Below the pieces are notes generated by a model. That model made no database searches, was not told the origin of the DNA, and saw only the letters and a program-made list of their open reading frames with translations. Made by a program: the position numbers and the translations under genes. This document shows, in pieces, positions 1-64,000 of a stretch of DNA of 64,000 nt (position 1 is the stretch's first letter; each line of letters opens with the position of its first letter). Location of the stretch: the NCBI RefSeq assembly GCF_964355755.1, contig NC_092670.1:28817795-28881794 (forward strand). The letters are read 5' to 3'. Source of the DNA: Antedon mediterranea. Lineage: Eukaryota; Echinodermata; Crinoidea; Comatulida; Antedonidae.

Positions 1-3000
1 GGCCTATACAATAATAACATAAAAGAGAAACTTGATCATGGCCTTGTGTTTCGAGTTCAACGCTAACCGTGCTTAACGAACCAACCACTATTGCCTCGTT
101 AAGACCTCAAATTTAACCAAATACACATTATCTTGTTACGTACACATAACGAAATTCGTTCCTTCATATAATAAAGATCAAGATTCGCTACAAAACTGGT
201 GTTTAGCTTATCTAGTAAACGTGTACGAAGCAAAATCTATGTAAAAAACGCATCGATTGGGCGTCCGTTAGCGGCCATCTTGGATTTCGTTTAACATAAT
301 CTTGCAAACTCGAAAATCATGCACAGAATTACAACCAAATATTCAAAAACTACGTACAGTATTTCTAAACCCGTACGAATTTAAAGACTAGAATAATTAA
401 GGAGAGTTACAAACCTATTTTCTGTACACATATGTGAGTGGTACAGGAGAAATCATCAGAAAATACAGTGAATTTCTTAACGAACGCAATCAATTCGTCT
501 CGTTATGTCAACACGACAGTAGATGGCCGCTTCAAGCATATCAATAGAATTACGGACTATGTATTGTGCTTAGGTCGTTCATTGGTGCTCAACTGCATCA
601 CGTGACTCAGCAGCATTCCATCGACGCTACAATTATTGTTAGTAGCTGAAATACATACAAATTGTACATTTTAAAAGTTGATATCGATTTCGTATAGCTA
701 ACCGCGCACGGTTTTTCGTTAAGAAAATAAAACTCCTAACGAAATGTTAATTTCAGCCTGGAAGGTTATATGATAACATTTATTAAAATACTAAGCGTTT
801 AAGAGATTAATTAGTACCGGTAAATGCTATCGTGTTAAATAATGTTCCTTCTCTGAAATTGGTAAAATACTTTTACAGTAATAAAAAGTTAAAATGAATA
901 ATTATTTATTATCAATTAATGTATTATTTTAAAACACAGATTCAATGCAATTTAGGCCCAGTTCTATTGAGAAAAAAAAGCAATTCTTCTATGTGTTTAT
1001 AGACAATTGTTGAATGAATGTCTTGATTCTTGAACATTTTGTGTGACATAACATAGAGATACAATATCTCTATGGGCATAATAAGGAGCACAAAGTGTAA
1101 GTATATAAATGAAAATTCATAAATGAAAATTATTATCATTATTATGGGCCGTAGTTAAAAGTAAAACGTGTCTCTACTAAAGACCCTAAAACAAAGACCC
1201 AAAACAAATACATTAATCTTAAGTTAATTAATTTTTTTCTACTAAAAATATACATGACTAAAGTATTAATACACAGAAACGCTTCCAACAAATAGGCTTC
1301 TTAATATATAAATAGTAAATGGTAGCCTATAGGCTAAATGATAAATGAATCATTTCATTTTTTTTTAAAAAGCGTAATGCTACCGTACTTATAAAATGCG
1401 TTTTTTTTATATCGTCCGATTTTAAAATATTATTAAGATTTTATGCTCTTTTGGGCCTACCAATGCATTTAAAATAAATCAAATGGTTAATGGTATATGG
1501 TCTATTTTAAACTTTAATCATTTGACTTTAATCATTAAACTCTCATGTGACTGTGTGTCTTATCGAATGATACTGCCGATAGCATTGGACCTTTTGATAG
1601 GGATTGATGTTCATGTCATATTTCCCCTTCAGACTGTGGTATTACATTTCAATTAGAACCATACAATGTCAGAATAAAAAGGAATACCAGGAGAGATTTT
1701 TTTTTATAATATTTAAACATATTTACTGGTTATACACAAAATAAACGCAAACATTCTTTGTTTTCTCCAAACATCATTATTGATTATTTGCAACGTTAAG
1801 CCTATTATTAAAGTATTATTATCTGTCGTCTATTATTTTCCTTAAAATACCCTGTAAAAGGATAATTAAAAGAATTATTAGATCGTCATAATCATCATCG
1901 TGGCCGTTGAATTTCTGTTTTGTTATTAAATTATGTTTATTGTACTTATGCTTATAATTATTACATTTTTTTTGTTTAATTTTTTATTTATTACAGAATT
2001 ATATATTTCATTTGGCATGATTTCCTTCAGCTGAAATCCATCCATAATAATAGCATCGAAAAAAAAATTTCAAACTGAAAAAAAATGTAGCAATGGATTA
2101 GGCCTAGGCCTAATTCTATATAATTATTTTTAATTCCCATAGTTAGCCTTCGAAAAATCGAAATAGTGGAGTAGTCGAAATGCATAGAAAACTTGCTACT
2201 AGTTTTTTGCTTTCATTTGTTTGTGGCTACTTCGTTTTATAGTTCATTGATTTAAAAACAACCTCTGAGAACAAAGTATACTATATTATTATATCGATGC
2301 GCCCGGATATTGATAATGACAAACGTGCAACTTAAAACTGGGACAGTTGTGTGTGTTACATTACATTACATTGCATCTGTATTTTTACATAGGCCTACAT
2401 TCATTTATCACCATAGATTTGTTATGCTTAATTACTATATGACACTGTCTTGGTGTATGTATGTATCTCATAATTCCAATGCATTGCTGTGTGAACAGTT
2501 ATTTCTTGAAAATTCATATTTTGTTCTTAATCCCGTGATAATTTGATAAGGATATACAGATAAAGAAACGCAGAAATAAATGAATAGCCTAAAGTATCAT
2601 AATTTAAATAAATCACTTTTACTCTGTAATGATCCTTGTATCTTGTTGTTTTTTAATTAGCATTCAATTGATTAATTGATTATTTAATTGAAAACATAAT
2701 ACAAAAGTGCGTTACTTTCTATCTTATTTTGAATTATAAGTTGTTTTACTAAACATGGATATTCGTTTAATGTAGGCCTAAAGCCGGAAACCCATGCTTA
2801 CAAACCTATCAGTTTTTAGTTTCATTTGTATGTTTATATGTCATGAAAAATCGTGCCTTTTATTGTTTGTTTTGATTTATACACTTATTTTATTATAATT
2901 CATGATAAAGGCGTTCTGTGTCCCGGATGTCGATGCATTATAACAAAGACCATAATCATTTCTTAAATAGATTACGTGACTAATCGAGTGTGGGTGATGA

Positions 3001-3637
3001 GTGTCCAAATATCTGCTAACATTTATAACTATTTTCCAAACTACAAAAGTTTTATATTTGTTTATTTATTTATTATATTACTATATAAACTGTGTACATT
3101 CCTATACATAAATAGGTCGATGAGGTAGGCTTTCGAGTGGCACAGAAGTAACCTTTTAACCGATCATAATAATTTAAAGTTATTCATTGTAAGCGTTGTA
3201 TAAGAATAATAATGCATAACAATGCTCCGGATAATTTGACTCCCGAGGGAACACAACAAGGGAGCACGGTGTTCATATTAAGGCTAGGCTATAAATATGG
3301 GCCTCGACTTTAGCCTAGTCATCTGTCGTTTCTCGTCACAGTTACTTAAACGACTGCCTGATGATAGTTTATTTATCTTGGGAAAACATAGAAAGGTATC
3401 CATCTCACATTATGAAGTCTGTATCATACAGTGTAGTACCTTTGCAATTAGTTGTCTGTTTACCATGGTTAATAAATACATTGCTTACAAATACATATTG
3501 CATTGTAAGTGATGCAATTTAGCTACATGCATTCCTGTAAATATTTATATGTGTAATGTTTATATTAAACAAAGTATCACATTTCCTTTCACGTTATAAA
3601 CCATTACATTTTGAGATTAAAGTTCTCACTTGAGTTG

Positions 3638-3790
3638 AGCTGTAGCTTGGTTGTTGATGTCATGCTTGCCTTCCAATCCCAGGGTTCAATCCTGACCCAG
3701 GGTTGTAACTCATAACTCTTTCAAATAAGCACGAAAAATTATAAAATAGTGTATCCATCCTTTATTTGTCGAGTATTTCGCTGTTGTATT
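3638..3790 (+). repeat. tRNA-derived SINE copy
   Basis: The head has a pol III A-box-like stretch (GAGCTGTAGCTTGG) and a B-box-like GGGTTCAATCC about 50 bases later. A unique tail follows with CATCCTTTATTTGTCGAGT. The same head and tail recur at 40300-40505, and a partial head at 36226-36290, so this is a dispersed family rather than a functional tRNA. The tRNA origin is inferred from the box motifs. Confidence 0.6.
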
Positions 3791-4252
3791 AAATTAATTA
3801 ATTTTTGATATACAATGCTGTAAAGAAGAGGTATTTTTTATATATTTCAGTGACTACCTCTTTTGTGATTTTCTTTTCAGATTTTATTTTTATTGCATAA
3901 ATATAATTTACAAGAATCTTTAAAACCGAAATAATGACTTTAAAGTGGAAAATTCGGAAGGTTGGTACTTTTAATAAATGGAAGGTAACATTTAGAATCT
4001 AATAAATGCTATAAGGCTTGCCAATCACAAGATGTTTTTCTCATCTTTCGGGCATTTGCCTTTAATACCGCATCTGACTAGGCTTTTTTCATTATCTTCT
4101 AGCTTTGTATTTTCTTATCTTTTTTGTCAGAGTTTGTGCGTATGTGTATGTGTATGTTATGAAATGTAAATGTAAGATATGTATCCCATATTTTCCACAT
4201 TGTTGTGATTATGTTCAATTTTGGTAATATTTTTTATTAGGAATAATCTATT

Positions 4253-4284
4253 TAGGTGATCATTTAGAATAAAATGATCACCTA
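4253..4284. repeat. Short perfect hairpin
   Basis: A 13-bp perfect stem (TAGGTGATCATTT and its complement) encloses a loop of about 6 bases. It stands alone in AT-rich DNA. It may be the tip of a decayed MITE; no function is visible. Confidence 0.4.
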
Positions 4285-4477
4285 TTGTTATTTTATTATT
4301 ATTTTTTTAACTCACTCAATTTTTAATTAGGCCTATTTATTTTATTTTGTAGATTGTAATGTGTTTAATTCTATGCTTTTGTTGGATCTATTTTTTCTCA
4401 AAATGAGATTAATTTATTTTTTTAAAGCACTGTTTTAAATTGATGTAATGTACCGTACTATTTTTGGTTTCTATTAT

Positions 4478-4745
4478 CAAAATATCTTGTGTTGTATTGC
4501 TAACGGCTCAGGATGGTATTTTGTAGATCCGGTCACAGACGTAGTTGATACGTGAAAACTCGCGAAACATGGCCGCTGAGACGTCAAATTACTGTTGTTT
4601 TTTGCCTTTTTTTGTGTGTGTATCTTAAAATTCAGGAAAGTGATAAAATAGCCTATCGTGTGCGACCCATCAAGAAACATTAGTGTGCCACTAATGTGAG
4701 CATGTATCATTCAGTGGTTTCGGAGGAGATACGTAAAATTACGCT
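4478..4745 (+). repeat. Dispersed repeat, copy A
   Basis: This stretch closely matches 61480-61715 in the same orientation. Both contain GCTGAGACGTCAAATTACTG, then a T-rich run, AAAATTCAGGAAAGTGATA, CCCATCAAGAAACAT and GGAGATACGTAAAATTAC. Small insertions and deletions separate the copies. I see no open frame and no clear terminal repeat, so the class is unknown. Confidence 0.65.
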
Positions 4746-5744
4746 ACCAATAGTAGCATTAATATGATAATAATAAACGGGACGTGGGTATTCTTTTTTT
4801 GTAAATTAAATCAATTAATGAATTTATAATTGTTTAAATATAATATTGTAAACACAATTAAAAATAGTGTGCATATTATTACTTTTCACTTGCCAACAAT
4901 TAACAATTATTGTTTAATTAGTACTTTTGATAATAATGAAAGCACAAAAGACAAAAAAATAATAATATACCGTATACAATAAAATCAATTATAATGCGTC
5001 ATGTCAAATTTCAATTGTTTTTCAAGCACAGTAGGCCTACACGCGACCAATGAAAACAACTGCCAAATGCTGATTTAATTTTCGTGGAAATATAACAATT
5101 TTATACTATTGAAATATATTTTTATTCATTTTCCTAATAATATCTTGCTTATAAAATGATTGTCAATACCGGGGATTGTTGTTCACTATATTTTTAGATT
5201 TCTTTTATTGATTAAGTTTAAATAATTTAATGAAGGTATGATAGGTCATGCAGGCCTACACAAAAACACATGGAGGATAACAAATGATTATGAATTTATA
5301 GCCGTATTACAAAACAAAAACAAAACACTTCTCTAAAACTTTCTTTAAAAATACAAGTAGGCCTATAATTCATATTTTAAAAATTCATTTGTGCAGTCCT
5401 GACGAAGATTAGGCCTATTAATGTACCGCACAAAAGGAGTCATACTCTATACTAATTTAATACTTTTGCGTTTAAACCCCCAATCGTTCTTTTACTCAAG
5501 TAAATCAATTATTGATAGTCAACCACAAAAAAATGTAAACGAAACTGGCCTCTGTAAACTAAAACGTAATTAGGGGCCTATACATGTCATATGCTGACAA
5601 TCAAGGGGCCCTCATATAAACATATTTAAAACAAACATAAGAAAACACAAAGAACATACAAAAATACTGTATACTATACAACAACTAAATATACTACTGT
5701 ACGTAGCGCCTTTTCTTTCGGCCGGTTGTCAAACGTTTTTATTA

Positions 5745-5836
5745 GGAGTGGAGTTGTTGTTGGGATGCTTGGCTACCACTCCAAGTCCCATCACATGTCA
5801 GGATTTTTTCTAAGGACAAAATTACAACTCCACTCC
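5745..5836. repeat. Small inverted repeat, possible SINE relic
   Basis: GGAGTGGAGTTGT at 5745-5757 is repeated inverted at 5824-5836 around a 66-bp spacer. The opening resembles the head of the SINE at 36226 (GGAGTGGAGCTGT). Downstream is AAGACTTGTAATAAGACTT, similar to a sequence in MOB4 intron 4 near 28472. This is probably decayed mobile DNA. Confidence 0.3.
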
Positions 5837-8295
5837 CAAAGACTTGTAATAAGACTTTGTTTATGTAGAGCATCTTGTGTATATTTTGTCTTGTGAACCT
5901 CTGAGGGTCCCTGGATGGATCACCATCAATAAATATGGTAAAAAAAAGAAAGAACAGACTTAAAATAATTTAGTGACATCGCATTTCTGAGTTCAGAGGG
6001 AAGCATATTTAGATAAGCTCTGTAAATACAATTGTGGAAAAGGGACGACACATTTTCTTTCAATGGCACTTCACAGGGCAAGGTATTCCGGAGCAAAACT
6101 ATTGGCAAAACTGTAGGCAAGGCAGTCCGATGATGCGATTTTGGACTGTATGCAGATTTAAGGTGTTGTAAATGTTAATTCGTAGTGTTAGAGGATGAGT
6201 TTTGATGCGAAGGGTTTATTTTACATGGTTTGTATTCGTTTAATACTAGATAGGCTAATTAATTAGTAATGAATCCGTTTGTCATAGATTGAAATGAGCC
6301 TTTTGTTTAAAATAAAACTCGGCCGATACCACCGCAAACGTATACGGTACATTATATACAATTCAACTATATACAAATTGTTTATGGAGATCAGACGCCA
6401 TTTTACGTTGTAAACGGTTTTAAAATGTTGCTTACGGTAATAAAGCAGTTTTAATTTTTTTTAAATCAATTATTTAATACCAGTGCCTTTGGAGTAAATT
6501 AATAATACAATGTTTTGTTGAGTCGGTAATATGCAGTTGTTCAGATTATCAATGAAAAAAGAAACGATTCATACTTTTTGTTGAAATTAGAGTTTAATGT
6601 AGATTCAAATATTAGGATTAAATTAATAATAGACAGTTTGTCTCAACTTAAACATTACCCCAAAACCGTGTAATCCTGTCTGTGTATCATTGTTAGGCCT
6701 ATTGCTTATTACATGTTCAATTTATTTGTTTGTGTTTTAACAAATCATATTATAAAATAATATGTATAATGGTAACACTATATAAAACATAAATTCAAAT
6801 GTTGGTTTAATTTTCCAGTAATATAACATTCGTTGTTCGAGTATTATACCATTGGAAACACCAGCATTCCACCATTCAATTAGCTTCATAAAGGTAAACT
6901 TTTAACGATATCCCTTCTTTTGTTTTGTTTTTTTTTCCTTACGTGAGTTCGTCGCACTTTTATTGCCATATGCATTTCTCTTAACATTGTTAATTTACCC
7001 ACTTCCTCTTTTCTTTTTAATTTAAGTTTCTGTATTTTTCGTATGTTTTTTTCGGTATTGTTCTGAACGAATGGTAAAGGGTAATTGTAAAGAATAAATT
7101 GAGAAAAGTCTGAGGTTTTATCAATTTTATTTATAAAAAACTAAAATGACGCCAAGTAATGTGTGTAAAAGTTATAATATTTTATGAATTTATTTTCGTT
7201 TTGTAAAAAGTGAGTAATGCTTGTAACAGGCTGTACGCTGTCATTAGTCATTGTGTTACGGAGAATCGAAATAGACTCACTTAATTTTAACAGAATGTTA
7301 CTAGACCAATGATTTTAAAATTATAGGCTGAGATTTGTTCTCTATTGTTTGTATGTGTGTTTAAACACCTACCCTCTTAAATACGAGTAATACAAACACT
7401 GACATATTGTACATTAGTTTGGTGTAAGCCTATCTCGAGTGTAAACAAAGGCGTTTAGGGGAGTGTCAATACGTCATGAGTGACGTAGCCCTATACTGTG
7501 TATATATAAAATATAAATACCTTCTAGTAAGAACAGGTGGCGAACGGTTAAGGCGACTTTCTGTGGAAGAGAATGTAGGCCTATTGCCTTGAAAATTGCT
7601 TAATACTATTCAACTAATATACAAAAAAAGTGATTTTAAATGATATACCCTTTGTTCGTTAATATTGAATATAGCGGCAGATGTGGGTGTAGGTGAAGAT
7701 AATTGAAACTTCAAACTATAAGCAACCCATAATTATCTTGTTGAAAGAGAAACCATTCCAAATGTTGTATTGAGATATATACGGTAAGCCATGATAACAG
7801 TTAACAATAGACAGAAAGAATGTATGGGAAAAATCGTAATAAGCGCATAATAAACGGAGGTTTATCATAAGGTAAAATAATGGATTATTTTAATGTCGTT
7901 GGAACATTACAAAACGATTTGGACTGTATGTCTCTGTGGTGTGGCACTCATGATTTGTATTGCTCTTCGGTGATTATGCATTAAAGTGATATGATAAGCT
8001 CATTATCTAGATGACGTATAATAATCAATTTTCTGCCTGCTCATATAATGTATGTAGCACGTTGAATACGAATATTTTTATAGGCCTTATAATAGATAAT
8101 TTACAGCAGTATAACTAGATGCTACATTTACAAAGCGGAAAATGTATTAAAAATTGTTGAAATATTATAATTATTATTTAAGAACAGTTAAATATTTTAT
8201 ATTAAATATTGGCCAAAGGTTTTTTAAAAAATGCTTTATTCTTATTAAACAAGTTTGAAAAGATGCTAATTTGTATAGTTTGTTTAATTTGTATA

Positions 8296-9492
8296 TAGTA
8301 TTACACGCATTCATTTGTATAGTATTGCACGCATTCATTTGTATAGTATTGCACGCATTCATTTGTATAGTATTGCACGCATTCATTTGTATAAGTATTG
8401 CACGCATTCATTGTATAGTATTGCAGGCATTCATTTGTATAGTATTGAACGCATTCATTTGAATTGTATAGTATTGCACGCATTCATTTGTATAGTATTG
8501 CACGCAGTCATTTGTATAGTATTGCATGCATTCATTTGTATAGTATTGCACGCATTCGTTTGTATAGTATTGCACGCATTCATTTGTATAAGTATTGCAC
8601 GCATTCATTGTATAGTATTGCACGCATTCATTTGTATAGTATTGCACGCATTCATTTGTATAAGTATTGCATGCATTCATTGTATATTAGTTAAGGTCCT
8701 ATGTAAAGCACCTAGAGGGGTCAGTGATCCATTAGGCGCTATATAAATACTGTTTATTATTATTATTATAGTATTGCAGGCATTCATTAATTGTATAGTA
8801 TTGAACGCATTCATTTGAATTGTATAGTATTGCACGCATTCATTGTATAGTATTGCACGCATTCATTTGTATAGTATTGCACGCATTCATTTAAATTGTA
8901 TAGTATTGCACGCATTTATTTGTATAGTATTGCACGCATTCATTGTATAGTATTGCACGCATTCATTTGTATAGTATTGCACGCATTCATTGTATAGTAT
9001 TGCACGCATTCATTTGAATTGTATAGTATTGCACGCATTCATTTGAATTGTATAGTATTGCACGCATTCATTTGTATAGTATTGCACGCATTCATTTGAA
9101 TTGTATAGTATTGCACGCATTCATTTGTATAGTATTGAACGCATTCATTTGAATTGTATAGTATTGCACGCATTCATTGTATAGTATTGCACGCATTCAT
9201 TTGTATAGTATTGCACGCATTCATTTGAATTGTATAGTATTGCACGCATTCATTTGTATAGTATTGCACGCATTCATTTGAATTGTATAGTATTGCACGC
9301 ATTCATTTGTATAGTATTGCACGCATTCATTTGAATTGTTGTATAGTATTGCACGGATTCATTTGTATAGTATTGCACGCATTCATTTGAATTGTATAGT
9401 ATTGCACGCATTCATTTGAATTGTATAGTATTGCACGCATTCATTTGTATAGTATTGCACGCATTCATTTGTTTAGTATTGCACGCATTCAT
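8296..9492 (+). repeat. 24-bp minisatellite array
   Basis: About 50 head-to-tail copies of a unit close to GCACGCATTCATTTGTATAG plus TATT (24 bp). Length variants of about 21 bp (missing TTT) and 28 bp (extra GAAT) are mixed in a semi-regular order, suggesting larger units of two or three variants were amplified together. Open frames here are artefacts of the repeat. An unrelated SINE tail interrupts the array at about 8690-8770. Confidence 0.95.
8690..8770 (+). repeat. SINE 3' tail inside the minisatellite
   Basis: The segment reads GTAAAGCACCTAGAGGGGTC, then a GGCGCTATATAAATACTG motif and a run of TTATTATTATT. This GCGCTATATAAA plus ATT-repeat ending is typical of several metazoan SINE tails. 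The minisatellite resumes right after it, so either the SINE inserted into the array or the array grew around it. Confidence 0.5.
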
Positions 9493-10092
9493 GTGCACTT
9501 GATTTGAATTACTTTCATTTCAACCCGCCGACCTTCCTCGATTAGGCCTTGTCAATAGAGCTATTACAGAACTTGTAATTCAATGACTTAGAATAAATTT
9601 AGATATTGCTTAAAAGAAAAATTTCCTTAGGTTTTCTTAATAGTACGCATTTGTAAGAACGGAAAATAGGCCTAGGCTATAGGAAAACGTTATGAATTTA
9701 TAAACGTTTTGAATTTAGGTAAAATTTTAATGATTTGATATCTCATTTTGTCACAGTTTTTTTCTTTTTTATTGCAACCATTTTTTACAATGTGACAAAA
9801 TATTTCTCTGCAAACTTTGGTTATATCTAAAGCTAACCTATTTAAATTGTAGGCCTACTTACTAACCCTAGGCCTACATAATTTGCAATCAATAACATAA
9901 ATGGAACTTATCAGTTTCATTTAATCCTTATGTTATACAATATATCTGATTAAAATATTTATTTATCGATTGTCGATGTCCATATTTGATGTGATTAGTA
10001 TAATAGTAACACATTGCAAAATCTCTTACATCGTTGTTTCATAAAATATAGTGAGAATAATTACTTCTCTTCAAGGCATTTGAACAATATCA
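9493..10092. other. Intergenic, nothing recognised
   Basis: AT-rich spacer between the minisatellite and the tRNA-like sequence. No open frame, repeat or conserved motif seen beyond scattered TAGGCCTA palindromes. Confidence 0.5.
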
Positions 10093-10172
10093 AGCAGTAC
10101 AGAGTGGTGCAGCGGAAGCGTGCTGCTGGGCCCATAACCCAGAGGTCCGAGTATTGAAACCTCGATCTGCTA
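10093..10172 (+). pseudogene. Degenerate initiator tRNA-Met (CAT) copy
   Basis: The core GAGTGGTGCAGCGGAAGCGT, then GCTGGGCCCATAACCCAGAG, is very close to metazoan initiator tRNA-Met, with an intact anticodon stem and CAT anticodon. The 5' acceptor side has three extra bases (AGCAG-TAC-AGAG), there is an extra GCT before the anticodon stem, and the T arm is altered (GAGTATTGAAACCTCG). With these changes it should not fold normally, so I call it a pseudogene or the head of a tRNA-derived element. Confidence 0.55.
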
Positions 10173-10354
10173 AGATTTTTTTTTAAATAGAAATTTAAAC
10201 ATATTTCGCCATAACGTTGAAAATAAATTCTGACTTTTGGCCTTTTAGTGAAGCATATAATAGTGGCTCAGCGACAGCGTAAGAGTCAATCCAGCTGAAA
10301 TATCGCGTTGATGGTCTTTTACTTTTTCTAATAGTCACTGGGATGAGGGGGGAC

Positions 10355-12398
10355 TGTTGAACCCACAAATGTGAAAACGCCCACAAATGTGAAAACAACC
10401 ACAAATGTGAAAACGCATCACCCACAAATGTGAAAACAACCACAAATGTGAAAACGCATCACCCACAAATGTGAAAACAACCACAAATGTGAAAACGCAT
10501 CAACCACAAATGTGAAAACAGCGCCCACAAATGTGAAAACGATCATCGCCCACAAATGTGATAACGCCCACAAATGTAAAAACAAGAGAGACTTTTTCGC
10601 CCACAAATGTAAAAAAATCAGATCAAATTTAATGCTAGATTCAGACAAACATTATATCATGATTGTATTGAGTTGTTTGTTCACGATACGTCTGTTAGGG
10701 TCGTCGTTAACACGTTGGATTATTATCATTTGCTGCTCGTGCGCGCGATATTTGCACGTTAACTCGTTTGTTTAATGAACGTAATAGTTCAAGACAATAT
10801 TTGTTATTTGCTGCGCGCGTGCACGATACTTCAAGGTCAAGGCCATGTTATATCATTGTTGGTTATTAACTCGTTGGCTTACTGTTATGTACGTATAGTT
10901 CCAAGTCGATGCTCGATTCGATGTTTTTGGGCGCGTACACGATACTACAAGGTCATATATCATTGCTGCTTGAAGTGCAGTTGGGCTTACTATATTAGTA
11001 TTATGTACGTATTATAGCTCCAAGTCGATGCTCGGTGTACACGATACTACAAGATCAATGCTATACTCGTCGTTCAGTTGTTGCAGTAGTTCCTAATGTT
11101 CAATTTTTTTACAAAACTATAACCACAAGATAATAATACAAGAGCTAGAGCAAGAACAACTAATAAAAGAATATTTCTTTATTTTAGAGCGATAAACAAA
11201 TTGTAACATAGAATAATACCGTAACACCAATATCCAACCAAACATAATACACGATACGATAGTATCAAACTTGTCACGAACATGTATTCTATAAAACATA
11301 CTATGAAATCTATAACAATTATACTAATGGACAAAACTTCCTACTATAGGCCTACTACTATTTACATTCGTGGTTTAATCTGATGCTTATTGTTTAATTT
11401 GTATATCTATTTTTAGAGGATAATTATAAAGATATACGGAGAATAATATTACCTATTGAATGCATTACAATTTAACTGATTTACTATCAAACGTATATTC
11501 GACAATTTTTATGTATAATATAATTATAAGTAAATAAGTCAACGTACAAGGTATAACGGTATTGTTAATGAGGAACAAACTGGCTTCATGAATTACCTAA
11601 CAAAATATTTGAGTTGCAATGCGATTAAATAATGTTATCTACTAATAGTAGGCTTACACTTGATTGGAGATGCCTATAACACTGTATGAGCATTAGAAGT
11701 CATAACAGTAAGCCAACGAGTTAATAACCACACACTACATACAAGTAGCAATTTAACCTTGACCTTGTTGTATCGTGTGCGTGCAAAAAAAAAAATATCG
11801 AACATCGACTTATAACTATACGTACATAATAGTAAGCCAACAACCACACAGTAGAAGCAACAATGATATAACATGGCCTTGACCTTGAAGTATAGTGCAC
11901 GCGCGCAGCAAATAACAAATATCGTCTTGAACTATTACGTTCATTAAACAAACGAGTTTACGTGCAAATATCGCGTGCATGAGCAGCAAATTATAATAAT
12001 CCAACGCGTTAACCACGACCCTAACAGACGTATCGTGAACAAACAATTATTGAAACAACTCAATACAATCATGATATAATGTAGTACCTCGATCAAAATT
12101 GTTTGAGTCTAGAATTAAATTTCATCTGATTTTTTTTTTTTACATTTGTGGCCGAAAAATTCTCTTTTTTTTTTACATTTGTGGGCGTTATCACATTTGT
12201 GGGCGATGATCGTTTTCACATTTGTGGGCGCTGTTTATTACATTTGTGGTTGATGCGTTTTCACATTTGTGGTTGTTTTCACATTTGTGGGTGATGCGTT
12301 TTCACATTTGTGGTTGTTTTCACATTTGTGGGTGATGCGTTTTCACATTTGTGGTTGTTTTCACATTTGTGGGCGTTTTTACATTTGTGGGTTCAACA
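10355..12398. mobile_element. 2.0-kb fold-back DNA element with CACAAATGTG termini
   Basis: The element starts TGTTGAACCCACAAATGTG and ends with its complement, and GGGAC lies directly outside both ends (10350-10354 and 12399-12403) as a 5-bp target duplication. Each terminus is an array of about a dozen CCCACAAATGTGAAAACG-like units, in opposite orientation at the two ends. The inverted homology continues inward (about 10650-11050 against 11690-12080). The centre is AT-rich with no transposase-like frame, so it is non-autonomous. The superfamily is not recognised. Confidence 0.75.
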
Positions 12399-12403
12399 GG
12401 GAC

Positions 12404-14430
12404 ATTGATTACTCTTCAACGCCTTTCTCCAGCAGAAGTCCGTGAAATTCACTGGTTCTAACGAGTATTTATTTTTCACCTTAACAAAATTAATGTATGC
12501 GTTTTCGCAACCAGGTGATTCCTTTTAACGACTTAAACACAGTGGCACAGTTGAGCTTCAAGTGGGATACCCGGGTCCGAAGATCGAACTTTCTATTTTT
12601 GTATATTTCAGGTTTTTAAGCTAATTCTCAGAACTAAAACAACGGAACCGAGTCAAAGAAATGTTGGATGTTTGGTAGTCATTGCAGAAAATACTATACT
12701 GCTGAGTATAGGCCTACTTGTTATTCATTAGAATAGATTTCTTATTGCACTTTGATATTTAAACATTGTTTAATTTAATAATAGTCTTCATTGAATTCAA
12801 TATTACCAGTGCATTTTTCGATCGTTGCGGCATTATGCGTTAAAACCTAATCATTATTATTTTATTATTCGCAAACTTATAAAATAATAAATGTGCAATG
12901 GAACAAATATTTTCATTCGATGCATTCGCCTCGTGAACATTTCATCTTTCACCTCATGAACATATTTGTACCATTGGCATCATGTGACATTCTATAAATT
13001 TATACACAGTACGGTACCGTATATTTATACAAATTATTTAATTTCGCTTTTTAATTTGTTAATTATTAATTAATAATTTTTTAAAGGTAATTGGAGAAGG
13101 CAGGCACTAAAATAACCGAAAATTATCAATTTAATAAATTCAATCTAAAAATGTTTGTACTATCTCTTAAATGGATTATTTTAATACTTATTCGATATTA
13201 TAATAGGCCTGATTGTGTCTTTGTGAGTAAATTGGAAATATAATAATGTTGAAATACATAATTTAATAATAAATTATTAAATATAGGCCTAGCCTATTTA
13301 TAAATAATTGAATAATGATTGAAATAATGAAATAAGGTAACTCCAAACAGACGTTTTATTACGGTTTAATCTGAAATTATGAGTGGATTTAATGTTTCAG
13401 TTCAGCAAAAATTTTGTCTCATTATTATGATAATAAGTCAATACTTGCATTATGGCGTGATTGGGTACAGTAGGCTTGTATGTACATGTTCGTCGTATTT
13501 TATAATATTGTATATTTTATAAACAAATTGTCGTATAATTTGTAATAAGCTGTCGTATTGCTGTAAAGAACTTGTATTTTGTAATAACTTGAGTTGAGCG
13601 AGCAGCAGCAGCAGCTGTCAAATTGTGTGACCCTCGTATTTTGTACGGTAATATATCGAGCTGTCATATTCTGTATATTGTCGTTTGTAATAACGCTAGG
13701 CCTAATTGTCGTTCGTAATAACGTTAGGGGGGGGGGGGGGCCTCTATAATTACGGTACAGTTACACTTGAATGTTATTATCTGATGTTTGGTTTATTATG
13801 CATATGAGGTCACATGTTGGTAACAACTTATTTAACTGATATTATTGTTATCTTCCAACAACTTTACTTAGTATCTCATATATCTTCGTTTTGTCGGTCA
13901 GTCGGTCAAAGTGGGTCAGTCTCCGGTCATCACATCCCATTAGGCCTCAGTCTGTTACGGGTATGCCAAAAAATGAACATTAATCAAATCAGACTTTGAA
14001 TAGGTTATTTTGTAGTTTTTAATATTTAATCACTTTTCGTTAAAAAAATATGTTTTCACTTATAAAATGACAAAATAAATGGTTAAATTTAACCAAAAAC
14101 CCATTGGCTGGCAGCCAATTTGACTATTTTTTGCTTTAGGCCTAAATTAGTTTTTTCAGGTAAATAATTGTTTATTGTTTAATATCATAATTCTAGCAAA
14201 AGAAGAATAGGATCGATCCGAAGAATAAAACGAAATATAATTTCTATATTATTCAATAGGTCTGCCTACAGTTACGTAGGCCTACTAATTTTGTTGGATT
14301 CACAAGGTCGCAAAACTTAAAAGTTCACGCAAACAATTAATTAGTTAGCGCCCTCTGCTGGTGAAACTCAAAATAAACACAATTATCAAAGATTTTATTA
14401 TTCTTTGGTTTTTATCTAGGCCTAGGCCTC
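12404..14430. other. Intergenic upstream of MOB4
   Basis: No gene seen. Contents: a partial copy of the TTTCATCTTTCAC hairpin repeat near 12915-12985; a degenerate tandem repeat of TCGTATTTTGTAATAA-like units at about 13490-13720; and a run of about 15 G at about 13727-13740. The G run is polymorphism-prone and possibly G-quadruplex forming. Confidence 0.5.
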
Positions 14431-14494
14431 CTATATAGCGCCGCGCCGCGCGATCTCTATGCTATAATTGCAATTAATAATCATCAAATCAAAC
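14431..14494 (+). promoter_or_regulatory. Probable MOB4 core promoter / 5' UTR
   Basis: Directly before the MOB4 start codon is a short GC-rich patch (GCGCCGCGCCGCGCG) in otherwise AT-rich DNA, preceded by CCTATATAG. This looks like a small GC-rich core promoter or 5' UTR. The transcription start cannot be placed from sequence. Confidence 0.35.
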
Positions 14495-17400
14495 ATGGCA
14501 GCGACTACGGAAACAGTAATTTTGAGACGGAATCGTCCAGGAACAAAAGTAGAGGTTTGTAAACATGTTGCTTTGACAATAATTGAGCTAAATTGATTAA
14601 TAATATAAGGGATCAATCCAATATTGGCTAATACTATAGGCTAGTGATCCTGCAAATTCACGGCCCCTCCCTCTCATCAATCATTTAAATTCTAGCTAGG
14701 CCTAGCTAGCAGTAGAGCCTAGCTAGCCCTAGCCTACTACGGGGAACAGACGATCGGGACCACGGACGATCGGGCCCAAGATGATCGGGCCCACTTTTTG
14801 CGGTCCCGATCGTCTTATGTGTTGGGCCGAGTTGACCTGCACCTCTGGCCCCTAAACCGTCTCGGCCAAAGTCAAGTCGGCCCCAAGTCAACTCGCTTGG
14901 CCTCACGTCAACAACTCGGCCTCAAGTCAACAACTCGGCCTCAAGTCAACTCGGCCAAAAACTCTACCGTCAATTCGGCCTCTAAAAAGTATGGAACGCA
15001 AAAAGTGCTAATATAGTAGTTCATTTATTACAATGGCAGGATATAGTACGGTTAGGCAATAATAGACGAAATAAAACGGAAATTTCAATGTAAATTATAA
15101 CACAGTGGGCCTGAATCCTGATCGTTTTTCGTTAGGTAGTATTTATGGAGTATGGTCGAAGCGGCCGCCAGTTTAATATTGTCATTTGTATGGAACACCA
15201 TGTGCGCTTTAATCTTTGATTGTCGTTGTCAACGCCATGGCCTATGGCGAGTTGAGTTACAGCTAAATAAATATAAGCCAACTCATGTACTATCAAATCT
15301 TTATATTTCTATAATAATTAAGTTTGCCTGCCGATAAATCAATGTATATTTTATTTGTATTTACTATTAACTAATACATATATCGAAATATATTTTGCCG
15401 AACCTTTATATCTCGTTTACATACTATTAAATCCTTATACAGTATTGCAATTAATAATTTACGTATACGGTATTGCCGAATCTTTATATCTCGTTTATAT
15501 ACTATTGAATCCTTATACAGTATTGCAATAATAATAATTTACGTACGGTATTGCCGAATCTTTATATCTCATTTACATACTATCGAATTTTATACAGTAT
15601 TGCAATAATAATTTACGTACGGTATTGCCGAATATTTATATCTCATTTACATTTAACTATCGAATTTTATACAGTATTGCAATAATAATTTACGTACGGT
15701 ATTGCCGAATATTTATATCTCATTTACATTTAACTATCGAATTTTATACAGTATTGCAATAATAATTTACGTACGGTATTGCCGAATATTTATATCTCAT
15801 TTACATACTATCGAATTTTATACAGTATAGCATTAATAATTTACGTACGGTATTGCCGAATCTTTATATCTCGTTTACATACTATCGAATCTTTATACAG
15901 TATTGCATTAATAATTTACGTACGGTATTGCCGAATCTTTATATCTCATTTACATACTATTGAATCTTTATACAGTATTGCAATAATAATTTATGTACGG
16001 TATTGCCGAATATTTATATCTCGTTTATTTACTATCGAATCTTTATACAGTATTTCATTAATAATTTACATATACGGTATTGCCAAATCTTTATATCTCG
16101 TTTACATACTATTGAATCTTTATACAGTATTGCAATAATAATTTACGTACGGTATTGCCGAATCTTTATATCTCATTTTTACATACTATCGAATCTTTAT
16201 ACAGTATTGCATTAATAATTTACGTACGGTATTGCCGAATCTTGATATCTCATTTGACATACAGTATGTACTATTGAATCTTTATACAGTATTGCATTAA
16301 TAATTTACGTACGGTATTGCCGAATCTTGATATCTCATTTGACATACTATCGAATCTTTATACAGTATTGCATTAATAATTTACGTACGGTATTGCCGAA
16401 TCTTTATATCTCGTTTACATTACATACTATTGAATCTTTATACAGTATTGCATTAATAATTTACGTACGGTATTGCCGAATCTTTATATCTCATTTTTAC
16501 ATACTATCGAATCTTTATACAGTAATTGCATTAATAATTTACGTACGGCATTGCCGAATCTTGATATCTCATTTACAGACTTAATCGAATCTTTATACAG
16601 TATTGCATTAAATAATAATTTACGTACGGTATTGCCGAATATTTATATCTTGTTTACATACTATCGAATCTTTATACAGTATTGCATTAATAATTTACGT
16701 ACGGTATTGCCGAATATTTATATCTTGTTTACATACTATCGAATCTTTATACAGTATTGCAATAATAATTTATGTACGGTATTGCCGAATATTTATATCT
16801 CATTTACATGCTGTACTATCGAATCTTGGTTTTTATTATTAGTAATAGGGTGTGTTATACATTTAAGTGTTATTCCATTGTAATACATTGTTTGTGTTTT
16901 CAATAAAGCAACATGGGACGCGCACCTAATGTGCAGCAGCACTATTGCTGGCCGTCAGTCGAGTTATTAGCAGAAATTCGCGTAATTAATTACCGTATCA
17001 AACACTTTCATCTTATTTTACTTTTTACAGGTAGTATTTAAAACTCATTTTCAATTGATCAATATTTAAATATCTGAAGTAATAAAATAGTGTAGGATAT
17101 TATTATTAAATAAATTGCTGTCATCATGTTATTGTAATTAAATTATGATTGCGAACACTACTAATGTAGTTACTTTACTAATTAATTAATATACAATAAC
17201 AAATATTTTTAATTATTAATATATTTTGATATACTTTATTGATTGGTTTATTTATATATAATTCTTAATAATTGGCTTATTATTATATTATATTAATATA
17301 CAATATAAACACCACAATGTATTTTATAGACTTTATTAAACATGTATATCATTTAGAACAGTTAAAATAAGTAATCATCGATTCGCCATTTCGTTTAAAA

Positions 17401-20400
17401 AAACGTACGCGTATCACATTCAATCTGTAAAAAAAAGAGAATAAATTACATAATAATGAAACAATGACAATCAAAGATTACAAAACAACGACAATCAAAG
17501 GGCACACGGCATTCCATACAGATTACCGTTAATGAACTAGCGGCCACTTTAGTTGGCGGCCGCTTCGACCGTAATCCGTATTTATTTATATTTTTGGTCG
17601 GTTAGTCTCAATAAGGGCCCAGCAGTAAGAACCCTCAGTAATGTGTTTGTTAGATCTATTTTTTGATACAAGGATGTTCCCAGAAAGAATCGAAATATTC
17701 TTAGAAGGCCTATAGATTAATACAGTAAAATAAAAATGTTTTTTGTTGTTGTGTATATATATATATATATACTCTCTCAAATTATTAGTAATATGTTACG
17801 GTCAAAGTGAATAACTATATGTGACATTAAAATGGTATAAATTACAGTAACAAGATCTTTCACACATTTATTTTTTCGGGGGTACAATGTCAATCAAACT
17901 ACACCGAAGAGATTATGGAAACAAATTCGAAATGTTCTGTCATGTTAAAGTTCTATTGCAATTGTGCGCTATTCAAATTGTTTTTATTACTTATTGTGAT
18001 TTGATAATGGAGAATCCAATGAATACATTTTATGTATGGGAAATTAATATAAAACACACTGAAGAAATCATCATGAATAAATGGTGTATTTTTATTTTGT
18101 CAAGCATAAAAACTAATCTAAAACACACTGAAGAAATCATCATGAAAAAATGGCGTATTTTTATTTGTCAAGCAAAAACTAAAACATATTATATTGTTTG
18201 AGTCCTAAACAACGGAATTCCTAATCAACATAATATTACCTTAGCATTCTCATCTGTTTTTTAACACCCACCGCGCCCTGTATTGTTCAATAAAATTGAT
18301 AACCTAAAGGGGCATTCCCACCGTCCGTACCTGTTCCGTTTCGTAGCGGAAGACGGCGCCGTTTTTTTCAACGTGACGCGCGCCCGTTCACCGTTCCGTT
18401 TTAAACATTCACACCTGTTCCGTGCAAATGTTAAAATGGCAGCCGTTTCTGGATGGTCATCGGATGATAGTGAGGAAGAAATTATTCTTTTTAGAATGAC
18501 GCTTCACCAATACGGTCATCTTGTCAGTTTAGTTAAAGATGAAATAATATAAAACAGGACACAAGATTCCCGATGATAGTAACAACAACACCATATGACA
18601 AATTCCATGAATCTATAATTTAATACAATAAAATCACAATCACATCCCCATGGACTGTTATGGAAGCAAATTTCTTTCTTCCCATGTAGACCGGGCGCCC
18701 GGAAGATTTATTCATGTGAAAAGATACAAAAGGTTTGATGATGTAGTTAGGTGCGTATTAGGGCGAGATGCAATATTCGACATTGCTGCCGGGTCACAGC
18801 CTGTACACAGGGTCTGTGGGGATCATAACATAGAGGGGTAAAAATGCATTTATTTATGTGAAGCGATACAAGGATAAACTTTTTTGGATATCATTCGCAG
18901 TGGGCTACTAATGATTACATCACCAATGACAGCAACTTTATCCTGTACGGGGCGCCAAACAGCAACATTTTAGGGCCACGCCCAAATGGGCTTATTCATG
19001 TGAAGTGATACAAGGTTGAATCTTTTTTTAATGGCAGCAGTATATATTGGGGATGACAAAAACACCAATGACAGCAACTTTATCCTGTACATAAGCTCAG
19101 ACAGCAGCCCTAAAGGTCCGCAGTTTCCCCCTATTCGGCTATATACTCGGCGCGTATGTCGTCTAATGGCGTTCAGCTGAGTTAGAAATACGTGATACGG
19201 ACTCGGACTGACAATAAATACACAGTAGAATGCTAAAACAATAAATAAAGAGAGCAGTTGTTTCCTGTACCAAATCATCAAACATCAAACTCTTAGGAAC
19301 TGGCCCAAAATGGGTTTATCCATGAAGTGTGTAATCATTTTTGAAAAAATGTTTTTTTTTTTTCACTTTTTCCGGTACACAGCAGCTCAAATACCCGAGG
19401 CTCCATTCGTGATCAACAATGTTGATAATACAAACACATTCACGATAACGAGTGACTTTTATTTTATAATTGAAATATATCTTTATTTTGGGAATAATAA
19501 ATAACACCTACAAAAACACTTAAAATAACCAACAGCAGATTTGTATTTTAGGGTATCATTTTGAACAATCAATATTATATCAAAATCATTATTTCACAAC
19601 ACAAAATAATATAATTTAAGAATATTTTTCAGATAAACTAATTAATAATTACACTCATAATGATCGACACCGGTACCGATTATTGTGCATTATTATTACT
19701 AGATGGTACGCTCGCGTACCATAGGTCGTGCCCACAGATGGTCCGGTTCTCGAATACATAATGATTTCAGCGTTAAAAAACTGGCGACTTCAAATGTACA
19801 ATAATGCAGGACAATAATACATGTCGTTTACAGGAACGATTAAATAGACACTGTGATTTATGTACTCAACTAAAATTAGCACCCTGGGAATTACTTCCGA
19901 AAGAGAAACTTGTTACAAAATGAGACCAATTGTTTTAAAAGTCAGATTTAAACTAACTTATTTTGTGTTTTGTATGTAACATTATGGTTGAGGGATGGGG
20001 AAGAGGATGGGTGCAAAGAGGAAGAATTTTTAAATATATTCTTTATTTTGTAACGAAATATTAATTGTTTTCATGTTTTACAAATAATATACCACTAAAC
20101 ACAGTAAAACATTGCGATGTAATACTTTGATGAAACTATCACCGTCGTAGTCGATTGAAATAGTACAGTACATGTAACGATACACTACGACGTATGTTTA
20201 TATATAATGTTAAACAATTTGTGAAAACCACCTCTATTCGGGGAAAATCATAAATTCGATTTAATCGTCAATAAATATTAAATTATCTAACTCAACTTAA
20301 TTAGTAGGCCTAATGGTTTTCAATTGTTTCTTAGAGCCAATTCATAATTAAGTTGGTTCCTACCCTACCCACCAAAGTTGTTCTGCGTTTAGGGCATGTG

Positions 20401-23400
20401 ATGCACCGTATAGGCTTATCCTCTACTGGCTTTACAACGCTACCAGTGAGGGAAGGGTGATGATGTGGGTGGTTTAAATGCAATAATAAAGATTTGTACA
20501 TAATATACGGCGACTGAAAACGCTAGCTCATTATCCGTTTAAAAAAAATTATATCCAACCTCTGCAGTACAGATTGGAAAAAAAATGGATCGAATTTCTG
20601 TTATGAGTATACAGTACTTGCCTTTACGACGCCTGAGGGAATAGACACTTGTGTAACAGAGATTGGAATGTTCCATTCATCGCAAATCAATACATTTATA
20701 TAAACGTATATTAAATCTATCAAAATAGTATTTTTTAAAGAAAATCGGCCTGTCTTCAACATTATGATGCTGTACTCGAGCTGTTCAACCGGTTTTCAGC
20801 CATTAAAAACAATTATCGTAGGAGGAGATAGGAAAATGCGAAGCATCCTCGTATTATTGTCTTCGGGTATTTTTCAAGACGGACATCCATTATGATTAGA
20901 CAGTGTATACCACGATCGAAAAAACAACCCTATTTGGGGCAAATCGTTGAACCTAAATTCGTTTTAATTGTCAATAACTAATTATCTATAACTAATTATC
21001 TAACTCAATTTAATTAGTAAACAGGGTTACATCAGGTGGTTAAAATCAGTACCGAGATTCTAACCAACTTTATATACCATCGAGTAAACATTCTAGAAAT
21101 AACGCGCGATTTACCGATTTTTGCCCTTACGTAAATTTATATATAGATAACTCGATTTAAATATTGAATTACACGCTAGACACTAGTGATATGTCTATAT
21201 GAAAAAAGGCAACGAAATCTAAATTTGCAACATTTTTTACATTTACATAACATTAATAGTAAAGTAAATAATAGTTCGAATTCAACATAATCACTTAGAG
21301 AATTGGTAAGGTATAGATTAGACTATCGATTGCACACTATTACTAAAAAAAAGTAACCGTTTTTATGTGAATTAGACTGATAAAAACCAACAAAAAACTT
21401 AATCTGCCAACATTTTAAACGTCGTTACTTGTCCATAATGGATCGACTACTGTATCGATTACTGCACATTGTTTTACTTTAACTGAACCAAAGTCAAACT
21501 TTTAATTGTTACTGTACTAACATTAGACAGTGATATCTGATAAAAGGCAACATTAATTAATATTAATAATACTGAACCAAATTAAATATCGTTACTTATC
21601 CACAATGGATCGACTACTGTATTGATTATTGCACATTATTTTACTAACTAACATAAGAAAGTGATATCTGATAAAACGCTACAATCTGAATCGAATTAAA
21701 TATCGTTACTTATCCATAATGGATCGACTACTGTATTGATTACTGCACATTATTTTACTATAACTGCCCAAGTCAAATTTAAAATTGTTACTGTACTAAC
21801 ATTAGACAGTGATATCTGATAAAATGCAACATACTCAGGACCAAATTAAATATCGTTACTTATCCATAATGGATTGACTACTGTATCGATTATTGCACAT
21901 TATTTTACTATAACTGCCGAAGTCAAATTTAAAATTGTTACTGTACTAACATTATACCCCTGATTATACAGTGATATCTGATAAAAGGCAACATTAATAA
22001 TACTGGACAAAATTAAATATCATTACTTATCCACAATGGATCGACTACTGTATTGATTATTGCACATTATTTTTCTCTAACTGAACCCAGGTCGAATATT
22101 TTACATGCAGTGTAACTATACCGACACACTGTAAAAGCACAATTGAGCAAAGACATCGAGGTTACTGGCTGTATGCATTAATTAACTGAATATTGTACAT
22201 TCATCATATTCCATTGTTACTAGCTAAAAAGAATACACGATATAATAAACCAATAGGGGCTATTGTATTTCTTTTTACATGATTTGTGACAGCGTCAATA
22301 TATAAATTTGATTATATCACACTGTAATGATACTGGATTCTGCTTGCCAACTATATCTATGGATCAAATAGTTCAGTATTTACATTTGATATATTATACA
22401 ACATTTACTTCAAAACTGTCAAATGTTTTATGTAAACGATTAAAAACTATTAAATCAGCCGTAATGCATAATCTTTTTAGTTTATCTATTCGTCATCATC
22501 ACAATCACTTTCACTGTCATCACTCCACCAAGGTTGGTCATCATCGATTTCAGCTTCAAAATCTATTATTTCAAGTTCTTCATCATCAGTTTGTTCCAAT
22601 ATTCCTGCATCAGTATCGTGAAGAACTTTGTTCCGAGTGTGGATCACTAGTCAACGGATCTGGTAGAGCATTTCCATCAAACCATTTCGGTACATACCTT
22701 CCATCACCATTATCAACCAATCCATAGTTTAATGGGCGTAGGTTTTCTGTTGGCTGAGGAGTATGAGCGTGTCTCCACATAATAGATACATAATTTGCCC
22801 TCAACAGATGCTGAGTGATTGTGATTTCACATGGTGGCAATAACGAACAGTTGATCTTCTTGACTTTCTTCTTTCCAGTTTTCATTTTGCGAAACGATTG
22901 GTACCTGGCCTCATTAATACTGTTCATGCTTTTAAACCCATTTATCTTGCATACATAGGCAGTGACTGCGGGTTTGTCCATCCTGTCACCACAAAGCGAT
23001 CGCAATGACTTGCCTTTGCGGTAAAATCCAGTATCATTATAGTGTGATTATACTGTAATCAAATTTATAAATGACGCTGTCACAAATCATGTAAAAAGAA
23101 ATCCAATAGCCCCTATTGGTTTTATTATATCGTGTATTCTGTTCAGCTACAGTAGTAATGGAATATGAGGAATGTACAATATTTAGTTATTTAATGCATA
23201 CAGCCAGTAAACTCGATGTCTTTGCTCATTGTGCTTTTACAGTGTGTGTCGGTATGCAAAATATTCGACCTGGGTTCAGTTGGAGATAAATAACGATATT
23301 TAATTTGGTCCAGTGTTATTAATGTAACAATTTTAAATTTGACTTGGGCAGTTGGGCATTAAAATAATGTGCAATAATCGATACAGTAGTCGATCCATTA

Positions 23401-26400
23401 TGGATAAGTAACGATATTTAATTTGGTACTGAGTATGTTGCAGATACCACTGTCTAATGTTAGTACAGTAACAATTTTAAATTTGACTTGGGCAGTTATA
23501 GTAAAATAATGTGCAGTAATCAATACAGTAGTCGATCCATTATGGATAAATAACGATATTTAATTCGATTCAGTTTGTTGCGTTTTATCAGATATTACTT
23601 TCTAATGTTAGTTAGTAAATAATGTGCAATAATCAATACAGTAGTCGATCCATTGTGGATAAGTAACGATATTTAATTTGGTTCAGTATTATTAATATTA
23701 ATTAATGTTGCCTTTTATCAGATATCACTGTCTAATGTTAGTACAGTAACAATTAAAAGTTTGACTTTGGTTCAGTTAAAGTAAAACAATGTGCAGTAAT
23801 CGATACAGTAGTCGATCCATTATGGACAAGTAACGACGTTTAAAATGTTGGCAGATTAAGTTTTTTGTTGGTTTTTATCATTCTAATTCACATAAAAACA
23901 GTTACTTTTTTTTAGTAATAGTGTGCAATCGATAGTCTAATCTATACCTTACCAATTCTTTAAGTGATTATGTTGAATTCGAACTATTATTTACTTTACT
24001 ATTATGTTATGTTATGTTAAAAAATGTTGCAAATTTAGATTTCGTTGCCCTTTTTTCATAGACATATCACTAGTGTCTAGCGTGTAATTAAAACAATATT
24101 TAAATCGAGTTATAATAATAATGCACAATAATCGGTACCGGTGTCGATCATTATGAGTGTAATTATTTAGTTTATCTGAAAAATATTCTTAAATTATATT
24201 ATTTTGATCGAAATAATGATTTTGATATAATATTGATTGTTCAAAATGTTACCCTAAAATACAAATCTGCTGTTGGTTATTTGTGTTTTTTTAAAGTGTT
24301 TTTGTTGGTGTTATTTATTATTCCAAAATAAAGATATATTTCAATTATAAAATAAAAGTCACTCGTTATCGTAAATGTGTTTGTATCGACATTGTTGATC
24401 ACGAATGGAGCAAAAAAGAGAGAAAGAGAGAAAAAATGATTCATACTTCATGGATAAACTTTTGGGCGAGTTCCTAAGAGTTTGATGTTTGATGATTTGG
24501 TACAGCAAACAACTGCTCTCTTTATTTATTGTTTTATCATTCTGCTGTGTATTTATTGTCACTCCGAGTCCGTATCACGTATTTCTAACTCAGCTGAACG
24601 CCATAAGACGACATACGCGCCGGGTATATAGCCGAATAGGGGGAATCTGCGGACCTTTAGGACTGCTGTCTGAGCTTATGTACAGGATAAAGTTGCTGTC
24701 ATTGGTGTTTTTGTCATCCCCAATATGTACTGCTACCATTAAAAAAAGATTCAACCTTGTATCGCTTCACATGAATAAACCTATTTGGGCGTGGCCCTAA
24801 AATGTTGCTGTTTGGCGCCCCGTACAGGATAAAGTTGCTGTCATTGGTGATGTAATCATTAGTAGCCCACTGCGAATGATATCCAATAAAGTTTATCCTT
24901 GTATCGCTTCACATGAATAAATGTATTTTTACCCCCCTATGTTATGATCCCCACAGGCCCCATGTACAGGCTGTGACCCGGCAGCAATATTGAATATTGC
25001 ATCTCGCCCTAATACGCACCTAACTACATCATCAAACCTTTTGTATCTTTTCACATGAATAAATCTTCCGGGCGCCCGGTCTAATGGTGTACTGTATTAA
25101 TTATGAATAATTATGAAGTAGAAACGAAATGAAAATAAAAATGTCATACAAAAAAAACCGTAAGGCCTATTTGAAAATAATGCACATTCGTGTCTGGGTG
25201 TGTACGGTGCATGTAACCTATTACAAATTGGATAAGCATTATGGGTATAATACCCATAATGCTTATCCAATTTGTATTCTTGCCTTTTGATTTGTTATGA
25301 TTTTAATGTTATTTTATTCTTTTTATATTGATGTATATACAGTTGTAGACCAAAGTATATTGTTTAAATATTATTCATTAAAATGTCTTCTTCGACAGTT
25401 ATTCCTGTATACAAAATGTGAAGAAATATTTATTTATTTCAAACAATATAAATAAATACTACCTATCAATTAAACGAAAAACGATCAGGCCCAGTGTGTT
25501 ATAATTTATATTAAATTTTACGTTTTATTTTGTCTATTATGTAGGCCCTTGTCCAACCGTACTCTGTGATGTTTTTCCTGCAATTATAATATTAACTACT
25601 ATATTAGCACTTTTTGCGTTCCATAGTTTTTAGAGACCGAGTTGACGGATTAGTTTTTGGTTGACTTGAGGCCGAGTTGACTTGAGGCCGAGTTGACATG
25701 GGGCCGAGTTGACTTTGGGCCGACTTGACGTGGGGCCGACTTGACTTTGGCCAAGATGGTTTAGGGCCGAGTTGGATCAAATTCGTTGGGCCTGATCGTC
25801 TTACCAGTTGGTCCCGATCGTCTTAGCGTTTTGTGTTATCAAATAATTGCCACATTTCAATTTCATTCCTAGTAGTGCTTAGTGTCAACGCATGTGCTTT
25901 TCTTGCGTAAATTACGATTTTAATTAAAATAAAAAGGTTAATTAGATTTTTCTGATTTTATCATAATTTTCCCCTAATTAACACTACTGTACTGGTTTTA
26001 AGAATTTCTACCAAATACTCTCGGTTTATGAATAAGTGTGATTGATTTTGATGTTATTATTGTGTTATATGTATTCTCGTATTTAATTTTTGCTCTATAT
26101 AATACAGTGTGATATAACTTGACTTCTCTCTCGCGGCAAAATTAATAGCACATGCGTGAAACCTGATTCGGTAATACATATTTTTATGTTTTTCGGACTT
26201 TAAATCGAATAGTTTTTTTTTTAAATGGGCCGAAACATCCCACTTTGTGGGCCGAAACATTCTCACTTTAGACCAAATTCATATTCATTTTTTTTTTGTA
26301 TTCATCAAGTTTTTAAAGCTGTTTAACAATCCGTATTTTATTGATAACATACAGTCATACTGATTTTTTCAAGGAGTTTTATGGCTGGGTTGACCAATCG

Positions 26401-29400
26401 TTTGAAGAGATGGACAGTACTTTAGCTGTACAGCAGGTATTATTTTCTTCCAGTAGTTTTAAAAATAAAGTACACACAGTATTCCTCAATCGACTAATAT
26501 CCCTGTACCCCCAGTGTTGCTCTTTCGATACTGAAATATAATTTATTGGGATAAAAATTGTGGAGGCACTTGAGAAATGTTTTCAGAGTTGAGACTTAAA
26601 AATTATAATATTAGTATTACCATAACCTAACCCTTAACCTAACTCTACATGATACAGTCACCACTGACTGTAGTACATAAAAATGAGGCAAATATTGTAG
26701 TATTTTGGAAATGCACCACTGAGAATCTTTATAATAATTTATAATTGCCTTCTATATTTAATAGTATATACAGCAGAATATAAGAAGTGACATTGGAAAC
26801 ATAGATAAGATTTTAGAAGCTCCTGATGGCCAAGATGAAGGTGTTTGGAAGTATGAACATTTACGGTAAGAATAAATCCAAAAAGAAATTTAAAACGTTG
26901 ACTGTAAAAGTATACTCGTCCAGTATGCTAATCCAGAGACAATCATAGTTTGTTATACTACATAGCCTATGTAAGTACGTGAACATGATTGGTTGAAACT
27001 GCATCACATGACTACCGCTCCGAGGATCGTAAATCGTATATCCTCGAGTACATGTAAATGATATTGACTGAGTAATTTTCGTGTAATTATCATGTCTCTG
27101 TCAATAACTAAAATCCAGCAAATTCTCGAGTACAATGATTTTCGTGTAGCAACACTCGCATTTGGCGATAAATAAACAAAAGTCATCTACTGGCACACCA
27201 TTACAAGACAATGTTTCATTTGTTGCGCCACGCAACTTGCTTGAAGAAATTAATCAACTAAACTATTTAAAATACTGTATGCATACATAGCATACATGTT
27301 ATTAGTCCTCCTTAGATGTGATGAAAGACCATTTGTGATTGGTTAATACACGCGGTAGTAACCTGTTACGCACGGCGCGCTGAACATCTTGTGATTTGGC
27401 TCCTCGAAGAAGACGAATTATTCGGCCTACCTGATAATAATATTATTATTGTTAATGTAGGTTTATTGATGGAAATTCTTCTGTTAATTTAAATGACCCA
27501 GGCAAAGTGAATATTTTATTGCCAAGGAATCATTAATTAGTAATTATCTATAGTATTCTTCGGAAGGTAAGGTGAATGCAATGCCTAACTAGACAGGCTT
27601 ATATTACAAAGGAGGCCTAGCTATGCCCAGCAGTAGATATTCAACGTGTTGTTGGCATGTAATATAAAAGAGATATCGCCTTTTATATCGGTAAAATATA
27701 AGATTTGACATCCACTCAGAGATTGATATTATGTTCTCGAGAAATATATTTCCCTCAGCTAGTGCTTAGGGAAATATATTTCTCGAGAACATAATATCAT
27801 ACCCTCGGGGATGTCAAATCTTATATTTAACCACTAAGCAATCAATATCTGTATAATCACATGCTGTGTCTGCTTCAAGAAAACTTTCAACCATGTCAAC
27901 TCAGTACAATGTCCTCTATTTTCACACAAGACAAAATCAGGACAATCATTTTTACCAACCAAAAAAGTTAATAATAAATAATTTAGTTTATCTTTTCCGT
28001 ATCTTCATTAAAAGCATACACATAAATTGTTAGCAAATCTGACATAGAATATTTAAGAAGTAAGCCTATTTGCTAAATTAGTCTTGGATATCTCAGTCAC
28101 TAACAAGATCATGTATACAGGTATCGATTGTGTTACTTTGACAGATAAAAATAGTAATATATCTCTGCAAACTTTATATAACAATCATTATCTATGCAAC
28201 CTTAACAGTAATTTTGTGTTTTTTTTTAGACAATTCTGTCTGGAATTGAATGGTTTAGCTGTTAAATTGCAAGTAAGTTTATGATTTAGTCAATTGCATA
28301 AACCTGATACAGTTTATTTAATGATTCTGTATTCTTACAGAATGTAACCCATATGTAACATGTAACAAACTATGTACATTCACAGGGTGGTAGCCATTGT
28401 TCAAGCGTGTCTGTCTGTATCTGTTTTTTATAGCATACACTGTAACTGTTACTGTATTCCAATACCATTATTAAAGTCTTGTAATAAGACTTTTATATGA
28501 TTGTTATTGGTGAGTTAATTTGTTGCTAAAATAATCATTTTTAAAATTAAATGGCTTGTACTGTATAGGCATTAATGTTTACATATTTTGTCAGGTTGAG
28601 TGCAATCCAGAAACATGCACACAGATGACAGCAACTGAGCAATGGATATTCCTGTGTGCAGCTCACAAAACACCAAAAGAGGTAAAGGGCTTTTATTATT
28701 ATCAGCTTCAGTTTATTTTCCATATTAAGATAAATAATAACAAACTACATAATATGAAAGGATGACTAAAAAAGAGCAAAGCTCGTACATGGTTTGGCCA
28801 CCTTATTAATTAGCATCTATCAAGTACCCTTGAGCCTATGACTTTTGAAACATGAAGGCTGATAGTATTTCTAATTGATTAGTATGTTTCGTCAACAGTA
28901 CATTTCAATATTATTAAACATTGGTGTTTTTTTCCAGTGCCCAGCAATAGATTATACTAGACATACCCTGGATGGTGCAGCATGTCTCTTGAATAGTAAC
29001 AAATATTTCCCTAGCCGGTAAAGTATTCTGATGTTATTTTCCTTCTTAAATATCCCTAATTATTACACAGCTTAAATGCCAAGACATGATTTGCACACAA
29101 ATTTAGCCAAAAGAATGGAATTTATAGGTTCCAGGTATCTTTCTTTGTTTAAAATGTCATTAAATCAGACTTTATAACTATCTGAGTAGATTCTTTTTAT
29201 TTGATTGAAGGATTGTGAGTCACATGATATTAATAAATGTTCTATTGCACTTATAATGACTTCATCGATAGTGCAATGCGCGTCAGTAATACAATTTTGT
29301 TTTGCATGTTCATTTTTGTTGCACAGTGAGAAATCACACGCTCGACACAGTGCTAGGCTGTTGTTAAATGATCATGTTCGACCAGCCTCTCATTAAAAGT

Positions 29401-30870
29401 AATGTGTGTTATAAAACAAGTAATGAATGTTTTATATTTGTGAAATGGAGCAGATTTATTTATTTAAAAATGTATTTAGACAGGATAAAAACATATCAGG
29501 TATAGATAATTACATATGGTCCTGTTTTTTTTAGCAATAGATTAAAAACATTCATAAAAGACATCAACAAATACTTACAATAAAACTTTAAATTCACAAT
29601 ACAAAGACAGACAATATTGAAGAGAAATATAGAATAAATTGTTCAGAACAAATATAGTAATAAAATACAAGTGTAAAAAGAGAAAATTCCTAAATACAAT
29701 ACAATAAAGCAGGATTCAAGCAAAATGATAAAATAGTGAGGATCTACCTTGGAAAGACAATTTTGTTATAATTTGATTTGAAATTAAAATAATTTGAAGA
29801 TTATTTAATTTCTTGCAGTTCCATACATGAGCACCAGCGAATTTATTTATTTTTTATTTTATTTTATTCAATCGAAACCAACAGCTCCTCATTATTTTTA
29901 CATTTGTCTTTAATAGGGAGACCCATATTCAGATTGCCTAATGTTATAACCATGTCAAATACCATTTCTGTTTCATAGTCTTAGAGGTGCAGTGCCATTT
30001 TTAAAATGAGCACCCTGGGAATTAGGCCTACTTCTGAAAGAGAAACTTGTCATAAAATGAGTCCAAATAACAATATAAAAATATAACTTTTCATCTTTCA
30101 CTTCATGAAATTATTTGTATACTATATTACGCACTGATTTAAATATTCTTTATTTACAGTGTTAGTATCAAAGAGTCATCAGTTGCAAAGCTTGGATCTG
30201 TATGTCGGAGAGTGTACAGGATATTCTCACATGCATATTTTCATCATAGGACATTGTTTGATGAATATGAGGTAAAGTAACTTTTAATAATGTTAAACAC
30301 ACCATTTGATTGGGTGTCTAGAAAACTCAGATATGATTGGTTGATTACATACCACATGGTAAAATACAAAAAAAGAAAGATTTACATTATTTGACAAGAT
30401 GTGATTAAAATAAAAATAAATACGTTTATTAAATACTATAAAATATACAGAATGACAATTTTTGTGAATGCTGTGAATTCGAGACTGCATGGTGATTGTT
30501 GCACATACCAAAATTCAACCTGTAGTGGGCGGTTAAACGACATCCCAGCATTCAATTGATTGGTTGTTTGAGAAAGTTTGGGTTATTTGAAATTTGGTTT
30601 GTTTCTGTTACTGCAATGACAGATGGCATTAATCTGTAGGTCCTAGGTCGTTTGTCATCACAAATCAATATTTCTTTAATAACTAATTAAGCATATACTT
30701 CCTTTCACCAGAATGAAACTCACCTGTGCAAGCGGTTTACAACATTTGTGATAAAATACAATTTAATGTCAAAAGATAATCTCATCGTTCCCATCCTTGA
30801 AGAGCAGCAGTCTACATTAACTACTCCACAAAACACTACAGTCACTGGAGATGCAAGCCCTGATAGTTAA
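14495..30870 (+). CDS. MOB family member 4 (phocein), eight coding exons
   Basis: Coding exons: 14495-14554, 26374-26436, 26765-26865, 28230-28272, 28595-28681, 28938-29017, 30160-30271, 30712-30870 (stop TAA 30868-30870). They join in phase with GT/AG introns to 234 residues, against about 225 in human MOB4. Exon 1 gives [11 protein letters not shown]; exon 2 onward gives [66 protein letters not shown] and [12 protein letters not shown], all hallmarks of MOB4 rather than MOB1-3. The MOB zinc ligands are visible as C92/C97 and H169 with H173/H174. MOB4 binds striatins in the STRIPAK phosphatase-kinase complex and acts in Hippo signalling, vesicle traffic and neurites. Exon 2 uses the acceptor TTTTTTCAAG, which gives an ungapped match to the family; an upstream CAG at 26354 would break phase. 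The C-terminal tail ([21 protein letters not shown]) is lineage-specific. Intron 1 is 11.8 kb of nested transposons. Confidence 0.96.
15146..17578. mobile_element. Satellite-bearing TIR element, 6-bp duplication
   Basis: The left end reads TGGAGTATGGTCGAAGCGG and the right end is the complement of CGGATTACGGTCGAAGCGG, both continuing into CCGCCA. TATTTA flanks both sides (15140-15145 and 17579-17584). The other arm of the surrounding element (rc of about 25450) has one uninterrupted TATTTATTTATAT at this point, which is the empty site. The cargo is the 75-bp tandem array plus AT-rich DNA; no transposase frame is seen. A 6-bp duplication occurs in several superfamilies, so I leave it unclassified. 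Confidence 0.7.
15400..16815 (+). repeat. 75-bp satellite array, about 19 copies
   Basis: Tandem units of about 75 bp contain TATACAGTATTGCATTAATA, TTTACGTACGGTATTGCCGA and TTTATATCTCGTTTACAT in order. Positions vary A/T or C/T between copies, and a few have 1-6 bp insertions. Because 75 is divisible by three, long artificial open frames run through it. It sits wholly inside the TIR element at 15146-17578. Confidence 0.95.
18045..18182 (+). repeat. Two-copy tandem duplication
   Basis: AAACACACTGAAGAAATCAT followed by CATGAATAAATGG and TATTTTTATT occurs twice, about 70 bp apart, with few differences. It lies in the core of the outer element. The open frame across it is not conserved. Confidence 0.6.
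18303..18551 (+). mobile_element. Harbinger-like 5' end fragment (one end only)
   Basis: The segment opens GGGGCATTCCCACCGTCCGT and has repeated CCGTTCCGTTTT-like motifs, as in Harbinger-type termini. A short frame follows starting [16 protein letters not shown], an acidic beginning like that of transposon nuclease genes. It stops after about 38 residues and no matching right end is nearby. I read it as a truncated fragment; the Harbinger label is tentative. Confidence 0.35.
19699..21147 (-). mobile_element. Non-autonomous Helitron A
   Basis: Read on the minus strand it starts TCTATATATAAATTTACGT after a host A (21148). It ends with a hairpin (GGTACGCGAGCGTACC), then ATCTAG, and a host T (19698). 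This is the Helitron signature: 5' TC, 3' hairpin plus CTAG, insertion between A and T without target duplication. The uninterrupted inverted arm of the host element (about 24113-24130) shows the joined site GAGTTA|TAATAATAATGC. No Rep/helicase is encoded. Copy B lies at 50062-51728 in the opposite orientation. Confidence 0.85.
21425..22090 (+). repeat. Tandem repeat in left arm of the 6.4-kb element
   Basis: Five diverged copies, spaced about 115-180 bp, each contain TTATCCATAATGGATCGACT, ACTGTATTGATTACTGCACA, TTATTTTACTATAAC and, in most, AGTGATATCTGATAAAA. The inverted counterpart in the right arm is at about 23370-23840. ATCCATAATGGAT is itself a palindrome. The array may be an internal transposase-binding block or merely expanded arm sequence. 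Confidence 0.8.
22496..23029 (-). pseudogene. Transposon gene 3' remnant (XPG-like family C-terminus)
   Basis: The minus-strand frame starts GFYRKGK, jumps over an internal deletion, and continues [48 protein letters not shown] and [16 protein letters not shown] frameshift near 22625 follows, after which another frame gives [15 protein letters not shown] and [11 protein letters not shown] before a stop at 22496-22498. It aligns block by block with the broken gene at 54853-56986 ([51 protein letters not shown]). The acidic tail is shared. The inner ends of the inverted arms fall at the FYRKGK codons, so the arms have absorbed part of the gene. Confidence 0.75.
23370..23840 (-). repeat. Tandem repeat in right arm (inverted counterpart)
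   Basis: Reverse-complement copies of the 21425-22090 units, with AGTCGATCCATTATGGATAA and CAATAATCGATACAGTAG. There are fewer copies than on the left arm, so the arms have diverged in copy number since they formed. Confidence 0.75.
25222..25276. repeat. 55-bp near-perfect palindrome
   Basis: TACAAATTGGATAAGCATTA, then TGGGTAT, is followed directly by its complement with almost no loop. Such a short perfect palindrome could extrude as a cruciform. It lies 140 bp outside the 6.4-kb element, inside the outer element. I have no evidence of function. Confidence 0.8.
27696..27826. repeat. Long hairpin in MOB4 intron 3
   Basis: Arms read ATATAAGATTTGACATCC and GATATTATGTTCTCGAGAAA then TATATTTCCCT, around a loop of about 12 bases (CAGCTAGTGCTT). 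The inner stem of about 31 bp is perfect and the outer stem has one bulge. It is transcribed with MOB4 and would give a strong dsRNA hairpin in the pre-mRNA. It is probably a MITE. Confidence 0.75.
29880..30095. repeat. Helitron-A-like fragment in MOB4 intron 6
   Basis: AGCACCCTGGGAATTA, then GAAAGAGAAACTTGT and AAAATGAG, matches the interior of Helitron A at about 19877-19935. Neither Helitron end is present here, so it is either a truncated relative or an older repeat that Helitron A also carries. Confidence 0.45.
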
Positions 30871-31184
30871 AAATAGCTTAAGTTTTAGGATTCATTTGGG
30901 GAAAAAATTGTGTTAGCTTTTTACTCATTGTAATTTTTGTCATTTGTAAATACTGTAACACGATTAATATTATTGTAGTATTATTTAAAGTCAAAGTAGT
31001 CGCATACAGCATCTTTCATAGCAGGTGTATTATTTATATATAGGAATGATACTGCCGAACAAAACAAGCGCATTAACAGGATTTTGTTAAACAGTATTTG
31101 TACTTAGATGAATGAACTGTATTCATCATTTTATAACATGCTTATATTACTGTTTACAAACTTTACATCCTGTTTGTAAGGACA

Positions 31185-31330
31185 TGTGGAGCAGTTGGTT
31201 GTGATATCGTGGGTTTGATTCAAATATTGTCGCTTGTTGCTTGTATCCTTGGGCAAGAAACTTTACTTATGTCTGCCTCTCTCTATCCAGGTGTAGAAAT
31301 AGGTACCAGGTAAGGTCAAGACACAACTTT
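31185..31330 (+). repeat. tRNA-derived SINE fragment
   Basis: GGAGCAGTTGGTTGTGATAT then CGTGGGTTTGATTC look like A- and B-box derivatives. They are followed by CCTTGGGCAAGAAACTTTAC and GTCTGCCTCTCTCTATCCAG. The CTTGGGCAAG-CTTTAC block is common in marine invertebrate SINE bodies. It lies 315 bp downstream of the MOB4 stop codon. Confidence 0.5.
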
Positions 31331-31849
31331 GCACTGATTACTAGCTGCATTATGGAAGCATGTTTCAGAACATTAGCCACTTTATAAATCCAGGATATTA
31401 TTATTTACAGTACTTGATAAATGAAAAAACAGAGAGGAGATATGATTTTCTCCAATAATTCATAAAACCAGTTCTTTTAATCACGTTTGTAGAATTGGTC
31501 TCTCGATCGTTAGGCCTACTATATTCACAGGATATCCATATAATGTTTTATTTTGTGCAAGGTCTTTAATAAGCATGCTACTGTAGGCTAATACTTGCAA
31601 CATTATAACGAAAAGCTTACATAGTGCAACGCTTCTGTTATTGAACCAGGGAAGAGTGAAATTGTAATTGAAATGTTAATTGTAAAACATGTGTTGTTTG
31701 ATTCTGTGTTCCAATATAATTAATTTACAGTCTTGCCAGAAATCCCATTTCAGTTACTTTTTTTCTTTTAGTATCCCCATTTTCCACTTTCTCTGGAAAA
31801 AAATTAGAAACAATTGTTTCTCAACTGATTTGTATCCACCAAAAAAAAG

Positions 31850-32230
31850 TTCCAGCTCATATGGCATAAAATGCAGGGTTTTGCTCATATCTCCTCTTTT
31901 ACATGTATGGACATGATTTTGGTGGCAAAGTATATGTTTTGAGGGTCAAGGAATCAAAATACAGCATTTTTCAAAATGGCCACCTTAAAATACAGATTTG
32001 TGCTCATATCTCAGCTAGTAGAGACATGATTTTGGTGGTAAATGGTCAAGGAATCCAAATACAGCACTAATTTAAAGTTCATCCAATGGCCGCCATTTTG
32101 AAAATCAGAATGGCTGCCATAAAATTCCTAATATCTCAGCTTCTACATCAGATGACTTTTGTGGAAACGTATATGTTTTGAAGGTCAAGGAATCCAAATA
32201 CAGCATTTTTTATTTTACGTGTGTGTACAC
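31850..32230 (+). repeat. Diverged tandem repeat, about 110 bp
   Basis: Three to four copies of a unit with GCTCATATCTC, ACATGATTTTGGTGG, ATATGTTTTGAGG, GTCAAGGAATCCAAATACAG and AAAATGGCC. Identity is moderate. The array ends just before the left end of the 2.7-kb element at 32266, with which it shares AAATGGCCGCCATTTTG-like motifs. Confidence 0.6.
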
Positions 32231-32265
32231 ATTATAGTACAGTCACATATGTAAGAAAAACTAGC

Positions 32266-35002
32266 TCCAGCTCGATATTTGTGCCAAAATAGATTTTATT
32301 GGCTAACTTTGTTATTCTTGAGTTGCTGAATTCAAAAAAGTTAGGTGCCATTTTTTTTCGACCACTCCTTCAGCCGCCATTTTGTATTTCAAAATGGCCG
32401 ACATTCTACACTGAACTTTGTCATCCATGGTATCATCGGAAAGGGAATGTAATACTGATCATTTTATCCCATTACATCCATAAAAAAATACATAGTTACA
32501 TAGTTATTTAACAATAAAACAAGTCACGTGACCAAAAAGGTCAAAAGGTCAACATTTTAATTTTCTCAAATACTTTACTGTTTGGTATCGTAGGATAGCT
32601 TTTTTTATTCTGAATACAGTTTTACTAATATCTATTAGATTTTCCTTTGTTTATTTTCATAATTTTCCAATTATTAAATTGTTTTTAAATGTACAATAAA
32701 AAAGGTCTCCTTCGTATTAAGATAAATACGGTTTTTCTTATTGGTTAAATTACCGTAATTCATTCAAATGTTGGTAACATTTATCTGGTTATAATAACAA
32801 TTTCAGTGTGAAAATACTTTAGTAGGCCTATAAGTTAAGTTTAACTATCAAGATCCTCGATATGCCCGGTTTTCGCATTGCAAGTACAGTAAACAAGGCC
32901 AACAGCCATTAGTCGCGTGCTAAAACGCATAGGGATACCGGACCGACAGACAGATCGACCGACCGACCGACATAGTGAACTATAGAGTCGCGTCCACGCG
33001 ACTAAAAACAAGATCAAACAACCATTGCTTTGCCGGTTGCGACGCAAACATAATCTTGGAGGTAAAGTAATTGATTTTGGTACCTTTTATTTGAACAACT
33101 ACTACAGCAGAAACGTAACTTTGAAAAGGAATTTAGATTTGTCTTAATTCTGCTAGTTATTAAATGCAGTTTTATTTATAACTATATCCAGTGCAGTGGC
33201 GTCTATGTTGTTTTTTTCAAACATGGTTTTCTGCCAATAGCATGGTTGCATGTTGTATAATAATAATAATAATAATTCAAAACGCACCGATGACTGAAAA
33301 GCCGATTCCATCCCCTACCGGTGTGTGGTCGCACTCTTTAAAAAAAAACCACTGCATTTTTGATAAATATAACTGAGAAATGCAGTAAAAGTAACAAAAT
33401 TAAAATACAAATTTATAAAAGGGAATTCAATAACTGAAATCGTTACATACGGTACATATTTATAAAGTGTCTCTGTAGTTAAAAGATTTCGTTTTTCTCA
33501 AACTAATTTGAATATTATTGCTGGAAAGCGGATTTTGTTTCCCTTCTTTCTGATAAGTTCTTAAAGTTAAGTTACCACAAACAAGTATAGTTTGATTAAT
33601 TATTCTATGTAACTTTTAATAACAACGTATAGTTAGGATTTATATTGCGATAATCACAAACCATACGTAAAAATCAAAGGGATCTTTTAGACGTTAAAAA
33701 CACCGTAATTCGTTTCTTTACAATATCGATTGGTATTTTGTAAAGGCAGCAGTAGGACACTGAATTTTCTTTATTTCGTGTAAACTTTATTTAAGGAAAA
33801 CTAATTGATCTTGTTTTTTTTTTCTTAATTCTTAAGATTTTTTCACTGTATAATAATATCAAATGCAAACATTCTGTTTGCTGCACTTATCTGACGTTCA
33901 AAGAGAAAGAGAAAGGCATGCCAATTAACATTGGGATTGTGCACAGATGGCTTTAAATTGTTTGGTACCCGCTTTGACAAAAATACAAATGATTTTGAAC
34001 GCTACGCAAATGATACCATTCCCCGTAGCATTTTTTTCTTTTTACGAAAAATAGAAATGTAAACTACTAAAAATAAAATAGATTCAGAATTTAAAAAGCT
34101 ATCCAACGAAACAAAACAAAGATGTGATTTGACAACAGTTTATTTCACCTTTGTTCACGGACTATAGTTATTTTGATTTTAAATTAAATAACTCGGAAAC
34201 TTGACATTGAAGTTAAGTGTAATCCTGTACCGTACGGTACTTATTCAGTATTAAGATAATATATAATATAATATAAATGGACAATGACAAAGTAGAAAGA
34301 AAAATCAAACAAACATATTTTGAATGAATTGTAAAACCAATAAGAAAAACCGTATTTATCTTAATACGGAGACTATTTTTTCATTGTTAAAATGAGTATA
34401 GCAAGGCATTTAATGAATAGGCAAACTGCCAATTAAAATGTGACATGTTTCGAGCAACTATTCTCATCATCAGAAGAACAGAAAACAACGCCTAAAGTAT
34501 ACTTATATTCCAATAGTACAGGTTGTATGTAAATAAGAAAGTAATTAGCATGATAAAACAACAAGGAACATTTAAAAACAATTTATATACATAATTGGAA
34601 CATTATGACAATAAACAAAGTAAATTAGAATAGATATTAGTAAAACTGTATTCAGAATAAAAAAATCTATCCAACGCTACCAAAAAGTACAGTATTTTGG
34701 TAAAATTGCATTTTGACCTTTTGACATTTATTGGTCACGTGATTTGTTTTATTTCGCAATTACTATGTAACTATGCGTTTATTGATATGGGTGTAATGGA
34801 ATAAAATAATCAGTATTAAATTCCCTTTCCAATGATACCATGGATGACCAACTTTAGTGTGGAAAGTCGGCCATTTTGAAATACAAAATGGCGGCTGAAG
34901 GAGTGGTCGAAAAAAATGGCACCTAACTTTTTTGGATTCAGCATCTCAAGAATAACAAAGTTAGCTAAAAAAAATCAATTTTGGCACAAATATCGAGCTG
35001 GA
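32266..35002. mobile_element. 2.7-kb long inverted-repeat element
   Basis: The ends are TCCAGCTCGATATTTGTGCC and its complement. Inverted arms of about 400 bp follow, sharing GAGTGGTCGAAAAAAATGG, CATCCATGGTATCATCGGAA and ATTCTGAATACAGTTTTACT, with a further matching block near 32700-32760 and 34343-34385. The interior has a CG-rich hairpin (TAGTCGCGT, 32910-33005) with GACC/GACA repeats, and a Penelope-like motif (TGATGATGAGAATAG, minus, near 34460). No transposase frame is seen and no target duplication is clear. Confidence 0.65.
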
Positions 35003-36434
35003 AGACATAATAACCCGTACTATTATCCAGTATCAACAAAACCAAACAAAAAAAGAACAGTAAATAAATAATAAAATAATAAATAAAATTAGTTTCTTTC
35101 AATTTATTGCATGATGAAAAGTTATACATGAAACAAAACATAAACATTAATTATAGACTGGTAGTAGTTAATATTGCCATGAAAAAAGAATCGTGGTCCG
35201 ATCTTAATATCCAAGCAGTCTACAGAAGACTCTCATGGCTAAAAAAGGTATATATATGTCAACAACAGTAATGACAGTATAAATATAAAATATTTTTAAA
35301 AATTAATTCAGTTTAACTGTCCATAAAATTAAATGATAAAAGGTCCAATAAGTTGGTTTTTTACAGAGTTAATGGATATTTAGATTTTCTCATCCTAACT
35401 ATTTGAAAAATATCAGTACTGTAGTTGTGAAACTACGCTCATTACTTTTCTTACTCTAATATTCAGAGGCGTTACCTCTTTTTTAAGTAACTCTTTAATT
35501 AAAGTACTTATTACTATGTTATAAAAAATACCTTTTTCCTAAAATCCATTACATTTTTTGTATTATATTGTTTAGTGGTTTACAGTATATGTACATCATC
35601 AATCATTTGAATAAATCCTATAAAAAGTACAAGTTTAATTATCTAAGATAGGAGCATGTTTTAAGAACAGAATTAGAATTACATTATTTGATTATAAAAA
35701 TTAAACTATTAGCTCTATTATTAAACGTGAACTTGGAAAGAATACCAGTTATACAGGGTGCTTGTGATGTTTAACTTCAAAGAAGAAGTTGTTTAGAATC
35801 CTAGAAGATTTATACAAATATTATTATTATTATTGAACACACTTAAAATTGTATTTAAACAGACACTTTCTAAAATGAAGTAATCGATTGAACATTCTGA
35901 CACACTTTAAAGGGAAATGATTGACATATATTAATTTAAATGAGACTGTTCTATAATAAATCATTTTATGATCAGATAGTAGAATGAAATGACAGCACTA
36001 TAAAATACTTTACATGAAAACAAAAAGACAAATTTCCCAGTACAATTCTAGTTATTTTGATACTCCATGTGTATGGAAGAATATATATTAAATTTGTTGA
36101 TTTCAATGATATATTCTTTGATGGAAACAGGAGTTGTTATTCTAATTAACAACTCCCTGACGGAAGCATGCTATAGCCACAATTGTGTGTAATGAACAAT
36201 CATTTAAACTTTCTCAAAGATCTAGGAGTGGAGCTGTAGCTTGGTGGTTTAAATGCTCTACTAGGGAACAACAAGAAAATGGCTTTATAGTATAGATACT
36301 AGCGATTATAACTTGTTCATGTCAGATGATAATCAGTGATAATTCACACAATTTCAATAATAATCATTATACTTTATTGATTCATTAAATTTCAAATTCA
36401 AATAACATAAATGTTTATATGATGAAACAAACTA
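35003..36434. other. Intergenic between MOB4 and the Death-domain gene
   Basis: AT-rich spacer with no gene-like frame. It holds a partial SINE head at about 36226-36290 (GGAGTGGAGCTGTAGCTTGG). The two flanking genes converge here (MOB4 on +, Death-domain gene on -), so the interval should hold both 3' ends. Confidence 0.5.
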
Positions 36435-37363
36435 ACGCCCGTATTCTTAAACTGGACTTTAGTCGTAGTTCGAAGTTCGACTTGAAAAAGTCGTAGTTCG
36501 AGCTATTACTTCAAATTCGATTCAAAAACGAAGTAGTCGAAGTTTGCAGTTCGACTTAATGAAGTCGAGCTTTTAGTCGAGTTGCACACGTCTGGGTAAC
36601 AAAGGCTATACATTGGCCAATGACAAGAGAGTATTTGAGGAGCAGACGAAATTTTGCGCATTGATATCACTTTCCATTTCTTACAACACTTTTTACGCAT
36701 CAGGACTATATACATGAAAAATAATTTTAATCGTTAATTATTAGAACAATATCAGTATTAATTTAACAGTGAAGTATATTTGATTAACAACAAATAAAAT
36801 CTTCAACATATATTTAGGAACCATGGCGGTACGGTAACTTTTATATTTTCTAGGCCCCCAACAAAGTATGATCGCGACGAACCACGCACTTCATAGCGTG
36901 ACAAGAAAGCGCTAGGCCCCCTAAACATTCCATCGCGTGGTGAATTGCCGCATCTCCCATTGTCGCTATGGCGTGACGTAGCTCAAGTCGGACTTGCGCG
37001 AAGAAAATAATATAATTTGTATACAGTTGTAAATAAAGTTGATTTTCATTATTATAACTTATACCAATGTATATTTAATTAAGCTAATATGAATATAGAT
37101 ATTTCATTCTTCAATATCTGGCCAATATAACAACTCAATGACTGTTACATTTTTTATAAACATCGTTTAAAAACCATTTAGTCGACCATTTAGCCTGCCC
37201 CCTCCAGGACTAAAAAAATCGATCAAAATCCGTCTCGATTTAGTCGAGGTTGGCCTGATTTAGTCGGTGATTTAGTTGAAGTTCGGTTTATGAATTAAAA
37301 TGACGTCATTTTTTTAGTTTTAGCTCGAACTACGACTAAAGTCCGGTTTAAGAATACGGGCGA
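36435..37363. mobile_element. MITE-like element, CGCCCGTATTCTTAAAC ends
   Basis: The left end CGCCCGTATTCTTAAAC, then TGGACTTTAGTCGTAGTTCG, is mirrored at 37315-37362. The dinucleotide TA flanks both sides if one terminal base is allowed to mismatch. The arms hold many short TCGAAGTTCGA-like palindromic units, giving a highly structured sequence. The element ends 79 bp from the stop codon of the Death-domain gene, so it lies in or beside the 3' UTR. Confidence 0.7.
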
Positions 37364-37441
37364 TAGAGTATGGTGCTAGTAAGTGAATGCACATCTCAAT
37401 ACAGTAGATCTGATCGATTGATTCCTATCACAGCATTCACA

Positions 37442-40400
37442 CTATTCCTCCAGAAACTGTGCAGCAACATTTCCTCCGCATTTCAACAAAACTTTGTATA
37501 ACTTATCAACTGTGGCATTTGCTTGCGTTTGCCATGAATCAAGGATTGCTTTACCTGGCTCAGAACGGGATACTAAGTATTCAGCCAATCTTTTATCAAG
37601 TCCAAGTCCAATGGCTATCCAAGTTAATCCGCTTCCTGGTGTGGTGCCTGTTAGATCAAAATAAAATAAAAATATGATACAAGAATAATATGATATACTC
37701 AATTTGAAGTTTGCGTCATAATAGTGCATTTTCAGGTATAAGAGATCAAATAATGTTAGATGTACAGAACAGCTCAAGGTATTAAAAACGTTTTATACAA
37801 TACCATAATCGTAACTACATTTTTCTAATTATTAGATTTAACTTGGGAATTAGTTGAAATCTACGGACAAAATTAATGATAATTGTCACAAATAGTTAAG
37901 CAAGCATAGGTTGCAAGCGTTCTGTCCGTTCCATTTTACTACATAACATTTTACATCAACTCGGCATTTTAAATAAGCCCAAAATCCTGGATCGTTTACA
38001 GGTTCGAAGTACGAAAATGGAATTTCAATTTATTTTTATATTGCGAATATGTATGTTGTATCATGGTTGTATCAGCATTTAAAAATAAATAAACCTATAT
38101 AACAGCAATTTCGGGTAAAAGATCAGTAAACGATTAGTACAGTGCGCATACTGTAGCATGTAATATTTAGACTCGCAGCATCATATTTGCTTATCTTAAA
38201 GGTGCATGATTATAGTTATACCCTTCCATAAAAGTATAAAAAAAAGTTAGTAAGACATAACAATTTAATTCCTTGCAATTTACTTAAATATAACCTTTCA
38301 TCATCATCCTCATAGCATTATTAGTACCATTTTCACTTCATTATTTGTATATTAGTGAATATGATTAGAAAAAACATGCACTTACTATCTTTAAGCATGT
38401 TAAGTTCCATGCGTATATTTGAATGAACACCATAGGGCAAATCTGCAAAGTTTTTATGTGGAGGTGCCTGAGTACCTGTGACAAAGATATATGGTACTGG
38501 TATTAAATGCAACATTTAAGGAATACTGTAATTTAACAAATTGTCTATGTTCAGCTAAAACTTCTTTCTGACTTCATAATAATATAACTAGGATTACAAA
38601 TACGGTACTAGCGATTGTCTCATAGAAATATACCTGCCTTTGTATGCAGAACATACACAGAAAATAGGTAGGAATTTTTATATGTTGTTCATTTGATCGT
38701 GAACATTTAAAAATTTATATTCAACATGCTAGTAATGAATGATTTTTTTTTCATGAAAATCAAAGATTGTCCAAAATTTGTTGTTGAATATGCTATTTTA
38801 ATGTCACCTAATAGTTATCCACTTTGACCATCGAAAAAAAATGAATTTACCTAACAAAAACTGTAATTTAAAACAAAAAAATAGTCAAATTGGCCAATGG
38901 GTTTTTTTCTACGAAAGTGATTAACGTTATTAAAATTACAAAATAATCTATTAAAATTCTGATTCTATTTATCATTTTCATGTTTTGGGGGGATAATAAA
39001 ACTTTAAGTAAGTGTTATCTGTTCAATGTGGATAACAAAAATGTATTATATTGTTTGTTTGATGAGATATTTACAAACATGATTTTATTAAATCATGCGT
39101 AAATTGCTGAAGATTTAAAATTGATCTCAAAATAATTGACGAACGAAAACAATATTAAAAACACTATTGTACTATCCCTTTCAAATGAATTTCAATTTTT
39201 CTGGCATTAAATTGTCTAAGAAAGCAACATTTACCAACAATTCCAATCTTAACATGTTCACGTATTTTTGAAATTACATCTTCTCTTCCCTTATATTTGC
39301 CCTTCACTTGACGTAGACTGCGCACAAAATCTTGAAATGTCTGTAGCTTTTTCGGTTCATCACTTAATAAGTCGGGATTTTCGTGAACAAGTATTTCTAC
39401 CCACTTATCAAGAACATTTGAGACTTTTAAATTTGAATTCAATTTCTGAAAAAAAAACTTTATTTTGTAATATACAGTATACAACCAAGATGAAATGAAC
39501 CCAAGATCAAATGAACCCAAGATCAAATGTCAAACAATTGCAGCTGCAAATTTCACAACAATAATAATGCCAAAACAACTTACTGATTCAAATTGTTCAT
39601 TCAGTTCATCACTCCACTCCATTTCAGCGATTATGTTTTCAACTTCATCTTTTTCAAATTGCGCGGACATATCTAATTCTTTTTTAAAGTCCTTAAATGT
39701 TCTGCTTGACTGTGTTTTCATAAATTTCATGAAGAATAACTCAAAATTGGACAGTTTTCTTCCTGTTCAAACAATCAAATGAACAATAAATTGGAAATCA
39801 GAATTTAATGCGATAATTATATAGATAGATGGATAAAAAATATATTTCAGACAAAAAGATCAAATTAAATGAATATTTTTTAATTGCATAGTACAAATAT
39901 AATCATTAAAACAAAAGTAAAAGATATAATTACAAAATTCCTTCAATGGACTTTATTGTATATATTCTTATTCTTGAAAAAACGAAAATGCTAAACGATT
40001 ATCTTTCATATGTTTGAGCAATTTGATTTAAAAAATGAATTACAAGTACAAATAAGTAGAGTAAGGACAAGTATCAAAACCAATGTAAAGCAAAGGCAGA
40101 TAGTTCTGGCTACAATTAACTACTCTGTGCGATGAGCTCCTTTTAAGTGCACCCAAATCAAGCCAAGTGTACACTGGTCTTCTAGTCCATATCCAAGAAG
40201 ACTTGTTTCATCACCAGAACTATGAACAAGGAGTGCCTTGAACCTGTGAGGTCAGGGGTACTACAGTACTTCATTCGCAATATGCAATGAATTTTTAAGT
40301 AGTAGAGCTGTAGCTTGGTGGTTCATGCTTGCCTTCCAATCCCAAGGAACAGGGTTCAATCCTGACCTAGTGCAGGGTTCAATCCTGACCTAGTGCAGGG

Positions 40401-43400
40401 TTGTAACTCAGGGATGTAACTCACGACTCTTTCAATTCCACTCTTTAATGAGACTTTAAAATAGTTTATTCATCCTGTAATTGGTGAGTTACTCACTGTT
40501 TTATGCATATAAAATTTAAAAAAACAAAAACATTTTGGACAAACAGAAGGCCACAATTGTCTTTTGTCATTCTTTTTATTTGTAGATTCTTTGTTAATGG
40601 GTATCATTGATTCACATTTTCATGGGGATCCTATAGAATTTCTTAGTTTTGAGTCACAAGTAAAATAAAAAATATCTTACCTGGACATTGAGTTTGAGTA
40701 GAAAGCTTGGAATTATGATCATGTCCATCGACACCCTCAAGACTAGGCTCTGCCTGAATGGGAAGATGTTGCTGATTTGAGGCCTGTTTCTGGAAACTAG
40801 CCTCTGCTTGTATAGGTAGACTAAGTATTTTACCTTGGTTGACGTGATGAGGTAAATAGGCTGGCTCACCATTAGGTTGTACTGTTCTGAGATATTGAGG
40901 TTGGTTGACAACACCACCTTGCTGATGGTGAGGCTGATTGACAACTCCACCTTGCTGATGGTGAGGTTGATTGACAACTCCACCTTGCTGATGGTGAGGC
41001 TGATTAACAGCTCCACCTTGCTGATGGTGAGGTTGATTAACAGTTCCACCTTGTTGATGGTGAGGCTGATTGAAAGCTCCACCTTGCTGATGGTAAAGCT
41101 GATTAACAGCTCCACCTTGTTGATGGTGAGGCTGCTTGAAAGATCCACGTTGCTGATATTGCTGTTGTTGATTTTGATAAACAACTCCTCCCTGGTGATG
41201 TAGTTGATGGTGAGGTTGATTAACTGCTTCTGTATTCTGATCATTTCCAGTAACTTTATCAGGTGTAAAGACAACTTGTTTTTTAATTATTTAATGTTAG
41301 GGACAGAACTAGTTTTAACTAGATTTGAACTCGTCACTATGGATGAAATTTGGATACGTAGAATATGGATGCGCGCTCTTTTAAATGTCATGAACTATGA
41401 CGCAAAATATGAAAATACGACTTTTATAATTCAACTGGCCATATGATGACATCACAACATCCGATGCGCAAAATTTGTACATGAATTCGTATCTACAATT
41501 CAACAGCTTCCAGAAAACGTTTTAATCATGAGTATCACTTTTATTCTAAGGACTTCTAACATATTGGAATTTACTGTAATGATGAAAAAAAGTGATCATG
41601 CATTAATATGGCTAACCAGACATTGTGACATCATTGTATGGCCACCCGAATATAAAATATATAATTTTTGTATCTTTCGTCATAGCGCATCACATTTAAT
41701 AGAGTGCATCTCCACTTATCTGTTTTCCATTTTCACCCTGATTTTGATATTTTCTAGGTCAATTAACTATATTTCGCATGAGTTAAAAATATTTTAATTT
41801 TTATGACGTCGTCTAAAAATGAAAATAACGTGGGTCACTTATTTTCATCTTTACAGTAAATTTCAATCTGTTATAGCTCGTCAGAATAAAACGTGATAAT
41901 CATGATTAAAACGTTTTCTGGAAGCTATTGGATTGTAGATACGAATTCATGTAAACATTTTGCCAATCGGAAGTTGTGATGTCATCATATGGCCAGTTGA
42001 ATAAAAAAAGTTGTATTTTCATATTTTGTGTAATAGTTCATCACATTTAAAGGGGCGCGCATCTATATTTTACGTATTCAAATGTCTTCTACACGTTATT
42101 ATGTGGTTGCTGAGATAATGTCCTTCCGAAATTGCTATCTTAGTGTTTCATTTTGATACCGTCGCCATGTTAAAAATAAGAATAAACGGGGGGTCCCGTA
42201 ATTTCAACTATTCTACACTGTATGTAACATGTATACAGATTATACCGTTTGCACTGTATATACTATATGACACAAAATTGACAGAATTCAGCACTAACAG
42301 CATATGATATTCTTCAGTTCAGGTCATAATGCCATAATCTTTTTCCGTGTGCAAAATTACAACGTATGACGTGCGCATGGCGTTTGTTGTGCGGATAACT
42401 AACTCGTCAAAGTGACGAGTTCAAATCTAGTTATAATAGCACTAAGACAAAATTTGTTCCTTATATCTCCTAAACCGCAAATCCGATACTACCGCCGTTT
42501 GATTAGTTCCATTAGTCTATATTAAAACGGTAAATTTGTATGAAAAATGTGTTTATTAGACCAATTTCTTTGCAAATGTTCGCCAATCCTCGGCCGTTTC
42601 CCTGCCAGCAAAACCAATCAAGCATGCAATATTCAATAGCAATTAAAGAGCGCCACAGGCAGCAGATTATCGTTGTTGGAGTATGCAATTGGTGACCAAA
42701 TAAATCCCGAACTGGATGGACGGTATAGTTCTCAGCTCATGAACCCATTATTTATTAAACAATACAAAATATAATACTGTACAACAATCAAAAGAACAAT
42801 ATTTATAAGTGTGAACAGGGAAACAAACTTTCTTTCTTAAGAATACAGTAAACCTATTTCAGTTTCTTTACTATAGGGTAGAAGGCGCTCGAGTCCGGGA
42901 TGACAGAGCACAACTGGTGCTCACCAGGGTTCAATTTAGACCAATCCTGGTTACCGACAAGGTTTGCGTTTAGTTTTTCCCTCAGTTTTACTATATGAAC
43001 AGCACTAGAGAGGTTTCACAACATAAAATAAACACAATATTATATGCGTATTTGTTAGAAATGCCACATACACAAATCCATTTCTAGAACATGTGTATGC
43101 ACATAATTTACCTCTGCCAAGGAGGTGGTATATGTAATCGGTAGCGTGTGTTTGTTTATTAGCAGGGATTACTCAAAAAGTAATTACAAGATCTTTACCA
43201 AAATGAATATACAGATAGATATGTGGTCAAGGACCATTCCATTAAATTTTGGGACCATGGTCCCAATTCTGGACCACTTTTTAGTATACTTTTCAGACCT
43301 GCTAGTGTTAAAAGATAGGACAGAATTTTTCAAAAGCCGGCGAGCAGTCTTAAAGTAACAAGTAAACTGAAATTGCATTTTCTCAAGAACTACTTGTCCA

Positions 43401-46400
43401 AAAAAACTTAATTTTCATACAACAGGCAAGAGTTATAATTTGTGATTTGTAATTTTGAAACATAATTTGATTTAATGTGCACGTTTTTTTATGCGAGCCG
43501 AGTAGTTTTGTTTGATTTTCGCGATGCAGTTCTATTGTTGGTCAACTGAAGCTACACATGCTTGTAGTGAAATTAGCCTAAATCACAAACAGCATTAAGA
43601 CACACACAAATATATATATTTTTTTTTTACCGGAGAAATCTTATGTAGGAGACTTTTACAGTAGGCAGAGGTATGCACTCTCGGAGTGGCTTTCAAGTTT
43701 ATCATGGTACCCGTCCATTGGTTGGGTACCTGCTAGTGATAATAATTTATACAAAAAATGTACAAATGATTCTTACCATATTTAGGGTATGGTATCCTGA
43801 ATTTGTCACAAAATTCAATGATGACATCATTACGATCGCTTTTGTGCAAAGCTTCCATCAAAACTTGTGGTGTTGCATTTAATCCTACTTTCCCACGCCA
43901 TTTTTCCATTATAGCATATGCCACCTCAGCAACATCATTTTCTTTCCTCTCCACTATGTGAATTTCATCATTATTCAATCCAAGACTTCTAGCAAAATCC
44001 TTTATTTCTCGTACCACACGTTTTTTTAAAAAGTTAATCATGTCATTAGTGACCAAGTTTGCCTAAAAAAGTTTTTGGAAATGTGTTTTTTGAAATCTAG
44101 ATTCAAAACATGCCAGGTTATATTCAAATAAAAACAAACAAATAATGTACTTTTATATTATTTTGGGTTAGTAAACGTCATCAAAAGTTCTCAAATATAC
44201 ACTAGTACTATTCATTGCAAAAAAACTATTTTTTTCATCTTGTTACTTACTTTCGATACTGGTTGATCTTCTTTTGGGTAATTGGTTGGCTGACCTGATG
44301 CCTTAGTGATACTAGCACTGATCAACTTACTGCATGGTGCTGAAGTCTCCTTTGGCTCCACTGACATCAAAGGCCTCTTTAACAAATATCAACATATATT
44401 TCACTTCTTTTAAAATTCAAAATATTATATACAGTATTATTAATATAAGAGCATTCAGGGATTTTATACCTTTACCAAGGGCTGCAAACATTTTATTTGA
44501 CAGCTCAAAATATGCTTCCCATGATGCCCAGCCATGGCAGTGACCAACATAGTGAAGCATATAAGAGAGTCCACCAACTCAGCCCCACCACAAAATTGCA
44601 CTTTTCTTTTTTTTAGAGCGTAAAATGCTAACAAAATCTAAACAGACAAAGGTTTCTCATTCATGATAACACACACAACATCCTGCCATTAGTAGGATTT
44701 TATAATACATCGTCTAACAGACAAACACACATACACATATCACAGACAAAATAATAACCTCCTTTGTAGAGGCAATAAACTAAGATTAACTGGTTTAGAC
44801 ACTAAGAATAATGTTTTTTTATATTTTATTCGGCAATCAGGGTCATATTAGTTTGGAAGATATTTCAGTACGGTAAGCAGGTGTTGGTTCTGAAATGTGT
44901 TACAAACCAAACAATGTTTCACAACATCCAACTAGAGATCAACAAAGTGTAATCGGAATTTAGCCTTTTTATAAACATTCACAAAATTGAAAATTTTAGA
45001 ATTGATTCTTATTTTTATAAATATTTCTTTGTGTGGATAACTATACAGAATATGAAGAGGTGGACCAAGGATTTTTATATAGAATGGACCGATATTGAGG
45101 ACAAAGTTGTCTAGGAGGGTTTGGTGGCATGTTCTCCGGGAAAATATTTTTCTAGACGACTGGAGATACTGTAGCATCTGAGGCGTTTTGGCCGGTTGAT
45201 AATTATCCGAGTATATAGTGTCTTATGTTTAAAACTGTAAGAGTCTTTAACACCAGGCCTGCTCCGCCTGTTCGACTCAAGTTCAAGTTCAGATCACATT
45301 GCAAGTACAGTATTAGCGACTTTTCGTTTCGACGCTACGAACATATATCATCTAAGCCCCTTTTTAACAGAGCTGTGTGCCAGGAATATTGCGGGAATAT
45401 ACCATTACCATGCCGGAATGGTTTTCTGTGAGAACATCACACATCGACATGACCTGCTTTAGACCTACAGTAGTAATATTCTAGGGATATTCCCCGCAAT
45501 GCCAGAGGGGCATTCTGTGAGAACGTAACGCCGTTATAATTCCTCGTCGAGGCTTTGACACTTTGCGCGGTCAAGTGTATCACTTTGGCGCCGATTCAAT
45601 TAAATTAACAATAATAATGTCGAACTGGAGGGATAATGAGATAAGAGAGCTGCTTAAAATAAGGGGACAAGAAGAAATTTGTAGCATAATCTATAGGCCT
45701 AGGGCCTAGGCCATAGCTCTTTGTTGGTGCCTGACCCTTCGTCGCCGCCTTGTAACTTGTACAGCCTTCTAAGGTGTTTTACAGATTGCCGATGACGGCT
45801 AATTAATTGCTGTACCTGTATAATATGTGCACAATATACTGTACATAGCATGTATTGCATAAATATGCTATAAAGGAAGATAATAATTTGTAACTTAAAA
45901 TTCGTTGCCATATATCGCTAGACAAAAATAATAACAATAAAGGACGCCCTCAATAATTATTTTGTCAGAGACTTTTTATTGGCCGAATATGCCCGACTCC
46001 TTTCCCACAGAAAGCCGGTATATACCGGTTATATTTCCGGCACGATAGTCCGATGAGAATGGGTATATGCCGGTAACGATACCGGCACGACGGCAGCATA
46101 ATACTGGTATATTGCAGGCACATCTGTGTGAATGGGGCTCTATTGGTGCATAGCCGGCCATGCGGAGCGTCGTAAAAGCAGAACACAAGCCTTTTGATGT
46201 AACGTTACGGTGTTGAGTTTTCAAATCGTTAAAGATGAAAACTGCTAATATTTACACATTTTTAATGGTTTCATGGTTCTTTCGCGCATTGTTGGAACAT
46301 GCAGACGTGAAGTATTGTGAAACCATGGCCGGTCACATGCAGACGGTACCGCATGAAAATTGAAAAAGTTACAGGGTTTGATGCTCAGCCTAGGACATGT

Positions 46401-47958
46401 TTTCGCTGATATTTTAATCTAGGCTTACACTAAAGACAAACATTAAATAAAATTGTTTTTATATTATAATTTAGTTTTTTTAAACTTGTTTGTTTGTTTT
46501 AAAATATCAAACTTTCAATGTGTACAAAAAAGGAGAAAAAAATTGTTGTGTTTTAAAATTCAAGAATTATCAACGTGTACGTATTTTGTCACAAACTATA
46601 AATACGTAATTTGTGAACCATTTGATTTGAATTCGGGTTAAACATCAACAATTAGAGATTTTAACGATTTTTAATGTTGAACTTAATTACTCCCTTTTCC
46701 TGTAAAATTGTTGATAAAATCGTATGTAATGTAAATGGGTGATGCATCAATACCATACAGTATACATGTGTATCATCACAACCCATGGTTTGGGCTACAA
46801 GGTTTGCAATGATAAACCTTTAAACTACTTACAAACAATCAATAATTTAAAATAAGTACTGAAAGAAAAAATCCTGAATCCTTCAACAAAATGAAGTGCT
46901 ACAAATAGGGAGTTGAAATTGGGGTAATTACACCCCTGGCATATCTCAGAAAGGACCCCGGATAACCATAAACACCATCTCTTTTTTAATCCTGTAACTG
47001 AAATTGTTTATACCGTAGTTACCGTTTCATCAGGTAGATCTCTTACTAAAGCCATCTCTGCTGATGCTGCAGCTCCACCATCCTCTGGTTGTTGACCAAC
47101 TAGAGTATCTTCTGGGAAGGATTGTGGTTGTGTTGCTGAATCTGGAGAAAAATCTGGAGGAAGAAGATATGACATGCTGGGTGTAAATATTATGTAACTA
47201 TAACTTATTGAAGAAATGTTTTTATATCAGCACTTAAAATACACACATTATTGCCAAAATAACAATTTAGAATAAGATATCAAATAGTAATGAATGTTCA
47301 AAATGGTACAAATATATCATGCGGCGAATAAAAGGAAAAGTTGTATTTAAATAACAAATTTTCATCTTTCACCATATGAAATTATTTCTACCATTTCACA
47401 AATATAAAACAAATTACACATAAAAGTTAAAGTACAAGAGGCCAATAGTTAAACTATTCAAAGAGGCAGTTCAATTATAGATGGTGCACACATAATATGA
47501 TTATTAAAAAACCTAGTGTGTTTGTTAATTTATGCACAATCATCTCCTACAATCTTCTCTCCTTTTTCATCATCTGTACATCAAGCAAACATAGTATAGC
47601 AAGATGTATTTAATTTTTAACTGACTGATTGAAGAAAGGTATTGTAAATTAATCTTGTATTATCTCTTTAAACAGAAAAACATTACATACGTTTCTTTTC
47701 ATAGATGTTGATTTTCGGACTATCTGCATCTATGTTCAGATTCTCAAACGATTTCAAAACATCTTCATAACATTTAGTGTCTTCATACTTTTGAAGTCTT
47801 TTTATTGTGGTCTGCATAGTGTGGTATAATTCATCGTAATTGGATTGCAACTGTTTTAAACTGCACTTTAAATGCTTGTTTTCTTCTTGTAGTTGCATCA
47901 CATAATCATGTATTCTTTCTTTGCCTGACATAGTCATGCATGTTCTCAAATCAGACAT
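37442..47958 (-). CDS. Multi-Death-domain protein with coiled coil, nine exons
   Basis: Exons in coding order: 47958-47691, 47153-47023, 44376-44251, 44062-43777, 41274-40681, 39762-39584, 39445-39235, 38475-38386, 37647-37442 (stop 37444-37442). GT/AG sites and all eight phases agree; the total is 2091 nt, 696 residues. Exon 1 (1-89) is a coiled coil (MQLQEENKHLKCSLKQLQ). Exons 2-3 are Pro/Gln/Ser-rich. Exon 4 (176-270) is a Death domain: FLKKRVVREIKDFARSLGL, MEKWRGKVGLNATPQVLMEA. Exon 5 (271-468) carries the 11-residue repeat PHHQQGGVVNQ. Exons 6-7 (469-598) look like a divergent Death domain: FKDFKKELDMSAQF, VLDKWVEIL, FQDFVRSLRQVKGKY. Exons 8-9 (599-696) are a Death domain of MyD88/IRAK flavour: DLPYGVHSNIRMELNML, LDSWQTQANATVDKLYKVL. 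The likely role is a cytosolic adaptor in innate-immune or death signalling; I recognise no named orthologue. Exon 2 could instead start at 47141 (same phase, four residues shorter). Upstream non-coding exons are unknown. Confidence 0.8.
40300..40505 (+). repeat. tRNA-derived SINE copy in Death-domain gene intron
   Basis: AGAGCTGTAGCTTGGTGGTT (A box) and AGGGTTCAATCCTGACC (B box) are followed by the tail TTTATTCATCCTGTAATTGG and TGAGTTACTCACTG. The B-box block GCAGGGTTCAATCCTGACCT is locally duplicated. It lies antisense to the Death-domain gene, in the intron between exons 5 and 6. It belongs to the same family as 3638-3790. Confidence 0.65.
40877..41110 (-). repeat. 33-bp in-frame coding repeat (11-residue unit)
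   Basis: About seven units of 33 bp inside exon 5 encode PHHQQGG plus VV, AV, TV or AF, then NQ. Two minus-strand frames and one plus-strand frame stay open through the exon because 33 is divisible by three and the unit lacks stops. The His/Gln frame is chosen because only it joins in phase to both neighbouring exons. Copies differ mainly at synonymous or Val/Ala positions. Confidence 0.85.
41316..42433. mobile_element. 1.1-kb inverted-repeat element in intron 4
   Basis: Ends read TAACTAGATTTGAACTCGTC and its complement. A second inverted block of about 95 bp (GGCCATATGATGACATCACA inward to CAGAAAACGTTTTAATCATG) mirrors 41895-42000. No protein is encoded. It starts only 42 bp upstream of the exon 5 acceptor, so it probably supplies the branch-point region of that intron. 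Confidence 0.7.
43108..43700. mobile_element. CCAAGGAGG-type dispersed element in intron 4
   Basis: The left part reads TTACCTCTGCCAAGGAGGTG, GTGTTTGTTTATTAGCAGGG and ATTACTCAAAAAGTAATTAC. The right part reads GGCAGAGGTATGCACTCTCG with GAGTGGCTTTC. This combination is, to my knowledge, a very widespread non-coding repeat in marine invertebrates. The frames inside it are not protein-like. Confidence 0.6.
45225..46225. repeat. GC-richer dispersed repeats in intron 2
   Basis: Several blocks share CCGGAATGGTTTTCTGTGAG / GCATTCTGTGAGAACG and CCGGTATATACCGG / GGTATATGCCGGTAACG motifs in both orientations. They are separated by AT-rich DNA, and a CTAGGCCTAG block sits near 45700. The pattern suggests ends of short TIR elements nested in this intron. 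No coding potential recognised. Confidence 0.45.
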
Positions 47959-48429
47959 ATTTTTTTTCTTATTTTGAAGAGTTGAGACTATAGTAAAAAC
48001 AAATATTAATAAAAAAAATTAAGTTTTCTAACTAGGAGTCTGTACAAATACCTAGGGCTTATCAAGTTGAAGGAAATGTGTATTTGAAGGTAATGTAGTT
48101 TATACTGTACTTAGTAGGGACGTACAGGTATTTGTGTCCATCACATGCTTCAATTGTCTCAGCAGAATAAAAAAAAAGCAACTAGGCTCAGGCCTTTTGA
48201 AGCTCTAGTCTATTAAGTTGACGGACGGCGGATGGACGGACACTCAGACAGACAAAAAAATGAGATGAGGCACGAAAAACTAGTTGTAGATTTTGTAGGA
48301 ACAAATTTAAAAGACAAGTGTAAAGCTCAGCTTCAGCGTTTGTGCACAAATTTGCACATTTTTAATTTTAAAAATACAATCGAATAACGCTGAAGTCTAA
48401 CTAGCCTAAATGCCCTATATACATTAGAC

Positions 48430-49181
48430 GGCTCTACTGCAGTTTCGCACCACACTGTTAAATCTTCGATTTCTCGCTTAATATTTTTCTCACACCCACA
48501 TCATACAATTTTGGGCCATTATGTAACATGTTTCCATGATTTAGCCACCGTTATATTACCTTTATCACAATAAAAAATGCCTTTCAAAACAGCTCCATTT
48601 CCGCGAATACCTCGATCGAACTGTGGCCATTTTAGAATCAGAAAATTGCCAGAAATGAATGTATGTTTTAAGAGTAAGTAAGAGTGGTTTTTATAAAGAA
48701 CCAGCTAGCTCACTGTACATATTAAAACGGCGACGATATGAGTCTGTATATAAAACATTGATAGGACCTATTAATATGAATAATAATACTAATATTATTA
48801 ATAATGAAATGTTAATTAAACCTCTATTTCGCCACCTGAAAATATTTCTTGCCTTTCAAAACTAAATAGGCCTATATTATTATGTGTAATCGGATTTTAT
48901 AACACTGGCCTCTATAGTTTCTACATTTTTGGGGGAAAATGAAGCATACATTCTGGCAATTAAGTGATAAATATAAGATGGCGAACATTTCGCAGTGTGT
49001 TGACATCGAGTTCAGTATTGTTTAAAATGTTTTGAAAAGTATTGTTATTTTTAAAAAAATACTTCGTAAGTGGTCGAATCGTATACACATGTTACATAAT
49101 ATTATGTTGTGAGTGTGAAAAAGAAAAATTTAGGTGAGAAATCGAAGATATAACAGTGTGGTGCGAAACTGCAGTAGCGCC
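48430..49181. mobile_element. 752-bp TIR element with 8-bp target duplication
   Basis: CATTAGAC lies on both sides (48422-48429 and 49182-49189). The ends are GGCTCTACTGCAGTTTCGCA and the complement of GGCGCTACTGCAGTTTCGCA, with homology running on through CCACACTGTTA and more loosely to about 100 bp. The interior is non-coding. An 8-bp duplication fits hAT, P or Merlin elements; the GG start slightly favours Merlin. It sits 470 bp upstream of the Death-domain gene start codon. Confidence 0.8.
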
Positions 49182-49194
49182 CATTAGACATAGG

Positions 49195-49590
49195 CGCGCC
49201 TAGGCCTAGTTAGTAGGCGTTGTTGTAGGCCTCTACTAGCCTAGCTAGATAGAGGCTAGTATATGGGCCATCCATGGCCTAGCCTAGGCTAGCTAGGGCC
49301 GCCCACCTAATAAACCACTAGCCTAACTAGCCTAGACTAGGCCTAATCCATTGAATTCCACGTCATGTTACTTCTGTTAAGTGTTAGTAGGTCTAGCCTA
49401 ACTACTAACTAGGCCCCTAACTAGTAGTAGTAGTAGTAGGCTACGCCTACTAGCCTATATAGCCGCGTCCCGCGCCTAACTACTACTGGTACTACTAAGC
49501 CTAGCTAGCCTAGATCTAGGCCTAGCCTAGCTAGTAGTAGAGAGGCTAGGACTAGGTAGGCCCTAGGCCTAGGCCTAGGTCCTACATTTT
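49195..49590. repeat. CTAG/GGCCTA-rich low-complexity block
   Basis: About 400 bp is built largely from CTAGGCCTAG, GCTAGCTAG and TAGTAGTAG words in both orientations, with little intervening sequence. Because the words are palindromes the strand is undefined. No gene. Similar shorter patches occur at 14690-14740 and 45695-45715. Confidence 0.8.
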
Positions 49591-50061
49591 TCATAGAACA
49601 CAAAAAAACAAGAAACTTTACTTGCCCAAAAACAGAAAGGAGATTGTACATAGGGCCTATGTTATTTGTAATGGATCAATCTGGTTTAAAAAAAAAGTGT
49701 TTATAATAAGTTAATAAGACTAGGCTAGCCTAGGCTAAGCCTAGAGTTTGTCTTTACAGTATCACCTCACCAAGGAAGAGACTACCCCGTGCCCGTGTTC
49801 GATTTCGTATGCTTGCCTAGCTCAGTTTTTAAGCCGCCCTCTACGTTCCATTCAATCTCTGGAAATTCCCAGAGTGTCAAAAACAGAGACATGACGTCGT
49901 TTTAGGGAAATCCCCTAATAACAAATAATAGAACGGGATAAATAGATGAAAACTGAACATTTGTAAAATTATATTCAGCCATAAAATGTTATCAGTAATT
50001 ATCACTGTACTTATACCAGGCCTGCCCTAGGCTACATTTTCTTCTGTCTCTCCTGGCTTTA

Positions 50062-51728
50062 TCTATATATAAATTTACGTAAGGGCAAAATTCGGTAAAT
50101 CGCGCCTTACTTCTAGAATTTTCACTCGATGGTATGTAAAGTTGGTTCGTACTTTCGGTACTGATTTTAACCGCCTGATGTAACCCTGTTTACTAATTAA
50201 ATTGAGTTAGATAATTAGTTATTGACGATTAAAACGAATTTAGGTTCAACGATTTGCCCCAAATAGGGGTGTTTTCCGATCGTGGTATACACTGTCTAAT
50301 GGATGTCCATCTTGAAAAATACCCGCCAAAAAAATGCGAGGAGGCTTCGCATTTTTCTATCTCCTCCTACGATAATTGTTTTTAATAGCTGAAAACCGGT
50401 TGAACAGCTAGAGTACACCATCATAATGTTGAAGACAGGCCGATTTTCTTTAAAAAATACTATTTTGATAGATTTAATATACGATTATACAAATGTATTG
50501 ATTTGCGATGAATGGAACATCCCAATCTCTCAGTCTGCCAGAGTTTGGTTTAACACAAGTACTGTAGGTAAATTTATGAGCCCTTGGTTTAACACATACG
50601 GTAGGTAAATATATGGGCCCTTTGAGAATAAACTTGCAATAGGTTCGGAAAATGTTAAAAACCAATTTATATTATTTGAATCGGTAAACAGTTTCCATTT
50701 ATTATACATTGATAATGAAACATGAAATATTCCTATTTATGTCCCTCGAGGTTCATTACAATTTATATTTAGTAGTCCCACGGACTTCATCTTAGCCACT
50801 CCCCCGAGTGCTAAGGCCAAATTTATGATACCCTACTTTCTATGTAAGTTTAGTTACAGTTAGTTCTTGACGATAATACAACGAATTTAGGTTACACCCT
50901 TCGGCCGCGAAAACGTTTCTGTACAAATATGATACCGATTGGCTTTATTTCATTCAACAGCGACCATAATCTCGCCAATTACAGGATAGATAAACTATTT
51001 TATTATTGATGTGCTTATAAATTAAGACTCATGTAAACAGCTTGATTACATCATTTTACAGACAAACGAAACTTTTTTAAACCTACTGTTTCAATAACTG
51101 AGTATAATACTGTATACGTTTTCATAAGTAAGTGCATATACATTTTCGTGTTTTCATTGACGAGATTGTAATAGTAACTTCAGTAACTATTACAGTACTT
51201 ATTTATTATACGACACAAGACAATTGTATCTGACAGGTACGTACATTATTCTAAAAAATAAGTCTAGATAGATCCCTTAGGCGTCATAAATCACAGGCCA
51301 ACAAATCAGTACTCATGACAGAAATTCGACCCAGTTTGGTTCACACAAATGTTTACAGGAATTTCAACCACCACAACCGATGATTTGCCCTAAATATTTA
51401 GGTAGACTACAGTTTAATTTTTCACTGAATAGGAGCTTGAATTTCCGATTTCCATTTCGCAGAATGTCTAGGTCTATTTATTTAGTTTGGTTCTTATAAT
51501 ATATAAATACAATCAACTTTATTACTGCGGTTCCATCACCACCACGTGCCGCCCAATTCCCCGGTACATACATTTCCATTTCTCCCTAATTTCTTTAGTC
51601 CACATAAATTAATTGTCCTTTATGGAATCCAGTATTGGTTTTGTTGTCTCTATTCTATTCTACTGTATTCGAGAACCATCTGTGAGCACCCCTAGATGGT
51701 ACGCGAGCGAAGCGAGCGTGCCATCTAG
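50062..51728 (+). mobile_element. Non-autonomous Helitron B
   Basis: It starts TCTATATATAAATTTACGTA after a host A (50061). It ends with a GC-rich hairpin (GGTACGCGAGCG ... GCGTGCC), then ATCTAG, before a host T (51729). Its first 450 bp match Helitron A closely in reverse orientation, including CAACGATTTGCCCCAAATAG, CGGTTGAACAGCT and CTATCTCCTCCTACGATAAT. Its 3' 60 bp match A's (GGTTCTCGAATACA, rc). It is longer than A by about 220 bp and encodes no Rep/helicase. Confidence 0.8.
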
Positions 51729-54094
51729 TTATTATAAGTACTGTACTGTATGTTGTTCATAATCAAAGATTAGTAGTCCATAGTAAGGGGATGGGATGAG
51801 TTTTTTTAGGTCCAAACCTCTTTAAAGGTACAGATACAAATAGTTATTATTACAATATCTATTTATTTAAACAATCATGTAACAGAAAAATACAATTGTT
51901 TAAAAAGGCTTCTGAAAGTATGATTTTTAGCAGATTTCGATTTTGTATTTTTGTGGACTATCAGGGGAGGATTTAGATGGGGGGTGGGGCGGCAAAGCCG
52001 GCGCGCACAACAAATCTGCAACAAAATGTTATCGTCACGTGTGTTTATTGGAGGGAAAAAGTATGATCGTTTTGCTCATTGGTAGCATGCTACATGAGAG
52101 TTCTTTTTCCTGAAAATTAGAGGTGCCATTTATCATGAATTTTATGTGCGAGAGTACCATTTCCGACCGGCGTCATTTAACAAAGTTCGCTTTGCCACAG
52201 GTCACGTCGACGGCCCTGAACAAGCACTTTTTTTCAGCTGTGCAAAGCGCCCTGTTAATGTTGTGACGCTTTTACTCAAAATAGGCCTATGGGGAAAAAT
52301 GTCACCTTTTAATAGACTATAGTACCTCAGTTGTTATATTTAAAACATCAATTTTTATACATTTATAATAACGTGAGAGTGCTATTTCCGACCATCTAGA
52401 GGTGTTATATTTTCAAAATCGTCTCAACTCAGCCACAACCATGGTGGGGCTGAGTTAGTGTGGACTCTCTACAGTTGCGTTCTCCAGTTTACTTGTCAGT
52501 TTAGACTGCGCAGTGCGCCGGCAAACAAACAGACAAACACACACGTGATCGACTACATATAAGATAGATAGATAAAAAACAAAATGAAAAAAATACTATG
52601 TGTAATTTTGTAAGGAATTTAATAATCTATAGTAAATATTTCATGATTGTTGTGAGTTTCCAATGTTTGAATAGTGCTCCTAGAAGGATCGAGTTAATTG
52701 AGAAGATTACAAAATTGACAGTTTATACGGCTTAATATATATTAAATTATTATTATTTTAAAATAAATGGCGACATCTTTATTTCTCTATGTACAAGACT
52801 AGTTAAGATCTGTTTTTGCCCTTATTAACACCTAATGATGTGGTGTCCACCAGATTAGAAATCTGGACAATTTAAAAAGTGAAGTACTAGGGTAACAGAC
52901 AAGATACAACTCATTCAAATGCAAGTGAAATACTATATATTATTCCATTCAGTTGACAAAATCTAGCCTCTAAATTTTAAATAATAGTTTTAGACCATTT
53001 ATATTCCATTTATAGGAGCCAATTTATTGCTATACCAGTACATCAGTTTTTTAATTCAATTTCATTACAGTATTATTTAATATATACTGTATGTATATAG
53101 ACTAAATATTTACAATTTTTCAAATGTACACAAAAACATAATATAACACATTTTGTTATACTTTATTATTACAACATACTGATCATGTACTTAATATTTC
53201 TCTTTCACAATGAATAATCTGAGTATAATAATAATATATGGTAAATTATCAAATAATGGGAAAATAGAATTACACTAGACAGAGTCCAATATGTTTAAAA
53301 TTAATAACATTTGTTAGTAAAATATGAAATATTTCAAAAGTGTAACATAATTTAACAGAAGCTATGTTCACTTTCCCTCACCATAAATTATACATTCTGC
53401 CTGGAACATGTTGTCAATACCAATACTTATTTTCTTCACTATTCTATTTAGTGTTCAAAATGTAATAAAACAGCAGCTATACATATTACAATAATTATAA
53501 AAAATCATAACTACAGTACTATATATCAAATTTAAAACATGTTGTAAGACTGACAGTTTAGGTTTGTTCAGATAACAGAATATTATATTAAACAATGGTA
53601 CATATTGTAACAAACAAATTTATTTAATATGTTGAGTTTTAATAATTATTTCTTAATAGATAACTCTTGATCTATCACAAAATACCACTATCTAGTTGGT
53701 GCTGTACACACAACATGCTAACAAATCTCGGGTTTCTTTTAAACAATACATTGTTATAGAGTGTCCTCTAATTCTTCTCACAAGATAAAAAACAATGAAC
53801 AACAAAACTTTATATACATCTTGACACTCCTGAAGAGAAACAATGAACTGATATTACATGAATTTGAATAATTTACTGAAAATGCAGTGTTTAATAATTC
53901 ATGAATATTGATATTTATCATACAGTTTTTTCTAACCCTAACCCATCCAGATAGTGTTAATGGCCAAACAGTTAATACCTACTGTACTACTGTACAGTAG
54001 GTATGGTTACCATTATATAGTTAAAGAAGTGCTTAAATGAAAAAACTAAGGCTTTATTTATCAAAGTAGACATTTAAGTTTTTTTTTTTAAGGG
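51729..54094. other. Intergenic, nothing recognised
   Basis: AT-rich spacer between Helitron B and the 4.5-kb element. A GC-richer patch at about 51960-52000 and a CAAACAAACAGACAAACACACAC run near 52520 are the only landmarks. No open frame, hairpin or conserved motif supports a gene. Confidence 0.5.
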
Positions 54095-54852
54095 AAATAG
54101 ACCGGGCGCCCAGAAGATTTATTCATGTGAAAAGCCACAAAAGGTCTGATGGTCTGATTATGTATATATATGGCCAAAATTCAATAATCAATGCTGCCGG
54201 GTTCTATCCTGTAAATTTACCCTGGGGACACCAAATAAGAGGGGTAAAAAATGGATTTATTCATGTGAAAATCCACACGGATAAAAGTTGTTAGACATTG
54301 TTCCCATATGTGTATACAATGTTAAAACAGCAATGACAGCAACTTTATCCTGTAAGTTGCCCGAGACAGTAGCCCCAAGTGACCACTAAAAAATGGTGTT
54401 ATTCATGTCAAGAGCCACACGGCTAATTTCTTTTGCATTGTAACTGTTACACATTGGGGTGCACAAAAATATCATTGACAGCAACTTTATCCTGTAATTT
54501 GCCCCAAACAGTAGCCCCATGCAGACAGTAGCCCAGAAATGCCCGTTGAGCCATACAAAAATTAATCACACGAAGAGCCACACGGCCATTTCCTATTTTA
54601 TTGGAACTGTTACGTCTTGGGATAGACGAAAATACTCATGACAGCAACTTTATCCTGTAAGTTTCCCCCAGACAGTAGCCACAGACAGTAGCCCAGAAAT
54701 GCCCGTTGGATCCGGGCCTACAAGATTTAATCACACGAAGGGCCACACGGCCAATTCCTTTTTTATCGGAACTGTTACGTTTTTGGGATTGACGAAAATA
54801 CTCATGACAGCAACTTTATCCTGTAGGTTGCATGCCCCAGACAGTAGCCCAG

Positions 54853-56986
54853 AAATGCCCGGACGGCACAAATGCGCTTAATCAAATTGCAGACAGTGAC
54901 GAATTCTTAATACTTCTTAATGAATATGAAGAATTTTTACATCGTACTATAAAGGGTGAATTTGGCAACACTGCCGCATATTGGGCTATTTACGTGTACC
55001 TTATCAACCGCTTGTATCGTCAATTCCCGCGTGCAGTAATAACGAATGATGTGATTCTGTACATTAATGTACTGCCCTTTTTGGTTGAAACATTCTTTGC
55101 TCTGAACCGGGCAAATTATGCTCGTTGGGGTCAATTTTATTGAAAAAATGAAGAATTTGGACTTCGCAGCATTAGATGTTTTTAAAGCCGGTGCCTTTTC
55201 AACAAGACGAACGAAGAAAACGTACTCTAGAAGTTCAATAGATCTTACATTCGAGCAAACTGTTAACAGAGATGCTGCGTCATCGGCAACTGGAATTACA
55301 GCTTTTGCGAACTCAGAGAGTGCATTTTGTCGTTGGTGAGTAAGTCTCACTCAACGGAGAATTGAAGTCCATGAGTGGAATTCAACCCGGTGCAACACCA
55401 GCTAACCAGTTACGTCGACGGAGGATTGAGAGAGATAATAATGATGTAGACAAGTTTCTCATTAAGCTAAATAGTACATGCAATCCATTCGCCACTGATT
55501 CACCAGGTAAAGCTGCAAATGACATAACAAGTACATATTTGCTGGGAACACTACAGAAAGGAGTCTTATCACGGCAGCTATTTCACAAAGAATGTGTTTC
55601 AGACGAAACAAGATTATTATAGACGGTCAAGCGTATAAAGGTGCGCAATTTTGCTGCTTCAAACATGAAGAAGAAATCATTAAATGCAACAAAAGCTCTT
55701 GTTGCAGCTGAAGGTGTTCGTGATGCTTTTGGATACTTGTTATCAAAGACGACTACAGATTTGCATTATGTACTAAGTTTTCCGATCATTGAAATACCAC
55801 TAGCTATTGCACATTCCGATGGTACTCCAACAAAACAGAGAAGGCAATTCTTGCGAAGATTTTAGGAACAAGACAATCTGGTTTACATAAGGAAGACACT
55901 CCCGTGACCGACACAACTCTCTTTGATGGCGGACTTGTTCTGCATGAAGTTTTACCTCGTCATAATGTGTCTACATATGGGAAAATCGTTGCAGATATCA
56001 TGATTAAGGTATGTTCAGCAAGTGGAAATTCTGTTCACCTGTTGCTGGTCATATATATAGAACCATCAATCAAAGATGTCGAAATATTAAAGAGAGGTGC
56101 AGAGCAGAACGCCAAGAACACATTCATTATAACAGGACCGGATCAACAACAGCAAAAGAAAGGTATAGATCTATTAAAGAATAGAGAATTTAAGGAAGCT
56201 CTAGCACAGTTTCTTATAAACGATGTCCAGAATGATCACTATGGTCCAATAATAGGTGACAAAAATTGTTCGGTCATCTGACATAGACGTATTTCACGAC
56301 AACTTGAAAAGAAACAACGTGGTTTAAGCGAAGCACTCGTTGGTTTCCACGCCCTTACCGGATGTGATTTTAACTCGGCTTTCTACCGAAAGGGAAAGTT
56401 AATGCCATTTACTCATTTAGAGAAAAATTCAAAACATATTGCTGCGTTAATATTACTCGGTAGTGATGAAGGTATTGATAAATCGGCGATCACTACATAC
56501 ATATGTCAGATTTACGGTTTCAAGTCGTTAAATGACATAAATGAGGCAAGGTATCAGTCATTTATTAAGATGACATAGGGTAGGAAGGGTGTTCAGGTGA
56601 AGAAAATAAACTGTTCTTCGTTACCGCCATGCAGCAAAACACTTCATCAACATATTTTACGGGCAACTATATATCTATGGTATGGAGGGGAGCAACACCC
56701 CAGAACCAACAAAACATCTGCATCCGCTGAATTTTAGATGGCTTTTGACGATGAAGATGGTCATTATGTGCCTCGTTGGTTTGAAGGAACATCTCTGCCA
56801 GAAAAGTTGAAAGAAGCAGAATGCGAATCCAGAAACGTAATGAGTGATGAAGCAAAGGATGCAGTCGTGTATGATTCCGATACAGATATTTCTAAAGATA
56901 GTGAAATAGAAGACATTGACTATGATAGCCAACCATGGAGTGGTGACAGTGAGAGTGAATATGAGGATGATGATGATGATCAGTGA
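54853..56986 (+). pseudogene. Transposon-encoded XPG-like nuclease family protein, degenerate
   Basis: Consecutive frames give [179 protein letters not shown] and an acidic C-terminus. The DGG, FHALTGCD and KGK blocks fit the multi-copy invertebrate transposon proteins with a PIN/XPG-like nuclease. Frameshifts near 55143, 55340, 55860 and 56280 and in-frame stops near 55622, 56578 and 56736 make it non-functional. The N-terminal exons are missing or unrecognised. The Academ name is my inference. Confidence 0.7.
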
Positions 56987-57479
56987 TAATTAAGACATAC
57001 AGTGTTTTCGCTTAATCGGAATTATTTACACTGTAGCTTATGTTATTATTTTACCTTTTAATAATTAAGTAATACAATCACATGGAAACTTATAAATATA
57101 ACAGGAAGATTTCACATCTATGTAAAATGAACATCAATATGTTTTTTAGTGAATAAGGAGAATTAATCAATTCAATAGAGTACGCTACTGATACTGACGA
57201 CACTACCGACACACTTGTTTTATAAGGAATCAATGTTAGAATTAATTTGTTAGTTAATACTTTTAGTATCATAGTTTTATATTTTTCAGTTGATATTACT
57301 ACATTTAAAACTTACTGTCTGTTTTACACATATAGTGCATAAATAGTAGATTGTGAAACCAAAGTTTACTATGGATATGATGCAAACATTAACTGGTTAA
57401 AGAAACACATTATTTTTATATGATTTGAATGTATAAATTTCAAATGAACACTTTAACAACATATTTATAGTCATACCTT

Positions 57480-57985
57480 GTAACGGAGTTGTTGGTAGAA
57501 ATAATTTAACATGTGTTACGCACCAACGACGAAATGCACTCTCTGAGTTCGCAAAAGCTGTAATTCCAGTTGTCGATGACGCAGCATCTCTGTTAACAGT
57601 TTGCTCGAATGTAAGATCTATTGAACTTCTAGAGTACGTTTTCTTCGTTCGTCTTGTTGAAAAGGCACCGGCTTTAAAAACATCTAATGCTGCGAAGTCC
57701 AAATTCTTAATTTTTTCAATAAAATTTACCCCAACGAGCCTAATTTGCCCGGTTCAGAGCAAAGAATGATTCAACCAAATACGGTAGTACATTAATGTAC
57801 AGAATCACATCATTCGTTATTAATGCACGCTGGAATTGACGATACAAGCGGTTGATAAGGTACACGTAAATAGCCCAATATGCGGCAGTGTTGCCAAATT
57901 CACCCTTTATAGTACGATGTAAAAATTCTTCATATTCATTAAGAAGTATTAAGAATTCGTCACTGTCTGCAATTTGATTAAGCAC
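57480..57985 (-). pseudogene. Inverted second copy of the transposon gene's 5' exon
   Basis: On the minus strand this repeats NQIADSDEFLILLNEYEEF through AGAFSTRRTKKTYSRSS, EQTVNRDAASSTTG and FANSESAFRRWCVTH, nearly identical to 54870-55335. It then continues VKLFLPTTPLQ to a consensus splice donor (G|GTATGA at about 57480) that the left copy has lost. The cysteine codon after RRW is intact here, where the left copy has a stop. It is part of the right inverted arm. Confidence 0.8.
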
Positions 57986-58795
57986 ATTTGTGTCGTCCGG
58001 GCATTTCTGGGCTACTGTCTGGGCCTACTGTCTGGGGCATGCAACCTACAGGATAAAGTTGCTGTCATGAGTATTTTCGTCTATCCCAAGATGTAACAGT
58101 TCAAATAAAATAGGAATTGGCCGTGTGGCTCTTCGTGTGATTAAATTTTGTATGGCTCAATGGGCATTTCTGGGCTACTGTCTGGGGCTACTGTTTGGGG
58201 CAACTTACAGGATAAAGTTGCTGTCAATGATATTTTTGTGCACCCCAATGTGTAACAGTTACAATGCAAAAGGAATTAGCCATGTGGCTCTTGACATGAA
58301 TAACACCATTTTTTAGTGGTCACTTGGGGCTACTGTCTCGGGCAACTTACAGGATAAAGTTGCTGTCATTGCTGTTTTAACATTGTATACACATATGGGA
58401 ACAATGTCTAACAACTTTTATCCGTGTGGATTTTCACATGAATAAATCCATTTTTTACCCCTCTTATTTGGTGTCCCCAGGGTAAATTTACAGGATAGGA
58501 CCCGGCAGCAATATTGATTATTGAATCTTGGCCATATATCTACATAATCAGACCATCAGACCTTTTGTGGCTTTTCACATGAATAAATCTTCTGGGCGCC
58601 CGGCCTAAAAATATTTGCTTTGGTTATTTTGAAAAATCAGTGAATATAAAAAATTGTTTTTGCTAATCTAGTTTGATAAATCTGGGCCTTGCATGCACAG
58701 AGTTTGGCATCAGCTTGGACAATATCAGGCCACAGTTTACAACAACAACATTGACATAAAATGTAGAATATATACAAATAATAAATGTTTATGAG

Positions 58796-58915
58796 TGAAT
58801 GGTACAAATAATGGCATGAGGTGAATGATGAAAAGTTATATTTCAACAAGGCGCGAGCCAAGTTGAAATATAACCTTTTATCATTCACCAAATGCCATTA
58901 TTTGTACCATTACAC
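58796..58915. repeat. Hairpin repeat, TTTTCATCTTTCAC family
   Basis: Arms GAATGGTACAAATAATGGCA, GGTGAATGATGAAAAG and TTATATTTCAAC pair with the downstream half around a GC-rich loop (AAGGCGCGAGCCA). The stem is about 52 bp with few mismatches. Partial relatives lie near 12915, 30085, 38290 and 47300-47400. Confidence 0.75.
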
Positions 58916-59428
58916 GAATATAAAACATTCATTATTTGTTTTTATAACATCTAAATAGATTCCTATCATTTGAATCAAATAAAAGGTAGGCCTAGCCAAG
59001 GCCTACATTTTATTAAATATTATTATTTATATGGATTTCAATAACACACCTACTCTAGTGTTAATTATGTCAACGAACGACCAAACAATCCTAGGCCTAG
59101 CCTAATACTAACAGGTCTAGGCCCACTAGGCCCAGCTAGGCTACAGCAATACAAAACTTCGACAGGCAACTGGAACTCATATATAGCCTAATCATGTTTT
59201 TCCACGATTCCATGTCTTGTAGGGCTGTCCCCATTAATTAATTTAAATCCTAAAAACGATCTAAAGCTAATTTATATGCCTTTTTGAATTATAGTCAACT
59301 GGTGGCGCTGTTGTATTTCACAGTAATTTGTACACAAAAATGTTTAAAAAGTACTATTAAACGATCGTTTAATAGTGTGTACTATTGCACGCTATGTGAC
59401 CCACAATCCTCCAATCAAATTACAGGAA

Positions 59429-59434
59429 TTTATT
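59429..59434 (-). terminator. Candidate polyadenylation signal
   Basis: AATAAA on the minus strand, about 90 bp beyond the stop codon of the second Death-domain gene. Position and orientation fit, but such hexamers are frequent in AT-rich DNA. Confidence 0.3.
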
Positions 59435-59522
59435 TAGTATGTGTTATATAATATTATATAATATCTATTTTGGCCACAGTTCAAAAATTGTTGTTTAATT
59501 AGGAAATTGATACACAATTGAC

Positions 59523-61969
59523 TTATTCCAAAGATTCCACAGCAATACGTATATCACATGTCAATAAAACATCATACAGCTTTTCAACTGTAGCTCCTGA
59601 TTGCGTTTCCCATGAACGGAGCACTTGATGACCTGGCTCAGGTCGAGACGCCAGGTACCGAACCAGATTGGGTTCAATTTCAAGTAAAGTAGCTATTCTG
59701 CTACATCCATTTCCTGTGCCTATAAAAGAAAATGAGCAGCATGACATTCAAGGAGCAGATCCAGGTTTCACAATCAATTTATGTATAATATAATAACACT
59801 ACTATTAGCATAATAATATACTAGCAGTAACCCGTGATCCGCACAGCCTTTTTCTACCTTAATATGTGGCTATACTAATTTGCATGGGATGAGTAAGTAT
59901 AATAAAAACGCACTCTTCCCTGATAAAAGTACTCCGACAAAAAAAACCAAGTTGTCAAGAATAAAATTCGGAACTGTTTATGGCCATTGATGTTGTTATA
60001 CACAAAGTATTCCTTCACTTTGAAATATCTGTAAGCTAAAAAATGAAAGCAATACTGGATATAGGGCTTTACGAAAATAAAAGACACTAAAGAAAATGGT
60101 GCTGTGTGAATATTAATCAAGGGTGCGCCTCAGAAATACCCACAAATATATTAATCTTATTATATAAAATGTTTATTCAACCAAGTATCACTTATGGCAT
60201 AGAAGTTTGGGGTAGCACGTATAAAACATATTTACAACCTATTTGTGTCATTCAAAAAATGTGTATGCGGTGTATAACTTTTCCTGATTTTAATGCTTCG
60301 TCATCTCCGATATTTAAGCAACATAATATTCTAGATGTTCATAAACTATACGAATTATGTGTACTTAATTTTGTTTTTGATTTATATAATAGAAACTCTG
60401 CACATCAAATCAGTTATTATTTTAGTACAGTTGATCATTTACGAACTACTAGATTTAAACAAGGTAAAAACCTATCTATCCCTAAAGCCAGTACTATGGC
60501 AGGTCAATTTAGAATTTCGTTTACTGGCACAAAATTTTGGAATAATTTATCACTCGACATAAAAAATAACACATCAAAAATCAATTTCGTAAAAAATATA
60601 ACTGACCTACTATTATTGAGATACTGATTAATGCTGGCCCACCTCTTTCTTTTTGTCATTATTGTGTTTTTTTTACATTATTGTATAATTATATTATCAA
60701 AATCGTTTGCACTGAACAGTATTATATTTGTTAATCAGGTGTAAACCATTGACTAGCAAAAGCTATTTGTTTATACCGTTTTGCCTTTGGTGAATAAAGA
60801 ATTATGTGTAGAAAATGAGAACATTTTTGAAAGGGACATGCACGTTGAAATATGTCAATCTGTCGGCAGTTTAAAACATTTTAATGATAAAATATGAATT
60901 GGTAATTAATAAAATTATGTGAAGTATTTGCAATAATAAAACTACAGCTGCTTATAAAAAAAGGTGCACATGGTGGTGGTAGTCAAAATTAAAGTATAAA
61001 TAAAATACAAAACTATATATTGAGTGTTTTCTGTGCAAGAGCTTTTATTAAATTATGCTCAGAAATAGTGATGTGTATGCAATAAGTCAAATTTATCTAT
61101 AGGTACAATAAAACAAAATTAAAAATACATTGCTGCGTAAACACGACCTAAACACATCGTTAATTGCTTTCCTTAATTGCGGGATAAGATATTTAGATAT
61201 TGATATTTTGCAATTTTTTTGTGGGAGCTTTGTTATCTTTTTTGCTACTTCTGTAATCAAATTGTGGTCTAGTTTTGATTTTTTGCTTTAAGCGGTGATA
61301 CTTATTTTACGGATTTAAACTTGAGTGTACTAAGCTGGCCACAGCGTTTTACTCACTGAGTTAGCCGTGATTAACAAAATACATTATGTTCCAAGGATAA
61401 GTGTAAGTAATTAAAACTTCAACGACGCGATCAGTCGATATGATTGGCCGGCTGTTTAATTTTGCGGCTCTACATGGTATTTGTGGATCTGGCCATTGCG
61501 GTACAACAGAGATGTGACGTCTTGCAAAACATGGCTGCTGAGACGTCAAATTACTGTTATTTGTTTGCCTTTTTTTAGTGTTTATCCTTAAAATTCAGGA
61601 AAGTGATATAGCCTATTTTGTGCGGCCCATCAAGAAACATCAGTGTGCCAAATGTAAGCATGTACCATTCAGAGGAGATACGTAAAATTACACAACCAAT
61701 TTGGTAGCATAACATTCAGAATACAATTAGTAGGATAGAGCATGCTGTAAGAGATGGACATTTAAAAAAAATTATCAAGCAACATCTGTAAACTAGATTT
61801 ATTGCCGTCTATTTTTGTTGTTTTACTCAATGCTTTAATACAGTCTTCTGAAAAATAGCTGGAAACAAATTTGACTTACTATCATCAAGCATATTAAGTT
61901 CCCTGGATACATTAAAGCGAACACCATAGGGCAGATCTGTATAATTTGTACCTGGATGTGCTTGGGTAC
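59523..61969 (-). CDS. Partial Death-domain gene, paralogue of 37442-47958
   Basis: Two terminal exons, 61969-61880 and 59719-59523 (stop at 59525-59523), have the same 90-nt exon length, phases and domain boundaries as exons 8-9 of the larger gene. They encode GTQAHPGTNYTDLPYGVRFN, VSRELNMLDDS, then CSRIATLLEIEPNLVRYLAS, RPEPGHQVLRSWETQSGATV and EKLYDVLLTCDIRIAVESLE. This is a MyD88/IRAK-like Death domain; the PG, SW and ATV-KLY-VLL positions are shared with the paralogue. Incoming phase 1 shows at least one upstream exon. None is visible up to the window end, so the gene either continues beyond 64000 or is a partial duplicate. The intron holds a LINE fragment on the opposite strand. Confidence 0.75.
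60106..60800 (+). mobile_element. 5'-truncated non-LTR retrotransposon (LINE) 3' end
   Basis: The open frame to 60627 encodes LYKMFIQPSITYGIEVWGST, LQPICVIQKMCMRCITF, SSPIFKQHNILDVHKLYELC, FSTVDHLRTTRFKQGKNL and FSGTKFWNN-like blocks ending DLLLLRY. This is the C-terminal end of a CR1/Jockey-type LINE reverse-transcriptase protein (the YGI-VWG and TKFWNN motifs are typical). It is followed by an AT-rich 3' UTR and GGTGAATAAAGAATTATG near 60790. Catalytic RT motifs are absent, so it is dead on arrival. It lies antisense inside the second Death-domain gene. Confidence 0.8.
61480..61715 (+). repeat. Dispersed repeat, copy B
   Basis: Matches 4478-4745 in the same orientation, with GCTGAGACGTCAAATTACTG, AAAATTCAGGAAAGTGATA and CCATCAAGAAACAT conserved. 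It lies in the intron of the second Death-domain gene, antisense to it. Confidence 0.65.
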
Positions 61970-64000
61970 CTAAAAAAAACAAGAAATATTCATTTAGATT
62001 TACGATACAATAGAATTTATTGTCATTTAAACAAAAAGGTAAAAATGAAAAATTGATTGAGTTTTACAATAACATGAATACAATATATAAAGCATTGTAA
62101 GAGTGATTTTAAAGTGATCTTACAAACTTGTTATCAAATACATGAATTGAATTATAAACAAATGATTGTCAGTAGCCTTTATAGACTTGCCCCAAGTCTG
62201 TATTATCTTTTTTTTAAATTTATTTGTTTTTATTTCGACCGCGATTTTTGTCTGAAAATACAGACTTGTGAATGAAACACGTATAGAAATCGATTTGCAG
62301 ACCGCAAACATCCGATAAGAATGACGTAGGTTATCATACCGTATTTGGCTATATGGGGCGGGCGGTATGTAAATATGGATTTCGAATCAACCAATGATCA
62401 TTTTGTTTCAAAATGAAAAAGATCGAGTACGGACAGTGCTGAATGTACGATCGAGACTGTTGAAATATACTAAATCGTAATGCCAAAGTTGTTTTGTTTA
62501 TTAACCCGGTTTATTAATTGTTTAGTCCTTGGCCTAGGCCTCTTTCGTAGGTCCTACTCAACTCGCACGTATGACCTGCCAAATAAAACGCCAATAAAGT
62601 AGGCCTACATACCACCAGCACACAACAGGGCTACACACCACACAGAACAACAGGACAGGGTCTGGGTGGGAAATCAAAATTATCTCCGCGTAATAAATGA
62701 TCCATTCAATGTTTGATTTGCGGAGAAGCTAGCCTATCATATCAAGACGAGTTTTCATGTTCTTGGGAAAAATCCCATCAAATGTTTACCAGACTACTAG
62801 GCATATAAAATAATTTCTAGCCTTCAGAAACTACCCAAGTACACATTGTCTAAAAGTAACATAGCGCATGCGCATCATCTTAGTTGTTGAGTCTTTGAAA
62901 TTCTGAAATATGAATATTAAAACGGTGTACGAGTGAGTAGCCAATCGCATGCAGCTAAAACTAGTCAACCGGATAATCGTATGCACCAAGAATTCTTGGT
63001 GTCAAACCACGTGACTTGTGCGTGTTTCCCCAGACGGAGTATCCAAAATCAAGTAGTATACGTATGAAACGCCATATGTGCCAAAATATTTATCTTTTTA
63101 CTAATATTAAGACAAAACTCCGTCTGGAACCCAGACTATAGCCTTTAGTGTTTTGATTCAGTTTGGTTAACCATGAATTTTAGTTACAGTTTTTTGGATG
63201 TCCCTTTCATGAAGCGAAATAAGAGGTTCCAGGTTCCGATTTAGCTAGTCTATTTTTTTCCCAAACAACAGAGCCGAATAAAAGAACACTTCTAATAACG
63301 CTATAAAAAAATGTTTAGAATTTCGAATTTAAGTTTACTGAGGAAAAAACATTCTCTGACTTGCTATTTTAGTTATGAATAATTGTTGGTTTCCTAGTTA
63401 AGGTTTTAATCAAGAACAACACCAAGGGTCTGTTTCTGGTGAGAAAAATAAAAATAATTCAAATAATAATTAAAATAATAATAATAATAATAATGATCGG
63501 TTATCTGATAACCGCTTTTTAAAAATTACGTCATCCATACCCACAACGCAGTCGAAGTTATGGAAGGCCGATGAAAGTTGGTTTGTTTACATCCTATTGC
63601 TGCCTAAAACTCTCACATGTAGGATTAAAAACTGAACTCTTACCTAAAGCTATATAATTTGTAAAATAAACATCTAGGCCTACTACCGTACCACATACAA
63701 CAGAATAATGATGTTATATTAATTAGGGCACGTCGACGAGAAAAGTTTGTTTCGCCGTTGGTGCTACTCTAGGGCCTAGCTAGACTATATATTTCTACCG
63801 AAACAACAGGCCTAAAAAAGGACATGCAAAACATCGTTAGCCTGGACTGGTGGGATGTAACGGTGTACTTGTAACGCAGAATCCTGAAGTCTCTCGGTAT
63901 AATTCTCCCCCACAAAATAATAACAAATGTTTAACATTTAATTGTTATTATTTCATTGGTCCATATCGTTGTTTTGCTGATCGTAGTCGATCGCGCAAAT
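61970..64000. other. No exon recognised; possible promoter motif
   Basis: No open frame or splice-flanked Death-domain exon was found on the minus strand up to the window end. GCGCATGCGCA at about 62864-62874 matches the NRF-1 palindromic site often seen in core promoters, but no adjacent gene start supports it. An (AAT)n microsatellite lies near 63475-63496. Confidence 0.4.

Follow-up and report, generated by a model that had tools for sequence, protein, structure and literature searches.

We lean towards reading the nine minus-strand exons at 47958-37442 as one member of a tandem gene pair that encodes a putatively lineage-specific Death-domain scaffold or adaptor, which would bridge two types of assembly. 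The window, by which we mean the whole 64,000-nt stretch of Antedon mediterranea DNA that was analysed, contains this gene (copy A) completely and the last two exons of its sister (gene B). As read from the sequence, the product is ordered as a coiled-coil pattern, a Death domain, a long variable linker, a conserved region of ~130 residues and a second, weaker Death domain; neither an enzyme domain nor TIR is recognised.

Gene structure and the tandem sister gene

All junctions of copy A are GT/AG, the exon phases agree (0,1,0,0,1,1,0,1,1) and the product comprises 696 codons. This gene model, which had been proposed from the letters of the sequence, holds, and a paralog repeats all nine exons with equal phases. 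The acceptor of exon 5 is less certain: the site at 41274 follows a poor pyrimidine tract, and an alternative in-phase AG 21 bases further on would give an exon from 41253 and a product of 689 residues. In both copies, an acceptor-like AG closely precedes the exon-1 ATG when inspected by eye, so that an upstream non-coding exon is likely.

The sister gene lies in tandem on the same strand, 11.6 kb upstream of copy A, and its nine exons, which keep the order and phases of copy A, encode a product of 702 residues. The two products are 43% identical across 612 aligned positions and stop at an equal place; exon 8 has the highest conservation among the exons (63%). The dN/dS ratio between the copies is 0.50 (bootstrap interval 0.40-0.63), and none of 500 bootstrap replicates reaches 1. 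For exon 4 by itself the interval, 0.36-1.06, touches 1 (24 of 500 replicates reach it), and the interval for exons 2-3 by themselves does likewise (37 of 500).

Table 1. Coordinates of copy A and its sister gene B (positions in the window unless marked as contig coordinates)
Feature	Position	Strand	Content
Copy A, coding exon 1	47691..47958	-	residues 1-89, coiled coil
Copy A, exon 2	47023..47153	-	residues 90-133, linker with poor conservation
Copy A, exon 3	44251..44376	-	residues 134-175, linker
Copy A, exon 4	43777..44062	-	residues 176-270, Death domain 1, THOC1/ankyrin/RIPK1-like
Copy A, exon 5	40681..41274	-	residues 271-468, Q/G/H/P-rich linker; acceptor 41274 or 41253
Copy A, 33-bp minisatellite	40896..41157	-	11-residue unit, ~VNQPHHQQGGV, 7.9 copies; absent from sister gene
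Copy A, exon 6	39584..39762	-	residues 469-528, first half of conserved region without recognised family
Copy A, exon 7	39235..39445	-	residues 529-598, second half of conserved region; helical model, low confidence
Copy A, exon 8	38386..38475	-	residues 599-628, start of Death domain 2
Copy A, exon 9	37442..37647	-	residues 629-696, remainder of Death domain 2 and stop
Gene B, exon 1	28903085-28902812 (contig)	-	
Gene B, exons 1-7	outside the window, reaching 28903085 (contig)	-	
Gene B, exon 8	61880..61969 (contig 28879763-28879674)	-	
Gene B, exon 9 and stop	59523..59719 (contig 28877513-28877317)	-	

Domain content of the two products

The heptad pattern of exon 1 is reached by 0 of 500 shuffles in one copy and 1 of 500 in the other, which bears out the N-terminal coiled coil of the original prediction. 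The His/Gln/Gly repeat that had likewise been described is present in exon 5 as a 33-bp minisatellite of 7.9 copies; gene B lacks it, and the array therefore falls outside the conserved design.

Exon 4 encodes a clear Death domain, as had been predicted. The whole protein of copy A matches Pfam Death (PF00531) at 7.3e-15 and 55.3 bits (curated cut-off, 22.6) in two stretches, the better of which covers residues 193-256, and the product of gene B matches at 6.4e-19 and 68.3 bits, also in two stretches. With a Death profile built from the genome itself (38 of 40 Death-domain loci; L009 and L016, each with an open stretch of <60 residues, were left out), exon 4 scores 43.9 and 45.2 bits in the two copies, values that none of 200 shuffles attains. 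The best PDB sequence matches are THOC1 (1.9e-7), ankyrin-3 (1.1e-5) and RIPK1 (1.8e-5), and by sequence we place the domain nearest to these three. Ankyrin and RIPK1 are also among the top structural matches of the Death domain 1 model; the model itself is of low confidence (pLDDT 67.9), all Foldseek matches have E >=0.23, and the best VIA-align Z of 5.9 compares with 5.6 and 5.0 for unrelated chains. The VIA-align list (147 aligned chains) names no THOC1 chain.

The evidence for exons 8-9 is weaker, and we read them as a Death domain of the p75NTR/MyD88 class. The prediction of a Death domain here is upheld at lower scores, with Pfam Death matches of 2.2e-4 and 21.7 bits in copy A, below the cut-off of 22.6, and of 2.6e-6 and 27.9 bits in gene B, exceeding it. 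Searched across the whole genome, Pfam Death has 149 matches with E of 0.001 or lower, which include exon 4 of both genes and exons 8-9 of neither. The own-genome profile gives 18.6 and 13.9 bits in the two copies, scores that 0 of 200 shuffles reach, and a loop-tolerant block test gives 14.7 and -3.2, under the lowest left-out positive (21.5). Among PDB chains, p75NTR comes first (0.0024), followed by MyD88 (0.0069) and, more weakly, UNC5B (0.42). The MyD88-like class that had been proposed for this domain gains support, with p75NTR ranking ahead of MyD88; no IRAK chain is among the nine PDB matches (E up to 1).

Kinase, TIR and caspase domains, which had been reported missing, are indeed not recognised by Pfam within the closed reading frame of either product. 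Neither product has a TIR match, and both frames end in a stop at an equal place; neither has a kinase match, and the last Death domain is followed by the end of the frame; and DED, CARD and caspase gave no Pfam match to E = 1 in either. The genome contains 38 TIR matches, the nearest on the same contig lying ~11 Mb away, a search that a TIR domain split between exons could escape. Elsewhere in the window, neither five transposon-like frames at 54808-56983 nor the frames at 22290-22724 and 60091-60624 have a Pfam match to 0.01. The genome has at least 149 Death matches, and candidate partners include a MyD88-like Death domain on C2 and a UNC5-like one on C10. The piece surrounding a distant Death-domain match on C10 has no complete frame of >=80 residues. 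By our reading the Hox set of the genome is of ambulacrarian type, and COX1 has no match in the assembly.

Alternative readings

The region encoded by exons 6-7, ~130 residues long, is conserved between the copies and within this genome is found in these two genes only. It had been proposed to be a third, divergent Death domain, and a strongly diverged domain with loop insertions would make the protein a triple-Death-domain scaffold; we regard this as possible, though doubtful. By eye, the motif order fits: a stretch of exon 6 resembles helices 1-3 of Death domain 1 and is followed by a Trp-bearing helix, two helices and a closing G-R-E-D. The exon 6 stretch aligns with Death domain 1 over 26 columns in hhalign (P 0.072), the low-confidence model of exon 7 contains four helices (11-22, 24-27, 31-46 and 54-66), and copy A ranks in the upper 5% of shuffles in the block test (25 of 500 reach its score), well above its own reverse (-7.5 vs -21.4). 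Against this, Pfam Death has no match to E = 1 in exons 6-7 of either copy, the 24 matches of the PDB profile search to E = 10 include no protein whose description names a death fold, and hhalign of the region against both other Death domains lends the proposal no support. Of 200 shuffles per copy, 11 and 8 reach the own-genome profile score, which the reversed sequences equal; the corresponding counts for the block test are 153 of 500 for copy B and 82 of 1000 for the two copies jointly. Foldseek on exon 7 returned six matches (best E 5.6) without a death fold, which says little, as the model covers half of the region and is alignment-free. With no Pfam or PDB match and two shuffle tests near chance, these searches lend a third Death domain no support. 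Still more ambitious, and in our view distinctly unlikely, is an ambulacrarian-specific scaffold pair carrying three Death-fold modules, each of its own class. Exons 6-7 would then form a novel offshoot of the fold containing inserted loops, the modules would be mounted on a coiled-coil oligomer, and one polypeptide would connect an assembly of the MyD88/p75 type straight to one of the RIPK1/FADD type.

That the exons belong to two genes, one for a coiled-coil/Death-domain protein (exons 1-7) and one for a short Death-domain protein of the p75NTR/MyD88 class (exons 8-9), we consider very improbable, because the sister gene keeps the exons, phases and stop and the dN/dS ratio is 0.50. Intron 7-8 of copy B spans 15.5 kb and copy A has an in-frame ATG just 5' of exon 8 (ORF 38333-38515), as a second gene might; however, the same intron measures merely 759 bases in copy A, the open stretch directly 5' of exon 8 in copy B (ORF 61830-62063) lacks an in-frame ATG, both copies share a phase-1 exon 7-8 junction with a GT donor and an AG acceptor, and exon 8 is the very exon that is conserved best. 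The single gene originally predicted is thus retained. A different objection concerns function. Free-standing Death domains can act as inhibitors, which favours a decoy that sequesters Death-domain partners and weakens signalling instead of assembling a signalling centre, and the adaptor-only domain content with its closed frame is compatible with such a role. A coiled coil plus Death domains of two classes would nevertheless suit bridging more than titration, and we consider the decoy unlikely.

Discussion

We take the protein to be a new domain combination within a known kind, namely a putatively lineage-specific Death-domain scaffold that a coiled coil would cluster. The lineage-specific scaffold of the original prediction fits, with its coiled coil, two Death domains (the second more weakly) and single gene supported and its third Death domain unsupported. 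In the bridging scaffold that we prefer, the coiled coil would cluster the chains, and the two Death domains, being of different classes, would each attract a distinct set of Death-domain partners; the protein would in this way join a MyD88/p75/UNC5-type assembly to a RIPK1/FADD/ankyrin-type assembly, whereas the linker length set by the minisatellite would alter spacing only. The assembly of Myddosome-like oligomers may be envisaged.

MyD88 comprises a Death domain, an intermediate domain and TIR, in that order. Its Death domain may share a class with the C-terminal one here, for which it ranks behind p75NTR, and it is, like the present protein, an adaptor without a recognised enzyme domain; however, its Death domain is N-terminal, and the present protein has no TIR and adds a coiled coil and a further Death domain whose class differs. 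The THO, ankyrin and kinase parts that accompany the Death domains of THOC1, ankyrin and RIPK1 are not recognised here, nor is the receptor part of p75NTR and UNC5. Unlike IRAK/Pelle, the chain has no kinase that we could find, and unlike FADD, CRADD and the initiator caspases, no DED, CARD or caspase. Amphioxus offers another deuterostome in which domain-shuffled immune genes carry new Death-fold combinations (TNFR-caspase, Death-caspase, Death-NACHT and DED-NACHT, along with TIR-SAM); of the combinations named in the passages covered, none couples a coiled coil with two Death domains (PMC2575513). Our literature search found no description of the present architecture among the matches listed.

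Given at least 149 Death matches in the genome, of which this small family is just a part, the surprise is moderate. The architecture would be a further case of domain shuffling as described for amphioxus, and the gene pair also points to ~130 conserved residues for which no relatives are recognised. By uniting two Death-domain classes, one chain would offer a natural shortcut from one signalling assembly to another, where vertebrates rely on separate adaptors.

Results

Nine minus-strand stretches of copy A, the gene under study, join through GT donors and AG acceptors into one open frame (exon phases 0,1,0,0,1,1,0,1,1), and its product has 696 residues when exon 5 begins after the acceptor AG at 41274, whose run-up is rich in purines; use of the next AG, 21 bases further on and in phase, gives 689 residues. 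This model is supported because a sister gene, copy B, exists: searching the genome with the copy A product revealed a second exon set on the same strand of the same contig (C1), the locus of which was examined as a 27 kb piece. Exons 1, 3, 4, 6, 7, 8 and 9 of copy B were recovered by tblastn, exon 3 weakly (0.071), and exons 2 and 5 were picked by eye from open frames. The assembled copy B encodes 702 residues in nine exons that share the phases of copy A and are bounded by GT/AG sites; its stop codon lies at the equivalent place, and in-frame stop codons directly upstream of its ATG make its start credible. The nine-exon, 696-residue gene of the original prediction is thus corroborated; division of the exons between two genes, for which the 15.5 kb intron that separates exon 7 from exon 8 in copy B might be cited, is made unlikely by this shared organization. 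All eight genome matches to an exon 6-9 query at E <=0.01 fall in the two copies; the 3 matches that an exon 1-4 query gave elsewhere are all to distant Death domains, the best at 0.0028.

The two proteins are 43% identical over 612 aligned positions (exons 1-9 in order: 51, 29, 38, 51, 27, 38, 54, 63 and 51%). The overall dN/dS, from a simple counting method with 500 bootstrap replicates, was 0.50 (bootstrap 0.40-0.63), with no replicate reaching 1. Comparison of the loci by blastn gave 7 matches at 1e-3, six of which are exons 1, 3, 4, 7, 8 and 9 and one of which (~60 bases) lies in non-corresponding introns; exons 2, 5 and 6, their divergence being too great, gave none at this threshold.

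Features of the window and genome, and exon-wise dN/dS between copies A and B (window positions unless a contig is named)
Feature	Position	Strand	Details
Mob1/phocein-like open frame	28535-28762	+	3.6e-5, 24.3 bits, below the 27-bit cut-off; probable MOB gene exon
Minisatellite array, large	8294-9492		24/53-bp units
Minisatellite array, large	15395-16809		77-bp units
Transposon-like frames between A and B	54642-58024		54808-55336 and 57400-58024 recur inverted (by eye)
Five frames	54808-56983		no Pfam match
Copy B exon 9	59719-59523	-	
Copy B exon 8	61969-61880	-	
Exon 1			dN/dS 0.41
Exons 2-3			dN/dS 0.64; 37/500 replicates reach 1
Exon 4			dN/dS 0.63; 24/500 reach 1
Exon 5			dN/dS 0.28
Exons 6-7			dN/dS 0.50; 4/500 reach 1
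Exons 8-9			dN/dS 0.47; 7/500 reach 1
Hox cluster, ordered	C2:7827797-8206132		12 Hox-type homeoboxes examined, one inverted
Additional homeobox	C2:7793581		not among the 12 examined
Four homeodomain matches	C8:12532856-12535357	-	all in one 3044-residue open frame
Dense Death-match run	C3:19.3-25.7 Mb		
Dense Death-match run	C5:12.3-14.5 Mb		

The predicted coiled coil was borne out by a heptad pattern in exon 1 that, on our own ad hoc score, was equalled by 0/500 shuffles of copy A and 1/500 of copy B; sub-threshold Pfam matches of exon 1 in both products include coiled-coil families. The predicted His/Gln/Gly repeat is present in exon 5 of copy A, where a 33-base unit in 7.9 copies codes an 11-residue Gln/His/Gly motif, but absent from exon 5 of copy B (141 residues, Pro/Gln/His-rich); between the two copies, the array is private to A, within a fast-changing linker.

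Death domain 1 lies in exon 4. Pfam Death matches both whole products (A 7.3e-15, B 6.4e-19), the genome-wide Death search includes this exon of A (8.0e-9) and of B (4.3e-10), and the two-copy profile matched THOC1 (1.9e-7), ankyrin-3 (1.1e-5) and RIPK1 (1.8e-5) in the PDB. A single-sequence AlphaFold model was helical, with low confidence (pLDDT 67.9); its ten best Foldseek matches were all Death domains (E 0.23 to 2.3), and in VIA-align Z reached 5.9 at most for chains that include ankyrin, FADD and RIPK1, against 5.6 for an unrelated chain and 5.0 for cyclin K.

Death domain 2, the weaker of the two, in exons 8-9, scored 27.9 bits against Pfam Death in copy B (2.6e-6) and 21.7 bits in copy A (2.2e-4), just below the 22.6 cut-off. 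These exons of both copies are absent from the genome-wide search, in which each exon was scored apart and E-values were scaled to the whole genome. Against a profile of 38 Death domains from this genome, A reached 18.6 and B 13.9 bits, with 0/200 shuffles of either as high; in a block test 0/500 shuffles were as high, at scores (14.7 and -3.2) below the lowest left-out positive (21.5). The PDB profile search ranked p75NTR first (0.0024), MyD88 second (0.0069) and UNC5B lower (0.42), which is consistent with the suggested likeness to MyD88; no IRAK chain was among its 9 matches.

Exons 6-7, proposed as a third Death domain, are conserved between the copies to the degree of the Death domains, which indicates that the region matters. 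Pfam, the PDB profile and hhalign returned nothing convincing as a Death domain; against the own-genome profile 11/200 and 8/200 shuffles scored as high and reversed sequences scored equally, and in a loop-tolerant block test 25/500, 153/500 and, jointly, 82/1000 shuffles did so. Exon 7 folded alone gave three main helices and one short (pLDDT 65), with no death-fold match in a structure search. Judged by eye, the motif order could suit a Death domain into which two loops have been inserted, a less likely reading of exons 6-7; on these scores they cannot be called one.

Discussion

The protein is a member of the Death-domain superfamily, excluded from MyD88, IRAK and FADD alike by the defining domains of these three. 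PMC2575513 describes shuffled combinations of Death-fold domains in amphioxus; among the papers listed by our literature search, we found no description of a coiled coil combined with two Death domains.

The genome (354 Mb, 18 contigs) holds at least 149 Death matches (150/181 candidates scored), 38 TIR matches and 17 CARD matches, with matches on C1 to C11. Dense Death-match runs on C3 and C5 suggest large Death-domain gene expansions. The Hox genes on C2, judged by their signatures (Hox1-8, Hox9/10 and three Hox11/13), presumably represent an ambulacrarian set, conceivably that of a crinoid. Possible partners exist, since Death domains on C2 and C10 match MyD88 (1.8e-16) and UNC5 (7.8e-8), respectively.

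The closed frame contains no recognised enzyme or TIR domain. Judged by the anatomy of its predicted sequence, the protein would act as an adaptor or scaffold, in which the coiled coil may oligomerise the protein and the two Death-domain classes may bridge two classes of Death-domain partner.
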